Part shown: in pieces, positions 1-64,000 of the stretch
Position numbering within the stretch: the stretch's first letter is position 1
How the letters are laid out: each line of letters starts with the position of its first letter
Assembly (NCBI GenBank): GCA_948567375.1
Contig: OX419755.1
Coordinates: 8,685,001 to 8,749,000, forward strand
DNA from: Lunularia cruciata
Lineage: Eukaryota; Streptophyta; Marchantiopsida; Lunulariales; Lunulariaceae
DNA: 64,000 nt
Reading direction: 5' to 3'
Program-made: the position numbers and the translations under genes
The notes under the pieces: model-generated
Databases searched by the model: none
What the model was told of the DNA's origin: nothing
The model's input: only the letters and a program-made list of their open reading frames with translations

Positions 1-139
1 ATTGGTTAGTCCAAACTTTCTCCTCAAAGGTTCCCTTGTCTAGCCAAACCTTCTTCAATGCTTATTCTTTCTAGATGTCCTTTAGCTTGCACAACCCTAA
101 TCCCATTCAAAATTCTCCTCTCCTGTCAACTAGCCCCTT
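1..139. other. Left flank of element A1, pyrimidine-rich
   Basis: Non-coding DNA outside the left end of A1. It is rich in C and T on the plus strand, like the DNA that resumes at 21593 on the other side of A1. The last five bases before the LTR (135-139, CCCTT) are repeated at 21593-21597, so this stretch and 21593 onward were one piece before A1 inserted. No reading frame or RNA gene is seen. Confidence 0.7.
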
Positions 140-3100
140 TGTGACAACTCAACAAATATCACTTTTGTGGTAATCGGGTAAGTAAAGTTTGTTCCCGTAG
201 AGATACTAGTCAAAATTGGTCAAATACAAAGTCAAATAGTAACAATGTAGTTCTTCTTGATTGCATCTTTAATCTCTCAAGTAGAAACCACACCCAGAAG
301 AGAGTAACAACCACTGATTCTCAGTCTTATCACAAATTCACACACCTTAATCACAACTTCTTCAACTCTTTCCAAACAATTTTGATTGTGATGATTCAGG
401 CTCTCCCGAAAATGGCACTTCACTACGAAATGACTTTGCCTCAGAATTGTGTTCTACCCCTCCACTGAAGGCACAACTTCCTTGATCAAAGTTGCTTCAT
501 ATCAACACTGTGCTGCACTCACAAATGCAGAATACTACCAACACTACAATTCCTCTCAGATCTATCAACGCATTGCTTAGATTGCACTTCACTCAAGATC
601 AAACACATAGAATGAAGATCAAGGCTGTGGAATCCAACATCCAACAAACACACTGACTTGCACTTTGAAATTCTCCCAACACTCACAAACATAGACACAA
701 AGTTGATACTCGGAATCAAGCTCAAGCAACGAGTACTACTTCACAGCACTTTGCTTTATCTATTCTTAGAATTATGACCACTAAACAACATAAGACTGCA
801 AATGCCACTCTTAAGTAGTGAAACAATCGATAGTTATCTTCCTAATGCACCTCTTCCTAACAACTCTACAAACCTACAGATTTGAAATGACAATGCACCT
901 CTTCATATCTACCTATTCAAATCTCAAATTGGTTACTAATCCAATCCGATGTCTACTTCTCCTTCGTCTTTCAAACCCAAACCCGAAGTAACTTTACTTC
1001 CTACTGCTCTATCTTTGGTTTTCACAATTCCTACCTCTTCTACCAGATCTAATAGTTCTCTTTCATGATCTGGCATTTCACTAGTGGGTAATCTATCTAA
1101 CTCCTTATCTTCAAACCCACTCTTTTCTAATGTCTCCAATGGTAACTCCGAAAACATCTGCACTCCTACTTCATCTACTTTGGGTTTTGCTCTAACATCT
1201 TTCCGAAGTTTATCTATCTACAACTTTACCAAATGTAATCTAATCATGATATTATCTTCTTCTTCTGATATTTTCCTATCTACACGAGTTTTGAGACTAA
1301 TTAACAGAGCATTCAAGTTTGTGTCTTTTGCATGTCTCCTCCTTGTCTCCTACACCAACAACTTCAACTCGTGCAGCCTCGTCTCTTCAATACGAACATT
1401 GGCCTCTGTACTTAGCATCGCATTCATCCTGATTCCGATCTCCTTCAATGGCTCCAATCTCATCTTCCTTTCACGCTCCAGATCTGCAAGCCAATCTTCC
1501 TTGTACATTGCCAATTCTGCCTCAAACTCGGCTTTCACCATTTCCTTCTCCTTCTCCTTCTACACAACCTTCTCTTCCTGATTACGAAGTAACTCTCATA
1601 ATCTCTCTTCTTCCCTATATCTCACTGTCAACTCCCATTGCCACAGTTGCTTCTTCTCTTCTACATTCTCCATCACTCTATCAAGCTCTTGTTCCTTGTC
1701 TGCTACCTTGCCATAGCATGGATAATTTCAAGTCTTGAATCAGCAAACTATTGCTTCAAGATTTCATACTCAGCTACTTGTCTTTCCCTCGCTATGTCAC
1801 TCTTCTGCACAAGTTCCTCTTGATACCTCGCTTCTCTCTTCAAGTTCTCAATCACTTGACTCTACACTACTGCATCCACTCGTAGTACTTCCCTTTCCTC
1901 CTCACCTTGGATTATACTCTTCTTCAACTCCGAGTTCTCTTCTTCCAGTCTTGCTAATACCTACAACACAGTCTTCACCTCCGGACACTTTGACTGCATC
2001 TCCCTCTTCTTGTACTCTAGCTTCACTAACAACGGGCACACAACTTCTTGCAGGTACTCCTCTCCATCACTCACAACTACTTCACCTGCGGAGTGATTTC
2101 CTTCTTTATCTCCTCTTCTCTTGATACTTGCCTTCTTCTCTGCAGTCGTCATATTAGAATAGACGCTTCACTTCTTGAACTAGCATTCTCCTCTTCCCTT
2201 GCCTTGCTTGGACTTGCTTCACATTTTGCCTTGCACCTCGACCAAACTCCCCTCTGAATCATAATCTTCTTCTCCTCCGGCTTGGGTACCTTGTCCTCCA
2301 ACTTTGCATTATTCTCTTCCTTGAGCTCCACCCAAACTTCTTCATCTTCTGTAGGTACTGATGTCATCTCCCCACCTTCATTGCTATCACTACTCGTATC
2401 CCCACTTTGTAGCGTGAGCTCCGGTTCTTCCTCGTGTTCCGAGTCCTCAAACTTGCACTTGGCTTCGCCCTCCGAGTCTTCTTCCAATGACACAATCACC
2501 ACCACACCTTTACTCGGGTTTCCTCTCCTAGTCTTCCGAGGTCTCATTTTATCTACATCTTTGCCTTCTCCTTGTTGACTCTGCTTCTTTGACTTTGAAG
2601 TACTTACTTCTACCTGTGCACTCTTCCCCATCTATGTGTAGTACTCATCACTACTTTTGGATTTGAAGAATATACTGTTGCTCCTCCGTGTGGACTTCCT
2701 TTCTCACGTCGGGATGAAAGTGAGACATCATTTTGCTGTGCTCCGCCGCATTGAGCAAATTCAACCCGAGGTAGAAATGTGCAAGAAACAGCACAAAGTA
2801 GTGTGGAGGCAATTTATCCCACAAATTCCACACCATCTGCCTCATTCTCCCATGGAACCACCTCGCCTAGTTGATGGGTTCTCCTGCAAACATCTTATGG
2901 AAGAACACCGCTTGGTGTTTCATCACATAAGTCATTCTCTCCGGCTTCAGGATTGCCATGAGAGCACTTACGATCCCCCTCTTGACTGGATCTTTGTAAC
3001 TCTCTACTTTATACCCATTCGTTGTCCTCTTCAAAGAGAAGGCATCCCTCACTTTTGGGTTTCTTAGGCTACCTCTCCCTTCCCCAAGAACGTGGCACCC

Positions 3101-3920
3101 TACTCCGTGCCTGCCTCTCTTCTAGGTACCAATCTCCAATCCAACTTTGTCCAGTGAGCCGGATTTCCTCTCTTCCCCTCTTCCTCAGGGCCATCAAGAC
3201 ACTTACTCTTGATTATCTTGGTCATGAATCCTTGAAAACTCACGTTCCAGTTCCATGCCAAGAATGTGATCTGAAGTCGGCTCAAGACTTTGATTCTTGC
3301 GATCACATCTTACCTCCAAATTGCATGATTTCTCATTATGAATTTGGATTTTTTCTTTCCTCCTCCCATCTTTCTTGCTTCCTCACTGTCTCTCGGGTTA
3401 ACTCTCTCGAATTCTCCTCTACACACTAGCGCATCTTCAGCTTGACTTCCCTTCTTCCAATCTCTTGCAAGACAACTCCTCAACGGCAAAGGAAAATTGC
3501 TCAACATTGCTTTGTTGTTAGCCCGATTTTTATAGAGTTGCGCCTTCTTTGTCTCTCTTCAATTCAAGTTGCTACCAAGAAATCACACCTCTTGCATGTG
3601 CTTGTCACTGTCAAGTGCACTTCACACGTATGACCACTGGTTTTTGAATGGTCCCTTCTTGAATTTCTCGCCCCAAAGAAAAGTTGTTACATTTTCTTTG
3701 CCTTAGGTTGAGCTCCCCCCGATACAAAGACTTCTTACTTCGGGTTGTATGCTGACAAGGCAATTCCAAGTCCTTCGCCTTATGACCCGAAGCCACATTA
3801 TGTCGGGCTTCATCCTAAAGAATCTTTTCTTCGCCTTCTTCGGCCATACAGGTGCAATCCGACTTCTCTATACACTTCTTCTTCTCTATTTTGAAAAAAA
3901 CAAAAAATGTGGGTACCACA
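140..3920 (-). repeat. 3' LTR of A1 (about 3.78 kb)
   Basis: Read on the minus strand it runs from TGTGGTACCCACA (3920 side) to GTTGTCACA (140 side). It matches the second LTR at 17847-21592 along its whole length. It is far longer than most plant LTRs and contains a decayed long reading frame in the same sense as the element (separate entry). The terminal 140 side carries the short CAAATATCAC block shared by all A LTRs here. Confidence 0.93.
936..3507 (-). pseudogene. Remnant of LTR-encoded protein (A-LTR ORF) in the A1 3' LTR
   Basis: Broken copy of a long frame found in every full-size A LTR here. Pieces in order: an N-terminal part from a Met at 3507 (motif NFPLPLRS), a segment around 2867-3306 (motif SDWRLV counterpart, KMFAGEPIN), an acidic and lysine-rich linker at 2149-2631, a coiled-coil part at 1350-1541, and a conserved C-terminal end (EVDIG then stop) at 936. 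Frameshifts and stops separate the pieces. I do not recognise the protein family. The same order and the same stop position in A3, A4 and the other A1 LTR argue that this was once real coding sequence. The lysine/arginine-rich linker (RPRKTRRG) could be a nuclear signal, which is only an inference. Confidence 0.6.
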
Positions 3921-3935
3921 AACCCCCTCCCTCAA
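3921..3935 (-). promoter_or_regulatory. Polypurine tract of A1
   Basis: Immediately inside the 3' LTR the minus strand reads TTGAGGGAGGGGGTT, directly followed by the LTR start TGTGG. This is the expected position and composition of the primer for plus-strand DNA synthesis. The A2 element has the matching tract at 55989-56003. Confidence 0.75.
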
Positions 3936-4767
3936 ATGTGAGCATCTTCATGAACATAGACCTCAGGTGTCTTAGAGGCTTCCGCGTCTATGGTCCAAAA
4001 TCTCCAAACTCTCCACCTATTTACTCGAGTGGCAAAAGGATTGCCCTCTAGGTCTACAAGCTGCATGGACCCATTTTCATAAAGATGAAGAACTTGATAA
4101 GGTCCCATCCATCTCAAATGCAACTTGCTTGGAAAAAATATTTGGCGATTGTCGTATAACAAACCAAATCTCCTTCGCACACAGCCACAGGCTTGATATG
4201 CTTATCGTGCCTGACTTTCCTTTGTGCTTGTACTTCCTTTGCGGTTTGCATTGCATTGTCTCTTTTCTCCTCTAACCACATAAGTTGATGGATCTGAAGA
4301 TCCTGGCTTTCTTCCTCCAACAGTTGTTCTTTGCAAAGAATCCTATATGTCGGTACTTCAAATTCAATTGGTAGTATGGGATGGAAGCCATATGTCAAGA
4401 AGTATGGAGTTTGTTTGGTTGTAATCTTTTTTTTTGTTTGATATGCCCACAACGTGGATGGCAATTTCGTATCCCAATCAAAAGCATAATTCACAGTCAC
4501 CTTATTCAAAATTTTGCAAAGAAACCCATTTGCCTTTTACATTAAGCCATTTGCTTTTGGGTTATAAAGAGTCATCTTCCAATGTTTAATCTGAATGTAC
4601 TTGGTTAATGCCTCCATTACATAGTTCAAAAAATGTGTCCCTCAGTCACTGACCAATTCCAGAGGACACCCATACCGGGAGATGATGTTTTGAAAGAAGA
4701 ATTCTGCCACAGTTTTGGTATCATCTTTGCGAGTTGGTTCAGCTTTGACCATCTTGATAGCATAGTC
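3932..4767 (-). pseudogene. A1 integrase, C-terminal half
   Basis: Integrase joins reverse-transcribed DNA to the chromosome. This is the downstream half of the A1 gene, split from its upstream half (12530 onward) by B1. The visible parts are a core region matching A2 (motif LWAYQT, 4114-4509) and a C-terminal segment ending about 3932 (motif RWMGPYQVL). A frameshift near 4150 separates them. The position of the third catalytic acid is a stop codon here (near 4543) where A2 has Glu in GLMEKANG. The second catalytic Asp region near 4660 also contains a stop. The gene cannot make an active enzyme. Confidence 0.82.
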
Positions 4768-5108
4768 TGTAACACCCATTTGTGCATGTGTGTGGTATTG
4801 TGATATTTAGCTTGGTATTACAAGTACTTAAGAGATATTATTTATATAGAGATAAAGGATGGCTCTATATTAGTCATGGTTAGCTAAAGTTAGTCATAGT
4901 TAAGATAGAGGGGACTTTACTTTAGAGGAAGTAGAAAAGATGAGCACCACTATTTTGGATTTTAATGTATTGACTTGGTATTATTCCTAGGTGTTTGGGT
5001 TTGAGGAAAGAGTTGAGAACTCTTGGGCCCGCAAGCCTTTTTGTTTTGGATTCTTCTTTAGTCCAAGGATAGCCTATGTGAAGGAATCCTTGACTTAGTG
5101 GTTGGGTC

Positions 5109-5800
5109 TGTGAGCCGGCCTGTCTCTCACTCAGGATGAACCTCTGATGGCTATTATGGTAGCGCACCATGGACTAAGAAGGCAAGGAACCCCAACTCCA
5201 TCATACTCCTCCAAGGCTAACACTCCAAGACTCAAGACATTGCTCACTAGAGAACTCAATGAGAGAGAGATAGTTGCAAATGAAAGGATGATGAGTACCT
5301 CCTCACCCCTTGTTTATATACTTGTGAAATAGTTACGTACCAAAGTTACTAATTACCATAGTAACTCAAGTTACTAGACTAAAAGTCAAGTAAAGTCAAA
5401 AAGTAGAAAGGAATATCCATTCACATGGGTATATTCCCCTAAGCATGTGGTCTTATCTTGACCCAACCACTAAGTCAAGGATTCCTTCACATGGGCTATC
5501 CTTGGACTAAAGAAGAATCCAAAACAAAAAGGCTTGCGGGCCCAAGAGTTCTCAACTCTTTCCTCAAAGCCAAACACCTAGGAATAATACCAAGTCAACA
5601 CACTAAAATCCAAAATAGTGGTGCTCATCTTTTCTACTTCCTCTAAAGTAAGGTCCCATCTATCTTAGCTATGACTAACTTTAGCTAACCATGACTAATA
5701 TAGAACCATCCTTTATCTCTATATAAATAATATCTCTTAAGTACTTGTAATACCAAGCTAAATATCACAATACCACACACATGCACAAATGGGTGTTACA
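5109..5800 (-). repeat. Solo B LTR inserted in the B1 5' LTR
   Basis: A 692-bp minus-strand B LTR with no interior, starting TGTGAGCCGG and ending GGGTGTTACA on the plus strand. Flanks GGTC on both sides are the 4-bp target duplication. Solo LTRs arise by recombination between the two LTRs of a full element. Being inside another B LTR in opposite orientation, it forms long inverted repeats with both its neighbours. The small frames on either strand here are only LTR sequence. Confidence 0.93.
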
Positions 5801-5867
5801 GGTCAAGATAAGACCACATGCTTAGGGGAATATGCCCATGTGAATGGATATTCATTTCTACTTTTTG

Positions 5868-5951
5868 ACTTTACTTGACTTTTAGTCTAGTAACTTGAGT
5901 TACTATGGTAATTAGTAACTTTGGTACGTAACTATTTCACAAGTATATAAA
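5868..5951 (+). promoter_or_regulatory. Promoter region of the B LTR
   Basis: TATATAAA at 5944-5951 is a good TATA box, placed about 210 bp before the LTR end, as expected for the U3/R boundary. Upstream are two TTGAC-type boxes near 5868-5882 and a near-perfect palindrome AGTAACTTGAGTTACT (about 5888-5903), followed by further GTAAC copies. The same block occurs in each B LTR (for example about 12240-12320). TTGAC is the core of the WRKY-binding W-box, so defence- or stress-linked transcription is possible but not shown. Confidence 0.6.
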
Positions 5952-6159
5952 CAAGGGGTGAGGAGGTTCTCATCATCCTTTCATTTGCAACTATCTCTCT
6001 CTCATTGAGTTCTCTAGTGAGCAATGTCTTGAGTCTTGGAGTGTTAGCCTTGGAGGAGTATGATGGAGTTGGGGTTCCTTGCCTTCTTAGTCCATGGTGC
6101 GCTACCATAATAGCCATCAGAGGTTCATCCTGAGTGAGAGACAGGCCGGCTCACGTTTT

Positions 6160-6178
6160 TGGTTCTATTGCCGGGACC
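6160..6178 (+). promoter_or_regulatory. Primer-binding site of B1
   Basis: TGGTTCTATTGCCGGGACC begins five bases inside the 5' LTR. It starts with TGG, the complement of a tRNA CCA end, and resembles the TGGCGCC..TTGCCGGGGA type reported for Tat/Athila elements, usually assigned to tRNA-Asp. The exact tRNA is not proven. B2 has the counterpart at 50858-50876. Confidence 0.7.
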
Positions 6179-6965
6179 TCTCTAGAAGGCAAGATAATGT
6201 TCCGCGTTCAATTCTACATTAGGAGAGGAGAGGGCTAAACTTATGTTAAAGAATCAAGATCCATTTGTATACCCTGTAGTTCATTATGATATCTTTGAGG
6301 TGATTTTGTACATCTTGTACACATGAGAGGAATTGGAGAGATTGTGTGAGGTGGATTGCAGATTTTGGGGATTAAAGTGATTTTGGGCAAAATCTCAAGT
6401 TTGATATCTAGACTTGAAATTTCTACACATGATAGCTTGGATTATCTTCCAATTAGCACACTTAAAATTATTGTGAGAGCTACTATGTGCACTGGGCTAG
6501 AATTTTTGAAAGTTGATAGGGTAAAATGCTCCCGCAATTGCATGCTCTCTGGAAAATTGTACAGAGTCTGCCATTTCTTCAATTTTCTGTGAATTGTCTT
6601 GAAAATTTCCAAGAAAATTAAGTGCATTGTATTCTACCTGCTGCCACAAAAATTAGAGAGAGATCGTTCTTGTGCAAGGAGTTATGAGTTTTTGAAGTGA
6701 GTGGTGTGGTTTTCAGACCAAATCTGAAATATGGATGCTGAATAGAAAGGTGTCTAGGCCAAATGGCTTGATGAAAAGATCTGAAATTTTGCATGGAGGG
6801 ACGCCCTAGAGTTTTTATCAAGTGTGAAAAATTTTAGAGGACTGTGACACACTGGTTGGGAGATTCAAATGACATTGTGAGGAAGAGTCAATTCTGCAGA
6901 GTGGAGATCTCATGCATGAGAAGTTTGAGATCAACAAGAGAAAAGAAAGATAGTGAGGGGTTAAG
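6179..6965 (+). other. Untranslated leader of B1
   Basis: About 790 bp between primer-binding site and gag with no convincing frame. It matches the leader of B2 (50037-50857) up to about 6940, then jumps to the bases just before gag. The roughly 720-bp stretch that carries an extra zinc-knuckle frame in B2 is therefore deleted in B1. No splice signals (GT..AG) fit the ends of the missing part. Confidence 0.7.
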
Positions 6966-7894
6966 ATGGGGAAACTTCCGGTTTTCTTTGGCAAGGATGG
7001 AGAAGATGTGGAGGCCTTTGTGAGAGACATCAAGAGAGCTTGCATAGGAAACAATGAGAGGAGGAAGAATGAGTGGGCCTCATTATTACCAAATTTCATT
7101 GAGGATGCAACACTTACATGGTATGAGTTAGAATACCAAAAGAGAGAGAGGAGAGATGGGGAAGAGGAGTCTTGGGAGACTTTGACTTCAGCACTCATTG
7201 AGAACTTTCTTCCTGATGAGAGTTATGAGAGATTTATGCGTGAGGTTACATTTTTCAAGCAAGGAGATGGAGAGAAAGTGAGAGTTTATGTGGAAAGAGT
7301 GGAAAAGTTGGAGTCCAGATTTTGCATAGTGTTGAGGAAGGGTGGGGAAGATGTGGAGACTACAATGATTGGCATAGGGGCTATGCTCACCAAGAATTTT
7401 GTGGGAGGGTTGAAACCACAAATTAGAAGCAAGGTGAGATATGAGAAACCTTCTTCCAAGGTTGAAGTTATCAAGATCGCAATTCGTATGAGAGTTTGGA
7501 AGGGGATGAGAGTGATTTGGTGGTGAAGGAGGTTGTGCATCCTCCTCAAGGCTACAAGTATGGTGGAACTTCTGATACTTTGGTGGCAAGGGCTGCACCA
7601 CAAGTAGTAGTTGCTCCAGTTCTTGCACCTCCACCAAAAGATCCACTCCAAACCATCACAGAACAACTTGCAGATCTCAAGATCAATGTGGTGCAATTAT
7701 GGGAGAAGAGAGAGGTGGATCAGAATGTAGGGAGAGGGCTTAGAAGTTATGGAAACTATCCATATAGAGGAAGTCAACCAACCAACAATTTCAATGATAG
7801 AAATTGTTTTGGTTGTGGAGGAAGAGGCCATATCCAAAGGAATTGCCCAAATTCCACTTACCATGGAGGAAGGGGTTATTTAGGGGGCCAATAG
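6966..7894 (+). pseudogene. B1 gag (capsid/nucleocapsid), frameshifted
   Basis: Gag builds the virus-like particle and packages the RNA. The first 175 codons form the retrotransposon gag core (MGKLPVFFGKDGEDVEAF start, WYE and FLPDESYE motifs). A 4-base loss near 7491, relative to B2, then shifts the frame. The sequence resumes in another frame at 7496-7894 with a CCHC zinc knuckle (CFGCGGRGHIQRNC). A further 1-base gain near 7880 cuts it from the protease part. The start ATG at 6966 is shared with B2. Confidence 0.88.
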
Positions 7895-7922
7895 AGGGAA
7901 AGAGAGAGGTAGTGAAACCCAA

Positions 7923-8957
7923 GTGGCTCCTAGTCCCAACAAAGGTAAGGGGATAGCATCCATAGATGTGGTTGAGAGAAAGTATGAGAAGGGAGATTGC
8001 TCAAACTCCAAGGGTCTTAATTTGGAGCTTTTGGCACAAGAGAAGAAGAGAGCTTGTTTTGCAGAGGATGTTCACTCTTCTCAAGGATTTACTTCAAGCA
8101 AGGATACTCCTATGTCTACTAGGAGCACTCGCACCTCAACACCATCAACAACAAAGACTCCAAGGAAGAAGTTGGGGATGGAGGACTTCTTGATCTCAAA
8201 GCAACAATGGAACTACAATGTGTTGGAGGATGTTGGTAGTCACAAGGCTAACATCACAGTGGGCCAATTAATTGCTTTGAACCCTACCTTGAGAAAGGAG
8301 CTTAGAGGTGGTTTGAGTTCTACAAGGAGCAAGAAGAAGAAGGCAAAAGTTCCAGTATCAATGGGGGTGGTGGATGCCAAGCCAACACCATGTGAGGCTT
8401 GTGAATATGCCTCCAAGATTGATGTGAGAGTGAATGGTCACAACATCAAGGATGCATTGGTTGATGGAGGATCAGCAGTGAATGCCATGTCAGAAAGGTT
8501 GATGAAGAAGTTGGGTATGATACCCTCAAGACCTTCAACATTTGTGGTGAGCATGGCAAACAAGCAACAAGTTCGACCAGTAGGGGTGATGGATAAGGTG
8601 GTAGTTTCAGTTATGGGAATTCAAAATCTCATGACTTTCCAAGTCTTGAAGAATTCAAGCTATGACTTACTTCTTGGGAGGCCATGGTTGAGAGCAGAAT
8701 GCACAACTGATGGATGGCACAAAGGGTACTTGAGGATTGGGCCATCAAACCATAGAGTCACAGTTCTTGTGACTAACACCACCAACACTTCACATTCAGA
8801 TACACCATCTTCTGATTATTGGGAATCAGATTTTGAAGAAGAAGCTTCAGGTGTGGACACAAGCATGGAGGAGGAGACTTCCACGAAGGAGGATGAATCT
8901 GAATCTGATTCAGATGTGTATCCCTTGTGTGCTATGGATTTTGCACCTAAGCCATAG
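7923..8957 (+). pseudogene. B1 gag-protease linker and aspartic protease
   Basis: This frame of 344 codons continues the B polyprotein after the frameshift. A Ser/Thr/Lys-rich linker comes first. A retropepsin-like domain follows with active-site motif LVDGGSAVNAM (about residues 178-188) and the closing motif DLLLGRPWL (about 249-257). The domain releases the mature proteins from the polyprotein. Asp-Gly-Gly in place of the usual Asp-Ser/Thr-Gly is shared by all three B copies, so it is a family trait and not damage. The frame ends at a TAG that is a sense codon in B3. Confidence 0.85.
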
Positions 8958-11149
8958 GTTTTGAAGGACCCAGATAAATCACCATTGACACTTGAGGAGG
9001 TAGAGAGAAGGTTATCTACCCACAAGTATGGTCCAAATGTTACCAAGGAGGAGAAGGTGAGATTTGAGGAGATTTTCCGCAAGTTCATCCATGTGTTTGC
9101 TTTTAGTTACAAGGATTTGAAGGAAGTCACCTTGGAGGAGCACAAGATAGAGGTGGAGTCACATGCAAGACCAATCCGCCAAAGCAATGTCGCATAAGCC
9201 CACCAATATCTTTGGTTGTGAAGGAATAGATTGATAAGCTCAAGGAGGTTGGATTTATCTTTGAGGTAGAGAATTCAGAATGGGTCTCTCCAATTGTCAT
9301 TGTGAAGAAAAAGAATGGCAAGCTTCGGGTATGTGTGGATTACAAGAAGCTCAATGCTATTACCAAGAAGGACTACTACCCATTGCCATTCATTGATGAG
9401 ATTTTGGAGGAGGTTGCAGGTCATGAGAGGTACAGTTTTGGAGATGGTTATAGTGGATATAAACAAATCAAGATTGCACTAGAGCATCAACAACTCACCA
9501 CATTCACCACACCTTGGGGAACTTATGCTTTCAAGGTCATGCCTTTTGGGCTTTGCAATGCTCCAGCCACATTCCAACGGTTCATGAACAAGGTATTTGA
9601 ACCTTTCATTGGGAAATTTGTGAGAGACTTCATTGATGACTTTTGTGTCCATGGGAGCAAGGAGGAGCACTTTGAGCACCTAATCAAAGTCTTGCAACGC
9701 TTGGATGAGGCAAATGCATCACTCAACCCAGAAAAGTGCATTTTTGGATGTGAAGAAGGTCTACTTTTGGGGCACATCATCTCCAAGGATGGAATAGCAG
9801 TTGATCCTAAGAAGGTGAGGAAAATCTCAGACCTTCCATTCCCTTCAAGCTTGACAAAGTTACGCCAATTCTTGGGGATGGTTGGATACTATAGGAGGTC
9901 CATCTTCTCATTTTCCAACAAGGCTTATGCATTGACCATCTACATGAAGAAGGGTGTAGATTACATGGTGATTTTGGAGGACAAGGAGGCTCTCAAAGCT
10001 TTTGAGGAGCTCAAGCAATCCCTTGTTGTAGCTCCAATTCTTGCTAAACCTGATTGGAGTAAGCCTTTCATCCTCTACACTGATGCTTCTAATAGAACTA
10101 TAGGATGCACTCTTAGTCAATTAGACCAAGATGGGCATGATCATCCAATAGCTTATGCTAGTAGGCAGATGGTTTCAGCAGAGAAGAACTACTCTGTCAC
10201 GGAGAGAGAAAGGTTGGTTGTGATATTTGGTCTCAAGAAGTTTAGACACTACTTGATTGGAGGGAAAGCCACCATTGTCACAAATCACAAGGCTTTGAAG
10301 TACATCTTCAACAAGCCTAATGTTGAAGGGAGACTAGCAAGGTGGATGATACTCTTGTCTGAGTATGACTACACCATTGAGGATAGGCCAGGAAAGAAAC
10401 ATGCAAATGCTGATTTTTTATCTAGAGCCTATGATCATGATGGAGATGAGCCAGTGGATGATTCTTTCCGGGATGAGGAGCTCATGACAATCTCAGTCAC
10501 TCAAGAGGTTCCAATGGAGTACAAGGAGATTGTGTATTTTGTGACAAGAGGTAACTATCCAGAAGGGATGCATGCTAGGGAGAGGAAGGCCCTTGTAGCA
10601 AGATCTAGACCTTACACAATGGTGGAGGATATTCTTTTTCACCAAGGAGCAGATGGTCTACTTCAAAGAGCAGTGGGTAAGGAAGAGTCTATCCTACTCA
10701 TAAAGGAGTTTCATGAAGGTTTAGTATGTGGAGGACACTTTGCAGGAAAGGTGACTGCTTTCAAGATTCTAGATGCAAGTTACGATTGGAGAGGGATTTT
10801 CAAGGATTGTCTTGATTATTGCAAAACTTGTCATGTTTGTCAAGCTTTTGCTAGAAAGTCTACATCCACTCCACCACTTAGATCAATTCCATTGCTAGGA
10901 CCTTTTGAGAAGTGGGGAATTGATTTTGTAGGTCCTCTCAATAGAACCCCAAGGAACAATCGATACATTGTGGTAGCTACTGATTACCTTGCCAAGTGGG
11001 TTGAGGCTAGACCATTGAGGGACAAGAATGAAGATGAAGTGGGTAGATTTCTTTATGAATGCATTATCACTAGGTTTGGATGCCCTTTGGAGTTGGTTTA
11101 TGATAGAGGAGGAGAGTTTACAAGAAGCATTACTACAGCCATGCTATGA
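8958..11149 (+). pseudogene. B1 reverse transcriptase, RNase H and integrase core
   Basis: Copies the RNA into DNA, degrades the template and integrates the product. A short piece at 8961-9197 is cut off by a 1-base loss near 9184 and a TAG near 9230. From 9302 a 615-codon frame holds reverse transcriptase (KKKNGKLRVCVDYKKLN; catalytic FIDDFCV), RNase H (LYTDAS, then ADFLSRA) and integrase with its His/Cys finger (CKTCHVC) and first two catalytic Asp (WGIDFVGP; YDRGGEF). A TGA at 11147-11149 replaces an Arg codon seen in B2. The FIDD box is typical of the Tat/Athila side of gypsy. Confidence 0.9.
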
Positions 11150-11785
11150 CATTTCTCTATCACACATAGAGTAACTACATCCTATAAGCCAAATTCCAAT
11201 GGCTTGGCACAGAGAACCAATCAGACCTTGTGCATGATGTTGGCCAAAGATGCAGAAATGGAGGGGGCTAAACATCATTGGGACAAGAGGATTCATACAG
11301 TTTTGTGGGAGTATAGGACAACCATGAAGGCTTCCACTAGATATTCTCCATTTCAATTTGTGTATGGTATTGAGTCTACCTTACCTATTCACTTTGATCT
11401 TCCTACCTTCCAATGCATTCATAGGAGATTGAAGAAAGCACAAGGAGGTGATGTAGAGAAGTCAAGGAAGGATCAACTCATGGAGTTGGAAGAGGGAAGA
11501 GCAATTGCTATGGTTCGAGTGGAGCAAGCCCAAGGTAAGCAAAAGGAGAGCTATGACAAGAGGCAAGGTAAGAAAAAGGTGGAGACTTTCAAAGAAGGTG
11601 ATTGGGTAATGTTGTTTGATTCTATTCGATTCAAGAGAGTGCAAAAGAAGTTTTTGCCTAAGTACTTTGGACCTTTCATAGTGGAGAAGGTGTGGGGCAA
11701 TTACACCTATGATCTCAAGGAGTTGGGAGGAAGACACTTTGATAGGATTAACCATGATAAGTTGAAGATGTACCATAGAAGGTAG
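11150..11785 (+). pseudogene. B1 integrase, C-terminal part
   Basis: Continues the integrase after the TGA. The third catalytic residue is altered: B1 reads NGLAQRTNQ where B2 and B3 read NGLAERTNQ, a Glu-to-Gln change that should abolish strand transfer. The remainder carries the core end (YSPFQFVYG) and a C-terminal DNA-binding part (KKFLPKYFGPF, then HDKLKMYHRR). The stop at 11785 is shared with B2, and the polypurine-like GGGGGTAAA and the 3' LTR follow 40-50 bases on. Confidence 0.88.
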
Positions 11786-11833
11786 AGAGACCTTCACTTT
11801 GAGGACAAAGTGAAAACTTAGTCCGGGGGTAAA

Positions 11834-12525
11834 TGTAACACCCATTTGTGCATGTGTGTGGTATTGTGATATTTAGCTTGGTATTACAAGTACTTAAGAG
11901 ATATTATTTATATAGAGATAAAGGATGGTTCTATATTAGTCATGGTTTGATAAAGTTAGTCATAGCTAAGATAGAGGGGACTTTACTTTAGAGGAAGTAG
12001 AAAAGATGAGCACCACTATTTTGGATTTTAGTGTATTGACTTGGTATTATTCCTAGGTGTTTGGCTTTGAGGAAAGAGTTGAGAACTCTTGGGCCCGCAA
12101 GCCTTTTTGTTTTGGATTCTTCTTTAGTCCAAGGATAGCCCATGTGAAGGAATCCTTGACTTAGTGGTTGGGTCAAGATAAGACCACATGCTTAGGGGAA
12201 TATGCCCATGTGAATGGATATTCATTTCTACTTTTTGACTTTACTTGACTTTTAGTCTAGTAACTTGAGTTACTACGGTAATTAGTAACTTTGGTATGTA
12301 ACTATTTTACAAGTATATAAACAAGGGGTGAGGAAGTACTCATCATCCTTTCATTTGCAACTATCTCTCTCTCATTGAGTTCTCTAGTGAGCAATATCTT
12401 GAGTCTTGGAGTGTTAGCCTTGGAGGAATATGATGGAGTTCGGGTTCCTCGCCTTCTTAGTCCATAGTGCGCTACCATAATAGCCATCAGAGTTTCATCC
12501 TGAGTGAGAGACAGGCCGGCTCACA
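11834..12525 (+). repeat. 3' LTR of B1
   Basis: A 692-bp LTR starting TGTAACACCC and ending CCGGCTCACA, preceded by a short purine tract GGGGGTAAA (11825-11833) that would prime plus-strand synthesis. The TATA box lies near 12312. It is followed by AGTC, the B1 target duplication, and then by A1 integrase sequence. Confidence 0.94.
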
Positions 12526-12960
12526 AGTCAGTGAAAAAAAAATGTATCGCTTTCTTGTGACTCGGGTCACTAGTTGAATGGGACCCACAAAATCAATTCC
12601 CCATTTCTCAAATGGGGCCAAAGGCAAAATTGGTCTCAAAGGCCATTGAGAAGTAGCTATTGGCTTCTCCATTCTTTGACAAGCATCACAACCTCGGATA
12701 TGAGCATGCGTGTCTTTGTACATCGTAGGCCACCAATACCCTGCCAAAGGAATCTTCTTTACAGTATTCTTCAGAGCATAGTGTCCTCCCGATGCTTCAG
12801 AGTGTAAAGATTCAATCACTCTTCCTACTTTGTATGACTCCAAGCATCACCAAAGTACTTTGTCTTCACCCATCTTGAATAGACTGCCGTGTTTGAGCTG
12901 GTACAGCCCCATTTTGAGAAAGACTGCCCTTTGCTCCAGGTCCATCCCTTCAGGACAATG
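12526..12960 (-). pseudogene. A1 integrase, N-terminal half
   Basis: Upstream half of the A1 integrase, resuming on the far side of B1. It shows the zinc-binding His/Cys finger (HSEASGGH, then CDACQR) and the first catalytic Asp (KWGIDFVGPI) before the B1 junction. Homology to A2 at 56840-57130 is clear. It is joined in reading order to 4767 and below once B1 is removed. Confidence 0.82.
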
Positions 12961-13029
12961 GAGAGTATGCACATAATGATATTTTGTTGCATACCTCGTA
13001 CTTTGCATTGCTGTTAATTGATATTACTC

Positions 13030-14302
13030 TTTGTCAGGGAACCGATCGTCAATTTCCCACTCTTGGTCTTGAGTTTCTAACCTGGACAAGAAGTCCGCAT
13101 TTGAATGCAAAGCTTCCTTCCTTACTTGTACAGTATATGTGAATTCTTGTAACAACAAGATCCATCTTGCAATTCACCAGGACAAATCTACCTTCTTGAC
13201 CAAATGTTGCAATGCGTAATGGTCAACATAGAAGACAAACTTGTATCCCACCAGGTAGTGGTAAAATTTCTTGCAGGCATACACTATCCCGAGTGCTTCT
13301 CTTTCAGTTGCCGAATAGTTCTTTTTAGAAATTGAAAGTTGTCGGTTGGCATAATACACCGGGTAGTCCTTCTTCTTCTTGTCCTTCTGACTAAAGACAA
13401 CCCCGATGGCCATGTACAAAGTGTCCACATATACATGAAAAGGGACATCCCAATTTGGGCCCTCATAACTAGTGCTTCAACCAGTTTCTTCTTCAATACC
13501 TAGAAAGCTTCTTCTTGATTTGCTTCCCACAGATAGTCTTCGGATTTCTTTAGAAGTTTTGTAAGGGGTGCAACAAGCACCGCATAATTTGACACAAAGC
13601 CTCTATAGTATTTGACATGTCCCAAGAAGGCTCTCAGCTCCCGGATATTCCTTGAGGATTCCAAAGCTGCAATTACTTTAACCTTCTCGACATCAACTTC
13701 AATGCCTCGGCTTGACACCCGATGCCCCAGAAGAATCCCCTCCTTCATTGTGAAGAAGCATTTCTCCGAGTGTAATGACAAGCCGGCAAAACAACACCTT
13801 TCAAAAGTTTGGTGAAGGTAATCCAAATGTACATCTCTTTGCCCAAACACACAAAAATCATCAATGAAGACTTCCATAAATTTGCACAGGAAATCTTTGA
13901 AGATTGAATTCATCATCCGCTGGAAAGTAGTGGGAGCATTAAACAACCCAAAGGGCATTTGATTGTAAGCAAAAGTGCCCCAATTGGTTGTGAATGTAGT
14001 TTTATCCTTGTCCTCTTCTCGAATGGATACTTGATTGTACCCTACAAATCCATCAAGAAAGCTATAACAAGGGTGACCAGCTACTTGATCTAGAATTGTA
14101 TCGGTAAAAGGCAAGGGATGATGATCCTTCCTTGTGACAGTGTTCAACTTATGGAAGTCTTGGCGCACTTGGATCTTCCCTATTTTCTTCTTTGGGACAA
14201 TGACAATGGGGGAGACCCATTCACTGCTTAAGACAAGGAAGATGATTTTGGCCCCTAAGTACTTGTCAATTTCATCTTTCACCAAAAGTGAGTACTTTGG
14301 GT
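13030..14302 (-). pseudogene. A1 reverse transcriptase and RNase H
   Basis: The reverse transcriptase frame at 13500-14285 (261 codons) has WVSPIVIVPKKK, the substrate loop FLDGF, TTFTTNWGTFAY and the catalytic FIDDFCV near 13858. The RNase H remnant lies at 13030-13496, with YALQHLVKK and NADFLSR-type motifs split by a frameshift near 13430. A TAG separates the two domains near 13500. This copy shares domain order and wording with A2 at 57314-58720, where different lesions occur, so the two copies decayed independently. Confidence 0.88.
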
Positions 14303-15244
14303 TCAGGCGGTATTGTCTCTGCCAAACCAGAACCCCACCTTCAACCAGATTAATCCAGTGTTCTCCAAATTCTTGTGGAATACCTGCATTTGATCAATAG
14401 ACCAGGCAAATACATCCTGGAATTCTATGAACAGGGTAGTGTATCCTGCCAACTCCTCCGAAGTGACTGTCTTCAAAATTTTTAAAATTTTCCCTTCAAT
14501 CAAGACAACATCTTGATAGTCATCGGGGTTGATGACTCCTTCAACGTGAATTACTCGTCTTAACCCAAGGTGAGCTGCCATCAAACCCCCATCCTCCAAG
14601 TCAGGTTCACCTAAGGTGAGGTCATATGGATCTTTGTCTTTGACATCCACCTCGTAGCATTCCAAGTAGTTAACTTGGACTTTGTCTTTGGATTTGTCTG
14701 AGGACAAAGATGACGAGTCTTTGGTTTCGTCCTCCTCTTTTGACGAACTCATTTCCCCGAGATGGGGAACTTTTGTCCAACTCACAATCACTAGCTTCTG
14801 ATCTTTGGACGAAATGTCCTTAAATTGTAATTTCTGCTAATGCCAATCCACCACAACTTGGGCACTGTACAACCAAGGTCTTCTGATCAACAAAGGGTAA
14901 CCAGTCTTTGTCATTGGTTGCAACACAATGTAATTCAACTTGAAGGGCAACCCTCCAATGATTGTGGTTATGTTTGATAGCATGCCCAAAGGCCGTCTCT
15001 TGGTTTGGTCTACAAAATTCAAAACTGGGGGTGTTGGCTCAAACGTATGATACCCCAGTCAATTTGCAGTATCCTTGGTCATGACATTCACACCGGAACC
15101 CAAATCAATGGGTATCAATGTGATCATGCACCTTGCAATCTCCGCGTCAACCTTGGGAGATCCCAGATTTTCTTGTTCAATACGATAGATAGCGGGCAGG
15201 TCCTTCTTTGACATCGACCTCACCTTCTTAAGGGCCGAATTTAG
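14303..15244 (-). pseudogene. A1 protease region and pol linker
   Basis: The order in element sense is a degenerate aspartic-protease fold around 14837-15200 (PIDLGSGVNVM-type active site; YPLLIRRPWL closing motif) and then an acidic linker at 14303-14791. Frames are short and interrupted. The active-site triplet is Asp-Leu-Gly in both A1 and A2, unlike the usual Asp-Ser/Thr-Gly, so the enzyme may have been unusual or already dead in the source copy. Confidence 0.65.
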
Positions 15245-15757
15245 CTACTTCTTGTACAGCTTATTGTCTTCCCACAATTGCTTGAATGTAACGTTGGCAT
15301 TTGTGGCTGCCAAATCCGCTACAATATTATATTGGGGTACTCCTCCCAATTTGACCATCTTTGCCTTCGGCTTCGAGTTCAAAGTCTCTCCATGTTCCAT
15401 TTTGACTTCGGGACGTTTTAAAATGGTGACAGGATTGCTAGTGGCCTTAACCTGAGGTTCCTTGGATTGGCCCACCTTGGCTTGGATTAGACTCTTTACT
15501 TCAGATCGGATGTCTGCCGGAAAATCTGGAGGCTTTGTCTTTGTCTCCTCCTCCAAACTCAGTTCACGAGTTCTGAGTAGTACCTCCTTAAGTTCTTTTT
15601 GCAAGGCTTTAGCTTTGGCTTTCAAGAGGATCTTTTCCTCCTTGGTAGAAAGAATTGCCTTTGGGCGCAGTCTTTTTGCCTTTCTGGAAGATGACAAGGT
15701 TATACTCAATTCTTTGGGATCACGCTTCTTCTTACTTACGTATGTCTCAACCTTCAA
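15245..15757 (-). pseudogene. A1 gag-protease linker, lysine-rich
   Basis: A 170-codon piece rich in Lys, Glu and Leu, with helix-forming repeats in its first half (KILLKAKAKALQKELKEV). It ends in a short conserved segment (YNIVADLAATNANVTF) that lies just before the protease, as the YNVLEDVGSHKANIT segment does in element B. It is probably part of the A gag-pol polyprotein. It has no recognised domain. Confidence 0.55.
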
Positions 15758-15872
15758 AATTTCAAGGTCCGGCCATTCCCCTTCCGAGGCCAGACTGCCT
15801 TCCTAAGGTCTCTCCTCCTCAAGCGTGATGCAATTTACATTAGTATCCCCCTTTGCCTGAATCGCTGCAAGC

Positions 15873-17620
15873 TCAGCGGGGGTCTATACATATTTTACAG
15901 GCGGCTTTGGGTTTGGTGGGTGAGGGCATTGGTTGCCCGTATGGCCCGATCCTTTGCAATTTCTGCATAGGGGAACGTACCCAATTTGCCTTCTTGGCTC
16001 CGGACAGTTTGGAGACCAATGTCCCATTGAGCCACAATTGTAATAGGCTCCAAGTGCAACATTTTGAGGTCAATTTTGGTTGCTCATTGGTGGTCTTTGT
16101 GGAGGAGCATTGGGGTTATACTCCCTTGGTCCAAACCTTGGACCTTGATACGATGTGCTTGCTTGAGGCTGTACCTCTTGTGTTTGGTACACGGCTTCTT
16201 CTTCCTCGTCTTGGTTCCATCCCAAAACCCAATCAATCTGCTGCACCGAGAATGCATTATGAGTATTGCATTCCGTGTTTGCATCGCCCGACTTGCCACA
16301 TGTGGTGCACCATACATTTGATCTGCCAAATGCTGGGGCCTTCCTTCTATCTTTAGCCCCAATCATCTAGATCTTAAAATCCAAAAACTCCTTGATGAGG
16401 GCATCGAGCTTGGTATCCAACTTATGTACACTCTTTGCTGGAGGAGTCACTGGTTTTTTACCTCCACGTCTTCTTACTTGTCTTGGCTTTGATTCTTCTT
16501 CAGATTGCGAAGAAGAGCTCAAAGATGTGGAGGATTCCTCCAAAGAAGGGGATGTATTGTGCAAAGCTCTCCTTCTAGGCTTCTTGCCTTTCTTCTCCCA
16601 ATTTCTCTAGTTGCCGGGAGAGTGAGAGTGGGCCGCCTCGTAACGGGCAACATGTTTGAGTACCTTGTCAAGGGAAGTTACATTCCTCTCCCTTGCAAAG
16701 ATTTGAATCTCTGGTGAAAGTCCTCCTAAGAACCAGGTAATGGCTTGGGCATCGGAGTAACCCACCACCCCCAATTGCTTTGGAACTTGGTTCAAAAGTG
16801 CCATGAACCGCTCAGAGTAGTCTCTCAACTTCTCCTTCTTGCCTCGGTCTAAATCGTTGAGTGCCGCAAAGACACCCATGTCATAGTCAACCTCTTGGAA
16901 TTGTTCCAAGAAGTTGTTTCTCAAGTCCGCCCAGTCTGCCGGTACAAACCCCTTATGGGTCACATGGGTGTACCAGCTCTGAGCTTTCTTTTGGAGCAGA
17001 CTTGGGAAAATTTGCAGTCGATCCACTGAGTCATGCTCCTTATTAGCAAAGGAGATGACTTTGAATTCTTTGATGAATTCATCGGGGTCTTTGTCTTGTT
17101 GTGTCCCCTTATACTTCTGATAGGCGTGTTGGGTGACAAGCAACAAAGTCATTATTTGATGGCCTGGGATCGGCTAGGGTAGAGTTGAACTTGACGGAAC
17201 CAAGGAATTGGCTGGAATTGATGCCGTGTTGTCAGCCCAAGGATTCCAATTTGTCAAATTCAAGGTAGGGTCTTCTTTGACAATTTTTGCTACCAGGGTG
17301 TCTACTTCAACCCAATTGGAAGATTTAGGATCAACACCTTTGATGTGTTCTTCAAAATTCCTTCAGGACAACCGAGGAATTGTTTGTAGAAGATGCTGAC
17401 ACTCTTCTTCCGTGAGTGTCCGTGCTGTCTTTTCTCGAACAAAGTTCTTTAAGGACGTGACTTCCTTTACAGCTCTAGGGGAAGTCGGTGTACAAGGCCG
17501 TAATGCATATGTTTGGCCACTCAAGTCTTTCTTCTTTTTGGACAAAGAGGGGGATGCAAAGTAGCCTTGCCAACCGCCTTCGCATTTCTTGTGGTCAAGT
17601 TCTCGCAGGGCTTCTTGCAC
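15873..17620 (-). pseudogene. A1 gag
   Basis: The core capsid domain lies at 16607-17152 (QDKDPDEFIKEF; AQSWYTHV; WADLRNNFLEQF), a match to the retrotransposon gag domain. Upstream is an N-terminal piece at 17363-17620. Downstream, in a different frame, is a pair of zinc knuckles near 15925-16045. One is intact (CRNCKGSGHTGNQC). In the other the first Cys has become Tyr (YYNCGSMGHWSPNC). Another Cys-rich spot (CTTCGKSG) sits near 16310. Several frameshifts break the gene. Confidence 0.8.
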
Positions 17621-17820
17621 TTAGTGAAGGAGTTGAAAGTCCAACGCCTCTTGTTTGGTTTCATCAAAAGTAGATGGGACTTTCAGACGTTCGTCTTCTT
17701 CACGCTGCATTGCTCGTCTTCAAACTCTCTCTTCCCATTGTTCTCTTGATGTAGACATTCATATTGCTTTGATACCCATTTTCAAATTTGGCTTTGTATT
17801 CTTCCACTTCCGAGATTTGT

Positions 17821-17839
17821 ATCCCCAACAGCGGTGCCA
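17821..17839 (-). promoter_or_regulatory. Primer-binding site of A1
   Basis: The minus strand reads TGGCACCGCTGTTGGGGAT seven bases inside the 5' LTR. It begins with TGG, as needed to pair with a tRNA 3' end, and resembles the TGGCGCCGTTGCCGGGGA type known from Tat/Athila elements. This sets the orientation of A1 independently of its genes. Confidence 0.75.
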
Positions 17840-17846
17840 AAAATCA

Positions 17847-20800
17847 TGTGACAACCCGGCAAATATCACTTTTGCGGTAATCGGGTAAGTAAAATTTGTT
17901 CCCACAAAGATACTAGTCAAAATTGGTCAAATACAACGTCAAATAGTAACAATGTAGTTCTTCTTGATTGCGTCTTTAATCTCTCAGGTAGAAACCACAC
18001 CCAGAAGAGAGTAACAAGCATTGATTCTCAGTCTTGTCACAAATTCACACACCTTAATCACAACTTCTTCAACTCTTTCCAAACAATCTTGATTGTGATG
18101 ATTCAAGCTCTCCCAAAAATGGCACTTCACTGCAAAATGACTTTGCCTCAAAATTGTGTTCCACCCCTCCACTGAAGGCATAACTTCCTTGATCAAAATT
18201 GCTTCACATCAACACTACGCTGCACTCACAAATGCAGAATACTACCAACACTACAATTCCTCTCAGATTTGTCAAGGCATTGCTTTGATTGCACTTCACT
18301 CAGGATCAAACACATAGAATGAAGATCAACGCTGTGGAATCCAACATCCAACAAGCACACATACTTGCACTTTGAAATTCTCCCAACACTCACAAACATA
18401 GACACAAAGTTGATACTCGGAATCAAGCTCAAGCGACGAGCACTACTTCACAGCACTTCAATTTATCTATTCTCAGAATTATGAGCACTGAACAAGATAA
18501 GACTTCGAATGCCACTCTTAAGTAGTGAAGTAATTGACAGTTATCTTCCTAATGCACCTCTTCCTAACAACTCTACAAACCTACAGATCTGAAATGACAA
18601 TGCACCTCTTCATATCTGCCTATTCAAATCTCAAATCGGTTACTAATCCGATCCGATGTCTACTTCTCCTTTGTCTTTCAAACCCAAACCTAAAGTAACT
18701 TTACTTCCTATTGCTCTGTCCTCGGGTTTCACAATTCCTACCTCTTCTACCAGATCTAACAGTTCTCTTTCTTGATCTGACATTTCACTAGTGGGTAATC
18801 TTTCTCACTCCTTATCTTCTGATCCACTCTTCTCTAATGTCTCCAATGGTAACTCCAAAGACATCTGCACTCCTACATCATCTACTTCGGATTTTGCTTT
18901 AACATCTTTCCGAAGTTTATCTATCTCCAGCTTTACCAAATCTAATCTAATCATGATATTATCTTCTACTTCTAATATTTTCCTATCTACACGAGTTTTG
19001 AGACTAATTATCAAAGCATTCAAGTCTATGTCCTTTGCATGTCTCCTCCTTGTCTCTTGCACCAACACCTTCAACTCGTGCAACCTTGTCTCTTCAATAT
19101 GAACACTGGCCTCTATACTTAGCATTGCATTCATCCTGATTATGATCTCCTTCAATAGCTCCAATTTCATCTTCCTTTCACGCTCTTGATCTGCAAGCCA
19201 ATCTTCCCTGTACATTGCCAATTCTACCTCAAACTTGGCTTTCACCGTTTCCTTCTCCTTCTCCTTCTGTACAACCTTCTCTTCTTGATTACAAAGTAAC
19301 TCTTGTAATCTCTCTTCTTCCCTATATCTCACTGTCAACTCCCGTTGCCACAATTGCTTCTTCTCTTCTACACTCTCCATCACTCTATTGAGCTCTTGTT
19401 CCTTCTCTACTACCCTCGCCATAGCATGGATAATTTCTAGCCAGCAAACTGTTGCTTCAAGATTTCATACTCAACTACTTGTCTTTCCCTTGCTATGTCA
19501 CTCTTCTGCACAAGTTTCTCTTGATACCTTGCTTCCCTCTTCAAGTTCTCAATCACTTGACTCTGCACTACTGCATCTACTCATAGTACTTCCCTTTCCT
19601 CCTCACCTTGGATTATACTCTTCTTCAACTCCGAGTTCTCTTCTTCCAATCTTGCTAATACCTGCAACACAGTCTTCACCTCCGGACACTTTGACTGCAT
19701 CTCCCTCTTCTTGTGCTCTAGCTTCACTAACAATGGGCACACAACTTCTAGCAGGATCTCCACTCCATCACTCGCAACTACTTCAACCTACGGAGTGATC
19801 TCCTTCTTTACCTCCTCTTCTCCCGATACTCACCTTCTTCTCTGCAGTCGTCGTATCGGAATAGACGGTTCACTTCCCAAACTAGCATTCTCCTCTTCCC
19901 TTGCCTTGCTCGGACCCACTTCCCACTTTGCCTAGCGCCTCGACCAAACTCCCCTCTGAATCGTAATCTTCTTCTCCTCCGGCTCGGGTACCTTGTCCTC
20001 CAACTTTGCGTTATTCTCTTCCTCGAGCTCCACCCAAACTTCTTCTTCTTTTGCAGGTACCGATGTCATCTCCCCACCTTCATCGCTATCCCTACTAGTA
20101 TCTTCACTTTGTAGCGTGAGCTCAGGTTCTTCCTCATGTTCCGAGTCTTTGGACTTGCACTCGGCTTTACCCTCAGAGTCTTCTTCCAATGACGCGATTA
20201 CCACCATACCTTTCCTTGGGTTTCCTCTCCTGGTCTTCCGAGGTCTCGTCTTCTCTACGGCTTTGCCTTCTCTTTGTCGACTCTGCTTCTTTGACTTTAG
20301 AGTACTTACTTCTACCTGCACACTCTTCCCCGCCTACACGTAGTACTCATCACTACTTCAGATTTGAAGAATAAACTGTTGCTCCTCCGCGTCAACTTCC
20401 TTTCTCAAGTTGGGATGAAAGTGAGACATCATTTTGCTGCACTCCGCCGCATTGAGCAAATTCAACCCAAGGTAGAAATGTGTTGCACGATGTAGTGTGG
20501 AGGTGACTTATCCCGCAAATTCCACACCATGTGCCTCGTTCTCCCATGGAAGCACCTCGCCCAATTGATGGGTTCTCCTGCAAACATCTTATGGAAGAAC
20601 ACCCCTTGGTGTTTCATCACATAAGTCATTCTTTCCGGCTTTAGGATTGCCATGAGAGCACTCATGACCCCCTCTTGACCGGATCTTTGTTACTCTCTAC
20701 TTTATACCCATTCTTCATCCTCTTCAAAGAGAAGGCATCCCTCACTTCTTGGGTTTCTTCGGCTACCTCACCCTTCTCCAAGGAAGTGGCACCCTGCTCT

Positions 20801-21592
20801 GCACCTACCTCTCTTCCGAGTACCAATCTCCAATCCGACTCTGTCCAGCAAGCCAGATTTCCTCTCTTCTCCTCTTCTTCGGGGCCATCGAGACACTTAC
20901 TCTTGATTATCTTGGTCATGAATCCTCAAAAACTCACGTTCCAGTTCCACGCCAAGAATGTGATCCAAAGTCGGCTCAAGACTTCAATTCTTGCTATAAC
21001 TTCTAACCTCCGAATTGCATGATTTCTCATTGCAAATTCAAAGTTCTTCTTTCCTCCTCCCATCTTTCTTGCTTCCTCATTGTCTCTTGGGTTAACTCTC
21101 TTGAATTATCCTCTACACACTAGCACATCTTCAACTCTACTTCCCTTCTTCCGATCTCCTACAGGACGACTCCTCAATGGCAAAGGAAAATTGCTCAACA
21201 TTGCTTCATTGTTAGCCCAATTTTTAAAAATTTGTGCCTTCTTTGTCTCTCTTCAATTCAAGTTTCTACTAATCACACCTCTTGCATGCGCCTGTCATTG
21301 TCAAGTGTACTTCACGCATATGACCGCCGGTTTTTGAATGGTCCCTTCTTGAATTTCTCACCCCGAAGAAAAGTTGTTACACTATCTTTGCCTCGGGTTG
21401 AGCTCCCCCCGATACGAAGACTTCTTACTTCGGGTTGTATGCTGACAAGGCAAGTCCGAGTACTTTGCCTTATGACCCAAAGCCATGCTACCTTGGGTTT
21501 CATCCCGAAGACTCTTTTCTTTGCCTTCTTTGGCCATACAGGCACAATCCGACTTCTCTATTTCAAAAAAAACAAAAAATGTGGGTACCACA
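17847..21592 (-). repeat. 5' LTR of A1 (about 3.75 kb)
   Basis: Matches the A1 3' LTR throughout, with the same terminal bases. It is followed at 21593-21597 by the CCCTT duplication. It contains a better-preserved copy of the LTR-encoded frame (18643-21201). It faces the plus-strand A LTR at 23319-27059, giving a 3.7-kb inverted pair with a 1.7-kb spacer. Confidence 0.93.
18643..21201 (-). pseudogene. A-LTR ORF in the A1 5' LTR
   Basis: A second copy of the frame within the A LTR. The N-terminal part lies at 20462-21201 (SDWRLVLGREVG; VFFHKMFAGEPIN). The charged linker lies at 19932-20321 (RPRKTRRGNP, then long Glu/Asp runs). A 205-codon coiled coil lies at 18805-19422 (MARVVEKEQELNRVM start, many heptads of Glu, Lys and Leu). 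The conserved C-terminal end stops at 18643-18645. Stops and shifts separate the parts. The full protein would be about 850 residues: an unrecognised N-terminal domain, an acidic linker and a long coiled coil. It lies upstream of the likely LTR promoter, that is in U3. Confidence 0.65.
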
Positions 21593-22564
21593 CCCTTCAC
21601 TTTGAAATCTTCCTCTTTCTCTCTCTCCAATTACATCCTTCATAGGCCCTTCCCAAACCCCTCTTTCTCTTGAAGGTTTCCTCCCTTGCAGAGCCTCGTC
21701 TCCTTTGATAATTTCTTCTGTCCCTCTATGTTCTTGTCCAGACCTTTAGTGTCTCCTTCAAGAAAATCTCCCTTGCCTGCCATGTCCCAAACCCCTCTCT
21801 TTTGTCTCCTATCAGACTCTACTTTTTAAAACCCTTACACAAGCCAACCCTTCCTTTGATTGTTCTCTCCTACTACACTTCACTCTCAAAAATCCCTTTA
21901 CAGGCCAGTCTTCAAACCATAAACATCATTCTCCTGTTCAGGCCTCCTCTCATAATCCAAAATCTCTTTCCTATCCGACAAGATCAGGCCTTCACTCCAA
22001 GCATAAGACATCATTCTCCTTCTTGTTCAGACCAGATCAGCCTTCCCTCTAGTTTGCTTCCCCTGCAGTTCAAAACCATCTCATTTGATTGCTCTCCCCT
22101 CTCTCCAAGCAGCCCCAAGCTACTCCTCATTCCCATGAATTCTTTGCCTCTCCCAACCTATCTCATCCCTTTGATATCTCTCCCTCAAACTCCTCCCTAT
22201 CCTCCACTGTCCAACCTAAACCTCCCTTTGAGAAAACCAAAAAATAAATAAATAAAAACCCCTTACTCCTCTTTCCTTGTCCAAACAGGCTTTTTCTCCC
22301 TGCTATTTGTTTGCTTTCCTCTCAAAACCCAAAAACCCTCTCTTCCTCTTTCCACATGCACTTTCTTTGGGAATTTTTCCAGCCAGCCTTTTTGTCCTAC
22401 CTTGCTCCTTCGAGAAAAAGATCTCCTTCTAATTCTGCTAGGCCTCTTCTCTTTTCTCCTTGAAAAATTCCCCTCTACAATGCCCATCCTTTAAATCCTA
22501 AACCCTCTTTTCTCACATTCCTCTACAAACTTCTCCTTGAAGACCCCAAACTTCTCCTATTCAG

Positions 22565-22700
22565 CCTTCAACTCATGTAACACATAAACTCTTGAGTTTT
22601 CAACATCCCAAAGAGCTCTTGAGGTTATGTCACATAAGAGAAACACTTGAGCTTATGTACCATAGGAGAAACACCTTGAGCTTATGTAACACTCAAATAA
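22565..22700. repeat. Short imperfect tandem repeat
   Basis: A unit of about 36 bp with the core CTTGAGCTTATGTA and a GAGAAACAC spacer recurs three to four times with changes. No coding or RNA function is evident. Confidence 0.5.
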
Positions 22701-22921
22701 GTCCCAAGTTTATAGCAGCATAAAACAACCTCTGACAAATGACAAACAATACTCCGGAGATGCAATAACATAAAATGCCAAGTTCATTGTAACATAAGAA
22801 GAAAAAAATCTCTCGTACTGAATAGCACCAATGGTATGCATGGATTATTTTCCTGATGACATCCACCCCCGCCAATCTTGTGCAACCTCTAGTCTGCACC
22901 ATCAAAGTTCTAGGTGATCTG
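22700..22921 (-). other. Possible Ty1/copia 3' end remnant
   Basis: On the minus strand a purine run GGCGGGGGTGGA (about 22849-22880) is followed by TGTCATCAGG, as at the end of a copia interior and the start of its 3' LTR. No second LTR or pol could be linked to it, and the B LTR at 22922 cuts it off. This is a weak call. Confidence 0.28.
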
Positions 22922-23318
22922 TGAGCCGGCCTGTCTCTCACTCAGGATGAACCTCTGATGGCTATTATGGTAGCGCACCATGGACTAAGATGGCAAGGAC
23001 CCCAACTCCATCATACTCCTCCAAGGCTAACACTCCAAGACTCAAGACATTGCTCACTAGAGAACTCAATGAGAGAGAGATAGTTGCAAATGAAAGGATG
23101 ATAGTACCTCCTCATCCCTTGTTTATATACTTGTGAAATAGTTACGCACCAAAGTTACTAATTACCGTAGTAACTCAAGTTACTAGACTAAAAGTCAAGT
23201 AAAGTCAAAAAGTAGAAAGGAATATCCATTCACATGGGCATATTCCCCTAAGCATGTGGTCTTATCTTGACCCAACCACTAAGTCAAGGATTCCTTCACA
23301 TGGGCTATCCTTGGACTA
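22922..23318 (-). repeat. Truncated B LTR
   Basis: The first 397 bp of a minus-strand B LTR (starting TGTGAGCCGG), ending abruptly after CCTTGGACTA where other copies continue AAGAAGAATCC. It is joined directly to the A LTR that starts at 23319. The left flank is GATC; the right duplication is lost. Confidence 0.88.
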
Positions 23319-23704
23319 TTTTTGGCTTTTTTCCTTGTTTTCAAAGAAGAAGTGTACAGATGAAGTTGTATTGCACTTGTATGACATCTGAAGGCAAAGA
23401 ATGGGGTCTTCGGGTTGTAACCCAAGGTAAAGTGACTTTGTGTCAGAAGATGAAGTACTTGAATTTGCCTTGTGAGCATGCAACCCAAAGTAAGGAGACT
23501 ACAACTCAAGGGAGCTCAACCCAAGGCAAGGACAGTGTAACAACTTTCCTTTGGGGTTGGATATTCAAGAAGGTACCGTGCATAAAAACGGCTGGCCTAT
23601 GAGCGGGAGGAAATTGACAGTGATAGGAGCATGAAGGAGGTGTGATTTCTTGGTAGAAACTTGAAGTGAAGAAAGATGGAAGAAGCATGCCGAGAGACAA
23701 AGAG

Positions 23705-26261
23705 ATGACAAGTAATTTTCCATCCCCCTTAAGGAGTTGTCATGTAGGAGATCATGTGAAAGGAATTGTAGTAGAAGACACACTGGTGTGTAGAGGGGAA
23801 GGTAGGAGAGTTAGTCCTGAAATCAGTCGGAAGAGTAGCCACCAACCCATAGTGGAAGAGAGTAAGATGGGAGGTGGGAAGAAGAACTCGGCATTTGCAG
23901 TGAGGAATTATGCAATTTGGAGCTAGAATCAAAGTCTTGAGCAGGCTTTGGACACATTCTTGGCGTGGAATTGGAACATTAGCTTTCCAGGTTTCATGAC
24001 CAAGATCATCGAGAGAAGATGTCTCCATGGACCCAAGGAAGAGGGGAAGAGAGGAAATCCGGCTCACTAGACAAAGTTGGATTGGAGGTTAGTTCTCAGA
24101 AGAGAACCGGGTGAGGAGCAGGGAGCCATGTTCTTGGGGAAAGGAGAGGTAGCGGAAGAAACCCAAGAAGTGAGAGATGCCTTCTCTTCAAAGCACACAA
24201 AGAATGGTTATAAAGTCAATAGTTATAAGGACCCTTTGAGGAGAGGCATCGTAAGTGCAATGATGGCTATCTTCAAGCTAGAGCAAACCACTTATGTGAT
24301 GAAACATCAAGCGGTGTTCTTCCACAAGATGTTTACAAGGAAGCCAATCAATTGGGCAAAGTGCTTTCATTAGCGTACGAGACAAATAGTGTGGAACTTG
24401 TAGGACAAGTCACCTCCACATTACATTGTGCTATTTGTAGCCCACTTCTACTTGGGACTGAATTTGCTAAATGCGGCAGAGAGATACAAGATGGTGTCAC
24501 ATTTCCATCTTGATTTGAGAATAGATGCTGATGCAGAGGAGCAGCAATACATCTTGCAGATAAGAAGCAGCGATGAGTACTACGTGTAGACGGGGTAGAG
24601 TGTGCAGATGAAGGTGGACACTCCAAAGCCAAAGAAGAGGAGTAGATAAGAAGAAGAGGAAGAAGAAGTGGCAACAAGACCTCAAAAGACCAGGAAGCTG
24701 AACCTGAGAAAAGACTTAGAGGTAATTGCGTCATCGGGCAAAGAATCAGAAGGGGAAGCCAAGGACAAGTCAGAAGACTCAAAGAAGGAAGAAGAACCTG
24801 AATTCACATTGTAGAGTGGTGAAGCGAGCAGCAAGAATGAAGATGGTATAGAGATGCAATTGGTACTCGAGGAGGAAGACAAGAAGATGGAAATGGAGGA
24901 AGAATGTAACTCAAAACAAGAAGATGAAGTTCTAGAGGAGGAGAAGAGGGTGACCATTCAGAGAGGAGTCCATTCTAGAAGGAAGGAAAAGTATGGAGCG
25001 GGACCAAGTAGGAGAAGAGAAGTAGAGAGTGGAAGTTTGGAGAGCAAAGAATCCATCCCAATAAGGCAATTGCGGCTGAGAAGAAGAGTGTCAAGCAAAG
25101 AAGGAGGAAAGTCCACAAGCCGAGGTAAAGCAAAATGATGGAGTAGAGTATTTGCAAGAGGTTGTGTGCCTGCTGTTAACAAAGTTGGAGTAGACGAAGA
25201 AGGAGATGCAATCAAAGTGTCCAAAGGTGAAGATTGTGTTGCAAGTGTTAGCAAACTTAGAGGAAGAGAACTCAGAGTTGAAGAAGAGTATAACCCAAGG
25301 AGAGGAGGAGAGAGAAGTACTATGAGTAGATGCAGTAGTATAGAACCAAGTGATTGAAAACTTGAAAAAAGAAGTGGGAAGTAGAGAATGAGTAATATAG
25401 CAGAATGTCATAGCAAGGGAGAGACAACTAGCGGAGTATGAAATCTTGAAATAGTAGTTTGCTGATTCACAATTAGAAATTATTCATGCTATGGCAAGAG
25501 TAGCAAAGAAGAAGCAAGAGCTTGATAGAGTGATGGGAAATTTAGAAGAGAAGAACCAACTTTGGCAGAGAGAGTTGACAGCAAGATGTAGAGAAGAAGA
25601 GAGATTGTGGGAGTTACTTTGTAATCTGGAAGAAAAGATTGTTCAGAAGGAGAAGGAGAAGGAGACTGTGAAGGCCAAATCTGAGGCTGAACTAGCAATG
25701 TACACGGAAGATTGGCTAGCGGATCAAGAACGGGAGAGAAGAATGAGACTTGAGCCATTGAAGGAGATTGTCATGAAGATGAATGTGATGTTGGGTACAA
25801 AAGCCAACAAAAGGATTGAAGAAACAAGGTTGCACAAGTTGAAGTTGGTGGTGCAAGAGACGAGGAGGAGAAATGCAAAGGATAAAGATTTGAATGCCTT
25901 GCTGATTAGTCTCAAAACTCATGTAGATATGAAGATATTGGAAGTAGAAGATAATATCACAATTAGATTAGATTTAGTGAAGTTGGAGATAGAGAAACTT
26001 TGGAAGGATGTAAGAGCAAAGCCCAAAGTAGATGAAGGAGGAGTATAGATGTCTTTGGAGTTACCATTGGAGATATTAGAGAATAGTGGATCGGGAGATA
26101 GAGATTTAGACAGGTTACCTATGATTGGAATTGTAGAACAAGAAGAAGAAGTGTTAGAATTGGTAGAAGAATTAGTAGTTGTGAAACCCAGGGATAGAGT
26201 AGTGTGTGAAGTTACTTCAGGATTGGAAGCCAAGGAAGAAGTAGATATCGGATCGGAGTAG
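23705..26261 (+). pseudogene. A-LTR ORF in A3
   Basis: Read in order: N-terminal Met at 23705 (MTSNFPSPLRS), a stop near 23925, a conserved core (LAWNWNISFPGFM; DWRLVLRRE; VFFHKMF) with an open stretch at 24077-24373, a charged linker (24600-25138), a 186-codon coiled coil (25491-26048; MARVAKKKQELDRVM start), and a last open piece 26049-26261 ending EVDIGSE plus stop. The order and end agree with the A1 LTRs. About 850 codons in total, with scattered in-frame stops. I do not recognise the N-terminal domain. A coiled coil of this length suggests a self-assembling or scaffold protein, which is an inference. Confidence 0.65.
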
Positions 26262-26378
26262 TAACAGTTTTGAGATTTAAAGAGGCAGATGTGAAGCAAT
26301 GCATTGTCATTTTGGATTTGCAAGTAAAAAAAGTTGTTGTAAAATGGTATAGTTTTTAGTACCTATCAATTGTTTCAC

Positions 26379-26386
26379 TATTTAAG
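26379..26386 (+). promoter_or_regulatory. TATA-like box of the A LTR
   Basis: TATTTAAG lies about 670 bp before the LTR end and just after the stop of the LTR-encoded frame. The A4 copy has TATTTAAA at the same place (about 35100). If this is the promoter, the whole frame lies in U3 and would be carried at the 3' end of the genomic RNA. Confidence 0.4.
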
Positions 26387-27123
26387 GGTGGCATTCACAA
26401 TATGTTGTTGTTCAATATTCATAAATTATGAGAATAGATAAAGTAAAGTGTTGATTTCAATGCTCATTGCTTGAGCTTGATTTTGAGTATCAACTTTGTA
26501 TATGGGCTTGTGAGTGTGTGGAGAATTTCAAAGTGCAAGTCAATGTGCTTGTTGGATGTTGGATTTTGCAGCCTTGATCTTCATTCTGTGTGTCTGATCC
26601 TGAGTAAAGTGCAATCAGAGCAATGCCTTGACAGATCTAAGAGGAATTGTAATGTTTGTAGTATTCTGCATTTGTGAGTGTAGCGTAGTGTTGATGTGAA
26701 ACAATTTTGATTGAGGAGGTTGTGCCTTCAATGGAGGGGCGGAACACAATTTTGAGGTAAAGTTGTCTTGCAATGAAGTGCCATTTTCAAGAGAATCTGA
26801 ATCATCACAATGAAGATTATTTGGAAAGATTTGATGGAGTTGTGATTAAGTATGACAAATTGTTGTGACAAGACTGCAAGTCAGTGCTTGTTACTCTCTT
26901 TTGTGTGTGGTTTCTACTTGAGAGATTAAAGACACAACCAAGAAGAATTGAGATTGTTATTGTTTGACTTTGTATTTGACCAATTTTGACTAGTATCTCT
27001 ACAAGAGCAAACTCTACTTACCTAATTACCGCAAAAGTGATATTTGCCGGGTTGTCACAATAGCACCATCTGGCACCTCCTCCAAGCTGCTTTCTTGGTT
27101 ATCCCTTCTCTAGTTCCTACTTG

Positions 27124-28180
27124 TCATTTGAAAAGCTTTACTCTTTTTCCCACATATGGCAACTGATGCTCTGTACCATCTAGCTCTCGTACGCTGTAGG
27201 TTGCATTCTCATGAACCTTGGTGACTACAAATGGTCCATGCCAACAAAGAGCAAACTTCTTGAGTGTTGAGTGATGCATGTCTAGGCTATTATCTAAAAT
27301 TTGCAACCAATCTCTTTCATTGATAGGCATTGGTCGTAGCTGGCAAGTTTTGTCAAAGTATACCTTATTCTTCAACCACGCTTCCTTCACCTAATCTCTT
27401 GCCACTTGTATTTTCTGCGGTGTAAGGTCAAAGTGCTTGATCCGGCACAAGATCAACTCCTCTATAGACATGTTATCCTCCTACTAAACAGTCCTCCAGC
27501 TTGCAATGTCCTTTTCCACATGCATAATAGGCAAATGTCTAGATACTAATTTAGCAAGTGGCATTCCAATCACTAAGCTACAAGTCAACCTATCCGCCAT
27601 AAGCGCCAATGGCAACAAATTAGGCCACTTATGTGTCTCACCTTGGTAGGCCTTCACCAAAGCATTTACTATCAATGGATGACCTTGCTCACGCTTACCA
27701 TTGGCTTCTGATTGTATGTAGTTGTTAGGTTTAGCTTGATGTTGAACTTAGCAAAGAAATCTGTGGCTTCTTTTGCATCCAACTCCTTTCAATCTGCCCT
27801 CATTCGGTAGAAGCAACCATGCCTATCAATAATATCTTCCAAGATGAACCGACAAACATGTTGGGTATTTGTTGATGTCAACATCCTCCCTTCCACATGG
27901 TTAGACAGATCCTCCTTGGCCAGAACCAAATACTTTGCTCTTCAAATTCTTGAAGGCATATGAACTAAGTCCAAAACCCATTGAAAATGAAGGTTCAATG
28001 GATAAGTAGGCTTCAATCCACCCCTGTGCCGTACCTTGGAGTAGACTTGGCAAGTCTCACAGGTCTCCACGTAGCTCCTTGCATTTGTATAAATTCCAAG
28101 CCACCAATACAATCTTCAAATGCGCTCATATGTACCCTGAACTCCACGATGACCTATAGCCTATACATCATGTGATTCTT
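27124..28180 (-). pseudogene. Element C integrase
   Basis: In order: a finger region (YWWLGIYTNARSYVETCETCQ) near 28090, the first catalytic Asp in WVLDLVHMP near 27975, a second-Asp region (MRAD, followed by a stop) near 27800, then an E-region and core end at 27484-27675 (GETHKWPNLLPLALMADR) and a C-terminal part at 27124-27390 (FALCWHGPFVV). Stops and shifts lie between pieces. Confidence 0.75.
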
Positions 28181-28339
28181 GTAGGATCTTCTTCTTTGTC
28201 TCTTCATATCCCACCACTCTCAATGGAATTCCATCACAATTCTTAGGCCTTTGCCAAAGATAACCTTCCACCAACAAGAACTTGCCTGACTTTCTTCTAA
28301 TCTTCTCAAACTCCTCTCTTGTCCACTTTGAGTTTTTCT

Positions 28340-29200
28340 CTAAAGAACTAAGATACTTCCCAGCAACAAGATGATCATCCGAGTGTAACTCTTCTCTAAA
28401 GGGTAGGTTTGGTCTATCTCATGTGCATCTAGTCTACAGCCATTTTGATTTTCATCATAACATGCTCTAGAGAGCATACTAGCCACTGGGTTGTCCTTTC
28501 CAACTATATGTCTTATCTCTAGATTAAACATTTGGATGAAAGTTATCCAACGCAACATCACAATATCTGGAGTATCACAATTGGTGATCATCCTCAACAG
28601 TGGTAAATAATCTGTCTCTAGAATGACATAAGCACCAATCAAGCAATTCCTATCCTGCCTTAATATTATCTTGGCACCCCACAACTCTTGCTTGATTTGA
28701 GGGTACCATCGCTGTTGCTTAGTGAAAGATTCTTGCTCCAAACCTTGCTACATATCTGCTGCCATTCTCATCTTCTTGGCCCATAGCCCATCTAACAGCA
28801 TAAGGACTCAAATCTACTATTACTATGATTGGTCGGCCACAACCGTAGTCAAGCAAACAAAGAACTGGCAAGTTTTGCAACGCTTCCTTTAGCCTCTTCA
28901 TAGCAATGGAATGCTTTGGTCTCTAGATAAACTTGATTCTCTTCCTCAAGAGTTGGTAAAGAAGCTCTACAACATGAGCAAAATGAGGTATCCAAATATG
29001 ATAGAAAATACACGCTCCTAAGAATTGCCTTACCTCCTAAACCAAGGAACAATATTTGATCTTCCCTATAATGTCCACCTTCCCTAGATTTGATCTCCAC
29101 CCGTAAGAACCACACATATGCCCTACCACCAATATTTCTTCAAGTCTAAATGCTGAATTCTCCCCAGAAAGAGTCACTCCTGCCTCTATCAACCAATCTA
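28340..29200 (-). pseudogene. Element C RNase H and end of reverse transcriptase
   Basis: RNase H pieces: 28719-28901 (LDYGCGRPIIVIVDLSPYAV, first Asp present) and 28340-28741 (WYPQIKQELWGAK, then IVGKDNPVASMLSRA). They are in different frames, with the shift near 28730. Upstream, 28849-29200 is weak reverse transcriptase sequence with many stops. Confidence 0.72.
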
Positions 29201-29560
29201 GGATAGCTTCCACATCTCAAATGTGATCCATGACAAACCTCCTTATACTACCATCCACCAAGGTTTTGTCCTTCTCACCCATTGTGCAACCCTTAATAGA
29301 TATATCATCAAGGAATGGATGGGTCCTTTTAGGAATGAAAGGTTGCAAAATTCAATTCATAGCACTTTGCATATGTGCCATCAAGTTGGTAACTTCCATC
29401 AAGAGAGTGCACATACATATCAAGCCTAGTGGGTTTCACATGGTGGTTAAGTCTCAGCTTCCTTCAACAAGCTGAAACTCATCATACCCTGGGTACGGAT
29501 CTCCAATAGGGTAAATGGCCCTTCATGCAAATTTCTCAGCAAAATCATCCAGTGCTGGTT

Positions 29561-30249
29561 TGTAACACCCATTTGTGCATGTGTGTGGTATTGTGATATT
29601 TAGCTTAGTATAATAAGTACTTGAGAGATATTATTTATATAGATAAAGGATGGTTCTACAATAGTCATGATTAGCTAAAGTTAGTCATAGCTAAGATAGA
29701 GGGGACCTTACTTTAGAGGAAGTGGAAAAGATAAGCACCACTATTGTGGATTCTAGTGTGTTGACTTGGTATTATTCTTAGATGTTTGGCTTTGAGGAAA
29801 GAGTTGAGAACTCTTGGGTCTGCAAGCTTTTTTGTTTAAGATTCTTCTATAGTCCAAGGATAGCCCATGTGAAAAAATCCTTGACTTAGTTGTTGGGTCA
29901 AGATAAGATCACATGCTTAGTGGAATATGCCCATGTGGATGGATATTCCTTCATACTTTTTGAATTTACTTGACTTTTAGCCTAGTAACTAGAGTTACTA
30001 GGTAAATAGTAACTTTAGTGTGTAATTATTTCACAAGTATATAAACAAAGGATGAGGAGGTACTCATCATCCTTTCATTTTCAACTATCTTTCTCTCATT
30101 GAGTTCTCTAGTGAGCAATGTCTTGAGTCTTGGAGTGTTAGCCTTGGAGGAGTATGGTGGAGTTGGGGTTCTTTTCCTTCTAAGTCCATGGTGCGCTACC
30201 ACAATAGCCATCAGAGGTTCATCCTGAGTGAGAGATAGGCCGGCTCATA
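29561..30249 (+). repeat. Solo B LTR inside element C
   Basis: A plus-strand B LTR of 689 bp from TGTAACACCC to CCGGCTCATA. It has more changes from the other copies than they have from each other, so it is an older insertion. The flanks GGTT (left) and GGTC (right) look like a 4-bp duplication with one change. It splits the C reverse transcriptase. Confidence 0.9.
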
Positions 30250-30745
30250 GGTCCTACATCAGAATTTTGTATTGTTACCTTGTTTGGTGGTTGGATATCC
30301 TATATGAACCGCAGCTTGCCATTTTTCTTTTTGACCATGAACTAGTGGTTGGAATATGGTGCTTTTGATGGTTCAGAATCTTGGCTCTGACCTTTTCTTT
30401 CAACAACTCTGTTAGTTGAGGCAAAACTACCTTTGGCACCGATATTAGTCTCAAATCCCATGGGACATGTGGAAACATGAATATAATCATCAGTGTGATT
30501 TCTTGTGGATTCACACACCTAATCTCCCCAATCTTGAAAGCAAAAGCTTTTCAACACTTACCAATCATCTCGTTGAATTCTTGGCGCTCAACCTCCGTGA
30601 GAAAGCCATCCCCTTAAGTTCTGCCAAGGTCACCTTAATAAAAGAATGTCCGATATTCTCCACCTTCCTCAACCTTGGTTCTTCTTTAGTTCTTCATAGA
30701 AAATCTGATGCATCCAATGGTAATGGAACAGTAGGATATATATGA
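30250..30745 (-). pseudogene. Element C reverse transcriptase, N-terminal part
   Basis: The minus strand gives FPHVPWDLRLISVPKVVL, TELLKEKVRAKIL and a SKRKMASCGSYR segment that corresponds to the KKNGKLR start of gypsy reverse transcriptases. Upstream sequence to about 30740 reads as the linker before it (KGMAFLTEVERQEFNEMI). This is the other side of the gene split by the solo LTR. Confidence 0.6.
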
Positions 30746-30759
30746 GGTGAACAAGCTCA

Positions 30760-31344
30760 AAGGTGCTCTTGAGTTTGGAGTTTAGGATGAAGGATCTAGG
30801 GTTGGCGACAAGGATATTAGGCATGGAGATCAAGAGGAAGTTGGGAATTGGTCAGTTGGGGTTGACACAGTGTAAGTATGCTAGGAAGGTACTTTCTATA
30901 ACATGTTTAGCATGTAGAACTATAAACCGATAAGTACTCCTCTAGCCTTCATTTCAAGATTTCAATGGCATGTTGTCATACAAATGTCATGGAGAAGGGT
31001 TTAATGGCTAACATTCCTTATGAGAAGGCAAATCTCATGTACTTTATGACTTTCACTACACTTGGCCTTGCCCTTGAAATGTGTAAAGTGTGTAGGTATA
31101 TATCAATTCCAAGAAGGACACATTGGGGAGCAATTAAGTGGATTCCAAAGTATTTGAGATGTACGTACACTAGACTATGGGCTCTTATCTGATAGAAGAT
31201 CAATGAATGCCACATCACTAGATGGCTATGTAGATGCTGACTATAGACAAGATATGGAAAAGAGGAAGTCAACAATGGGAGATATGTATTCACACTTGGT
31301 GGTGGGTGCATTAGTTGGAGATCCACCTTGCAGAAGTGTGTTGT
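30760..31344 (+). pseudogene. Ty1/copia reverse transcriptase/RNase H fragment
   Basis: The plus strand reads MKDLGLATRILGMEIKR near 30787, YARKVLS, then in another frame MANIPYEKANLMY and RRTHWGAIKWIPKYLRCT (30965-31192), and finally LDGYVDADYRQDMEKRKST near 31220. These are the classic copia motifs ILGMEI, HW.A.KWI.RYL and GY.DADYA.D...RKST in the right order. No LTR is attached. It is cut at 31345 by the A2 LTR. Confidence 0.85.
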
Positions 31345-32397
31345 TGTAACAACCCGACAAATATCACTTTTGCGGTAATTGGGTAAGTAAAGTTTGTTCC
31401 CACAGAGATACTAGTCAGAATTGGTCAAATACAAAGCAAAGTAACAATTTCAGTTCTTCTTGGTTGCATCTTTAATCTCTCAGGTAGAAACCACATCCTG
31501 AAGAGAGTAACAAGCTCATAAACTTGACAACTTGTCATGCATACTCACTCTTTAATCACAACACAGCAAATTTTGTCCAAACAAATCTTGATTATGATGA
31601 ATTAGATTCTCCCAAAGACGGCACTTTAAAACAACTTTGCCTCAAAATTGTGTTCCACTCCTCCACTAAATGCACAACTTCCTCGATCAAAATTGCTTCA
31701 CATCAACTTCATGCTGCATTGACAAATGCAGAATACTGCCAACACTACAATTCCTCTCAGGTCTGTCAAGGCATTGCTCCTATTGCACTTCACTCAAGAT
31801 CACACACACAAAATGAAGATCAAGACTGCGGAATCCAACATCCAACAAGCACACTACCTTGCACTTCAAAATTCTCTACACACTCACAAACACACACAAA
31901 AAGTTGATACGGACTCGGAATTAAGCTCAAGCGACAAGCACTGAAAACAACACTTCACTTTATCTATCTTCATAAATATGACAATTGAACAACATAACAC
32001 TACAAATGTCACCTTTAAATAGTGAAGCAAACAACAATTCTAACAAGAATACCATTCTATAACAACTCTTCCTACCTGCAGATCCAAACTGACAATGCAA
32101 CCCTTCATATCTGCCTCTTCAAATCCCAAATCCGTTTCTACCCCGATCCAATGTCTACCTTGTCATCGGCTTTCAAACCCGATGATCTTCCTATTACTTC
32201 TCCTTCTTTGGGTATATCTACCACTAAATCCTTCAATATTTCTACTATCTCTTATTACAATCTATAATTGAGGTCATGGGTAATCCATCTACTTCTTTAT
32301 CTTGCAACCCACTCTTCTCTAATGTGTCAAATACCAAGTCCAAAGACATTTGAATTCCTACTTCTACAACATCGGACTTCCTCTCCTCTATCACACT
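31345..32397 (-). repeat. A2 3' LTR, outer piece
   Basis: Aligns with the first 1.05 kb of the A1 LTRs (CAAATATCAC block, then the TCTTCCTACCTGCAGATC region and the 3' end of the LTR-encoded frame). It breaks off at CACT (32394-32397), which reappears at 53305-53308 where the LTR resumes. That break is the insertion point of element D. Confidence 0.85.
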
Positions 32398-32932
32398 TGT
32401 CGTGCGTATATACATCGCTACACAACATCCATCGCTGTCAACATCATACACTATAGAAGCACAACTCACACATAAGTCATACATAGACTCTAAAGTGCCA
32501 CAATAATCAGATTGCTTAACACTTTCAACTCAACTCAACTCAGATCAGTACTTGATCTGTCACTCTATAAATTGCCAACAATAGGGCACTAATTACAGTC
32601 AAGCCACACCCACTCAAGCATAAAGAATCCAGGTGACGCTCGCCGGCCTCTATCCACCATAGCCAAGAACTCGAAGGCTCAACATCAGAGAAGTGAGCTC
32701 TCTGGAGCTCACTTTGAAACTATACCTCCTTGGACTCGAGCTAGCACTGGAACCCTAACGGTCCTACTGATGGCACACTCGACAGTGCGAACGGTGCAAA
32801 GTGACGGTGGGCCCCACCGTGAAGTCAGTACCCCAAACACCAAATCAGACTATCGGAAAGTAGTCCTTGAGAAACTACTAGAATAACTCTAACACAAGGA
32901 CTCCAGATGGCAAAACCTCGTGCACTCTCAAG
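32398..32932 (-). repeat. 3' LTR of D (inner edge uncertain)
   Basis: 32494-32893 matches 52851-53251 closely (AATCAGATTG start, GAATAACTCTAAC end). The outer 95 bases (32398-32493) and the inner 40 bases do not match the other copy, so either the LTRs have been rearranged or only a core is conserved. No clear polypurine tract borders it. Confidence 0.6.
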
Positions 32933-33006
32933 ATAGTGCGGCCTGTAGAAACATCAAGTGTCGTCGGTGCTGTCTGCTGTAGATATACATAGTCGCTTGG
33001 ATGAAA

Positions 33007-33884
33007 TCAACGGATCGAGGGTCTATAACCTCCTCCTTGAATGGTAGCATAGCGTAAAGTATCTCTATGCTGAGCAATCGCCAAGTTCTCAAAGGCCATC
33101 GGCATGACTCTCCGAAAGATCTCTGCCCGCTGAGAACATGCACTCATCCATACATCGGGGTCATCCAAGTCCAAAACTACAGTAGCATCTCGACAAATGG
33201 CTGCAGGTAAATTTGGATCTCGTCCATAGAGTAGAAAGTATGGAGAGAAGGATGCTAAGGAGGCTTGCCGGCTGAACCGATACCCCATGGCCAACCAAGG
33301 TAACTGGAGATCCCAATCTCCCAAGTGGCCTCTCTGCAAACCATACTTTTGCAATCCTCTCTTCACCGTCTGAACCACTCTCTCTGCCAAGCCATCTGCC
33401 TTAGGGTGATCTCGGGATGTAGTACGATGATCAATCAAAGCCTTGTCACACAAGACCTGAAACTCCCCCAAGAACTCTATACCCTGATCAGTCAAAACCT
33501 CAGCTGGTGCATCAAAATGACTAAGAACTTGATCCAGGAACGAGTAAGCTGTCCCTTCACTAGACTTGTTAGGAAGTGCCACCAACTCAATCCATTTGGA
33601 GAAGTGCTCCACCATCACCAAAACATACCGATGATGTCTCACAGTCAGCGGTAAAGGTCCGGCAAAGTCCAAACTCCAATGGTAACCCAATCCCATGATA
33701 GGTAATGGGTGTAACTGTGGTGTAAGAGCATTGAATGATGCTCTAACACGGTCACAAACCACACATCTGGCAACAAACTGCTGCACCTCGGTCTGCATAC
33801 CGCACCACCAATAATGACTCTGAAGTAAGCTATATGTACGCTTTACTCCAAAATGTCCTAGCTCCTCATGAGCATGACGGACCA
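33007..33884 (-). pseudogene. D integrase, core and C-terminal part
   Basis: This stretch stays open for about 290 codons. The His/Cys finger (HAHEELGHFG, then CVVCDRV) is at the start. The catalytic triad is complete: Asp in WSLDFAGP, Asp in LTDQGIEF, Glu in GLAERVVQ. A core end follows (FLLYGRDPNLP). The A4 LTR cuts off the N-terminal lead-in at 33884, so the open frame now begins inside A4. The frame ends at 33007. This is the best-preserved part of D. Confidence 0.88.
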
Positions 33885-35777
33885 TGTGGTACCCACATTT
33901 TTCATTTTGGACAAGTTTAGAAGAAGAAATGCCTTGCTGAAACCAAATTGAAACCAAATGGAGAAGAAATGAGTGCAAACCTATGATTTGATCAGACCCG
34001 AGGAAGTCGACTTCAAGTAAGAGGAAGAAGGATTTGGACTGGATCCAACCCGAAGAAGCTTACTTCGTGTCAGAGAAGGGAAAAACTCGGATCAAACGTT
34101 AAGGAGGGCAAACCCGAAGGAGAAATAGAAGTTACAAGTCAGGATTTTTGCGGGGGCCATATCTCAATGCACACAAGTCCAAATCAAGCGTGATATATCT
34201 AGTTGGAAACGTCTCGTTCAGGGCTTTCCATTGCCACCAAAATCGCAAAGTTTAGAGGTCTGTAGAAGAAGTTACAAGCATTTGAAGTTTCTGGAGTAAG
34301 TGTACTTCGGGTCAAAGTGTCTAGGGTTTAGGGTGACTTCGGATTTAGTACTTCGTACTTCGGGTTTACATGACTTCGCCTCAAGATGAAGATGACTAAA
34401 TCAGAGGTAGCCGAACCTCGGAGTGCAGTGAAGGTGTTTTTGGGAGTTTTGTCAGAGGGATCAGAGGAAGTTAGAGTAGAGAAAGAAGATAGTTAGGATA
34501 CACATGACTTCAATTTCAGTTCTAATTGAAGATGGAACCTGAATTGAAGGAGAAGTAGCAGTAGTGAATAAACCCAAAGTGCAAGATCAGACTGTAAGTG
34601 TCTTCGGGTTAGTGACATGAGTGATTAGGAGAAAGTGGATTACAAATTGAAGGTGTAGATAGTATATTCATGGTTTCAATTACAATTCTTGATGATGACA
34701 CAATAGAATTAGTAAAGGAATTGATAGTAGTTAAACCCGAGGTAAGAGAGATAGGAGTGCAAGTGTCTTTGGATTTGACATTTGACACTTTAGAGAAGAA
34801 TGGGTCGGGAGATAGAGATTTAGAAGGCTTAACTATGATAGGAATTTCATATCAGGAAGGAGAAATGTTAGAATTAGTGGAGGAAGTAGGAGATGTGAAA
34901 CCCGAGGACAGAATAGTAGGAAGTAAGATTACTTCGGGTTCGGGTTTGAAAGCCGAGGAAGAAGTAGACATCAGATCGGATTAGTAACCAATTTGAGATT
35001 TGAAGGGGCAGATATGAAGAGGTGCATTGTCATTTCGGATCTGCAGGTTAGAACAGTTGATGTAGAAACGGTATAGTTGTTAGAACTATCGATTGCTTCA
35101 CTATTTAAAAGTGGCATTCGCAAGAAATTGTTGTTCAGATCTCATTATTTCTGAGAATAGATAAAGCGAAGTGCTGTGAAGCAGTGCTCGTTGCTTGAGC
35201 TTGATTCCGAGTATCAACTTTGCAATTGTGTTTGTGAATGTTTGGAGAAAGTCAAAGTGCAGTCAGAGTGCTTGTTGGATGTTGGATTCACAGCTTTGAT
35301 CTTCATTCTGTGTGTTTGATCTTGAGTGAAGTGCAATCGAAGCAATGCCTTGACAGATCTGAGAGGAATTGTAGTGTTGGTAGTATTCTGCATTTGTGAG
35401 TGTAGTGCAAAGTTGATGTGAAGCAATTTTGATCGAGGAAGTTGTGCCTTCAATGGAGGGGTAGAACACAATTTTGAAGCAAAGTCGTTTTGCAGTGAAG
35501 TGCCATTTTCGGGAGAGCCTGAATCATCACAAATCAAGATTGTTTGGAAATAATTGATGGAGTTGTGATTATGGAGTGTTAATTTGTGACAAGACTGCGA
35601 GTCAGTGCTTGTTACTCTCTTCTGGGTGTGGTTTCTACCTGAGAGACTAAAGAAGAACTCAAGAAGAACTGAAATTGTTACTTTGCTTTGTATTTGGACA
35701 TTTCTGACTCGTATCTCTACGGGAACGAACTTTACTTACCCGATTACCGCAAAAGTGATATTTTCCAGGTTGTCACA
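33885..35777 (+). repeat. Solo A LTR, short form (A4)
   Basis: Starts TGTGGTACCCACATTTTT and ends GGTTGTCACA, with the 5-bp duplication GACCA at 33880-33884 and 35778-35782. It is only 1.9 kb. Its last 1.1 kb matches the other A LTRs, including the C-terminal end of the LTR-encoded frame (34670-34984, ending EVDIRSD) and a TATTTAAA box near 35100. The N-terminal and coiled-coil coding parts are absent. It splits the D integrase. Confidence 0.92.
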
Positions 35778-35782
35778 GACCA

Positions 35783-36056
35783 ACTGTGGTCTTTGTGATG
35801 GAAGTGGTACTACTCGTACTCCACCATCCTCCCATACATGCAAAAGGTATCTACCCTCCAATCTGAACCGTCTAGCTCGCTGAAGAACATGGTCTCTCTC
35901 CTTGGCCCCAACTGTGCCACCCACAACACCAGTGCAAAGATAGTCCATCACTAAGACATCATCATGAATGTCTTGCTGAACTGTACCAATATCTTCACTC
36001 TTTGGATCTGTGACCTCAATAACTCCTCTTATATGCGCTGAGAGAGATACCACCAA
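35783..36056 (-). pseudogene. D integrase, N-terminal lead-in
   Basis: The minus-strand frame gives DDVLVMDYLCTGVVGG, then RARRFRLEGRYLLHVWEDGG, the segment that precedes the His/Cys finger in gypsy integrases, and runs into the A4 target site. A TAG near 36057 separates it from the RNase H frame. Confidence 0.75.
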
Positions 36057-36059
36057 AGT

Positions 36060-37560
36060 CTATGCAAATATACACAGAAAGGCCAATGCATGCCAACCTG
36101 GCACCATCTCCTCATCTATCTCACCATGCCAATGTGCTCCGGTCTGATCCTGCTCGCTGGGACATGGGTTTCTACTCAACCCATCTGCATCACGATTCAC
36201 CACTCCAGGTCTGTGAACAACCGTGAAATCATACTCCTGTAAAATCAGAGCCCATCGTGCAAGCTTCCCTGAAAGCTTGTCGGACTCCATCAACCACTTT
36301 AGTGGCTGATGATCAGTGATGAGGGTGAAGGGGTTACCAAATAGGTAACATCGGAAATGTGCTACTGCCCAAACTGCTGCCAAGCACTCTCCCTCATATG
36401 AACTATACTTTGCCTCCGCTGAATTGTTGGAGCGACTAACATAGGCCACCACAAACTCCTCCTCATCATCATGCTGGGTGAGCACCGCTCCAAGCCCCAA
36501 CATACTCCAATCAGTATGAACCTAAAATGGTCATCCCCTGATCGGTCTCCTCAAAATAGGAGTAGATGTCAACCTCTCCTTGAGCTCTACAAAAGCTCTC
36601 TCCTGCTCATCTCCCTAACACCACTCTTGTGTAAGCTTGGTCAGCTTCATCAAGGCCTTGGCAATGGCACTAAATCCTCTAACATAGCGGCGATAGAAGT
36701 TTGCCAACCCAAGGAATGCTCACACTCTGCTCACATCCGTAGGCCAAGGAATACGGGCAATAGCCTCCACCTTGGTCTACTGAACACCAAGTCCTCTGGG
36801 GTAGATAGTGTGACCCAAATACTCAACCTGCTCGTGGAAGAACCTACAGTTCCCAGGATGTAATTTGAGTCCATGAGATCTCAACCTCTCAAACACCTCC
36901 AACAACTATCTCTCATGCTCCTCCACAATAGTGCTATAGACCAAAATGTCATCAATATAGCACCGAGCAAAATCCAATCCAACTAGGATCCTATCCATGA
37001 CCCTCTAGAACTCAGCGGGAGCGTTCTTCAACCCAAATGGTAAGAAGCTCCACTGATATAACACATCCTTGCCGTGAGGATCAATAGCCCAAAATGTTGT
37101 CTTGGACTTATCCTCCTCCCTAATTGGCAACTGATGATATCCCGCTCGAAGATCCAAAGTACTGAAGACCTTTGCATGCCCAATCGCATCAAAAATCTCC
37201 TCCGGTGTAGGCATGGCATACCGATCAGCCCTGGTCTGTCGGTTGATAGGACGGTAATCTCCACACATTTGCCTATCTGTATAGTTGCCATGCATATCCT
37301 TCTTGGCTGGCATCAATGTCGCCGATGCATGCTCTCCATGTGAAATCTCCACCAAACCAGCCTCAAAAAGGTCACTACTCCGGCTCTGAATCAATGTCCT
37401 CTCCATCTCACTATATTGATAAGGAAGTCGGAAAATAGGTGTGTTGCTAGTCAGTTTGATCCGTATACCAGGTCCCTTTAGAGCACCCAAATCCTTCATA
37501 CTGAAGGCAAAACAACTCGTGTGACTCCTCAGGAACCTCCAAACCCTCCGTCTTTCCTCT
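36060..37560 (-). pseudogene. D reverse transcriptase and RNase H
   Basis: The reverse transcriptase is open at 37005-37499 (LFEAGLVEIS; FSTLDLRAGYHQLPI; FLPFGLKNAPAEF). A TAG follows and then the catalytic YIDDILV at about 36941-36961. The rest of the palm and connection (FLGLANFYRRYV) is broken by TAG and TGA codons. RNase H at 36060-36503 is open (YVSRSNNSAEAKYSSYEGE; TDHQPLKWLMESDKL; DADGLSRNP). Every stop read in this stretch is TAG or TGA. The YIDD box differs from the FIDD box of families A and B, so D belongs to another gypsy branch. Confidence 0.85.
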
Positions 37561-37640
37561 CTAGTAAGCTTGGGTCCAAGATCTGGCTCCCAAGTATCCT
37601 CTGTAACTATAGTAAGAGTGGAAGACGTACTGATTGGCTG

Positions 37641-37955
37641 CTACACTGGGCCCTTGGGAGCAACAATGTCATGCTCCCGACCACTAGAGGTCCCAACCTC
37701 TGTGTGAAAAACTCCCTCCACTCTGGCTGCAAGCTCCACACATCCTCTAGCTACATCCCATGTGGACCAAGGGTGTAATCCAAGTAGCCCACGCTCATCT
37801 GGATGGACTCCAAGTAGACCACTCTCCCTAGTAGCTACTGGATGTGTCCCAAGAATACCATGTCCACTCGGTCCATTGCCCCCAACATGTGCCTGAATCG
37901 TCTCGATAGGCACAGGGCTCACAAGTGTCCGAGTGGTGATGCCTATCAAGCGCAT
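37641..37955 (-). pseudogene. D linker between methyltransferase and reverse transcriptase
   Basis: About 105 open codons between the last methyltransferase motif and the reverse transcriptase. It contains a small degenerate repeat of the form G-L-L-G-x-H-P (GILGTHP, GLLGVHP, GLLGLHP). No domain is recognised. It is probably a spacer or protease-cleaved joint in the polyprotein. Confidence 0.5.
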
Positions 37956-37984
37956 CCTACCCTACTCTGCCAAGCCAAGGCTCA

Positions 37985-39107
37985 CAATCCAGGTCAAACA
38001 GTTTAGGTCCATAGCCTGACCTAACACCTGACGCCTAGATGCCTCTGACATTGCTGGAATAGCGGTAATACCGGTGCAAAAACCCATTGCCCGCTCTCTC
38101 TCATCAGCGTTGGGCTCCACCAACTACTATAACTGTGAGTCCCAAACAAGTCCAGGTCCTCCCTCTCGAAAAGCATGAGAACCTGGGAAACTCATGAGTG
38201 TGGGAAATGCAACTCTAGGCTGTGCAACTAGGTTCACCACTGCCATAGGTGACCTATCAGCCACTACCACTGTTTGAGACTAATGTCCAGCATCCAAGAT
38301 ATCCTCAACAAGAATGTGGTCTAGTTGCTGAATCCCATCATAACTACGTTGTAGAACCTCTCTGGGTAAGAAGTTCATCCACCAAAGATGAAGACGATGA
38401 GCCCGTGATCCCACTCTGGCTGCATCTAACAATATAGCAGGTCCCATCCAAGAATGGACCTGATGTGTACTCGCCACCACTCTAGTGCGAGAATCACCCA
38501 TCAATGGAACGTTCTCCAAAAGGTAAGCTGGAGAAACAGATTGATGAACCTGGAGATGTCGTAGTATCCGTAACATCTCCCAAAACACACCAGAACGAGG
38601 ATCCTGAAGACCCAAACCGCAGCCCGCACGTGTATGTCCCTGACATGGCCATCCAAAAATCACCAAGTGAATAGGCCCATGTCTCTCTAGGTCATGCGCC
38701 CCCAGTAAGGAAATATCTCCTGGTAAGGCCTTCTGGTAACCTTTGACTGTTGACATCGGTAATAACTTTGGATACTGATAAGCCAAGTGTGCCACATGAT
38801 GTAGAGAGACTCACCTAGCAGTCTCATCCCTCTCTACATACAAGTACCTCTATACTTGGATACCCGTTTGTAACACCGTAGCTAGTCCGGTGCTGATCCC
38901 ACAAAACAACTCCAATAGACATATCCCCTCTACTAGATACTGCCAAGCAATGAGTGTGGTATCTAGAGGTGTCAAAGCAATCGCCTCTAGAGGCTCATCC
39001 TCACACTCATCCCCTGATGGTACAAAGACTCCACTCCAAGCATGCTGCACCAACTGATCTACATGCTGCTGCAATGCTTCCTCTGAACTCCACAATGGAA
39101 CATCCAA
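37985..39107 (-). pseudogene. C5-cytosine DNA methyltransferase domain of element D
   Basis: This enzyme family moves a methyl group from S-adenosylmethionine to carbon 5 of cytosine in DNA. The motifs appear in the standard order: motif I LLELFCGISTG (near 38900), motif II RYLYVERD (near 38840), motif IV GWPCQGHTRAG with the catalytic Cys codon near 38644, motif VI LLENVP (near 38510), motif VIII SRAHRLHLWW (near 38390), and IX/X region ADERERAMGF, then RRQVLGQAMDL (about 38000-38110). I see no separate target-recognition insert of large size. It lies between protease and reverse transcriptase in the same sense, so it was part of the polyprotein. Five stops (TAG at 38850, TGA near 38830, TAG at 38280, paired TAG near 38125) make this copy inactive. 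Source lineage is unknown. Confidence 0.87.
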
Positions 39108-39152
39108 GGTGGATGGAACAATCCCACTCGTACTCCAAAGCCAAGTGATCTC

Positions 39153-40151
39153 CTATGGTATTGGAGTATCCTCTGCATGGGCGTTCCCCTCCAACAAGTC
39201 ACTAGGCCAAGTAACTGCACCGCTGAAAGCTAAAACTGATGCTGCCATGGTCCCGGATTGTAGTGAGCCAAGACTGCCACTACTAAAGCGTACTGGTAGG
39301 CGACATACCCATCCCTCACCAGACTGCCAACCAGATCTATAAGAGGTTGTCTCCTCCCAATAGTCAATGCTTAAACCCATAGAGTATAACACTGCTCCCC
39401 CAACTAGCACATCATATGACTCAGCTATCGTCGCAATAGCCTGAGCTCTCACCACCGAGCTATTAGTCAAATGACCAGGCTGAACCTGGACAACAAGCTC
39501 TCCACGTGTGATGTACTATATCGAACCACCACCAAGAGATGTCTGGATCTGAAATGGACACCTCTCCACATCGGTCTTCCGTAACTCCAGACCAACAACT
39601 GCAGCCTTCCCCAACATAAGGGGTTGCGCACCTGAGTCTAACAAGACTCTCTGTGTTGTATAGACCTTCCCTGAAGGTCCCACCAAACAAAAATTCCCAC
39701 TCTGGTTATCCAATAGGACAACACCAGGTGTAAACCACGCTCTCTCAAAGGCCGGTCTAGCTGGCAACTCCTCCAGTCTAGCTGCTGCTGCTTGCCATAA
39801 ACCACTGGTCGCTGAACGGATCTCATGCTCCTCAACCAAGTCAGCTCCACTACCAACCACCTCTGCTCTAGTAGGGTAGTCTGACCTGTCTCCCAACCTC
39901 TCCTCTCTGTGGGTCCAACTCCACTGATGCTCCTCTAGGCTCTGGAGCACGTACTGCACTCCTAGTCACTGCTGCAGATGCATCCACCTGTGCTGCTCCG
40001 CACATGAAGTCCAAAGCATCTCTATCACCAGCATATGAGGTGGAAGCCTCAGCACCCAAATCTGATCTCCTCTGAGCAATAGCCATACTAGCCAATCTCT
40101 GCTCCAACTACTCAATCCGAGTAGCCATAGTTGGGTCAGAAGTAAGGGCAG
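39153..40151 (-). pseudogene. D aspartic protease and gag-pol linker
   Basis: The protease active site reads RVLLDSGAQPLMLG (near 39630). The closing motif SYDVLVGGAVLY lies near 39410, followed by WQSGEGW. A TAG at 39516 splits the two lobes. The linker (LEQRLASMAIAQRRSDLGAE) joins the gag end across the chimeric insertion. Asp-Ser-Gly is canonical here, unlike families A and B. Confidence 0.8.
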
Positions 40152-40155
40152 GTAC

Positions 40156-41624
40156 TATGAGCCGGCCTATATGTCGGTACTTCAAATTCAATTGGTAGTA
40201 TGGGATGGAAGCCATATGTCAAGAAGTATGGAGTTTGTTTGGTTGTAATCTTTTTTGTTGTTTGATATGCCCACAACGTGGCTGACAATTTCGTATCCCA
40301 ATCAAAAGCATAATTCACAGTCACCTTATTCAAAATTTTGCAAAGAAACCCATTCGCCTTTTACATTAAGCCATTTGCTTTTGGGTTATAAAGAGTCATC
40401 TTCCAATGTTTAATCTGAATGTACTTGGTTAATGCCTCCATTACAGAGTTCAAAAAATGTGTCCCTCAGTCACTGACCAATTCCAGAGGACACCCATATC
40501 GGGAGATGATGCTTTGAAAGAAGAATTCTGCCACAGTTTTGGCATCACCTTTGCGAGTTGGTTCAGCTTTGACCATCTTGGTAGCATAGTCTGTAACACC
40601 CATTTGTGCATGTGTGTGGTATTGTGATATTTAGCTTGGTATTACAAGTACTTAAGAGATATTATTTATATAGAGATAAAGGATGGCTCTATATTAGTCA
40701 TGGTTAGCTAAAGTTAGTCATAGTTAAGATAGAGGGGACTTTACTTTAGAGGAAGTAGAAAAGATGAGCACCTCTATTTTGGGTTTTAATGTATTGACTT
40801 GGTATTATTCCTAGGTGTTTGGGTTTGAGGAAAGAGTTGAGAACTCTTGGGCCCGCAAGCCTTTTTGTTTTGGATTCTTCTTTAGTCCAAGGATAGCCTA
40901 TGTGAAGGAATCCTTGACTTAGTGGTTGGGTCTGTGAGCCGGCCTGTCTCTCACTCACGATGAACCTCTGATGGCTATTATGGTAGCGCACCATGGACTA
41001 AGAAGGCAAGGAACCCCAACTCCATCATACTCCTTCAAGGCTAACACTCCAAGACTCAAGACATTGCTCACTAGAGAACTCAATGAGAGAGAGATAGTTG
41101 CAAATGAAAAGATGATGAGTACCTCCTCACCCCTTGTTTATATACTTGTGAAATAGTTACGTACCAAAGTTACTAATTACCATAGTAACTCAAGTTACTA
41201 GACTAAAAGTCAAGTAAAGTCAAAAAGTAGAAAGGAATATCCATTCACATGGGCATATTCCTCTAAGCATGTGGTCTTATCTTGACCCAACCACTAAGTC
41301 AAGGATTCCTTCACATGGGCTATCCTTTGACTAAAGAAGAATCCAAAACAAAAAGGCTTGCGGGCCCAAGAGTTCTCAACTCTTTCCTCAAAGTCAAACA
41401 CCTAGGAATAATACCAAGTCAACACACTAAAATCCAAAATAGTGGTGCTCATCTTTTCTACTTCCTCTAAAGTAAGGTCCCATATATCTTAGCTATGACT
41501 AACTTTAGCTAACCATGACTAATATAGAACCATCCTTTATCTCTATATAAATAATATCTCTTAAGTACTTGTAATACCAAGCTAAATATCACAATACCAC
41601 ACACATGCACAAATGAGTGTTACA
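40156..41624 (-). mobile_element. Chimeric insertion: B LTR plus captured A1/B1 flank
   Basis: A 1.47-kb insertion in D with the 4-bp duplication GTAC at 40152-40155 and 41625-41628. The right part (40933-41624) is a full minus-strand B LTR. Left of it are 341 bp of a plus-strand B LTR (40592-40932), then about 425 bp of A integrase (40169-40591), then only 13 bases of B LTR terminus (TATGAGCCGGCCT). The order and sequence of 40166-41624 match 4342-5800 almost base for base, which is the solo LTR in B1 and its left flank. The only shared sequence at the join is CCT. It looks like a retrotransposed readthrough copy of that solo LTR. Confidence 0.85.
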
Positions 41625-41628
41625 GTAC

Positions 41629-42918
41629 TGCACCCCTACTAGGTGTAGATCCTCTACCACCACCTCTACCACCTCGTCCTCCATGAACTGGAGCTCCTCT
41701 ACTACTTGCCATAGCAGCCCTACCACTCCGTAACTCCGGGTATAGGTCAAAACACCGGTCACTAGTGTGACCAAATCTGTGGCAGTGCTCACACTGCCTC
41801 TGTGCTGGCTGTGATGCACCAGAGGTATCAGGTCCGCTGCCCTGAGTACACTCTCTCCTATGGTGAGGTCCACCACAAGTCCAACAAGCAACACCACCAC
41901 TCACTGGCTGCTACTGACCCGAAAATGAGGATAAGGGTCTAACTCCACTAGGCCCTCCACTCGCTCCATAGGATCTGGGCTGTCCACCCTGTCCTTGAAA
42001 ACCAACTGGGCATGGTGCACTCTGCTGCACTCTAGAAGAAGTCACAACCGTGGATGAGGTCTCTCTACCAAATCCAGATGTCACCACTCTCTCCTCCACC
42101 ATATTGAGCTCAATACGCTCAGCCAAACCAAAGACTACTGCCAAAGTGGGCAAAGTAGCTTGCAATAACGTAGCATCACGAACTCTACGTCGCAACTCCT
42201 TGTCCAGTATCCCATACCAAAACTGGACTGCCTGGGCCTCAGTAACTCCCTGAGTGAAACTGATCAGCCGCCTCATGCGAGTGTATGCCTCGCGTAGGCT
42301 CTCTCCAGTCTTCCGCTGGAACTCCTGCAAGCTCCTCAGCTTATCAATCCGCACTCCTTGGTAGTTCTGCCTCAAACACAGGAAGAACTCCACCATGGGG
42401 TTAAACCCCGGTACTACACCACCTCATGCAGCGGTGCCTCCACTCGTAGTAGCACTATCTCCGGCTAGTGCACCTCCACTAGCTCCACCAACACGACTCG
42501 AGCTAGAACTCATGGGTACAGCCGATCTACTCCTGGCCACCAAGCTTGAAGTGATAGAGACATAATATGGAGACCAATACTGTCTCCATAACTCGATCTC
42601 CTCCAAATGAACTCTCTTGAACTCATGGTAGTCATCCATCGACTGACCCTCCAGATGCTGAAACAACCCCTTCCATGCCATGAAGGGTGTGAACAAAGTC
42701 GGGTTCCGCATCTGCTGTAGATCACACCAACAATCAAACTCCTGGATGAAGTCATCCAACTCAATGGTACCCACTGTACCAGAGTAACGCCTAGGACCTT
42801 TAGAGGCCCCATAAATCTCGTCCATGTCCCACAACAATGGTACGAACACACCAAGTGCACTCTCAACTAAATCAGCTCTTGTGTCGAACTCCAACTCAGA
42901 GTCAATCTCCTCTTGCAC
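41629..42918 (-). pseudogene. D gag
   Basis: The N-terminal 164 codons (42424-42918; TIELDDFIQEFDCWC; TPFMAWKGLFQHLEG; WRQYW) and the second 161 codons (41911-42396; FFLCLRQNYQG; LREAYTRMRRLISF; RRVRDATLLQATLP) form the gag core. A basic Gly/Arg-rich tail with two zinc knuckles follows (41629-41904; CWTCGGPHHRREC and CEHCHRFGHTSDRC, both CCHC complete). The three parts are in one frame, broken by a TGA near 42425 and a TAG near 41908. The start at 42918 is the first Met; the true start may lie further up. Confidence 0.83.
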
Positions 42919-43094
42919 TGGGACCTAAGATACAGGCTAATACCGAGCACCACTCCGAGTAAACCCACTATGTACTGCAGGGCTTACTCCTTTGGAATCT
43001 CCAAAGAACTCCATTGTGACCATGTAACTGCAACCACAAACCCGAACCACCAACTGCAACCGCAAGTCGCAACCGTAAGTGCCCCACCAAGTGC
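42919..43094 (-). other. D leader, gag-proximal piece
   Basis: Sequence between gag and the B2 insertion, part of the D leader that continues at 51571. No frame is supported. It ends with GTGC, the B2 target duplication. Confidence 0.55.
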
Positions 43095-43784
43095 TGTGAG
43101 CCGGCTTGTCTCTCACTCACGATGAACCTCTGATGGCTATTATGGTAGCGCACCATGGACTAAGAAGGCAAGGAACCCCAACTCCATCATACTCCTCCAA
43201 GGCTAACACTCCAAGACTCAAGACATTGCTCACTAGAGAACTCAATGAGAGAGAGATAGTTGCAAATGAAAAGATGATGAGTACCTCCTCACCCCTTGTT
43301 TATATACTTGTGAAATAGTTACGTACCAAAGTTACTAATTACCGTAGTAACTCAAGTTACTACACTAAAAGTCAAGTAAAGTCAAAAAGTAGAAAGGAAT
43401 ATCCATTCACATGGGCATATTCCTCTAAGCATGTGGTCTTATCTTGACCCAACCACTAAGTCAAGGATTCCTTCACATGGGCTATCCTTGGAATAAAGAA
43501 GAATCCAAAAGAAAAAGGTTTGCGGGCCCAAGAGTTCTCAACTCTTTCTTCAAAGCCAAACACCTAGGAATAATGCCAAGTCAACACACTAAAATCCAAA
43601 ATAGTGGTGCTCATCTTTTCTACTTCCTCTAAAGTAAGGTCCACTCTATCTTAGCTATGACTAACTTTAGCTAACCATGACTAATATAGAACCATCCTTT
43701 ATCTCTATAAATAATATCTCTTAAGTACTTGTAATACCAAGCTAAATATCACAATACCACACACATGCACAAATGGGTGTTACA
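43095..43784 (-). repeat. Outer 3' LTR of B2
   Basis: A full 690-bp B LTR with GTGC on both sides (43091-43094 and 43785-43788). Taken alone it would pass as a solo LTR. Shared differences with 50881-51570 tie it to B2. Confidence 0.9.
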
Positions 43785-44416
43785 GTGCCAACACCACCAC
43801 GTGCCAACACCAACTAGACACCACCCACTAATGTAACTCTAACCGAGATAACTACACTAGGGGAAAGGCAACTTGTAACCTGCCATCATAACACGCACTC
43901 TCACGGTCTGCAGGTCATCACTTCCTGCCTCACCAGAGGGAAACAAAGGTAGTCTGACTGGTCATCACTCCAGCCTCACCACCAAGAGCACACCAGAGCA
44001 CCAACGCTCAAAAGTCAGGGCACCTCACACAAACATGGTGCACAAATAGGAAGTAGAGAATGGAGGGGATCCAATCACAAGAAATCTAAACAAAAACCCT
44101 CCATCTCATAACACAACACGGGACTGACTCTGCCACCATTAGGCATTTGACATAAGAGAGTGTTTGTATCTAAGTCCTAAGCTACCAAGATCACCAAGAA
44201 TGGGATCAAACTGCCTCTCCTAGCCAAAGCTACATGTGTATAGATAACAGTGGTGCAATCACTAGGACAACAAGTGAGGGTGGACCAGTTGGCTAGGGCA
44301 GTAGTCTAGGAACAAGAGATCTAGGGGTCTAACCCTGTTGCGCACAATCTAGCAAGAAAGGCAGATTTTGCCAACCAATGACCAAGATCTACTCTAAACT
44401 AGCTAGCCTCACGCCA
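43785..44416. repeat. 632-bp duplicate of D leader sequence inside B2
   Basis: Near-identical to 51571-52202, starting GTGCCAACACCACCACG and ending GCCTCACGCCA. It is D sequence, not B sequence, and is trapped between a B LTR and the B interior. It holds no gene. A few differences between the copies (for example CAACTTG versus CAACCTG) show the duplication is not brand new. Confidence 0.9.
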
Positions 44417-44472
44417 TTGTTACATTTACCCCCGGACTAAGTTTTCACTTTGTCCTCAAAGTGAAGGTCTCT

Positions 44473-45531
44473 CTACCTTCTATGGTACATCTTCAACTTA
44501 TCATGGTTAATCCTATCAAAGTGTCTTCCTCCCAACTCCTTGAGATCATAGGTGTAATTGCCCCACACCTTCTCTACTATGAAAGGTCCAAAGTACTTAG
44601 GCAAAAACTTCTTTTGCACTCTCTTGAATCGAATGGAATCAAACAACATTACCCAATCACCTTCTTTGAAAGGCTCCACCTTCTTCTTGCCTTGCCTCTT
44701 GTCATAGCTCTCCTTTTGTTTCCTTTGGGCTTGCTCCACTCGAACCATAGCAACTGCTCTTGCCTCTTCCAACTCCATGAGTTGATCCTTCCTTGACTTC
44801 TCTGCATCACTTCCTTGTGCTTTCTTCAATCTCCTATGAATGCTTTGGAAGGTAGGAAGATCAAAGTGAATAGGTAAGGTAGACTCAATACCATACACCA
44901 ATTGGAATGGAGAATATCCAGTGGAAGTCTTCATGGTTGTCCTATACTCCCACAAAACTGCATGAATCCTCTTGTCCCAATGATGTTTAGCCCCCTCCAT
45001 TTCTGCATCTTTGGCCAACATCATGCACAAGGTCTGATTGGTTCTCTCTGCCAAGCCATTGGAATTTGGCTTATAGGATGTAGTTACTCTATGTGTGATA
45101 GAGAAATGTCGTAGCATGGCTGTAGTAATGCTTCCTGTAAACTCTCCTCCTCTATCAGAAACCAACTCCAAAGGGCATCCAAACCTAGTGATAATACGTT
45201 CAAAAAGAAATCTACCCACTTCATCTTCATTCTTGTCCCTCAATGGTCTAGCCTCAACCCACTTGGTAAGGTAATCAGTAACTACCACAATGTACCGATT
45301 GTTCCTTGGGGTTCTATTGAGAGGTCCTACAAAATCAATTCCCCACTTCTCAAAAGGTCCTAGCAATGGAATTGATCTAAGTGGTGGAGTGGATGTAGAC
45401 TTTCTAGCAAAAGCTTGACAAACATGACAAGTTTTGCAATAATCAAGACAATCCTTGAAAATCCCTCTCCAATGGTAACCTGCATCTAGAATCTTGAAAG
45501 CAGTCACCTTTCCTACAAAGTGTCCCCACAT
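44473..45531 (-). CDS. B2 integrase
   Basis: An open frame of 352 codons. The Cys pair of the zinc finger (CKTCHVC, about residues 35-41) is in frame; the preceding His lies across a frameshift near 45525. The catalytic triad is complete: Asp in WGIDFVGP (about 65-72), Asp in LVSDRGGEF, Glu in NGLAERTNQ. The C-terminal part (KKFLPKYFGPF, KELGGRHFDRI) ends HRR plus stop, as in B1 and B3. The ATG at 45531 is probably not a true start; in B1 this sequence continues from RNase H in one frame. Apart from the shift the domain looks usable. Confidence 0.87.
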   Translation of the reverse strand: MWGHFVGKVTAFKILDAGYHWRGIFKDCLDYCKTCHVCQAFARKSTSTPPLRSIPLLGPFEKWGIDFVGPLNRTPRNNRYIVVVTDYLTKWVEARPLRDKNEDEVGRFLFERIITRFGCPLELVSDRGGEFTGSITTAMLRHFSITHRVTTSYKPNSNGLAERTNQTLCMMLAKDAEMEGAKHHWDKRIHAVLWEYRTTMKTSTGYSPFQLVYGIESTLPIHFDLPTFQSIHRRLKKAQGSDAEKSRKDQLMELEEARAVAMVRVEQAQRKQKESYDKRQGKKKVEPFKEGDWVMLFDSIRFKRVQKKFLPKYFGPFIVEKVWGNYTYDLKELGGRHFDRINHDKLKMYHRR

Positions 45532-47450
45532 ACTAAACCTTCATGAAACTCCTTTATGAGTAGGATAGACTCTTCCTTACCCACTGCTCTTTGAAGTAGA
45601 CCATCTGCTCCTTGGTGAAAAAGAATATCCTCCACCATTGTGTAAGGTCTAGATCTTGCTGCAAGGGCCTTCCTCTCCCTAGCATGCATCCCTTTTGGAT
45701 AGTTACCTCTTGTCACAAAATCCACAATCTCCTTGTAGTCCATTGGAATCTCTTGAGTGACTGAGATTGTCATGAGCTCCTCATCCGGGAAGGAATCATC
45801 TACTGGGTCATCTCCATCATGATCATAGGCTCTAGATAACAAATCAGCATTTGCATGTTTCTTTCCTGGCCTATCTTCAATGGTGTAGTCATACTCAGAC
45901 AAGAGTATCATCCACCTTGCTAGTCTCCCTTCAACATTAGGCTTGTTGAAGATGTACTTCAAAGCCTTGTGATCCATGACAATGGTGGCTTTCCCTCCAA
46001 TCAAGTAGTGTCTAAACTTCTTGAGACCAAAGATCACTGCCAACCCTTCTCTCTCCGTGACAGAGTAGTTCTTCTCTGCTAAAACCATCTGCCTACTAGC
46101 ATAAGCTATTGGATGATCATGCCCATCTTGGTCTAATTGACTAAGAGTGCATCCTATAGCTACATTAGAAGCATCAGTGTAGAGGATGAAAGGTTTACTC
46201 CAATCAGGTTTAGCAAGAATTGGAGCTAGAACAAGGGATTGCTTGAGCTCCTCAAAAGCTTTGAGAGCCTCCTTGTCTTCCAAAATCACCATGTAATCTA
46301 CACCCTTCTTCATGTAGATGTTCAATGCATAAGCCTTGTTGGAAAATGAGAAGATGAACCTCCTATAGTACCCAACCATCCCCAAGAATTGGCGTAACTT
46401 TGTCAAGCTTGAAGGGAATGGAAGGTCTGAGATTTTCCTCACCTTCTCAGGATCAAGTGCTATTCCATCCTTGGAGATGATATGCCCCAAAAGTAGACCT
46501 TCTTCACATCCAAAAATGCACTTTTCTGGGTTGAGTGATGCATTTGCCTCATCCAAGCATTGCAAGACTTTGATTAGGTGCTCAAAGTGCTCCTCCTTGC
46601 TCCCATAGACACAAAAGTCATCAATGAAATCTCTCACAAATTTCCCAATGAAAGGTTCAAATACCTTGTTCATGAACCGTTGGAATGTGGCTGGAGCATT
46701 GCAAAGCCCAAAAGGCATGACCTTAAAAGCGTAAGTTCCCCAAGGTGTGGTGAATGTGGTGAGTTGTTGATGCTCTGGTGCAATCTTGATTTGGTTATAT
46801 CCACTATAACCATCTCCAAAACTGTACCTCTCATGACCTGCAACCTCCTCCAAGATCCCATTAATGAATGGCAATGGGTAGTAGTCCTTCTTGGTAACAA
46901 CATTGAGCTTCTTGTAATCCACACATACCCGAAGCTTGCCATTCTTTTTCTTCACAATGACAATTGGAGACACCCATTCTGAATTCTCCACCTCAAAGAT
47001 AAATCCAGCCTCCTTGAGCTTATCAATCTCCTCCTTCACAACCAAAGATATTGGTGGGCTAATGCGACGTTGCTTTTGGCGGATTGGTTTTGCATGTGAC
47101 TCCACCTCTATCTTGTGCTCCTCCAAGGAGACTTCCTTCAAATCCTTGTAACTAAAAGCAAACACATGGATGAACTTGCGGAAAATCTCCTCAAATCTCA
47201 CCTTCTCCTCCTTGGTAACATTTGGGCCATACTTGAGGGTAGATAACCTTCTCTCTACCTCCTCAAGTGTCAATGGTGATTTATTTGGGTTTAGGTGCAA
47301 AATCCTCTGGCTTAGGTGCAAAATCCATAGCACACAAAGGATACACATCTGAATCAGATTCAGATTCATCCTCCTCCGTGGAAGTCTCCTCTTCCATGCT
47401 TGTGTCCACACCTGAAGCTCCTTCTTCAAAATCTGATTCCCAATAATCAA
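45513..47450 (-). CDS. B2 reverse transcriptase and RNase H
   Basis: A 645-codon frame. The first 50 or so codons overlap gag-protease in another frame and are probably not native; true pol sequence starts near NKSPLTLEEVERRLS. Reverse transcriptase: VKKKNGKLRVCVDYKKLN (about 166-183), GDGYSGYNQI, PFGLCNAPATFQRF, catalytic FIDDFCV (275-281). RNase H: LYTDASNVAIGC (about 423-434), a Glu in VTEREGLAVIF, MDHKALKY and NADLLSRA. It ends in frame-shifted residues just before the integrase. In B3 the protease and pol are in a single frame, so B2 has one small shift near 47290. Confidence 0.9.
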   Translation of the reverse strand: MIIGNQILKKELQVWTQAWKRRLPRRRMNLNLIQMCILCVLWILHLSQRILHLNPNKSPLTLEEVERRLSTLKYGPNVTKEEKVRFEEIFRKFIHVFAFSYKDLKEVSLEEHKIEVESHAKPIRQKQRRISPPISLVVKEEIDKLKEAGFIFEVENSEWVSPIVIVKKKNGKLRVCVDYKKLNVVTKKDYYPLPFINGILEEVAGHERYSFGDGYSGYNQIKIAPEHQQLTTFTTPWGTYAFKVMPFGLCNAPATFQRFMNKVFEPFIGKFVRDFIDDFCVYGSKEEHFEHLIKVLQCLDEANASLNPEKCIFGCEEGLLLGHIISKDGIALDPEKVRKISDLPFPSSLTKLRQFLGMVGYYRRFIFSFSNKAYALNIYMKKGVDYMVILEDKEALKAFEELKQSLVLAPILAKPDWSKPFILYTDASNVAIGCTLSQLDQDGHDHPIAYASRQMVLAEKNYSVTEREGLAVIFGLKKFRHYLIGGKATIVMDHKALKYIFNKPNVEGRLARWMILLSEYDYTIEDRPGKKHANADLLSRAYDHDGDDPVDDSFPDEELMTISVTQEIPMDYKEIVDFVTRGNYPKGMHARERKALAARSRPYTMVEDILFHQGADGLLQRAVGKEESILLIKEFHEGLVCGDTL

Positions 47451-49302
47451 AAGATGGTGTATCTGAATGTGAATTGTTGGTGGTGTTAGTCACAAGAACT
47501 GTGACTCTATGGTTTGATGGCCCAATCCTCAAGTACCCTTTGTGCCATCGATCAGTTGTGCGTGCTGCTCTCAACCATGGCCTCCCAAGAAGTAAGTCAT
47601 AGCTTGAATCCTTCAAGACTTGGAAAGTCATGAGATTTTGAACTCCCATAACTGAAACTACCACCTTATCCATCACCCCTACTGGTCGAACTTGTTGCTT
47701 GTTTGCCATGCTCACCACAAATGTTGAAGGTCTTGAGGGTATCATACCCAACTTCTCCATCAACCTTTCTGACATGGCATTCACTGCTGATCCTCCATCA
47801 ACCAATGCATCCTTGATGTTGTGACCATTCACTCTCACATCAATCTTGGAGGCATATTCACAAGCTTCCCATGGTGCTGGCTTGGCATCCACCACCCCCA
47901 TTGATACTGGAACTTTTGCCTTCTTCTTCTTCTTGCTCCTTGTAGAACTCAAACCACCTCTAAGCTCCTTTCTCAAGGTAGGGTTCAAAGCAATTAATTG
48001 GCACACTGTGATGTTAGCCTTGTGACTACCAACATCCTCCAACACATTGTAGTTCCATTGTTGCTTTGAGATCAAGAAGTCCTCCATCCTCAACTTCTTC
48101 CTTGGAGTCTTTGTTGTTGATGGTGTTGAGGTGCGAGTGCTCCTAGTTGACATAGGAGTATCCTTGCTTGAAGTAAATCCTTGAGAAGAGTGAACATCCT
48201 CTGCAAAACGAGCTCTCTTCTTCTCTTGTGCCAAAAGCTCCAAATTAAGACCCTTGGAGTTTGAGCACTCTCCCTTCTCATACTTGCTCTCAACCACATC
48301 TATGGATGCTATCCCCTTACCTTTGTTGGGATTAGGAGCCACTTGGGTTTCACTACCTCCCTCTTTCCCTCTATTGGCTCCCTCATAACACCTTCCTCCA
48401 TGGTAAGTGGAATTTGGGCAATTCCTTTGGATATGGCCTCTTCCTCCACAACCAAAACAATTTCTATCATTGAAATTTTTGGCTGGTTGGCCTCCTCTAT
48501 ATGGATAGTTTCCATAACTCCTAGGCCCTCTCCCTACATTCTGATCCACCTCTCTCTTCTCCCATAGTTGCACCACATGGATCTTGAGATCCGCAAGTTG
48601 TTCTGTGATGGTTTGGAGTGGATCTTTTGGTGGAGGTGCAAGAACTGGAGCAACTACTACTTGTGGTGCAACCCTTGTCACCAAAGTATCAGAAGTTCCA
48701 CCAAACTTGTAGCCTTGAGGAGGATGCACAACCTCCTTCACCACCAAATCACTCTCATCCCCTTCCAAACTCTCCTCCATACGAATTGCGATCTTGATAG
48801 CTTCAACCTTGGAAGAAGGTTTCTCATATCTCACCTTGCTTCTAATTTGTGGTCTCAATCCTCCCATAAAATTCTTGGTGAGCATGGCCCCTATGCCAAT
48901 CATTGTAGTCTCCACATCATCCCCACCCTTCCTCAACACTATGCGAAATCTGGACTCCAACTTTTCCACTCTTTCCACATAGACCCTCACTTTCTCTCCA
49001 TCTCCTTGCTTGAGAAATGTAACCTCACTCATCAATCTCTCATAACTCTCATCAGGAAGAAAGTTCTCAATGAGTGCTGAAGTCAAAGTCTCCCAAGACT
49101 CCTCTTCCCCCTCTCTCCTCTCTCTCTTTTGGTATTCTGACTCATACCATGTAAGTGCTGCATCCTCAAAGAAAGCTGGTAATAATGAGGCCCACTCATT
49201 CTTCCTCCTCTCATTGTTTCCTATGCAAGCTCTCTTGAAGTCTCTCACAAAGGCCTCCACATCTTCTCCATCCTTGCCAAAGAAAACCGGAAGTTTCCCC
49301 AT
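47281..49302 (-). CDS. B2 gag-protease polyprotein
   Basis: An intact 673-codon frame starting at the same ATG as B1 gag. Gag core about residues 1-180 (FFGKDGEDVEAF; WYESEY; FLPDESYERL). Zinc knuckle CFGCGGRGHIQRNC at 282-295. Ser/Thr-rich and basic linker to about 410. Conserved segment YNVLEDVGSHKANIT. Retropepsin domain with ALVDGGSAVNAM (499-510) and DLLLGRPWL (569-577). An acidic tail of Glu/Ser/Asp leads to the pol junction. It would form particles, package RNA and process the polyprotein. Confidence 0.92.
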   Translation of the reverse strand: MGKLPVFFGKDGEDVEAFVRDFKRACIGNNERRKNEWASLLPAFFEDAALTWYESEYQKRERREGEEESWETLTSALIENFLPDESYERLMSEVTFLKQGDGEKVRVYVERVEKLESRFRIVLRKGGDDVETTMIGIGAMLTKNFMGGLRPQIRSKVRYEKPSSKVEAIKIAIRMEESLEGDESDLVVKEVVHPPQGYKFGGTSDTLVTRVAPQVVVAPVLAPPPKDPLQTITEQLADLKIHVVQLWEKREVDQNVGRGPRSYGNYPYRGGQPAKNFNDRNCFGCGGRGHIQRNCPNSTYHGGRCYEGANRGKEGGSETQVAPNPNKGKGIASIDVVESKYEKGECSNSKGLNLELLAQEKKRARFAEDVHSSQGFTSSKDTPMSTRSTRTSTPSTTKTPRKKLRMEDFLISKQQWNYNVLEDVGSHKANITVCQLIALNPTLRKELRGGLSSTRSKKKKKAKVPVSMGVVDAKPAPWEACEYASKIDVRVNGHNIKDALVDGGSAVNAMSERLMEKLGMIPSRPSTFVVSMANKQQVRPVGVMDKVVVSVMGVQNLMTFQVLKDSSYDLLLGRPWLRAARTTDRWHKGYLRIGPSNHRVTVLVTNTTNNSHSDTPSFDYWESDFEEGASGVDTSMEEETSTEEDESESDSDVYPLCAMDFAPKPEDFAPKPK

Positions 49303-49538
49303 CTTAACCCCTCACTATCTTTCTTTTCTCTCAAAATTTTTTTTTCTCTTTTCTTTTCTCTCACTCTATTACTAATAGAGTATATACATGACTAACACCA
49401 TCTAAGAATAATCCACTCTAGGGAACACAAAAGGTTCAGGTTGCTCCAAGATTTCTATAGCAACATCAAATCCTAGAGTGCATATTAATCTAACTCTCAT
49501 GGATAGTTTATCCATAAGTTGAAAGATTATCTCCATCA

Positions 49539-50036
49539 CTAATCTTGAGAACTAGCTGATGAAGGTGGTAGTATTTCTGTAGCTGTACTAAGACTCTTTC
49601 CAAGATCCTTCACCAAAGTTTCCAAAAGTTCTTTTACTCCACTACACTCATGTCCTTTTGGAAGTCCTTCAACTCCACAAACCTCACACAACTCCTTGGT
49701 CTTAGATCTTCTCCCTCCCAATCTTGGTGAAGAAGGTCCAACATGCAAACCCAAGTCAAGTAAGCCTCTCCTTTCCCTCAATCTCTTGCTCTCAAAGCTC
49801 AATGGACATGAACTTGCCTTATGTCCCTTCTCTCCACATAGAAAGCACTTAGACTCACTCTTTCCTCCAAGTGGTGTAGGTTTTTGGATCCTCTCAACAC
49901 TCTCTTCAAATTCTATTGTAAACTCTCTTTTCCTCAAATCCACCCCTACAATCATCTCAAACCCTTGGAGAACCTTGCATAATCTCAATTTCCACTCTTG
50001 ATGACCCTCCATGTTCCCGAAGATGAATCTAAACAC
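49539..50036 (-). CDS. Extra frame upstream of gag in B2, zinc-knuckle protein
   Basis: An open frame of 165 codons between the leader and gag, in element sense. A CCHC knuckle (CFLCGEKGHKASSC, about residues 73-86) and a second Cys/His cluster (CEVCGVEGLPKGHEC, about 117-131) suggest nucleic-acid binding. The N-terminal 60 residues (LRLCKVLQGFEMIVGVDLRK) match nothing I know. Extra frames before gag occur in Ogre-type Tat elements, but I cannot say this one is related. B1 has lost the whole stretch; B3 is not visible here. Start chosen at the first Met; the Met eight residues later (MEGHQEW) is an alternative. Confidence 0.6.
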   Translation of the reverse strand: MFRFIFGNMEGHQEWKLRLCKVLQGFEMIVGVDLRKREFTIEFEESVERIQKPTPLGGKSESKCFLCGEKGHKASSCPLSFESKRLRERRGLLDLGLHVGPSSPRLGGRRSKTKELCEVCGVEGLPKGHECSGVKELLETLVKDLGKSLSTATEILPPSSASSQD

Positions 50037-50857
50037 TCAAACATGCTTTTTGTTGATCTTAAACTTCTCATGCATGAGATCTCCACTCTGCAGAATTTAC
50101 CCTTCGTCACAATGTCACTCAAATCTCCCAACCAATATGTCACAGTCCTTTGAAATTTTTCACACTTGATAACAACTCCAGGGCGTCCCTCCCTGCAAAA
50201 TTTCAGATCTTTTCATCGAGCCATTTGGCCTAAACACCTTTCTATTCAGCATCCATATTTCAGATTTGGTCTGAAAACCACCCCCCTCACTTCAAAAACT
50301 CATTTCTCCCTGCGCAAGAACGATCTCTCTCTACGCAAGAACGATCTCTCTCTAATTTTTGTGGCAGCAGGTAGGATACAATGCACTGAATTTTCTTGGA
50401 AAGTTTCAAGACAATTCACTGAAAATTGAAGAAATGGCGGACTCTGTACAATTTTCCAGAGAGCATGCAGTTGCGGGAGCACTTTACCCTATCAACTTTC
50501 AAAAATTCTAGCCCAGTGCGCATAGAAGCTCTCACAATAATTTCAAGTGTGCTAACTGAAAGATAACCCAAGCTATCATGTGTAGAAATCTCAAGTCCAG
50601 ATCTCAAACTTGAGATTTTGCCCAAAATCACCTTAATCCCCAAAATCTGCAATCCACCTCACACAATCTCTCCAATTCCTCTCATGTGTACAAGATGTAC
50701 AAAATCACCTCAAAGACATCATTATGAACTACAAGGTATACAAATGGATCTTGGTTCTCTAACATAAGTTCAGCCCTCTCCTCTCCAAGTGAGCTCTCAT
50801 AGCCTCCTTCTACCTAATGTAGAATTGGACGCGGAACATTATCTTACCTTCTAGAGA
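50037..50857 (-). other. Untranslated leader of B2
   Basis: About 820 bp from primer-binding site to the extra frame, matching the B1 leader (6179-6940). Small open frames on both strands are not conserved in B1. No gene is supported. It includes a short doubled segment near 50305-50350 (GCAAGAACGATCTCTCTC twice) that B1 has once. Confidence 0.65.
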
Positions 50858-50876
50858 GGTCCCGACAACAGAACCA
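50858..50876 (-). promoter_or_regulatory. Primer-binding site of B2
   Basis: The minus strand reads TGGTTCTGTTGTCGGGACC, two changes from the B1 site, four bases inside the 5' LTR. Confidence 0.7.
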
Positions 50877-50880
50877 AAAA

Positions 50881-51570
50881 TGTGAGCCGGCCTGTCTCTC
50901 ACGCACGATGAACCTCTGATGGCTATTATGGTAGCGCACCATGGACTAAGAAGGCAAGGAACCCCAACTCCATCATACTCCTCCAAGGCTAACACTCCAA
51001 GACTCAAGACATTGCTCACTAGAGAACTCAATGAGAGAGAGATAGTTGCAAATGAAAAGATGATGAGTACCTCCTCACCCCTTGTTTATATACTTGTGAA
51101 ATAGTTACGTACCAAAGTTACTAATTACCGTAGTAACTCAAGTTACTACACTAAAAGTCAAGTAAAGTCAAAAAGTAGAAAGGAATATCCATTCACATGG
51201 GCATATTCCTCTAAGCATGTGGTCTTATCTTGACCCAACCACTAAGTCAAGGATTCATTCACATGGGCTATCCTTGGAATAAAGAAGAATCCAAAAGAAA
51301 AAGGTTTGCGGGCCCAAGAGTTCTCAACTCTTTCTTCAAAGCCAAACACCTAGGAATAATGCCAAGTCAACACACTTAAATCCAAAATAGTGGTGCTCAT
51401 CTTTTCTACTTCCTCTAAAGTAAGGTCCACTCTATCTTAGCTATGACTAACTTTAGCTAACCATGACTAATATAGAACCATCCTTTATCTCTATAAATAA
51501 TATCTCTTAAGTACTTGTAATACCAAGCTAAATATCACAATACCACACACATGCACAAATGGGTGTTACA
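50881..51570 (-). repeat. 5' LTR of B2
   Basis: A 690-bp LTR next to the primer-binding site, followed outside by GTGC (51571-51574), the B2 target duplication. It carries the TATA box on the minus strand near 51085-51095. Confidence 0.93.
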
Positions 51571-52850
51571 GTGCCAACACCACCACGTGCCAACACCAAC
51601 TAGACACCACCCACTAATGTAACTCTAACCGAGATAACTACACTAGGGGAAAGGCAACCTGTAACCTGCCATCATAACACGCACTCTCACGGTCTGCAAG
51701 TCATCACTTCCTGCCTCACCGGAGAGAAACAAAGATAGTCTGACTGGTCATCACTCCAGCCTCACCACCGAGAGCACACCAGAGCACCAACGCTCAAAAG
51801 TCAGGGCACCTCACACAAACATGGTGCACAAACAGGAAGTAGAGAATGGAGGGGATCAAATCACAAGAAATCTAAACGAAAACCCTCCATCTCATAACAC
51901 AACACGAGCCTGACTCTACCACCATTTGGCATTTGACATAATAGAGTGTTTGTATCTAAGTCCTAAGCTACCAGGATCACCAAGAATGGGATCAAACTGC
52001 CTCTCCTAGCCAAAGCTACATGTGTATAGATAACAGTGGTGCAATCACTAGGACAACAAGTGAGGGTGGACCAGTTGGCTAGGGCAGTAGTCTAGGAACA
52101 AGAGATCTAGGGGTCTAACCCTGTTGCGCACAATCTAGCAAGAGAGGCAGATTTTGCCAACCAATGACCAAGATCTACTCTAAACTAGCTAGCCTCACGC
52201 CAGCAAGCTGGCTTGTTGGCCCTTCTAGGCCTTCGTAGCCTCTCATAGCCCACAGCCCTATGCCTCAAAGCGCCAAAATTCAGCCAAATGAGGCCTTTCT
52301 TGTTGCCACTTCGAGGCCTTTCTTGTTGCCACTTCGAGGCCTTTCTTGTTGCCACTTTGAAACCTCCTCCAAAATTGGTGAAACTTCTCCAAATCTGCAA
52401 AAGTCCTCCAAATCTGGCCCAAAATCTGACATAAATCTGACATAAAATCTGACATAAACCCTAAAGATGGTTGTCCGCCAAATCCCCCGCTAACTTTCCA
52501 CTCGAGCCAAATTGACAAAATGGGTTTTTCCTAATCATAATTTCATGAGAAGAGCTTCCCAACTCCACCTTTAATATCACTTTCTGAGCCCAACTCGTAG
52601 CAAATTGGTCCTGCCTTCACCTCCTGAGCTCAAAATCACAACAATGCTCGAAAATTGCTCCTTCTTTGCTCAAAATTTGGCCAGCGCTTTCGCACACCGT
52701 CTGGCTAACTGCCAAATCTGCAACTTGAACGAGCTTCTGCACACTAGGGAAACACAGAACTTGAATCGAGCTACCATGATCCACCGAGCTTGGAGATACC
52801 ACCAACACTCAACATTCCTGCACCCGATTTCTCCTTGACTTCACTTCTAT
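51571..52850 (-). other. D leader / 5' untranslated region
   Basis: D sequence between the B2 insertion and the D 5' LTR. The first 632 bp are the source of the duplicate at 43785-44416. Then comes AT/CT-rich DNA with two tandem arrays: three 23-bp units at 52291-52359 and three AAATCTGACAT units at about 52423-52455. No coding frame is supported. A clear primer-binding site was not found; TGGTATCTCC near 52792-52801 is a weak candidate. Confidence 0.6.
52291..52359. repeat. Three tandem 23-bp repeats
   Basis: AGGCCTTTCTTGTTGCCAC followed by TTCG, three copies in a row (52291, 52314, 52337), with one changed base at the end of the last. A second array of AAATCTGACAT-type units follows 60 bp on. 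It could be a leader feature of D or simple slippage. Confidence 0.85.
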
Positions 52851-53304
52851 GATGTAATCAGATTGTTTAACACTTTCAACTCAACTCAACTCAGATCAGT
52901 ACTTGATCTGTCACTCTATAAACTACCAACAACTGGGCACTGATTACAGTCAAGCCACACCCACTCAAGCATAGAGAATCCAGGTGATGCTCGCCAGCCT
53001 CTGTCCACCATAGCCAAGAACTCGTAGCCTCAACATCAGAGAAGTGAGCTCTCTGGAGCTCACTTCGAAACTATACTCCCTTGGACTTGAGCTAGCACTG
53101 GAACCCTAACGGTCCCGCTGACGGCACACTCGACGGTGCGAATGGTGCAAAGTGACGGTGGGCTCCACCGTGAAGTTAGTACCTTGAACACCAAATCAGA
53201 CTGTCGGAAAGTAGTCCCTAAGAAACTACTAGAATAACTCTAACTGTAATCACTGGAACTCCAGTGTCCAAGCAGCTAGATGCGGAACTACAAATGGCGT
53301 GACA
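52851..53304 (-). repeat. 5' LTR of D (inner edge uncertain)
   Basis: 52851-53251 matches 32494-32893. The outer 53 bases end GGCGTGACA at 53304, inverted-complementary to the TGTC start at 32398, and are followed by CACT. The outer bases are not matched in the other copy. Confidence 0.6.
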
Positions 53305-53308
53305 CACT

Positions 53309-54712
53309 ACCCCTAATTCTCTCTAACTATGACTTGACTATATCTAATCTGAGACTGACATTGTCTCCTACTTCTAACATCTTCCGGTCTACTCGCTCCA
53401 TAAATCGGATCAGTAAAGTGTTCATATCCACCTCTTTGGCTTTCCTCTTTCGAGTTTCTTGCACAAGCAACTTTAACTCATGTAGACGTGCTTCTTCCAA
53501 TCTCCCTTCAGCCTCTGTGCTCAAGATTGCTTGCAACTTTCCTGCAACTTCTCTTATTGATTCCGACTCATAACCTCAAGATTGCTCTACCTTCAACTCT
53601 TTGCGATACATCTTCAACTCATCTTTGTACTCAACAACGAGCATCTTCTTCTCCTCCGCATACTGTGAACTCTATAACTCAGCACTTTGTACCAGCTTGT
53701 GCAATCTTTCTTCTTCTCAATGCCTGATTGCCAACTCTCTTTGCCATGCTTGATCCTTCCCTGGTGCACCCCTCCTCAAGCTTTCCAACTCCTACTCCAT
53801 TATTGTGGCCATCGCCTTCACATGAATACTCTCAATGTGCACATCATTGACCTCCTCTTTCATCTTGGTCAGCAACATTGCCTGCTCTTTCAATTCTTTG
53901 GCTTGCTTCTACATTTCCTTACCTCTTGACTCAAAACTCTCTTGCAACTTCTTGTAAGTCTTCTTCTTCAAGACTGCATCCACTCGAAGTTCTTCAATTT
54001 CCTTGTCTCTACGAACTACACGCTCCTACAAACCCTTCACTTCAACCAACAGATACTTCACCACCTGCAACTCATTTGTCACCTTCATACGATCTTGGGG
54101 AATAACCTTGTGATGCTCCTTCAATACTTCCAACAATGGAATGAAAACCTTTGATAGATACTATATTCCGCCAAAGTTCTCTTCATCTTCGGCCCCATCT
54201 TTGTACTTTGTCTCTTCCATCGGCTCCTTTTGCCAGAGTCACAATCTTTGTATCTCCAAAGACATCGCTTCCAAACTTCCTTCTTCCTTACCTACTGAAC
54301 TCGGCCCCGTAGGGTACTCCTTCCGCCTTTCAGCCCCCTTCTCTTCCACAACCAAGGCTATGCAATGATTCATCTTTCTTGGTACACTATCAATCATCGC
54401 ATGAAAAGCTTCACCCACTCCAACCGATTGCTGAACCTTGTGTTCCCCTTCACTCTCACTTCCAGATTCCTCACTTTGTAAAGTGAGTTTGTCTTCTTTT
54501 GAGTCCTCTCCTGGAGACTATGTCTCCCCTTCAGACTTGGTTTCCGACGGTGCTTCTTTCATTATCTTCTTACTCTACAAAACCAGTCTTCGGGTCTTCC
54601 TTTGTGCTGGAGGTGATTTTGCACCTTTTGGTTTATTGCGCTTCTTCTTCTTTGGGCTTGTGACTTCTTCCATCTTCCATTGTCTCATCCTCAAGAAGTG
54701 ATCGTCATTGGC
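53309..54712 (-). pseudogene. A-LTR ORF in A2: linker and coiled-coil part
   Basis: Continues the frame of 54713-55630 after a TGA. It gives a basic segment (KKKKRNKPKGAK near 54640), an acidic linker, then coiled-coil sequence ending about 53327 (LQAILSTEAEGRLEEARLHE; LKLLVQETRKRKAKE), homologous to the A1 and A3 coiled coils. Several stops. Element D cuts it near its C-terminal end. Confidence 0.55.
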
Positions 54713-55630
54713 TCACAGGTGTGCCATATATTGTTGCTCTTCTTCATCCACTTCTCGTCTCAAATTAGGATGGAAATGTGACACCATGCGATGCCTCTCC
54801 TTTGCTGTCAGCAAGTTCAACCTAAAGTAGAAGTGTGCTACAAATGGTGCAAAATAATGTGGAGGCAAACCTGTCCTCCAATTGACCACTATCTGCCTCG
54901 TTCGTTGGTGAAAGCACTTTGCCCAACTCACCTTCCCTCCTACAAACATCTGGTGGAAAAAGACCGCCTGCTGCATGTTCATGTAAGTCATTTGTTCTGG
55001 TTTGAACATGGCCATTATTGTCCCCACAATACTTTGTTTAATTGGGTTCCGATAGGGCTCCACCTTGTTCACATTTGTTGTATGCGGAGCAAAGAACAAA
55101 TTTTGGATCTCCGCTGTCTCCTCTGCATCATCACACTTCCAATAAAAGGTGATCCGTGTCGGTTCTCTTGCTTCCTTCCCCAACACTAACCTCCAATCCG
55201 ACTGAGTCCATTGAGCCAGATTTCCTCTCTTCCCCTCAACTTTATCCTCACAATTATTGGCAGCTATCTCTGCCATGACTCTTGGGAAACTGAAATTCCA
55301 ATTCCATGCTAAGAAAGTAATACAAATTCTATTCAAGACTCTGATTCTTGCTACGACATCCAACCTACAAATTGCAAAACTTTGCATTGCCAAAGCATTT
55401 GTGACCTTCTTTGCCATGATATGCGCTCTTGTTCTTTGGCACTGGAAAACTATTCCTTCTCCTAGATGAGACACTCTAACCCCTTCTGGATTTTGGAAAA
55501 TCTCACTCTCAATTGGCTTCTTGACATGCATTACTGCATGACTACTGCTTAGAGGGATTGGAAATCTACTTGAGATATTCAACTTGTCCCTGCGCAATTG
55601 CAATTTTATATTACCACAAATTGCAGTCAT
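54713..55630 (-). pseudogene. A-LTR ORF in A2: N-terminal domain, intact 305 codons
   Basis: The longest uninterrupted copy of the N-terminal domain of the LTR-encoded protein. Conserved blocks shared with A1 and A3: ITFLAWNWNFSFP (near residue 110), TQSDWRLVLGKEA, SIVGTIMAMFKPEQMTYM, QAVFFHQMFVGGKVSWAKCF, LPPHYFAPFVAHFYF, and MVSHFHPNLR near the end. It is Trp- and Phe-rich and looks globular. I do not recognise the family; a transposon-borne plant domain is possible. The position inside an LTR and the matching sequence in four LTR copies rule out a host gene. The stop at 54713 (TGA) is in frame with downstream coding sequence, so the piece is a truncated product. Confidence 0.65.
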
Positions 55631-55988
55631 TCTTCAATCGATTTCAAAATAGACTTCCCTTTCTCTTGCATGTTATTGTCCTGTCATTGTCAAGACATGC
55701 TTCTTCTGCCTCTACCATTCCTTGAAGTGTACTTTCTTGCCACGTACCAAGGTTGTTAGATGGTCTTTGTATTGGCCTTTGCTTCCCAATCCAAAGATGA
55801 TGCTCTTCAGACTTCTTCCTTTGTACTCCTCTCCTGAGTACCTCCATCATTGGATCCAAAGTTGACTTCTTTGGATTTCCTCCGAAGACACTCCCATCCA
55901 TTCCTTCTTTTGCAATTCAGCTTTCTTTGCTTACTTCTTCTCCCAAATGCTAATAAACAGAAAAATGACAAAAAATGTGGGCACCACC

Positions 55989-57130
55989 TACCCCCTCCCT
56001 CACATGTGAGCGTCCCCGCAAACACCGACAACCGGTTCTTTATACAAAGTTGGGTCCGTGGTCCAATATTTTCTAACCCTCCACCCGTTTACTCAAGTGG
56101 TAAAAGGATTTCCATCCAGGTCTGCAAGTTGAATAGAGCCATTGGCATATATGTGCATAACATGGTATGGCCCCATCCACCCCAAATGAAGTTTCCTTGG
56201 GAAAAATATGCGGTGATTGTCATATAACAACACCAAGTCCCCTTCCTAAACAGCCACAGGCTTGATTCTTTTATCGTGGCTGACCTTCCACTGTTCTTGG
56301 ACTTCCTTTTTGGTTTGCATTGCATCATCCCTTTTCTCTTCTAACCACATCAGTTGATGGATCCAAAGATCTTGGCTTTCTTCCTCCGACAATTGTTCTT
56401 TGCAAAAAATCTGATATATCGGTACTTCAAATTCAACTAGTAGTATGGAATGCAATCCGTATGTTAGGAAATAAGGAGTTTGCTTGGAAGTAATCTTTTT
56501 AGTTGTTCTATATGCCCACAAAGCTGCAGGTAACTTTGTGTCCCAATTGTAGGCATAATTGACTGTCACCTTATTCAAAATTTTGCGCAACAATCCATTG
56601 GCCTTCTCCATGAGTCCATTTGCTTTTGGGTTGTTAGGCGTGGTCTTCCAATATTTAATTTGGAAGTACTTAGTTAATGCTTCCACCATTGAGTTCAAAA
56701 AATGAGTTCCCCAATCACTAACCAATTCTAGAGGACATCCGTAATGGGAAATGATGTTTCAGAAGAAAAATTCTGCAATTGTTTCTACATCATCTCTTCA
56801 TGTTGCCTCCGCTTCTACCATCTTGGTTGCATAATCAGTGCATACCAAGATGTATCTCTTCCTTGCGACTCTAGTCACAGGTTGAATGGGACCCACAAAA
56901 TCAATACCCCATTTTTCAAATGGGGCCAATGCCAAAATTGGTTTCAAAGGCCACTGGGAAGTTGCCATCGGTTTCCTTGTTCTTTAACAGGCATCACAAC
57001 TTCAAATATGGGCGTAAGTATCTTTATACATCGTAGGCCACCAATACCTTGCTGAAAGGATTTTCTTCACCGTATTTTTCAAGGTATAGTGTCCTCACAA
57101 TGCTTCAGAGTGTAAGGATTCAGTGACTCC
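55989..57130 (-). pseudogene. A2 integrase
   Basis: Starts after the polypurine tract (55989-56003). The C-terminal part is at 56060-56330, the core at 56246-56725 (VSDWGTHF with the second Asp; NGLMEKANG with the Glu; LWAYRTTKK). The first Asp and finger lie at 56840-57060 (KWGIDFVGPI-type, CDACQ-type) in other frames. The third catalytic Glu lost in A1 is present here. Frameshifts near 56250 and 56760 break the gene. Confidence 0.82.
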
Positions 57131-57313
57131 TCCAACTTTGTATGCCTCCAAACATCTTTGAAGTACTTCATCTTCACCCATCTTAAACAAAATGTTGTGT
57201 TTTAATTGGTACGGTCCCATCTTCTAGAGGAAGACTGCTCTCTACTCCGGTTCCAGCCCCTCAGAACAATGACACATATGCAGATAGTGATATTTAGCCG
57301 CATACCTTGTACT

Positions 57314-58720
57314 TTAAACAGACATCAGATGATATAGCTCTTCATTAGGAAACCGATCATTGACCTCCAAGTCTTGGTCTTGAGTTTCTAACCTGGATAA
57401 GAAGTCCGCATTTGAATGCAAAGATCCTTTCCTTACTTGTATAGTGTATGTGAATTCTTGTAACAACAAGATCCATCTTGCAATTTGCCCAGACAAATCT
57501 GCCTTCTTGACCAAATGTTGCAATGCGTAATGGTCAACATAGAAGACAAACTCATATCCCAATAGGTAGTGGCAAAATTTCTTGCAGGCATACACCATTC
57601 CGAGTGCTTCTCGTTCAGTCATTGGATAGTTCTTTTTTGAGACTGATAATTGTTGGTCAGCATAATAAACTGGATAGTCCTTCTTCTTCTTGTCCTCTTG
57701 ACTTAAGACAACTCCGATTGCCATGGACAAAGTGTCCATATACACATGAAAAGGGACGTTTTAATTTGAGGTCCTCATGATTGGTGCTTCAACCTGTTTT
57801 TGCTTCAATACTTGGAAAGCATCTTCTTGTGCGGCTTCCCACAAGTAGTCTTTGGACTTCTTCAGCAGCTCTGTAAGGGGTGCAGCAAGCACCGTATAGT
57901 TTGACACAAAGAGTCTGTAGTATCCAACATGTCCTAAGAAGGCTCTTAGCTCCCAAAATATTCTTTGGGGATTCCAAAGCTGAGATTCCTTTAACTTCTT
58001 AACATCAACTTCAATACCTTGGCTTGACACCCAATGCCCCAAGAGAATTCCCTCCTTCATTGCAAAGAAGCATTTCTCCGAGTGTAATGAAAACCGGCAA
58101 AACAACACCTTTCATAAGTTTGGCGAAGGTAATCCAAATGTACATCTCTTTGCCCAAACACACAAAAATCATCAATGAAGACTTCCAAAATTTGCACAAA
58201 AAATCCTTGAAGATTGCATTCATCATCCGTTGGAAAGTAGCGAGAGCATTACACAACCCAAAGGGCATTTGATGTAAGCAAAAGTGCCCCATTCGGTGGT
58301 GAATGTAGTTTTATCCTTGTCCTCTTCTTGGATGGATACTTGATTGTACCCTGAAAATCCATCGAGAAAACTATAACAAGGGTGACCAGCTACTTGGTCC
58401 AAAATTGTATCAATAAAAGGCAAAGGATGATGATCCTTCCTCATCATTGCGTTCAACTTGCAAAAGTCCTAGCACACTCAAATCTTTCACGTCTTCTTCT
58501 TTGGAATGATGACAATGGGGGAAACCTACTCACTGCTCAAGACAAGAAAGATTATTTCGGCACCTAAGTACTTATCAATTTCATCTTTCACCAAGAGGGA
58601 GTACTTCGGGTTCAAGAGGTATTGTCTTTGCCAAACCGGAACTGCACCTTCAACCACATCAATCCGGTGTTCTCCAAATTCTTGTAGAATGCCCAGCATT
58701 TGATCAATAGACTTGGCAAA
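57314..58720 (-). pseudogene. A2 reverse transcriptase and RNase H
   Basis: RNase H at 57314-57745 is open (DYPVYYADQQLSVSKKNY; TEREALGMVYACKKF; VDHYALQHLVKK; NADFLSRLE). Reverse transcriptase is in pieces at 57761-58108, 58011-58292, 58223-58456 and 58526-58720 (FLDGFSGYNQV; TTFTTEWGTFAY; FLGHVGYYR). A one-base loss near 58272 and another near 58190 cause the shifts. Confidence 0.85.
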
Positions 58721-58809
58721 TACCTCTTGGAATTCTATAAACAGGGCAGTGTATCCTGCCAACTCCTCCGGAGTGACTCTCTTTGAAATTTTCAAAAAAT
58801 TTCCTTTAG

Positions 58810-59560
58810 TCAAGACAACATCTTGACAGTCATCGGGATTGATGACGCCTTTGACATCACTTGGCTCAATCTGAGACATACTGCAATCAAACCCCCTTCC
58901 TCCAAGTCATGTTCACTCGAGGCAATGTTGTATGGGTCTTGGTCTTTGACCTTTACCTCGTAGCATTCCATATAATTGACTTGGACTTCGTCTTTGGAGT
59001 CTTTGGAAGACAAAGATAATGAATCTTTGGATTCATCTTTGTCTTTCAATGAAGTAGTTTCCCCAAGGTGAAGAACCTTTGTCCAACTCATGGTCACCAG
59101 CTTTTGATCTTTGGACAAAATGTCCTTAAACCTCAACTTTTGCTGGTGCCAATCCACAATAAGCTGGGCACTGTACAACCAGGGTCTTTTGATCAAGAGA
59201 GGGTAACTAGTTTTGGTTACTGGTTGCAACACAATGTACTTTAACTTGAAGGGCACCCCTCCAATGATTGTAGTGATATTTGATAGCATGCTCAAGGACC
59301 GTCTCCTAGTTTGCTCCACAAATTTTAGAATTTGAGGTGTTGGTTCAAATGTTGTATACCCTAGTTGATGTGCAGTGTCTTCCATCATGACATTCACACC
59401 CCACCCCAAATCAATGGGTATGGATGTGATCATGTAGCTTGCAATCTCCGCATCCACTTTAGGAGATCCCAAATCTTCCTATTCAATACAATTAATTGCG
59501 AGCAAGTCTTTCTTGGTCATCGCCCTTACTTTCTTGAGGGCTGAACACAGTTGCTTTTTG
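58810..59560 (-). pseudogene. A2 protease region
   Basis: A 220-codon frame (58810-59472) with PIDLGWGVNVM at the active-site position and YPLLIKRPWL as the closing motif, then an acidic linker (SLSSKDSKDEVQVNY). Matches A1 at 14303-15244. The Asp-Leu-Gly triplet is again non-standard. Upstream sequence is cut at 59563 by B3. Confidence 0.65.
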
Positions 59561-59563
59561 TAC

Positions 59564-60255
59564 TGTGAGCCGGCCTATCTCTCACTCAGGATGAACCTCT
59601 CATGGCTATTATGGTAGCACACCATAGACTAAGATGGCAAGGATCTCGAACTCCATCATACTCCTCCAAGGATAACACTCCAAGACTCAAGACATTGCTC
59701 ACTAGAAAACTCAATGAGAGAGAGATAGTTGCAAATGAAAGGATGATGAGTACCTCCTCATCCCTTGTTTATATACTTGTGAAATAGTTACGCACCAAAG
59801 TTACTAATTACTGGAGTAACTCAAGTTATTACGCTAAAAGTCAAGTAAAGTCAAAAATTAGAAAGGAATATCCATTCACATGGGCATATTCCCCTAAGCA
59901 TGTGGTCTTATCTTGACCCAACCACTAAGTCAAGGATTCCTTCACATGGGCTATCCTTGGACTATAGAAGAATCCAAAACAAAAAGGCTTGCGGGCCCAA
60001 GAGTTCTCAACTCTTTCCTCAAAGTCAAACACCTAGGAATAGTACCAAGTCAACACACTAGAATCCAAAATAGTAGTGCTCATCTTTTCCACTTCCTCTA
60101 AATTAAGGTCCCCACTATCTTAGCTATGACTAACTTTAGATAATCATGACTGATGTAGAACCATCCTTTATCTCTATATAAATAATATCTCTCAAGTACT
60201 TGTAATACCAAGCTAAATATCACAATACCACACACATGCACAAATGGGTGTTACA
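59564..60255 (-). repeat. 3' LTR of B3
   Basis: A 692-bp B LTR from TGTGAGCCGG to GGTGTTACA, directly joined to the B interior, unlike the disrupted 3' end of B2. It therefore shows the normal LTR-interior junction on the minus strand. Confidence 0.93.
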
Positions 60256-60303
60256 TTTACCCCCGGACTAAGTTTTCACTTTGTCCTCAAAGTGAAGGTC
60301 TCT

Positions 60304-61362
60304 CTACGTTCTATGATATATCTTCAACTTATTATGGTTCATCCTATCAAAGTGTCTTCCTCCCAACTCTTTGAGATCATAGGTGTAATTGCCCCACACC
60401 TTCTCCACTATGAAAGGTCCAAAGTACTTAGGCAAAAACTTCTTTTGCACTCTCTTGAATTGAATGGAATCAAACAACATTACCCAATCAACTTCTTTGA
60501 AAGGCTCCACCTTCTTCTTGCCTTGCTTCTTGTCATACCTCTCCCTTTGTTTCCTTTGGGCTTGCTCCACTCAAACCATAGCAACTGCTCTTGCCTCTTC
60601 CAACTCCATGAGTTGATCCTTCCTTGACTTCTCTGCATCACCTCCTTGTGCTTTCTTCAATCTCCTATGAATGCTTTGCAAGGTAGGAAGATCAAATTGA
60701 ATAGGTAAGGTAGACTCAATACCATACACCAATTGAAATGGATAATATCCAGTGGAAGTCTTCATGGTTGTCCTATACTCCCACAAAATTGCATGAATCC
60801 TCTTGTCCCAATGATGTTTAGCCCCCTCCATTTCTGCATCTTTGGCCAACATCATGCACAAGGTCTGATTGGTTCTCTCTGCCAAGCCATTGGAATTTGG
60901 CTTATAGGATGTAGTTACTCTATGTGTGATAGAGAAATGTTGTAGCATAGCTGTAGTAATGCTTCTTGTAAACTCTCCTCCTCTATCAGAAACCAACTCC
61001 AAAGGGCATCCAAACCTAGTGATAATGTGTTCATAAAGAAATCTACCCACTTCATCTTCATTCTTGTCCCTCAATGGTCTAGCCTCAACCCACTTGGTAA
61101 GGTAATCAGTAACTACCATAATGTACCGATTGTTCCTTGGGGTTCTATTGAGAGGTCCTACAAAATCAATTCCCCACTTCTCAAAAGGTCCTAGCAATGG
61201 AATTGATCTAAGTGGTGGAGAGGATGTAGAATTCCTAGCAAAAGCTTGACAAACATGACAAGTTTTGCAATAATCAAGAAAATCCTTGAAAATTCCTCTC
61301 CAATGGAAACCTGCATCTAGAATCTTGAAACAGTCACCTTTCCTGCAAAGTGTCCACCACAT
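60304..61362 (-). pseudogene. B3 integrase
   Basis: Two frames, 60571-61362 and 60304-60570, separated by a TGA where B2 has an Arg codon. Catalytic Asp (WGIDFVGP), Asp (LVSDRGGEF) and Glu (NGLAERTNQ) are present. The finger start is shifted by a base loss near 61335. The C-terminal part ends HRT at 60304. Confidence 0.88.
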
Positions 61363-61407
61363 ACTAAACCTTCATGAAACTCCTTTATGAGTAGGATAGA
61401 CTCTTCC

Positions 61408-63235
61408 TTACCCACTGCTCTTCAAAGTAGACCATCTGCTCCTTGGTGAAAAAAGAATATCCTCCACCATTGTGTAAGGTCTAGATCTTGCTGCAAGGGC
61501 CTTCCTCTCCCTAGCATGCATCCCTTCTAGATAGTTACCTCTTGTCACAAAATCCACAATCTCCTTGTACTCCATTGGAACCTCTTGAGTGACTGAGATT
61601 ATCATGAGCTCCTCATATGAGAAGGAATCATCCATTGGCTCATCTCCATCATGATCATAGGCTCTAGATAACAAATCAGCATTTGCATGTTTCTTTCCTG
61701 GCCTATCCTCAATGATGTAGTCATACTCAGACAAGAGTATCATCCACCTTGCTAGTCTCCCTTCAACATTAGGCTTGTTGAAGATGTACCTCAAAGCCTT
61801 GTGACCCGTGACAATGGTGGCTTTCCCTCCAATCAAGTAGTGTCTAAACTTCTTGAGACCAAAGATCACTGCCAACCCTTCTCTCTCCGTGACAGAGTAG
61901 TTCTTCTCTGCTAAAACCATCTGCCTACTAGCATAAGCTATTAGATGATCATGCCTATCTTGGTCTAATTGACTAAGAGTGCATCCTATAGCTACACTAG
62001 AAGCATCAATGTAGAGGATGAAAGGCTTACTCTAATCAGGTTTAGCAAGAATTGGAGCTACAACAAGGGATTGCTTGAGCTTCTCAAAAGCTTTGAGAGC
62101 CTCCTTGTCCTCCAAAATCACCATGTAATCTACACCCTTCTTCATGTAGATGGTCAATGCATAAGCCTTGTTGAAAATGAGAAGATGAACCTCCTATAGT
62201 ATCCAACCATCCCAAGAATTGGCATATTTTTGTCAAGCTTGAAGGGAATGGAAGGTCTGAGATTTTTCTCACCTTCTTAGGATCAATTGCTATTCCATCC
62301 TTGGAGATGATGTGCCCCAAAAGTAGACCTCCTTCACATCCAAAAATGCACTTCTCTGAGTTGAGTGATGCATTTGCCTCATCCAAGCATTGCAAGACTT
62401 TGATTAGGTGCTCAAAGTGCTCCTCCTCGCTCCCATAGACACAAAAGTCATCAATGAAGTCTCTCACAAATTTCCTAATGAAAGTTTCAAATACCTTGTT
62501 CATGAACTGTTGGAATGTGGCTAGAGCATTGCAAAGCCCAAGAGGCATGACCTTAAAAGCATAAGTTCCCCAAGGTGTGGTGAATGTGGTGAGTTGTTGA
62601 TGCTCTGGTGCAATCTTGATTTGGTTATATCCACTATAACCATCTCCAAAATTGTACCTCTCATGACTTGCAACCTCCTCCAAGATCTCATCAATGAATG
62701 GCAATGGGTAGTAGTCCTTCTTGGTAACAACATTGAGCTTCTTGTAATCCACATATACCCAAAGCTTGCCATTCTTTTTCTTCACAATGAAAATTGGAGA
62801 CACCCATTCTGAATTCTCCACCTCAAAGATAAATCCAGCCTCCTTGAGCTTATCAATCTCCTCCTTCACAACCAAAGATATTGGTGGGCTAATGCGACGT
62901 TGCTTTTGGCAGATTGGTCTTGCATGTGACTCCACCTCTATCTTGTGCTCCTCCAAGGTGACTTCCTTCAAATCTCTGTAACTAAAAGCAAACACATGGA
63001 TGAACTTGCATAAAATCTCCTCAAATCTCACCTTCTCCTCCTTGGTAACATTTGGACCATACTTGAGGGTAGATAACCTTCTCTCTACCTCCTCAAGTGT
63101 CAATGGTGATTTATCTGGGTCCTTCAAAACCTCTTTCTTAGGTGCAAAATCCATAGCACACAAAGGATACACATCTGAATCAAATTCAGATTCATCCTCC
63201 TCCGTGGAAGTCTCCTCTTCCATGCTTGTGTCCAC
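61408..63235 (-). pseudogene. B3 reverse transcriptase and RNase H with protease tail
   Basis: A 383-codon frame (62084-63235) begins in the acidic tail of the protease part (EETSTEEDESE) and reads straight into pol (VLKDPDKSPLTLEEVERRLS), showing that gag, protease and pol are a single frame in family B. It has FIDDFCV. A base loss near 62175 and a stop near 62033 separate it from the RNase H piece at 61408-61920 (VTEREGLAVIF; NADLLSRA). Confidence 0.88.
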
Positions 63236-64000
63236 ACCTGAAGCTCCTTATTCAGAATCTAATTCCCAATAATCAGGAGATGGTGTATCTGAATGTGAAT
63301 TGTTGGTGGTGTTTGTCATAGGAACTATGACTCTATGGTTTGATAGCCCAATCCTCAAGTACCCTTTGTGCCATCAATCAGTTGTGCATGCTGCTCTCAA
63401 CCATGGCCTCCCAAGAAGTAAGTCATAGCTTGAATCCTTAAGACTTGGAAAGTCATGAGATTTTGAACTCCCATAACTGAAATTACCACTTTATCCATCA
63501 CCCCTACTGGTCGAACTTGTTGCTTGTTTGCCATGCTCACCACAAATGTTGAAGGTCTTGAGAGTATCATACCCAACTTCTTCATCAACCTTTCTGACAT
63601 GGCATTTATTACTGATCCTCCATCAACCAATGCATCCTTGATGTTGTGACCATTCACTATCACATCAATCTTGGAGGCATATTCACAAGCCTCCCATGGT
63701 GTCGGCTTGGCATCTACCATCCTTATTGATATTGGAAATTTTGCCTTCTTCTTCCTCTTGCTCCTTGTAGAACTCAAACCACCTCTAAGCTCCTTTCTCA
63801 AGGTAGGGTTCAAAGCAATCAATTGGCCCATTGTGATGTTAGCCTTGTGACTACCAACATCCTCCAACACATTGTAGTTCCATTGTTGCTTTGAAATCAA
63901 GAAATCCTCCATCCTCAACTTCTTCCTTGGAGTATTTGTTGTTGATAGTGTTGAGGTGCAAGTGCTCCTAGTAGACATAGGAGTATCCTTGCTTGGAGTA
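63236..64000 (-). pseudogene. B3 gag-protease, C-terminal part
   Basis: The frame at 63397-63978 holds the linker (YNVLEDVGSHKANIT) and the protease (ALVDGGSVINAM; the DLLLGRPWL motif is shifted by a base loss near 63440). The gag core lies beyond the window end. Confidence 0.85.

Follow-up and report, generated by a model that had tools for sequence, protein, structure and literature searches.

A cytosine C5-methyltransferase domain of the DNMT3 class is, with near certainty, a standing part of an old Gypsy retrotransposon family, in which it has been kept by purifying selection and which is abundant in a bryophyte-like genome. One copy of this family, here called element D, lies in the window, i.e. 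in the whole stretch of 64,000 nucleotides of DNA that was analysed.

The methyltransferase domain in the window

An earlier note on this DNA had placed a C5-methyltransferase at 37985-39107 on the minus strand, between a protease and a reverse transcriptase (RT) read in the same sense. The profile search against the C5-methyltransferase family that had been asked for beforehand bears this out: the stretch 38280-38810(-), which is free of stops, hits PF00145 (DNA_methylase) with an E-value of 3.6e-8, above the Pfam cut-off. The coordinates were right to within about 130 bases; the whole domain aligns without gaps over 38975-37962, at 90% identity, with that of the open-frame family copy L032. 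Motifs I, IV, VI, VIII, IX and X (Table 1) follow one another in the canonical order and not in the rearranged order of DRM-type enzymes, and one common frame runs from the DSG of the protease (39638) through the methyltransferase to the YIDD of the RT (36959). A chance run of motifs is ruled out by the Pfam and PDB statistics and by the hundreds of copies.

The window copy is dead, since its methyltransferase domain is interrupted by six in-frame stops and the frame over 39965-36060 by 17, among them the conserved UAG described below. It has also decayed beyond its stops, because its motif I (LFCGIS) carries a Cys where 31 of the 32 copies counted (the window copy being one of them) have a Gly, and its motif VIII (AHRLH) a His where 23 of these 32 have an Arg. 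The catalytic Cys, the Glu and the first Arg of motif VIII are kept in 32/32 copies; the second Arg is lost from nine, the window copy included, in a sample ordered by similarity to the window copy, itself without this residue.

Table 1. Features of element D and of its methyltransferase domain in the window.
Feature	Position	Strand	Details
Full extent of element D, an old copy interrupted by other, nested sequence	32398..53304	-	TG...CA ends; A1 is followed by body pieces, then a remnant of A2, then B2
AGTG target duplication	53305-53308 and 32394-32397		
A1, left terminal repeat	52855..53304	-	about 450 bp; starts TGTCACGCC; 93% to A repeat of L033
gag pieces	41911..42924	-	two stop-free stretches
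Aspartic protease piece	39516..39965	-	DSG starts at 39638; assigned by frame and motif
DNMT3-class C5-methyltransferase domain	37962..38975	-	338 codons; 6 in-frame stops in window copy
Motif I, ELFCGIS	38912-38892	-	
Motif IV, WPCQGH	38651-38634	-	
Motif VI, LLENVP	38522-38505	-	
Motif VIII, AHRLHL	38402-38385	-	
Motif IX/X, DERERAMGF	38105-38079	-	
Motif IX/X, LGQAMDL	38024-38004	-	
Conserved UAG, then CAG CCA	37641..37643	-	leaky type; end of Gag-PR-MTase frame
RT and RNase H	36060..37640	-	methyltransferase frame, several stops; RVT_1 2.3e-9, RT_RNaseH 3.3e-34
Integrase piece, zinc-binding and DDE core	33007..33890	-	Integrase_H2C2 4.2e-15, rve 1e-12
A2, internal copy of left repeat	32504..32893	-	first 60 bases lost along with B1; K2P 0.080 to A1
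B2, right terminal repeat	32398..32504	-	107 bp; ends ACGACA; 98% to B of L033

Element D in its surroundings

Element D extends beyond the methyltransferase region noted earlier and occupies 32398-53304(-), with the AGTG duplication on both sides. Its gag pieces and its protease piece have no Pfam match; the corresponding gag ORF of copy L031 matches Retrotrans_gag at a sub-threshold E-value of 0.052, and the protease of L141, a relative from another organism, matches Asp_protease_2 at 7.8e-4, slightly below its cut-off. The PHD finger of other copies is deleted in the window copy, whose homology to the body of L033 ends at 32888. Another Gypsy element in the window is devoid of a methyltransferase, and a methyltransferase query of 176 aa finds a single convincing place in the window.

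A 1.05-kb repeat is present in the window in five copies (34733-35777, 140-1187, 17847-18894, 26039-27059 and 31345-32360), of which the first lies within element D, where it separates RNase H from integrase, and the other four are 78-84% alike to it. The 1.3-kb stretches 43095-44416 and 50881-52202 flank the nested Gypsy element, are 98.5% identical and each repeat a piece of element D; this looks like duplication or recombination at the nested LTRs.

Abundance of the family and selection on the methyltransferase

The methyltransferase is a trait of the family and not a one-off insert. When the 566-Mb genome was searched with it, all of the 150 matches that were scored proved to be at least 90% identical (the 10,285 first-look candidates from which they came are a loose candidate count and not a copy number), a 16-base junction at the 3' end of the element occurs exactly 560 times versus 0 for the reversed control, and named relatives are found in other species. 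The genome search proposed with the earlier note has thus shown that the domain is not confined to the window copy, and open frames in family copies reach 1,431 aa. These genome-wide copies and the relatives rule out that a piece of a host gene landed in a single copy.

Only nine of 33 copies are free of in-frame stops across the 2,667 nt that precede the conserved UAG. The K2P distance between the paired A repeats is 0.012-0.026 in four copies picked for their long frames and 0.080 in the window copy; the insertions are left undated because methylated C decays fast.

L141 is 52% identical to the family in the methyltransferase, 66% in RT-RNase H and 33% in gag-PR, and the four-fold sites differ at 71-74% (74% in the methyltransferase), i.e. 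they are saturated. Hence, the methyltransferase has been kept by selection, and more strictly so than gag, because it has retained 52% identity despite this saturation. Within the family, the N/S values for transitions are mixed, perhaps through recurrent C-to-T changes: 0.91 for singletons, 1.68 for changes shared by 2-3 copies among 50 and 0.51 for those found in more copies, with stops counted as N and three of 53 copies dropped for their broken alignment. These values were not relied on as proof of selection.

Class of the enzyme

Judged by its sequence, the element methyltransferase is a DNMT3-class enzyme, closer to DNMT3 than to DRM, DNMT2 or bacterial enzymes. A profile of 11 element methyltransferases, when run against solved structures, matched DNMT3A best (6.1e-25; 91.1 bits), while 4onj, which we take to be tobacco DRM (1.4e-11), DRM2 (3.6e-10), HhaI (2.8e-7) and DNMT2-type chains (1.4e-6; 30.7 bits) were matched more weakly, and no DNMT1- or CMT-labelled chain was present among the 59 structure matches. 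The host exons, labelled as DNMT3-, DRM- or CMT-like by us from their motifs, were compared with the element domain as well: the DNMT3-like L198 matched at an E-value of 1.7e-6 and the DNMT3-like L201 only at 0.005, and the DRM-like L199 and L212 and the CMT-like L200 gave no match at 0.01. An origin from DRM, CMT/MET1 or DNMT2 is not favoured by this ranking of structures and by the host-exon matches. In a small tree with just five cellular rows, two of them less than half filled, a split with a support of 99/100 separates 15 element methyltransferases from host DNMT3, host DRM and DNMT3A. The predicted structure of P0085, a relative from Calypogeia, is confident (pLDDT 88, pTM 0.87).

Relatives and the history of the capture

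The named relatives among the 53 matches listed from a first protein search stem from Marchantia polymorpha, Sphagnum fallax and Closterium NIES-53; among the 120 of 187 listed there are further ones from Calypogeia fissa, Riccia sorocarpa, M. paleacea, Sphagnum troendelagicum, Sphagnum tenellum and Closterium NIES-54, and an entry labelled Chrzof1, presumably the chlorophyte Chromochloris zofingiensis. In the portion of the methyltransferase that they match, the proteins from Marchantia, Riccia, Calypogeia and Sphagnum are 49-74% identical to it, and some of them have RT/RNase H matches. The database names of the liverwort and moss relatives, among those listed, are hypothetical, unnamed, uncharacterized, CCHC-type, reverse transcriptase and DNA (cytosine-5-)-methyltransferase, and we found no paper in which the relatives from these four genera are described as retrotransposon DNMTs. 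That the element sits in a land-plant genome, as had been surmised earlier, is supported in so far as the genome is land-plant-like by these relatives, by its DNMT3-, DRM- and CMT-like host exons and by a plastid contig. The plastid matK match (L060, G000:C74:26931-27842) contains one TGA and one TAA and is adjoined by chlB-like and psbA-like sequence (by eye).

A search of genome contigs yielded 37 loci, of which L141 is the only close full-length relative; the others are short or less than 40% identical, save two short ones that reach 43% and 49%. L141 (CADCWO010000201.1, 1-9285) has 127-bp overlapping ends and is found in the GTDB record of a cyanobacterial MAG, and it is evidently a eukaryotic Gypsy-DNMT3 contig that contaminates this MAG. 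In IMG/VR, none of the eight stretches matched by the query P0001 was confirmed, and with a second query none was more than 45% identical among the best 80 of 400 confirmed.

The methyltransferase precedes the RT in the bryophyte, Closterium and L141 elements and follows RNase H in a metagenomic clade, whose order is RT-RNaseH-MTase-integrase-PHD in one long frame (in P0048, RT at 174-643, methyltransferase at 791-1131 and PHD at 1622). Trees of the RT and of the methyltransferase (25 and 21 overlapping rows, all except one outgroup chosen for carrying a methyltransferase) have the same deep split, an agreement that would fit one old capture with later relocation. A serious though less probable alternative to one old capture and relocation in the polyprotein is that Gypsy lineages captured DNMT3 several times independently; the two domain orders speak for this, as do the separate events across lineages that are inferred in PMC5890265, but the agreement of the two trees and the grouping of the 15 element methyltransferases apart from the cellular enzymes, five rows only, argue against it. 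A far more divergent pair of element methyltransferases, P0074 and P0147, is 30-31% identical to L032, with the methyltransferase of P0074 located before the RT; this pair possibly represents a separate lineage or capture.

A conserved leaky-type stop codon

In 32 of 33 copies, among them that of the window, UAG CAR YYA closes the Gag-PR-MTase frame, with CAG CCA (31 copies) or CAA CCA (one copy) after the UAG; in the 33rd copy, L018, no counterpart of the conserved UAG was found. The commonest other in-frame stop among those listed is present in 5/33 copies. UAG CAR YYA is the readthrough context of tobamoviruses. The RT continues in the same frame after the UAG in L032 and L141, whereas further stops or shifts are found in other copies, and L141 has UAG CAA TCA at the corresponding place, in agreement with the same context. 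By eye, and at the protein level only, the ends of the Marchantia proteins P0023, P0024 and P0029 and of the metagenomic P0025 fall at the homologous position.

The enzyme had been described as embedded in the polyprotein. It does stand in frame within a Gypsy element, but it is not simply embedded in Pol, because it is joined to Gag-protease and parted from the RT by the conserved leaky-type UAG. We infer from this arrangement that the methyltransferase would be made at Gag dose and the RT and integrase through readthrough. The clade as a whole does not depend on a Gag-level dose, because the metagenomic relatives hold the methyltransferase after RNase H in one uninterrupted frame.

PHD finger and split terminal repeats

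The family has the order RT-RNaseH-integrase with an rve core, as is typical of Ty3/Gypsy elements. A PHD finger closes the integrase ORF of L032 (PF00628, 3.3e-9) and that of L141 (4.3e-10), and in these two elements it stands at the place where chromoviruses have a chromodomain, which was not found. A PHD-like pattern is present in 16 of 75 related proteins, many of the 75 being fragments without integrase. The closest solved PHD fingers are those of CHD4, KMT2C/D, PHF12, KDM5 and PHF21A, several of which read unmodified H3.

All four full copies have A alone (about 450 bp) at the 5' end and B (107 bp)-GC-A-B at the 3' end; the same LTR at both ends, a Ty3/Gypsy trait, was found in none of the four. 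The layout of copies with intact ends is A1 - gag-PR-MTase - UAG CAR YYA - RT-RNaseH-integrase-PHD - G-rich tract - B1 - GC - A2 - B2, with the G-rich tract immediately before B1 and with outer ends TG...CA. Target duplications of 4 bp flank 12/15 copies examined (12/13 with both ends found), namely the four full copies, seven of ten further copies and the window copy (AGTG); of the three exceptions among the ten, two are without a findable end and one has both ends but no duplication. In L033, a 13-nt stretch at the A1/body boundary, starting from the last base of A1, is complementary at 13/13 positions to part of A, 177 nt apart. L141 shares the junction ACGACAGCTGTCACG, has a G-rich tract before B, and contains self-complementary arms of 19 nt that are 89% complementary and 157 nt apart.

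Self-priming Gypsy elements of the Tf1/Sushi type carry, where their 5' repeat ends, a sequence complementary to an internal part of that repeat. The complementary stretch at the end of A1 resembles this, and self-priming of reverse transcription, putative in element D, is probable. The earlier assignment to a plant gypsy retrotransposon stands as far as the Gypsy RT-RNaseH-integrase is concerned, but the element is not a plain Gypsy, having split repeats, a PHD finger and probable self-priming.

Ngaro/DIRS elements are laid out as A1-body-B1-A2-B2, encode a tyrosine recombinase and make no target duplication. The family of element D shares their split direct repeats, indeed the very A1...B1-A2-B2 layout of Ngaro, and differs in its rve integrase and its 4-bp target duplications. 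The split repeats might thus stem from a DIRS/Ngaro-like replication, with template switching in the particle and no circle cut by an integrase, and the Klebsormidium nitens element is described with DIRS-type repeats in PMC5890265 (Fig. 4 legend); given the DDE integrase, the duplications counted above and a Pfam scan of ORFs in which a tyrosine recombinase was not among the matches, we regard this as unlikely.

Methylation footprint and proposed mechanism

C-to-T changes in 50 domain copies affect 4.8% of the cytosine cells at CG, 3.8% at CHG and 0.6% at CHH, with other changes in 0.5% of cells; pairwise comparison of 49 copies gives 4.1%, 3.8% and 1.0%, respectively, and 0.3% transversions. 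This concentration of decay at CG and CHG implies germ-line methylation of the copies in these two contexts. As a control, seven LTRs that belong to another element in the window gave 10% at CG, 6% at CHG, 3.4% at CHH and 1.9% transversions. Since these show the same CG>CHG>CHH ordering, the methylation cannot be traced to the element's own enzyme, and the mutation spectra do not show element-specific methylation, the control LTRs being alike (and older, with few CG/CHG sites). The roles suggested in the earlier note, hiding as silenced chromatin or resisting restriction-like defences, are hypothetical.

We propose that most translation would halt at the UAG, with the methyltransferase made at Gag level and the RT and integrase by readthrough only, and that the methyltransferase would be carried with Gag into the particle. 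Reverse transcription would prime itself from the 13-nt A stretch complementary to the A1/body boundary, and the plus strand would start at the G-rich tract, which would result in a cDNA with B-GC-A at each end. These ends would join to form a circle, in which the integrase would cut one palindromic ACGACA-GC-TGTCACG site; on this simplest reading, ordinary reverse transcription between the two primer sites and one cut at the palindromic junction would yield the integrated form, A-body-B-GC-A-B, exactly. The methyltransferase would methylate the linear or circular cDNA prior to insertion, so that a new copy would arrive methylated, and the PHD finger would steer insertion via the H3 tail. The element might gain a shielded DNA intermediate, or a host-like methylated insertion with less harm to the host.

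Methylation of its own cDNA by the element is, in our view, the likeliest role of the enzyme. We give the steps as a set (readthrough, packaging, self-priming, circle, cDNA methylation, PHD targeting), which are deduced from sequence, an even chance, and a standing DNMT3 in a Gypsy family together with this mechanism, the best explanation overall, slightly better than that. The combination of a DNMT3 at Gag dose via a leaky stop with methylation of the element's own circular cDNA, DDE insertion at the palindromic junction and PHD guidance is put forward only tentatively. If it is true, a retroelement would write its own silencing mark before landing and replicate through integrating circles.

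The methyltransferase might instead tag new copies for silencing by the host, keeping the load tolerable, with selection acting via host survival. The excess of C-to-T changes at CG and CHG over CHH implies methylated copies, and a slowed rate of retrotransposition is put forward as an idea in the discussion of PMC5890265; yet the control LTRs of another element have the same ordering and the family stands at hundreds of copies, and we consider such self-restraint doubtful. An action on element RNA or on the tRNA/primer, equally permitted by Gag-level co-production, is improbable: Gag-linked enzymes would meet genomic RNA first, and RNA methylation is raised for the LINE class in the discussion of PMC5890265, but the domain is nearest to DNMT3A, with the RNA enzyme DNMT2 far weaker (see above), and SymbioDIRS DNMT3 domains methylate CG in DNA in the experiments of that paper considered below.

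The preferred reading, methylation of the cDNA, suggests that the element may mark its own new DNA with the tag that plants use for silencing such elements. If the enzyme is active, there would be hundreds of mobile sources of de novo methyltransferase beyond the host DNMT3, DRM and CMT. Why an element carries its own silencer would then be testable in bryophytes, with relatives in Marchantia polymorpha, a model with genetics, and the leaky stop, the split ends and the PHD finger make one separate bench-testable prediction apiece.

Comparison with known systems

The closest known counterpart is KnitGypsy-Dnmt3 of K. nitens, presented in 2018 in the Fig. 4 legend of PMC5890265 as DIRS-like repeats with Gypsy domains. 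In the parts of that paper considered here, it resembles the family of element D in its DNMT3-class domain within a Gypsy polyprotein, its DIRS-like repeats and its purifying selection; the family of element D differs in its bryophyte-like land-plant host, its hundreds of copies, the placing of the methyltransferase, together with Gag, before a leaky-type UAG and the PHD finger on the integrase. Neither 'PHD' nor 'Marchantia' occurs in the main text of PMC5890265, and no Klebsormidium name is found among the 53 matches listed or among the 120 of 187 listed. In the yeast experiments reported there, both tested SymbioDIRS-Dnmt3 domains from Symbiodinium methylated CG, whereas KnitGypsy-Dnmt3 was inactive, a result that its authors call inconclusive. 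SymbioDIRS-Dnmt3 likewise carries a DNMT3 in a retrotransposon, albeit one of the DIRS type, while element D is a Gypsy with a DDE integrase and target duplications.

PMC5890265 was the one paper on 5mC enzymes in streptophyte retrotransposons that came up in the open-access literature; it is cited in PMC12344493. The ParB-methyltransferase genes of algal DNA transposons are proposed, in the passages concerned of PMC12477816, to modify their own element; they are of the N4-cytosine or N6-adenine type and reside in DNA transposons, whereas the enzyme of element D is of the 5mC type and resides in a retrotransposon. PMC6453930, PMC9516144 and PMC10952607 deal with bryophyte DNMT3 or methylation, with element copies not mentioned in the passages concerned. 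No report of a land-plant family of this kind was found in the open-access literature, a scope outside which preprints and most subscription journals lie. While the Gypsy-DNMT3 kind of element is already known from PMC5890265, as far as the parts considered here go, a Gypsy-DNMT3 family in a bryophyte-like genome, with a leaky stop and a PHD finger, is new within the literature covered.
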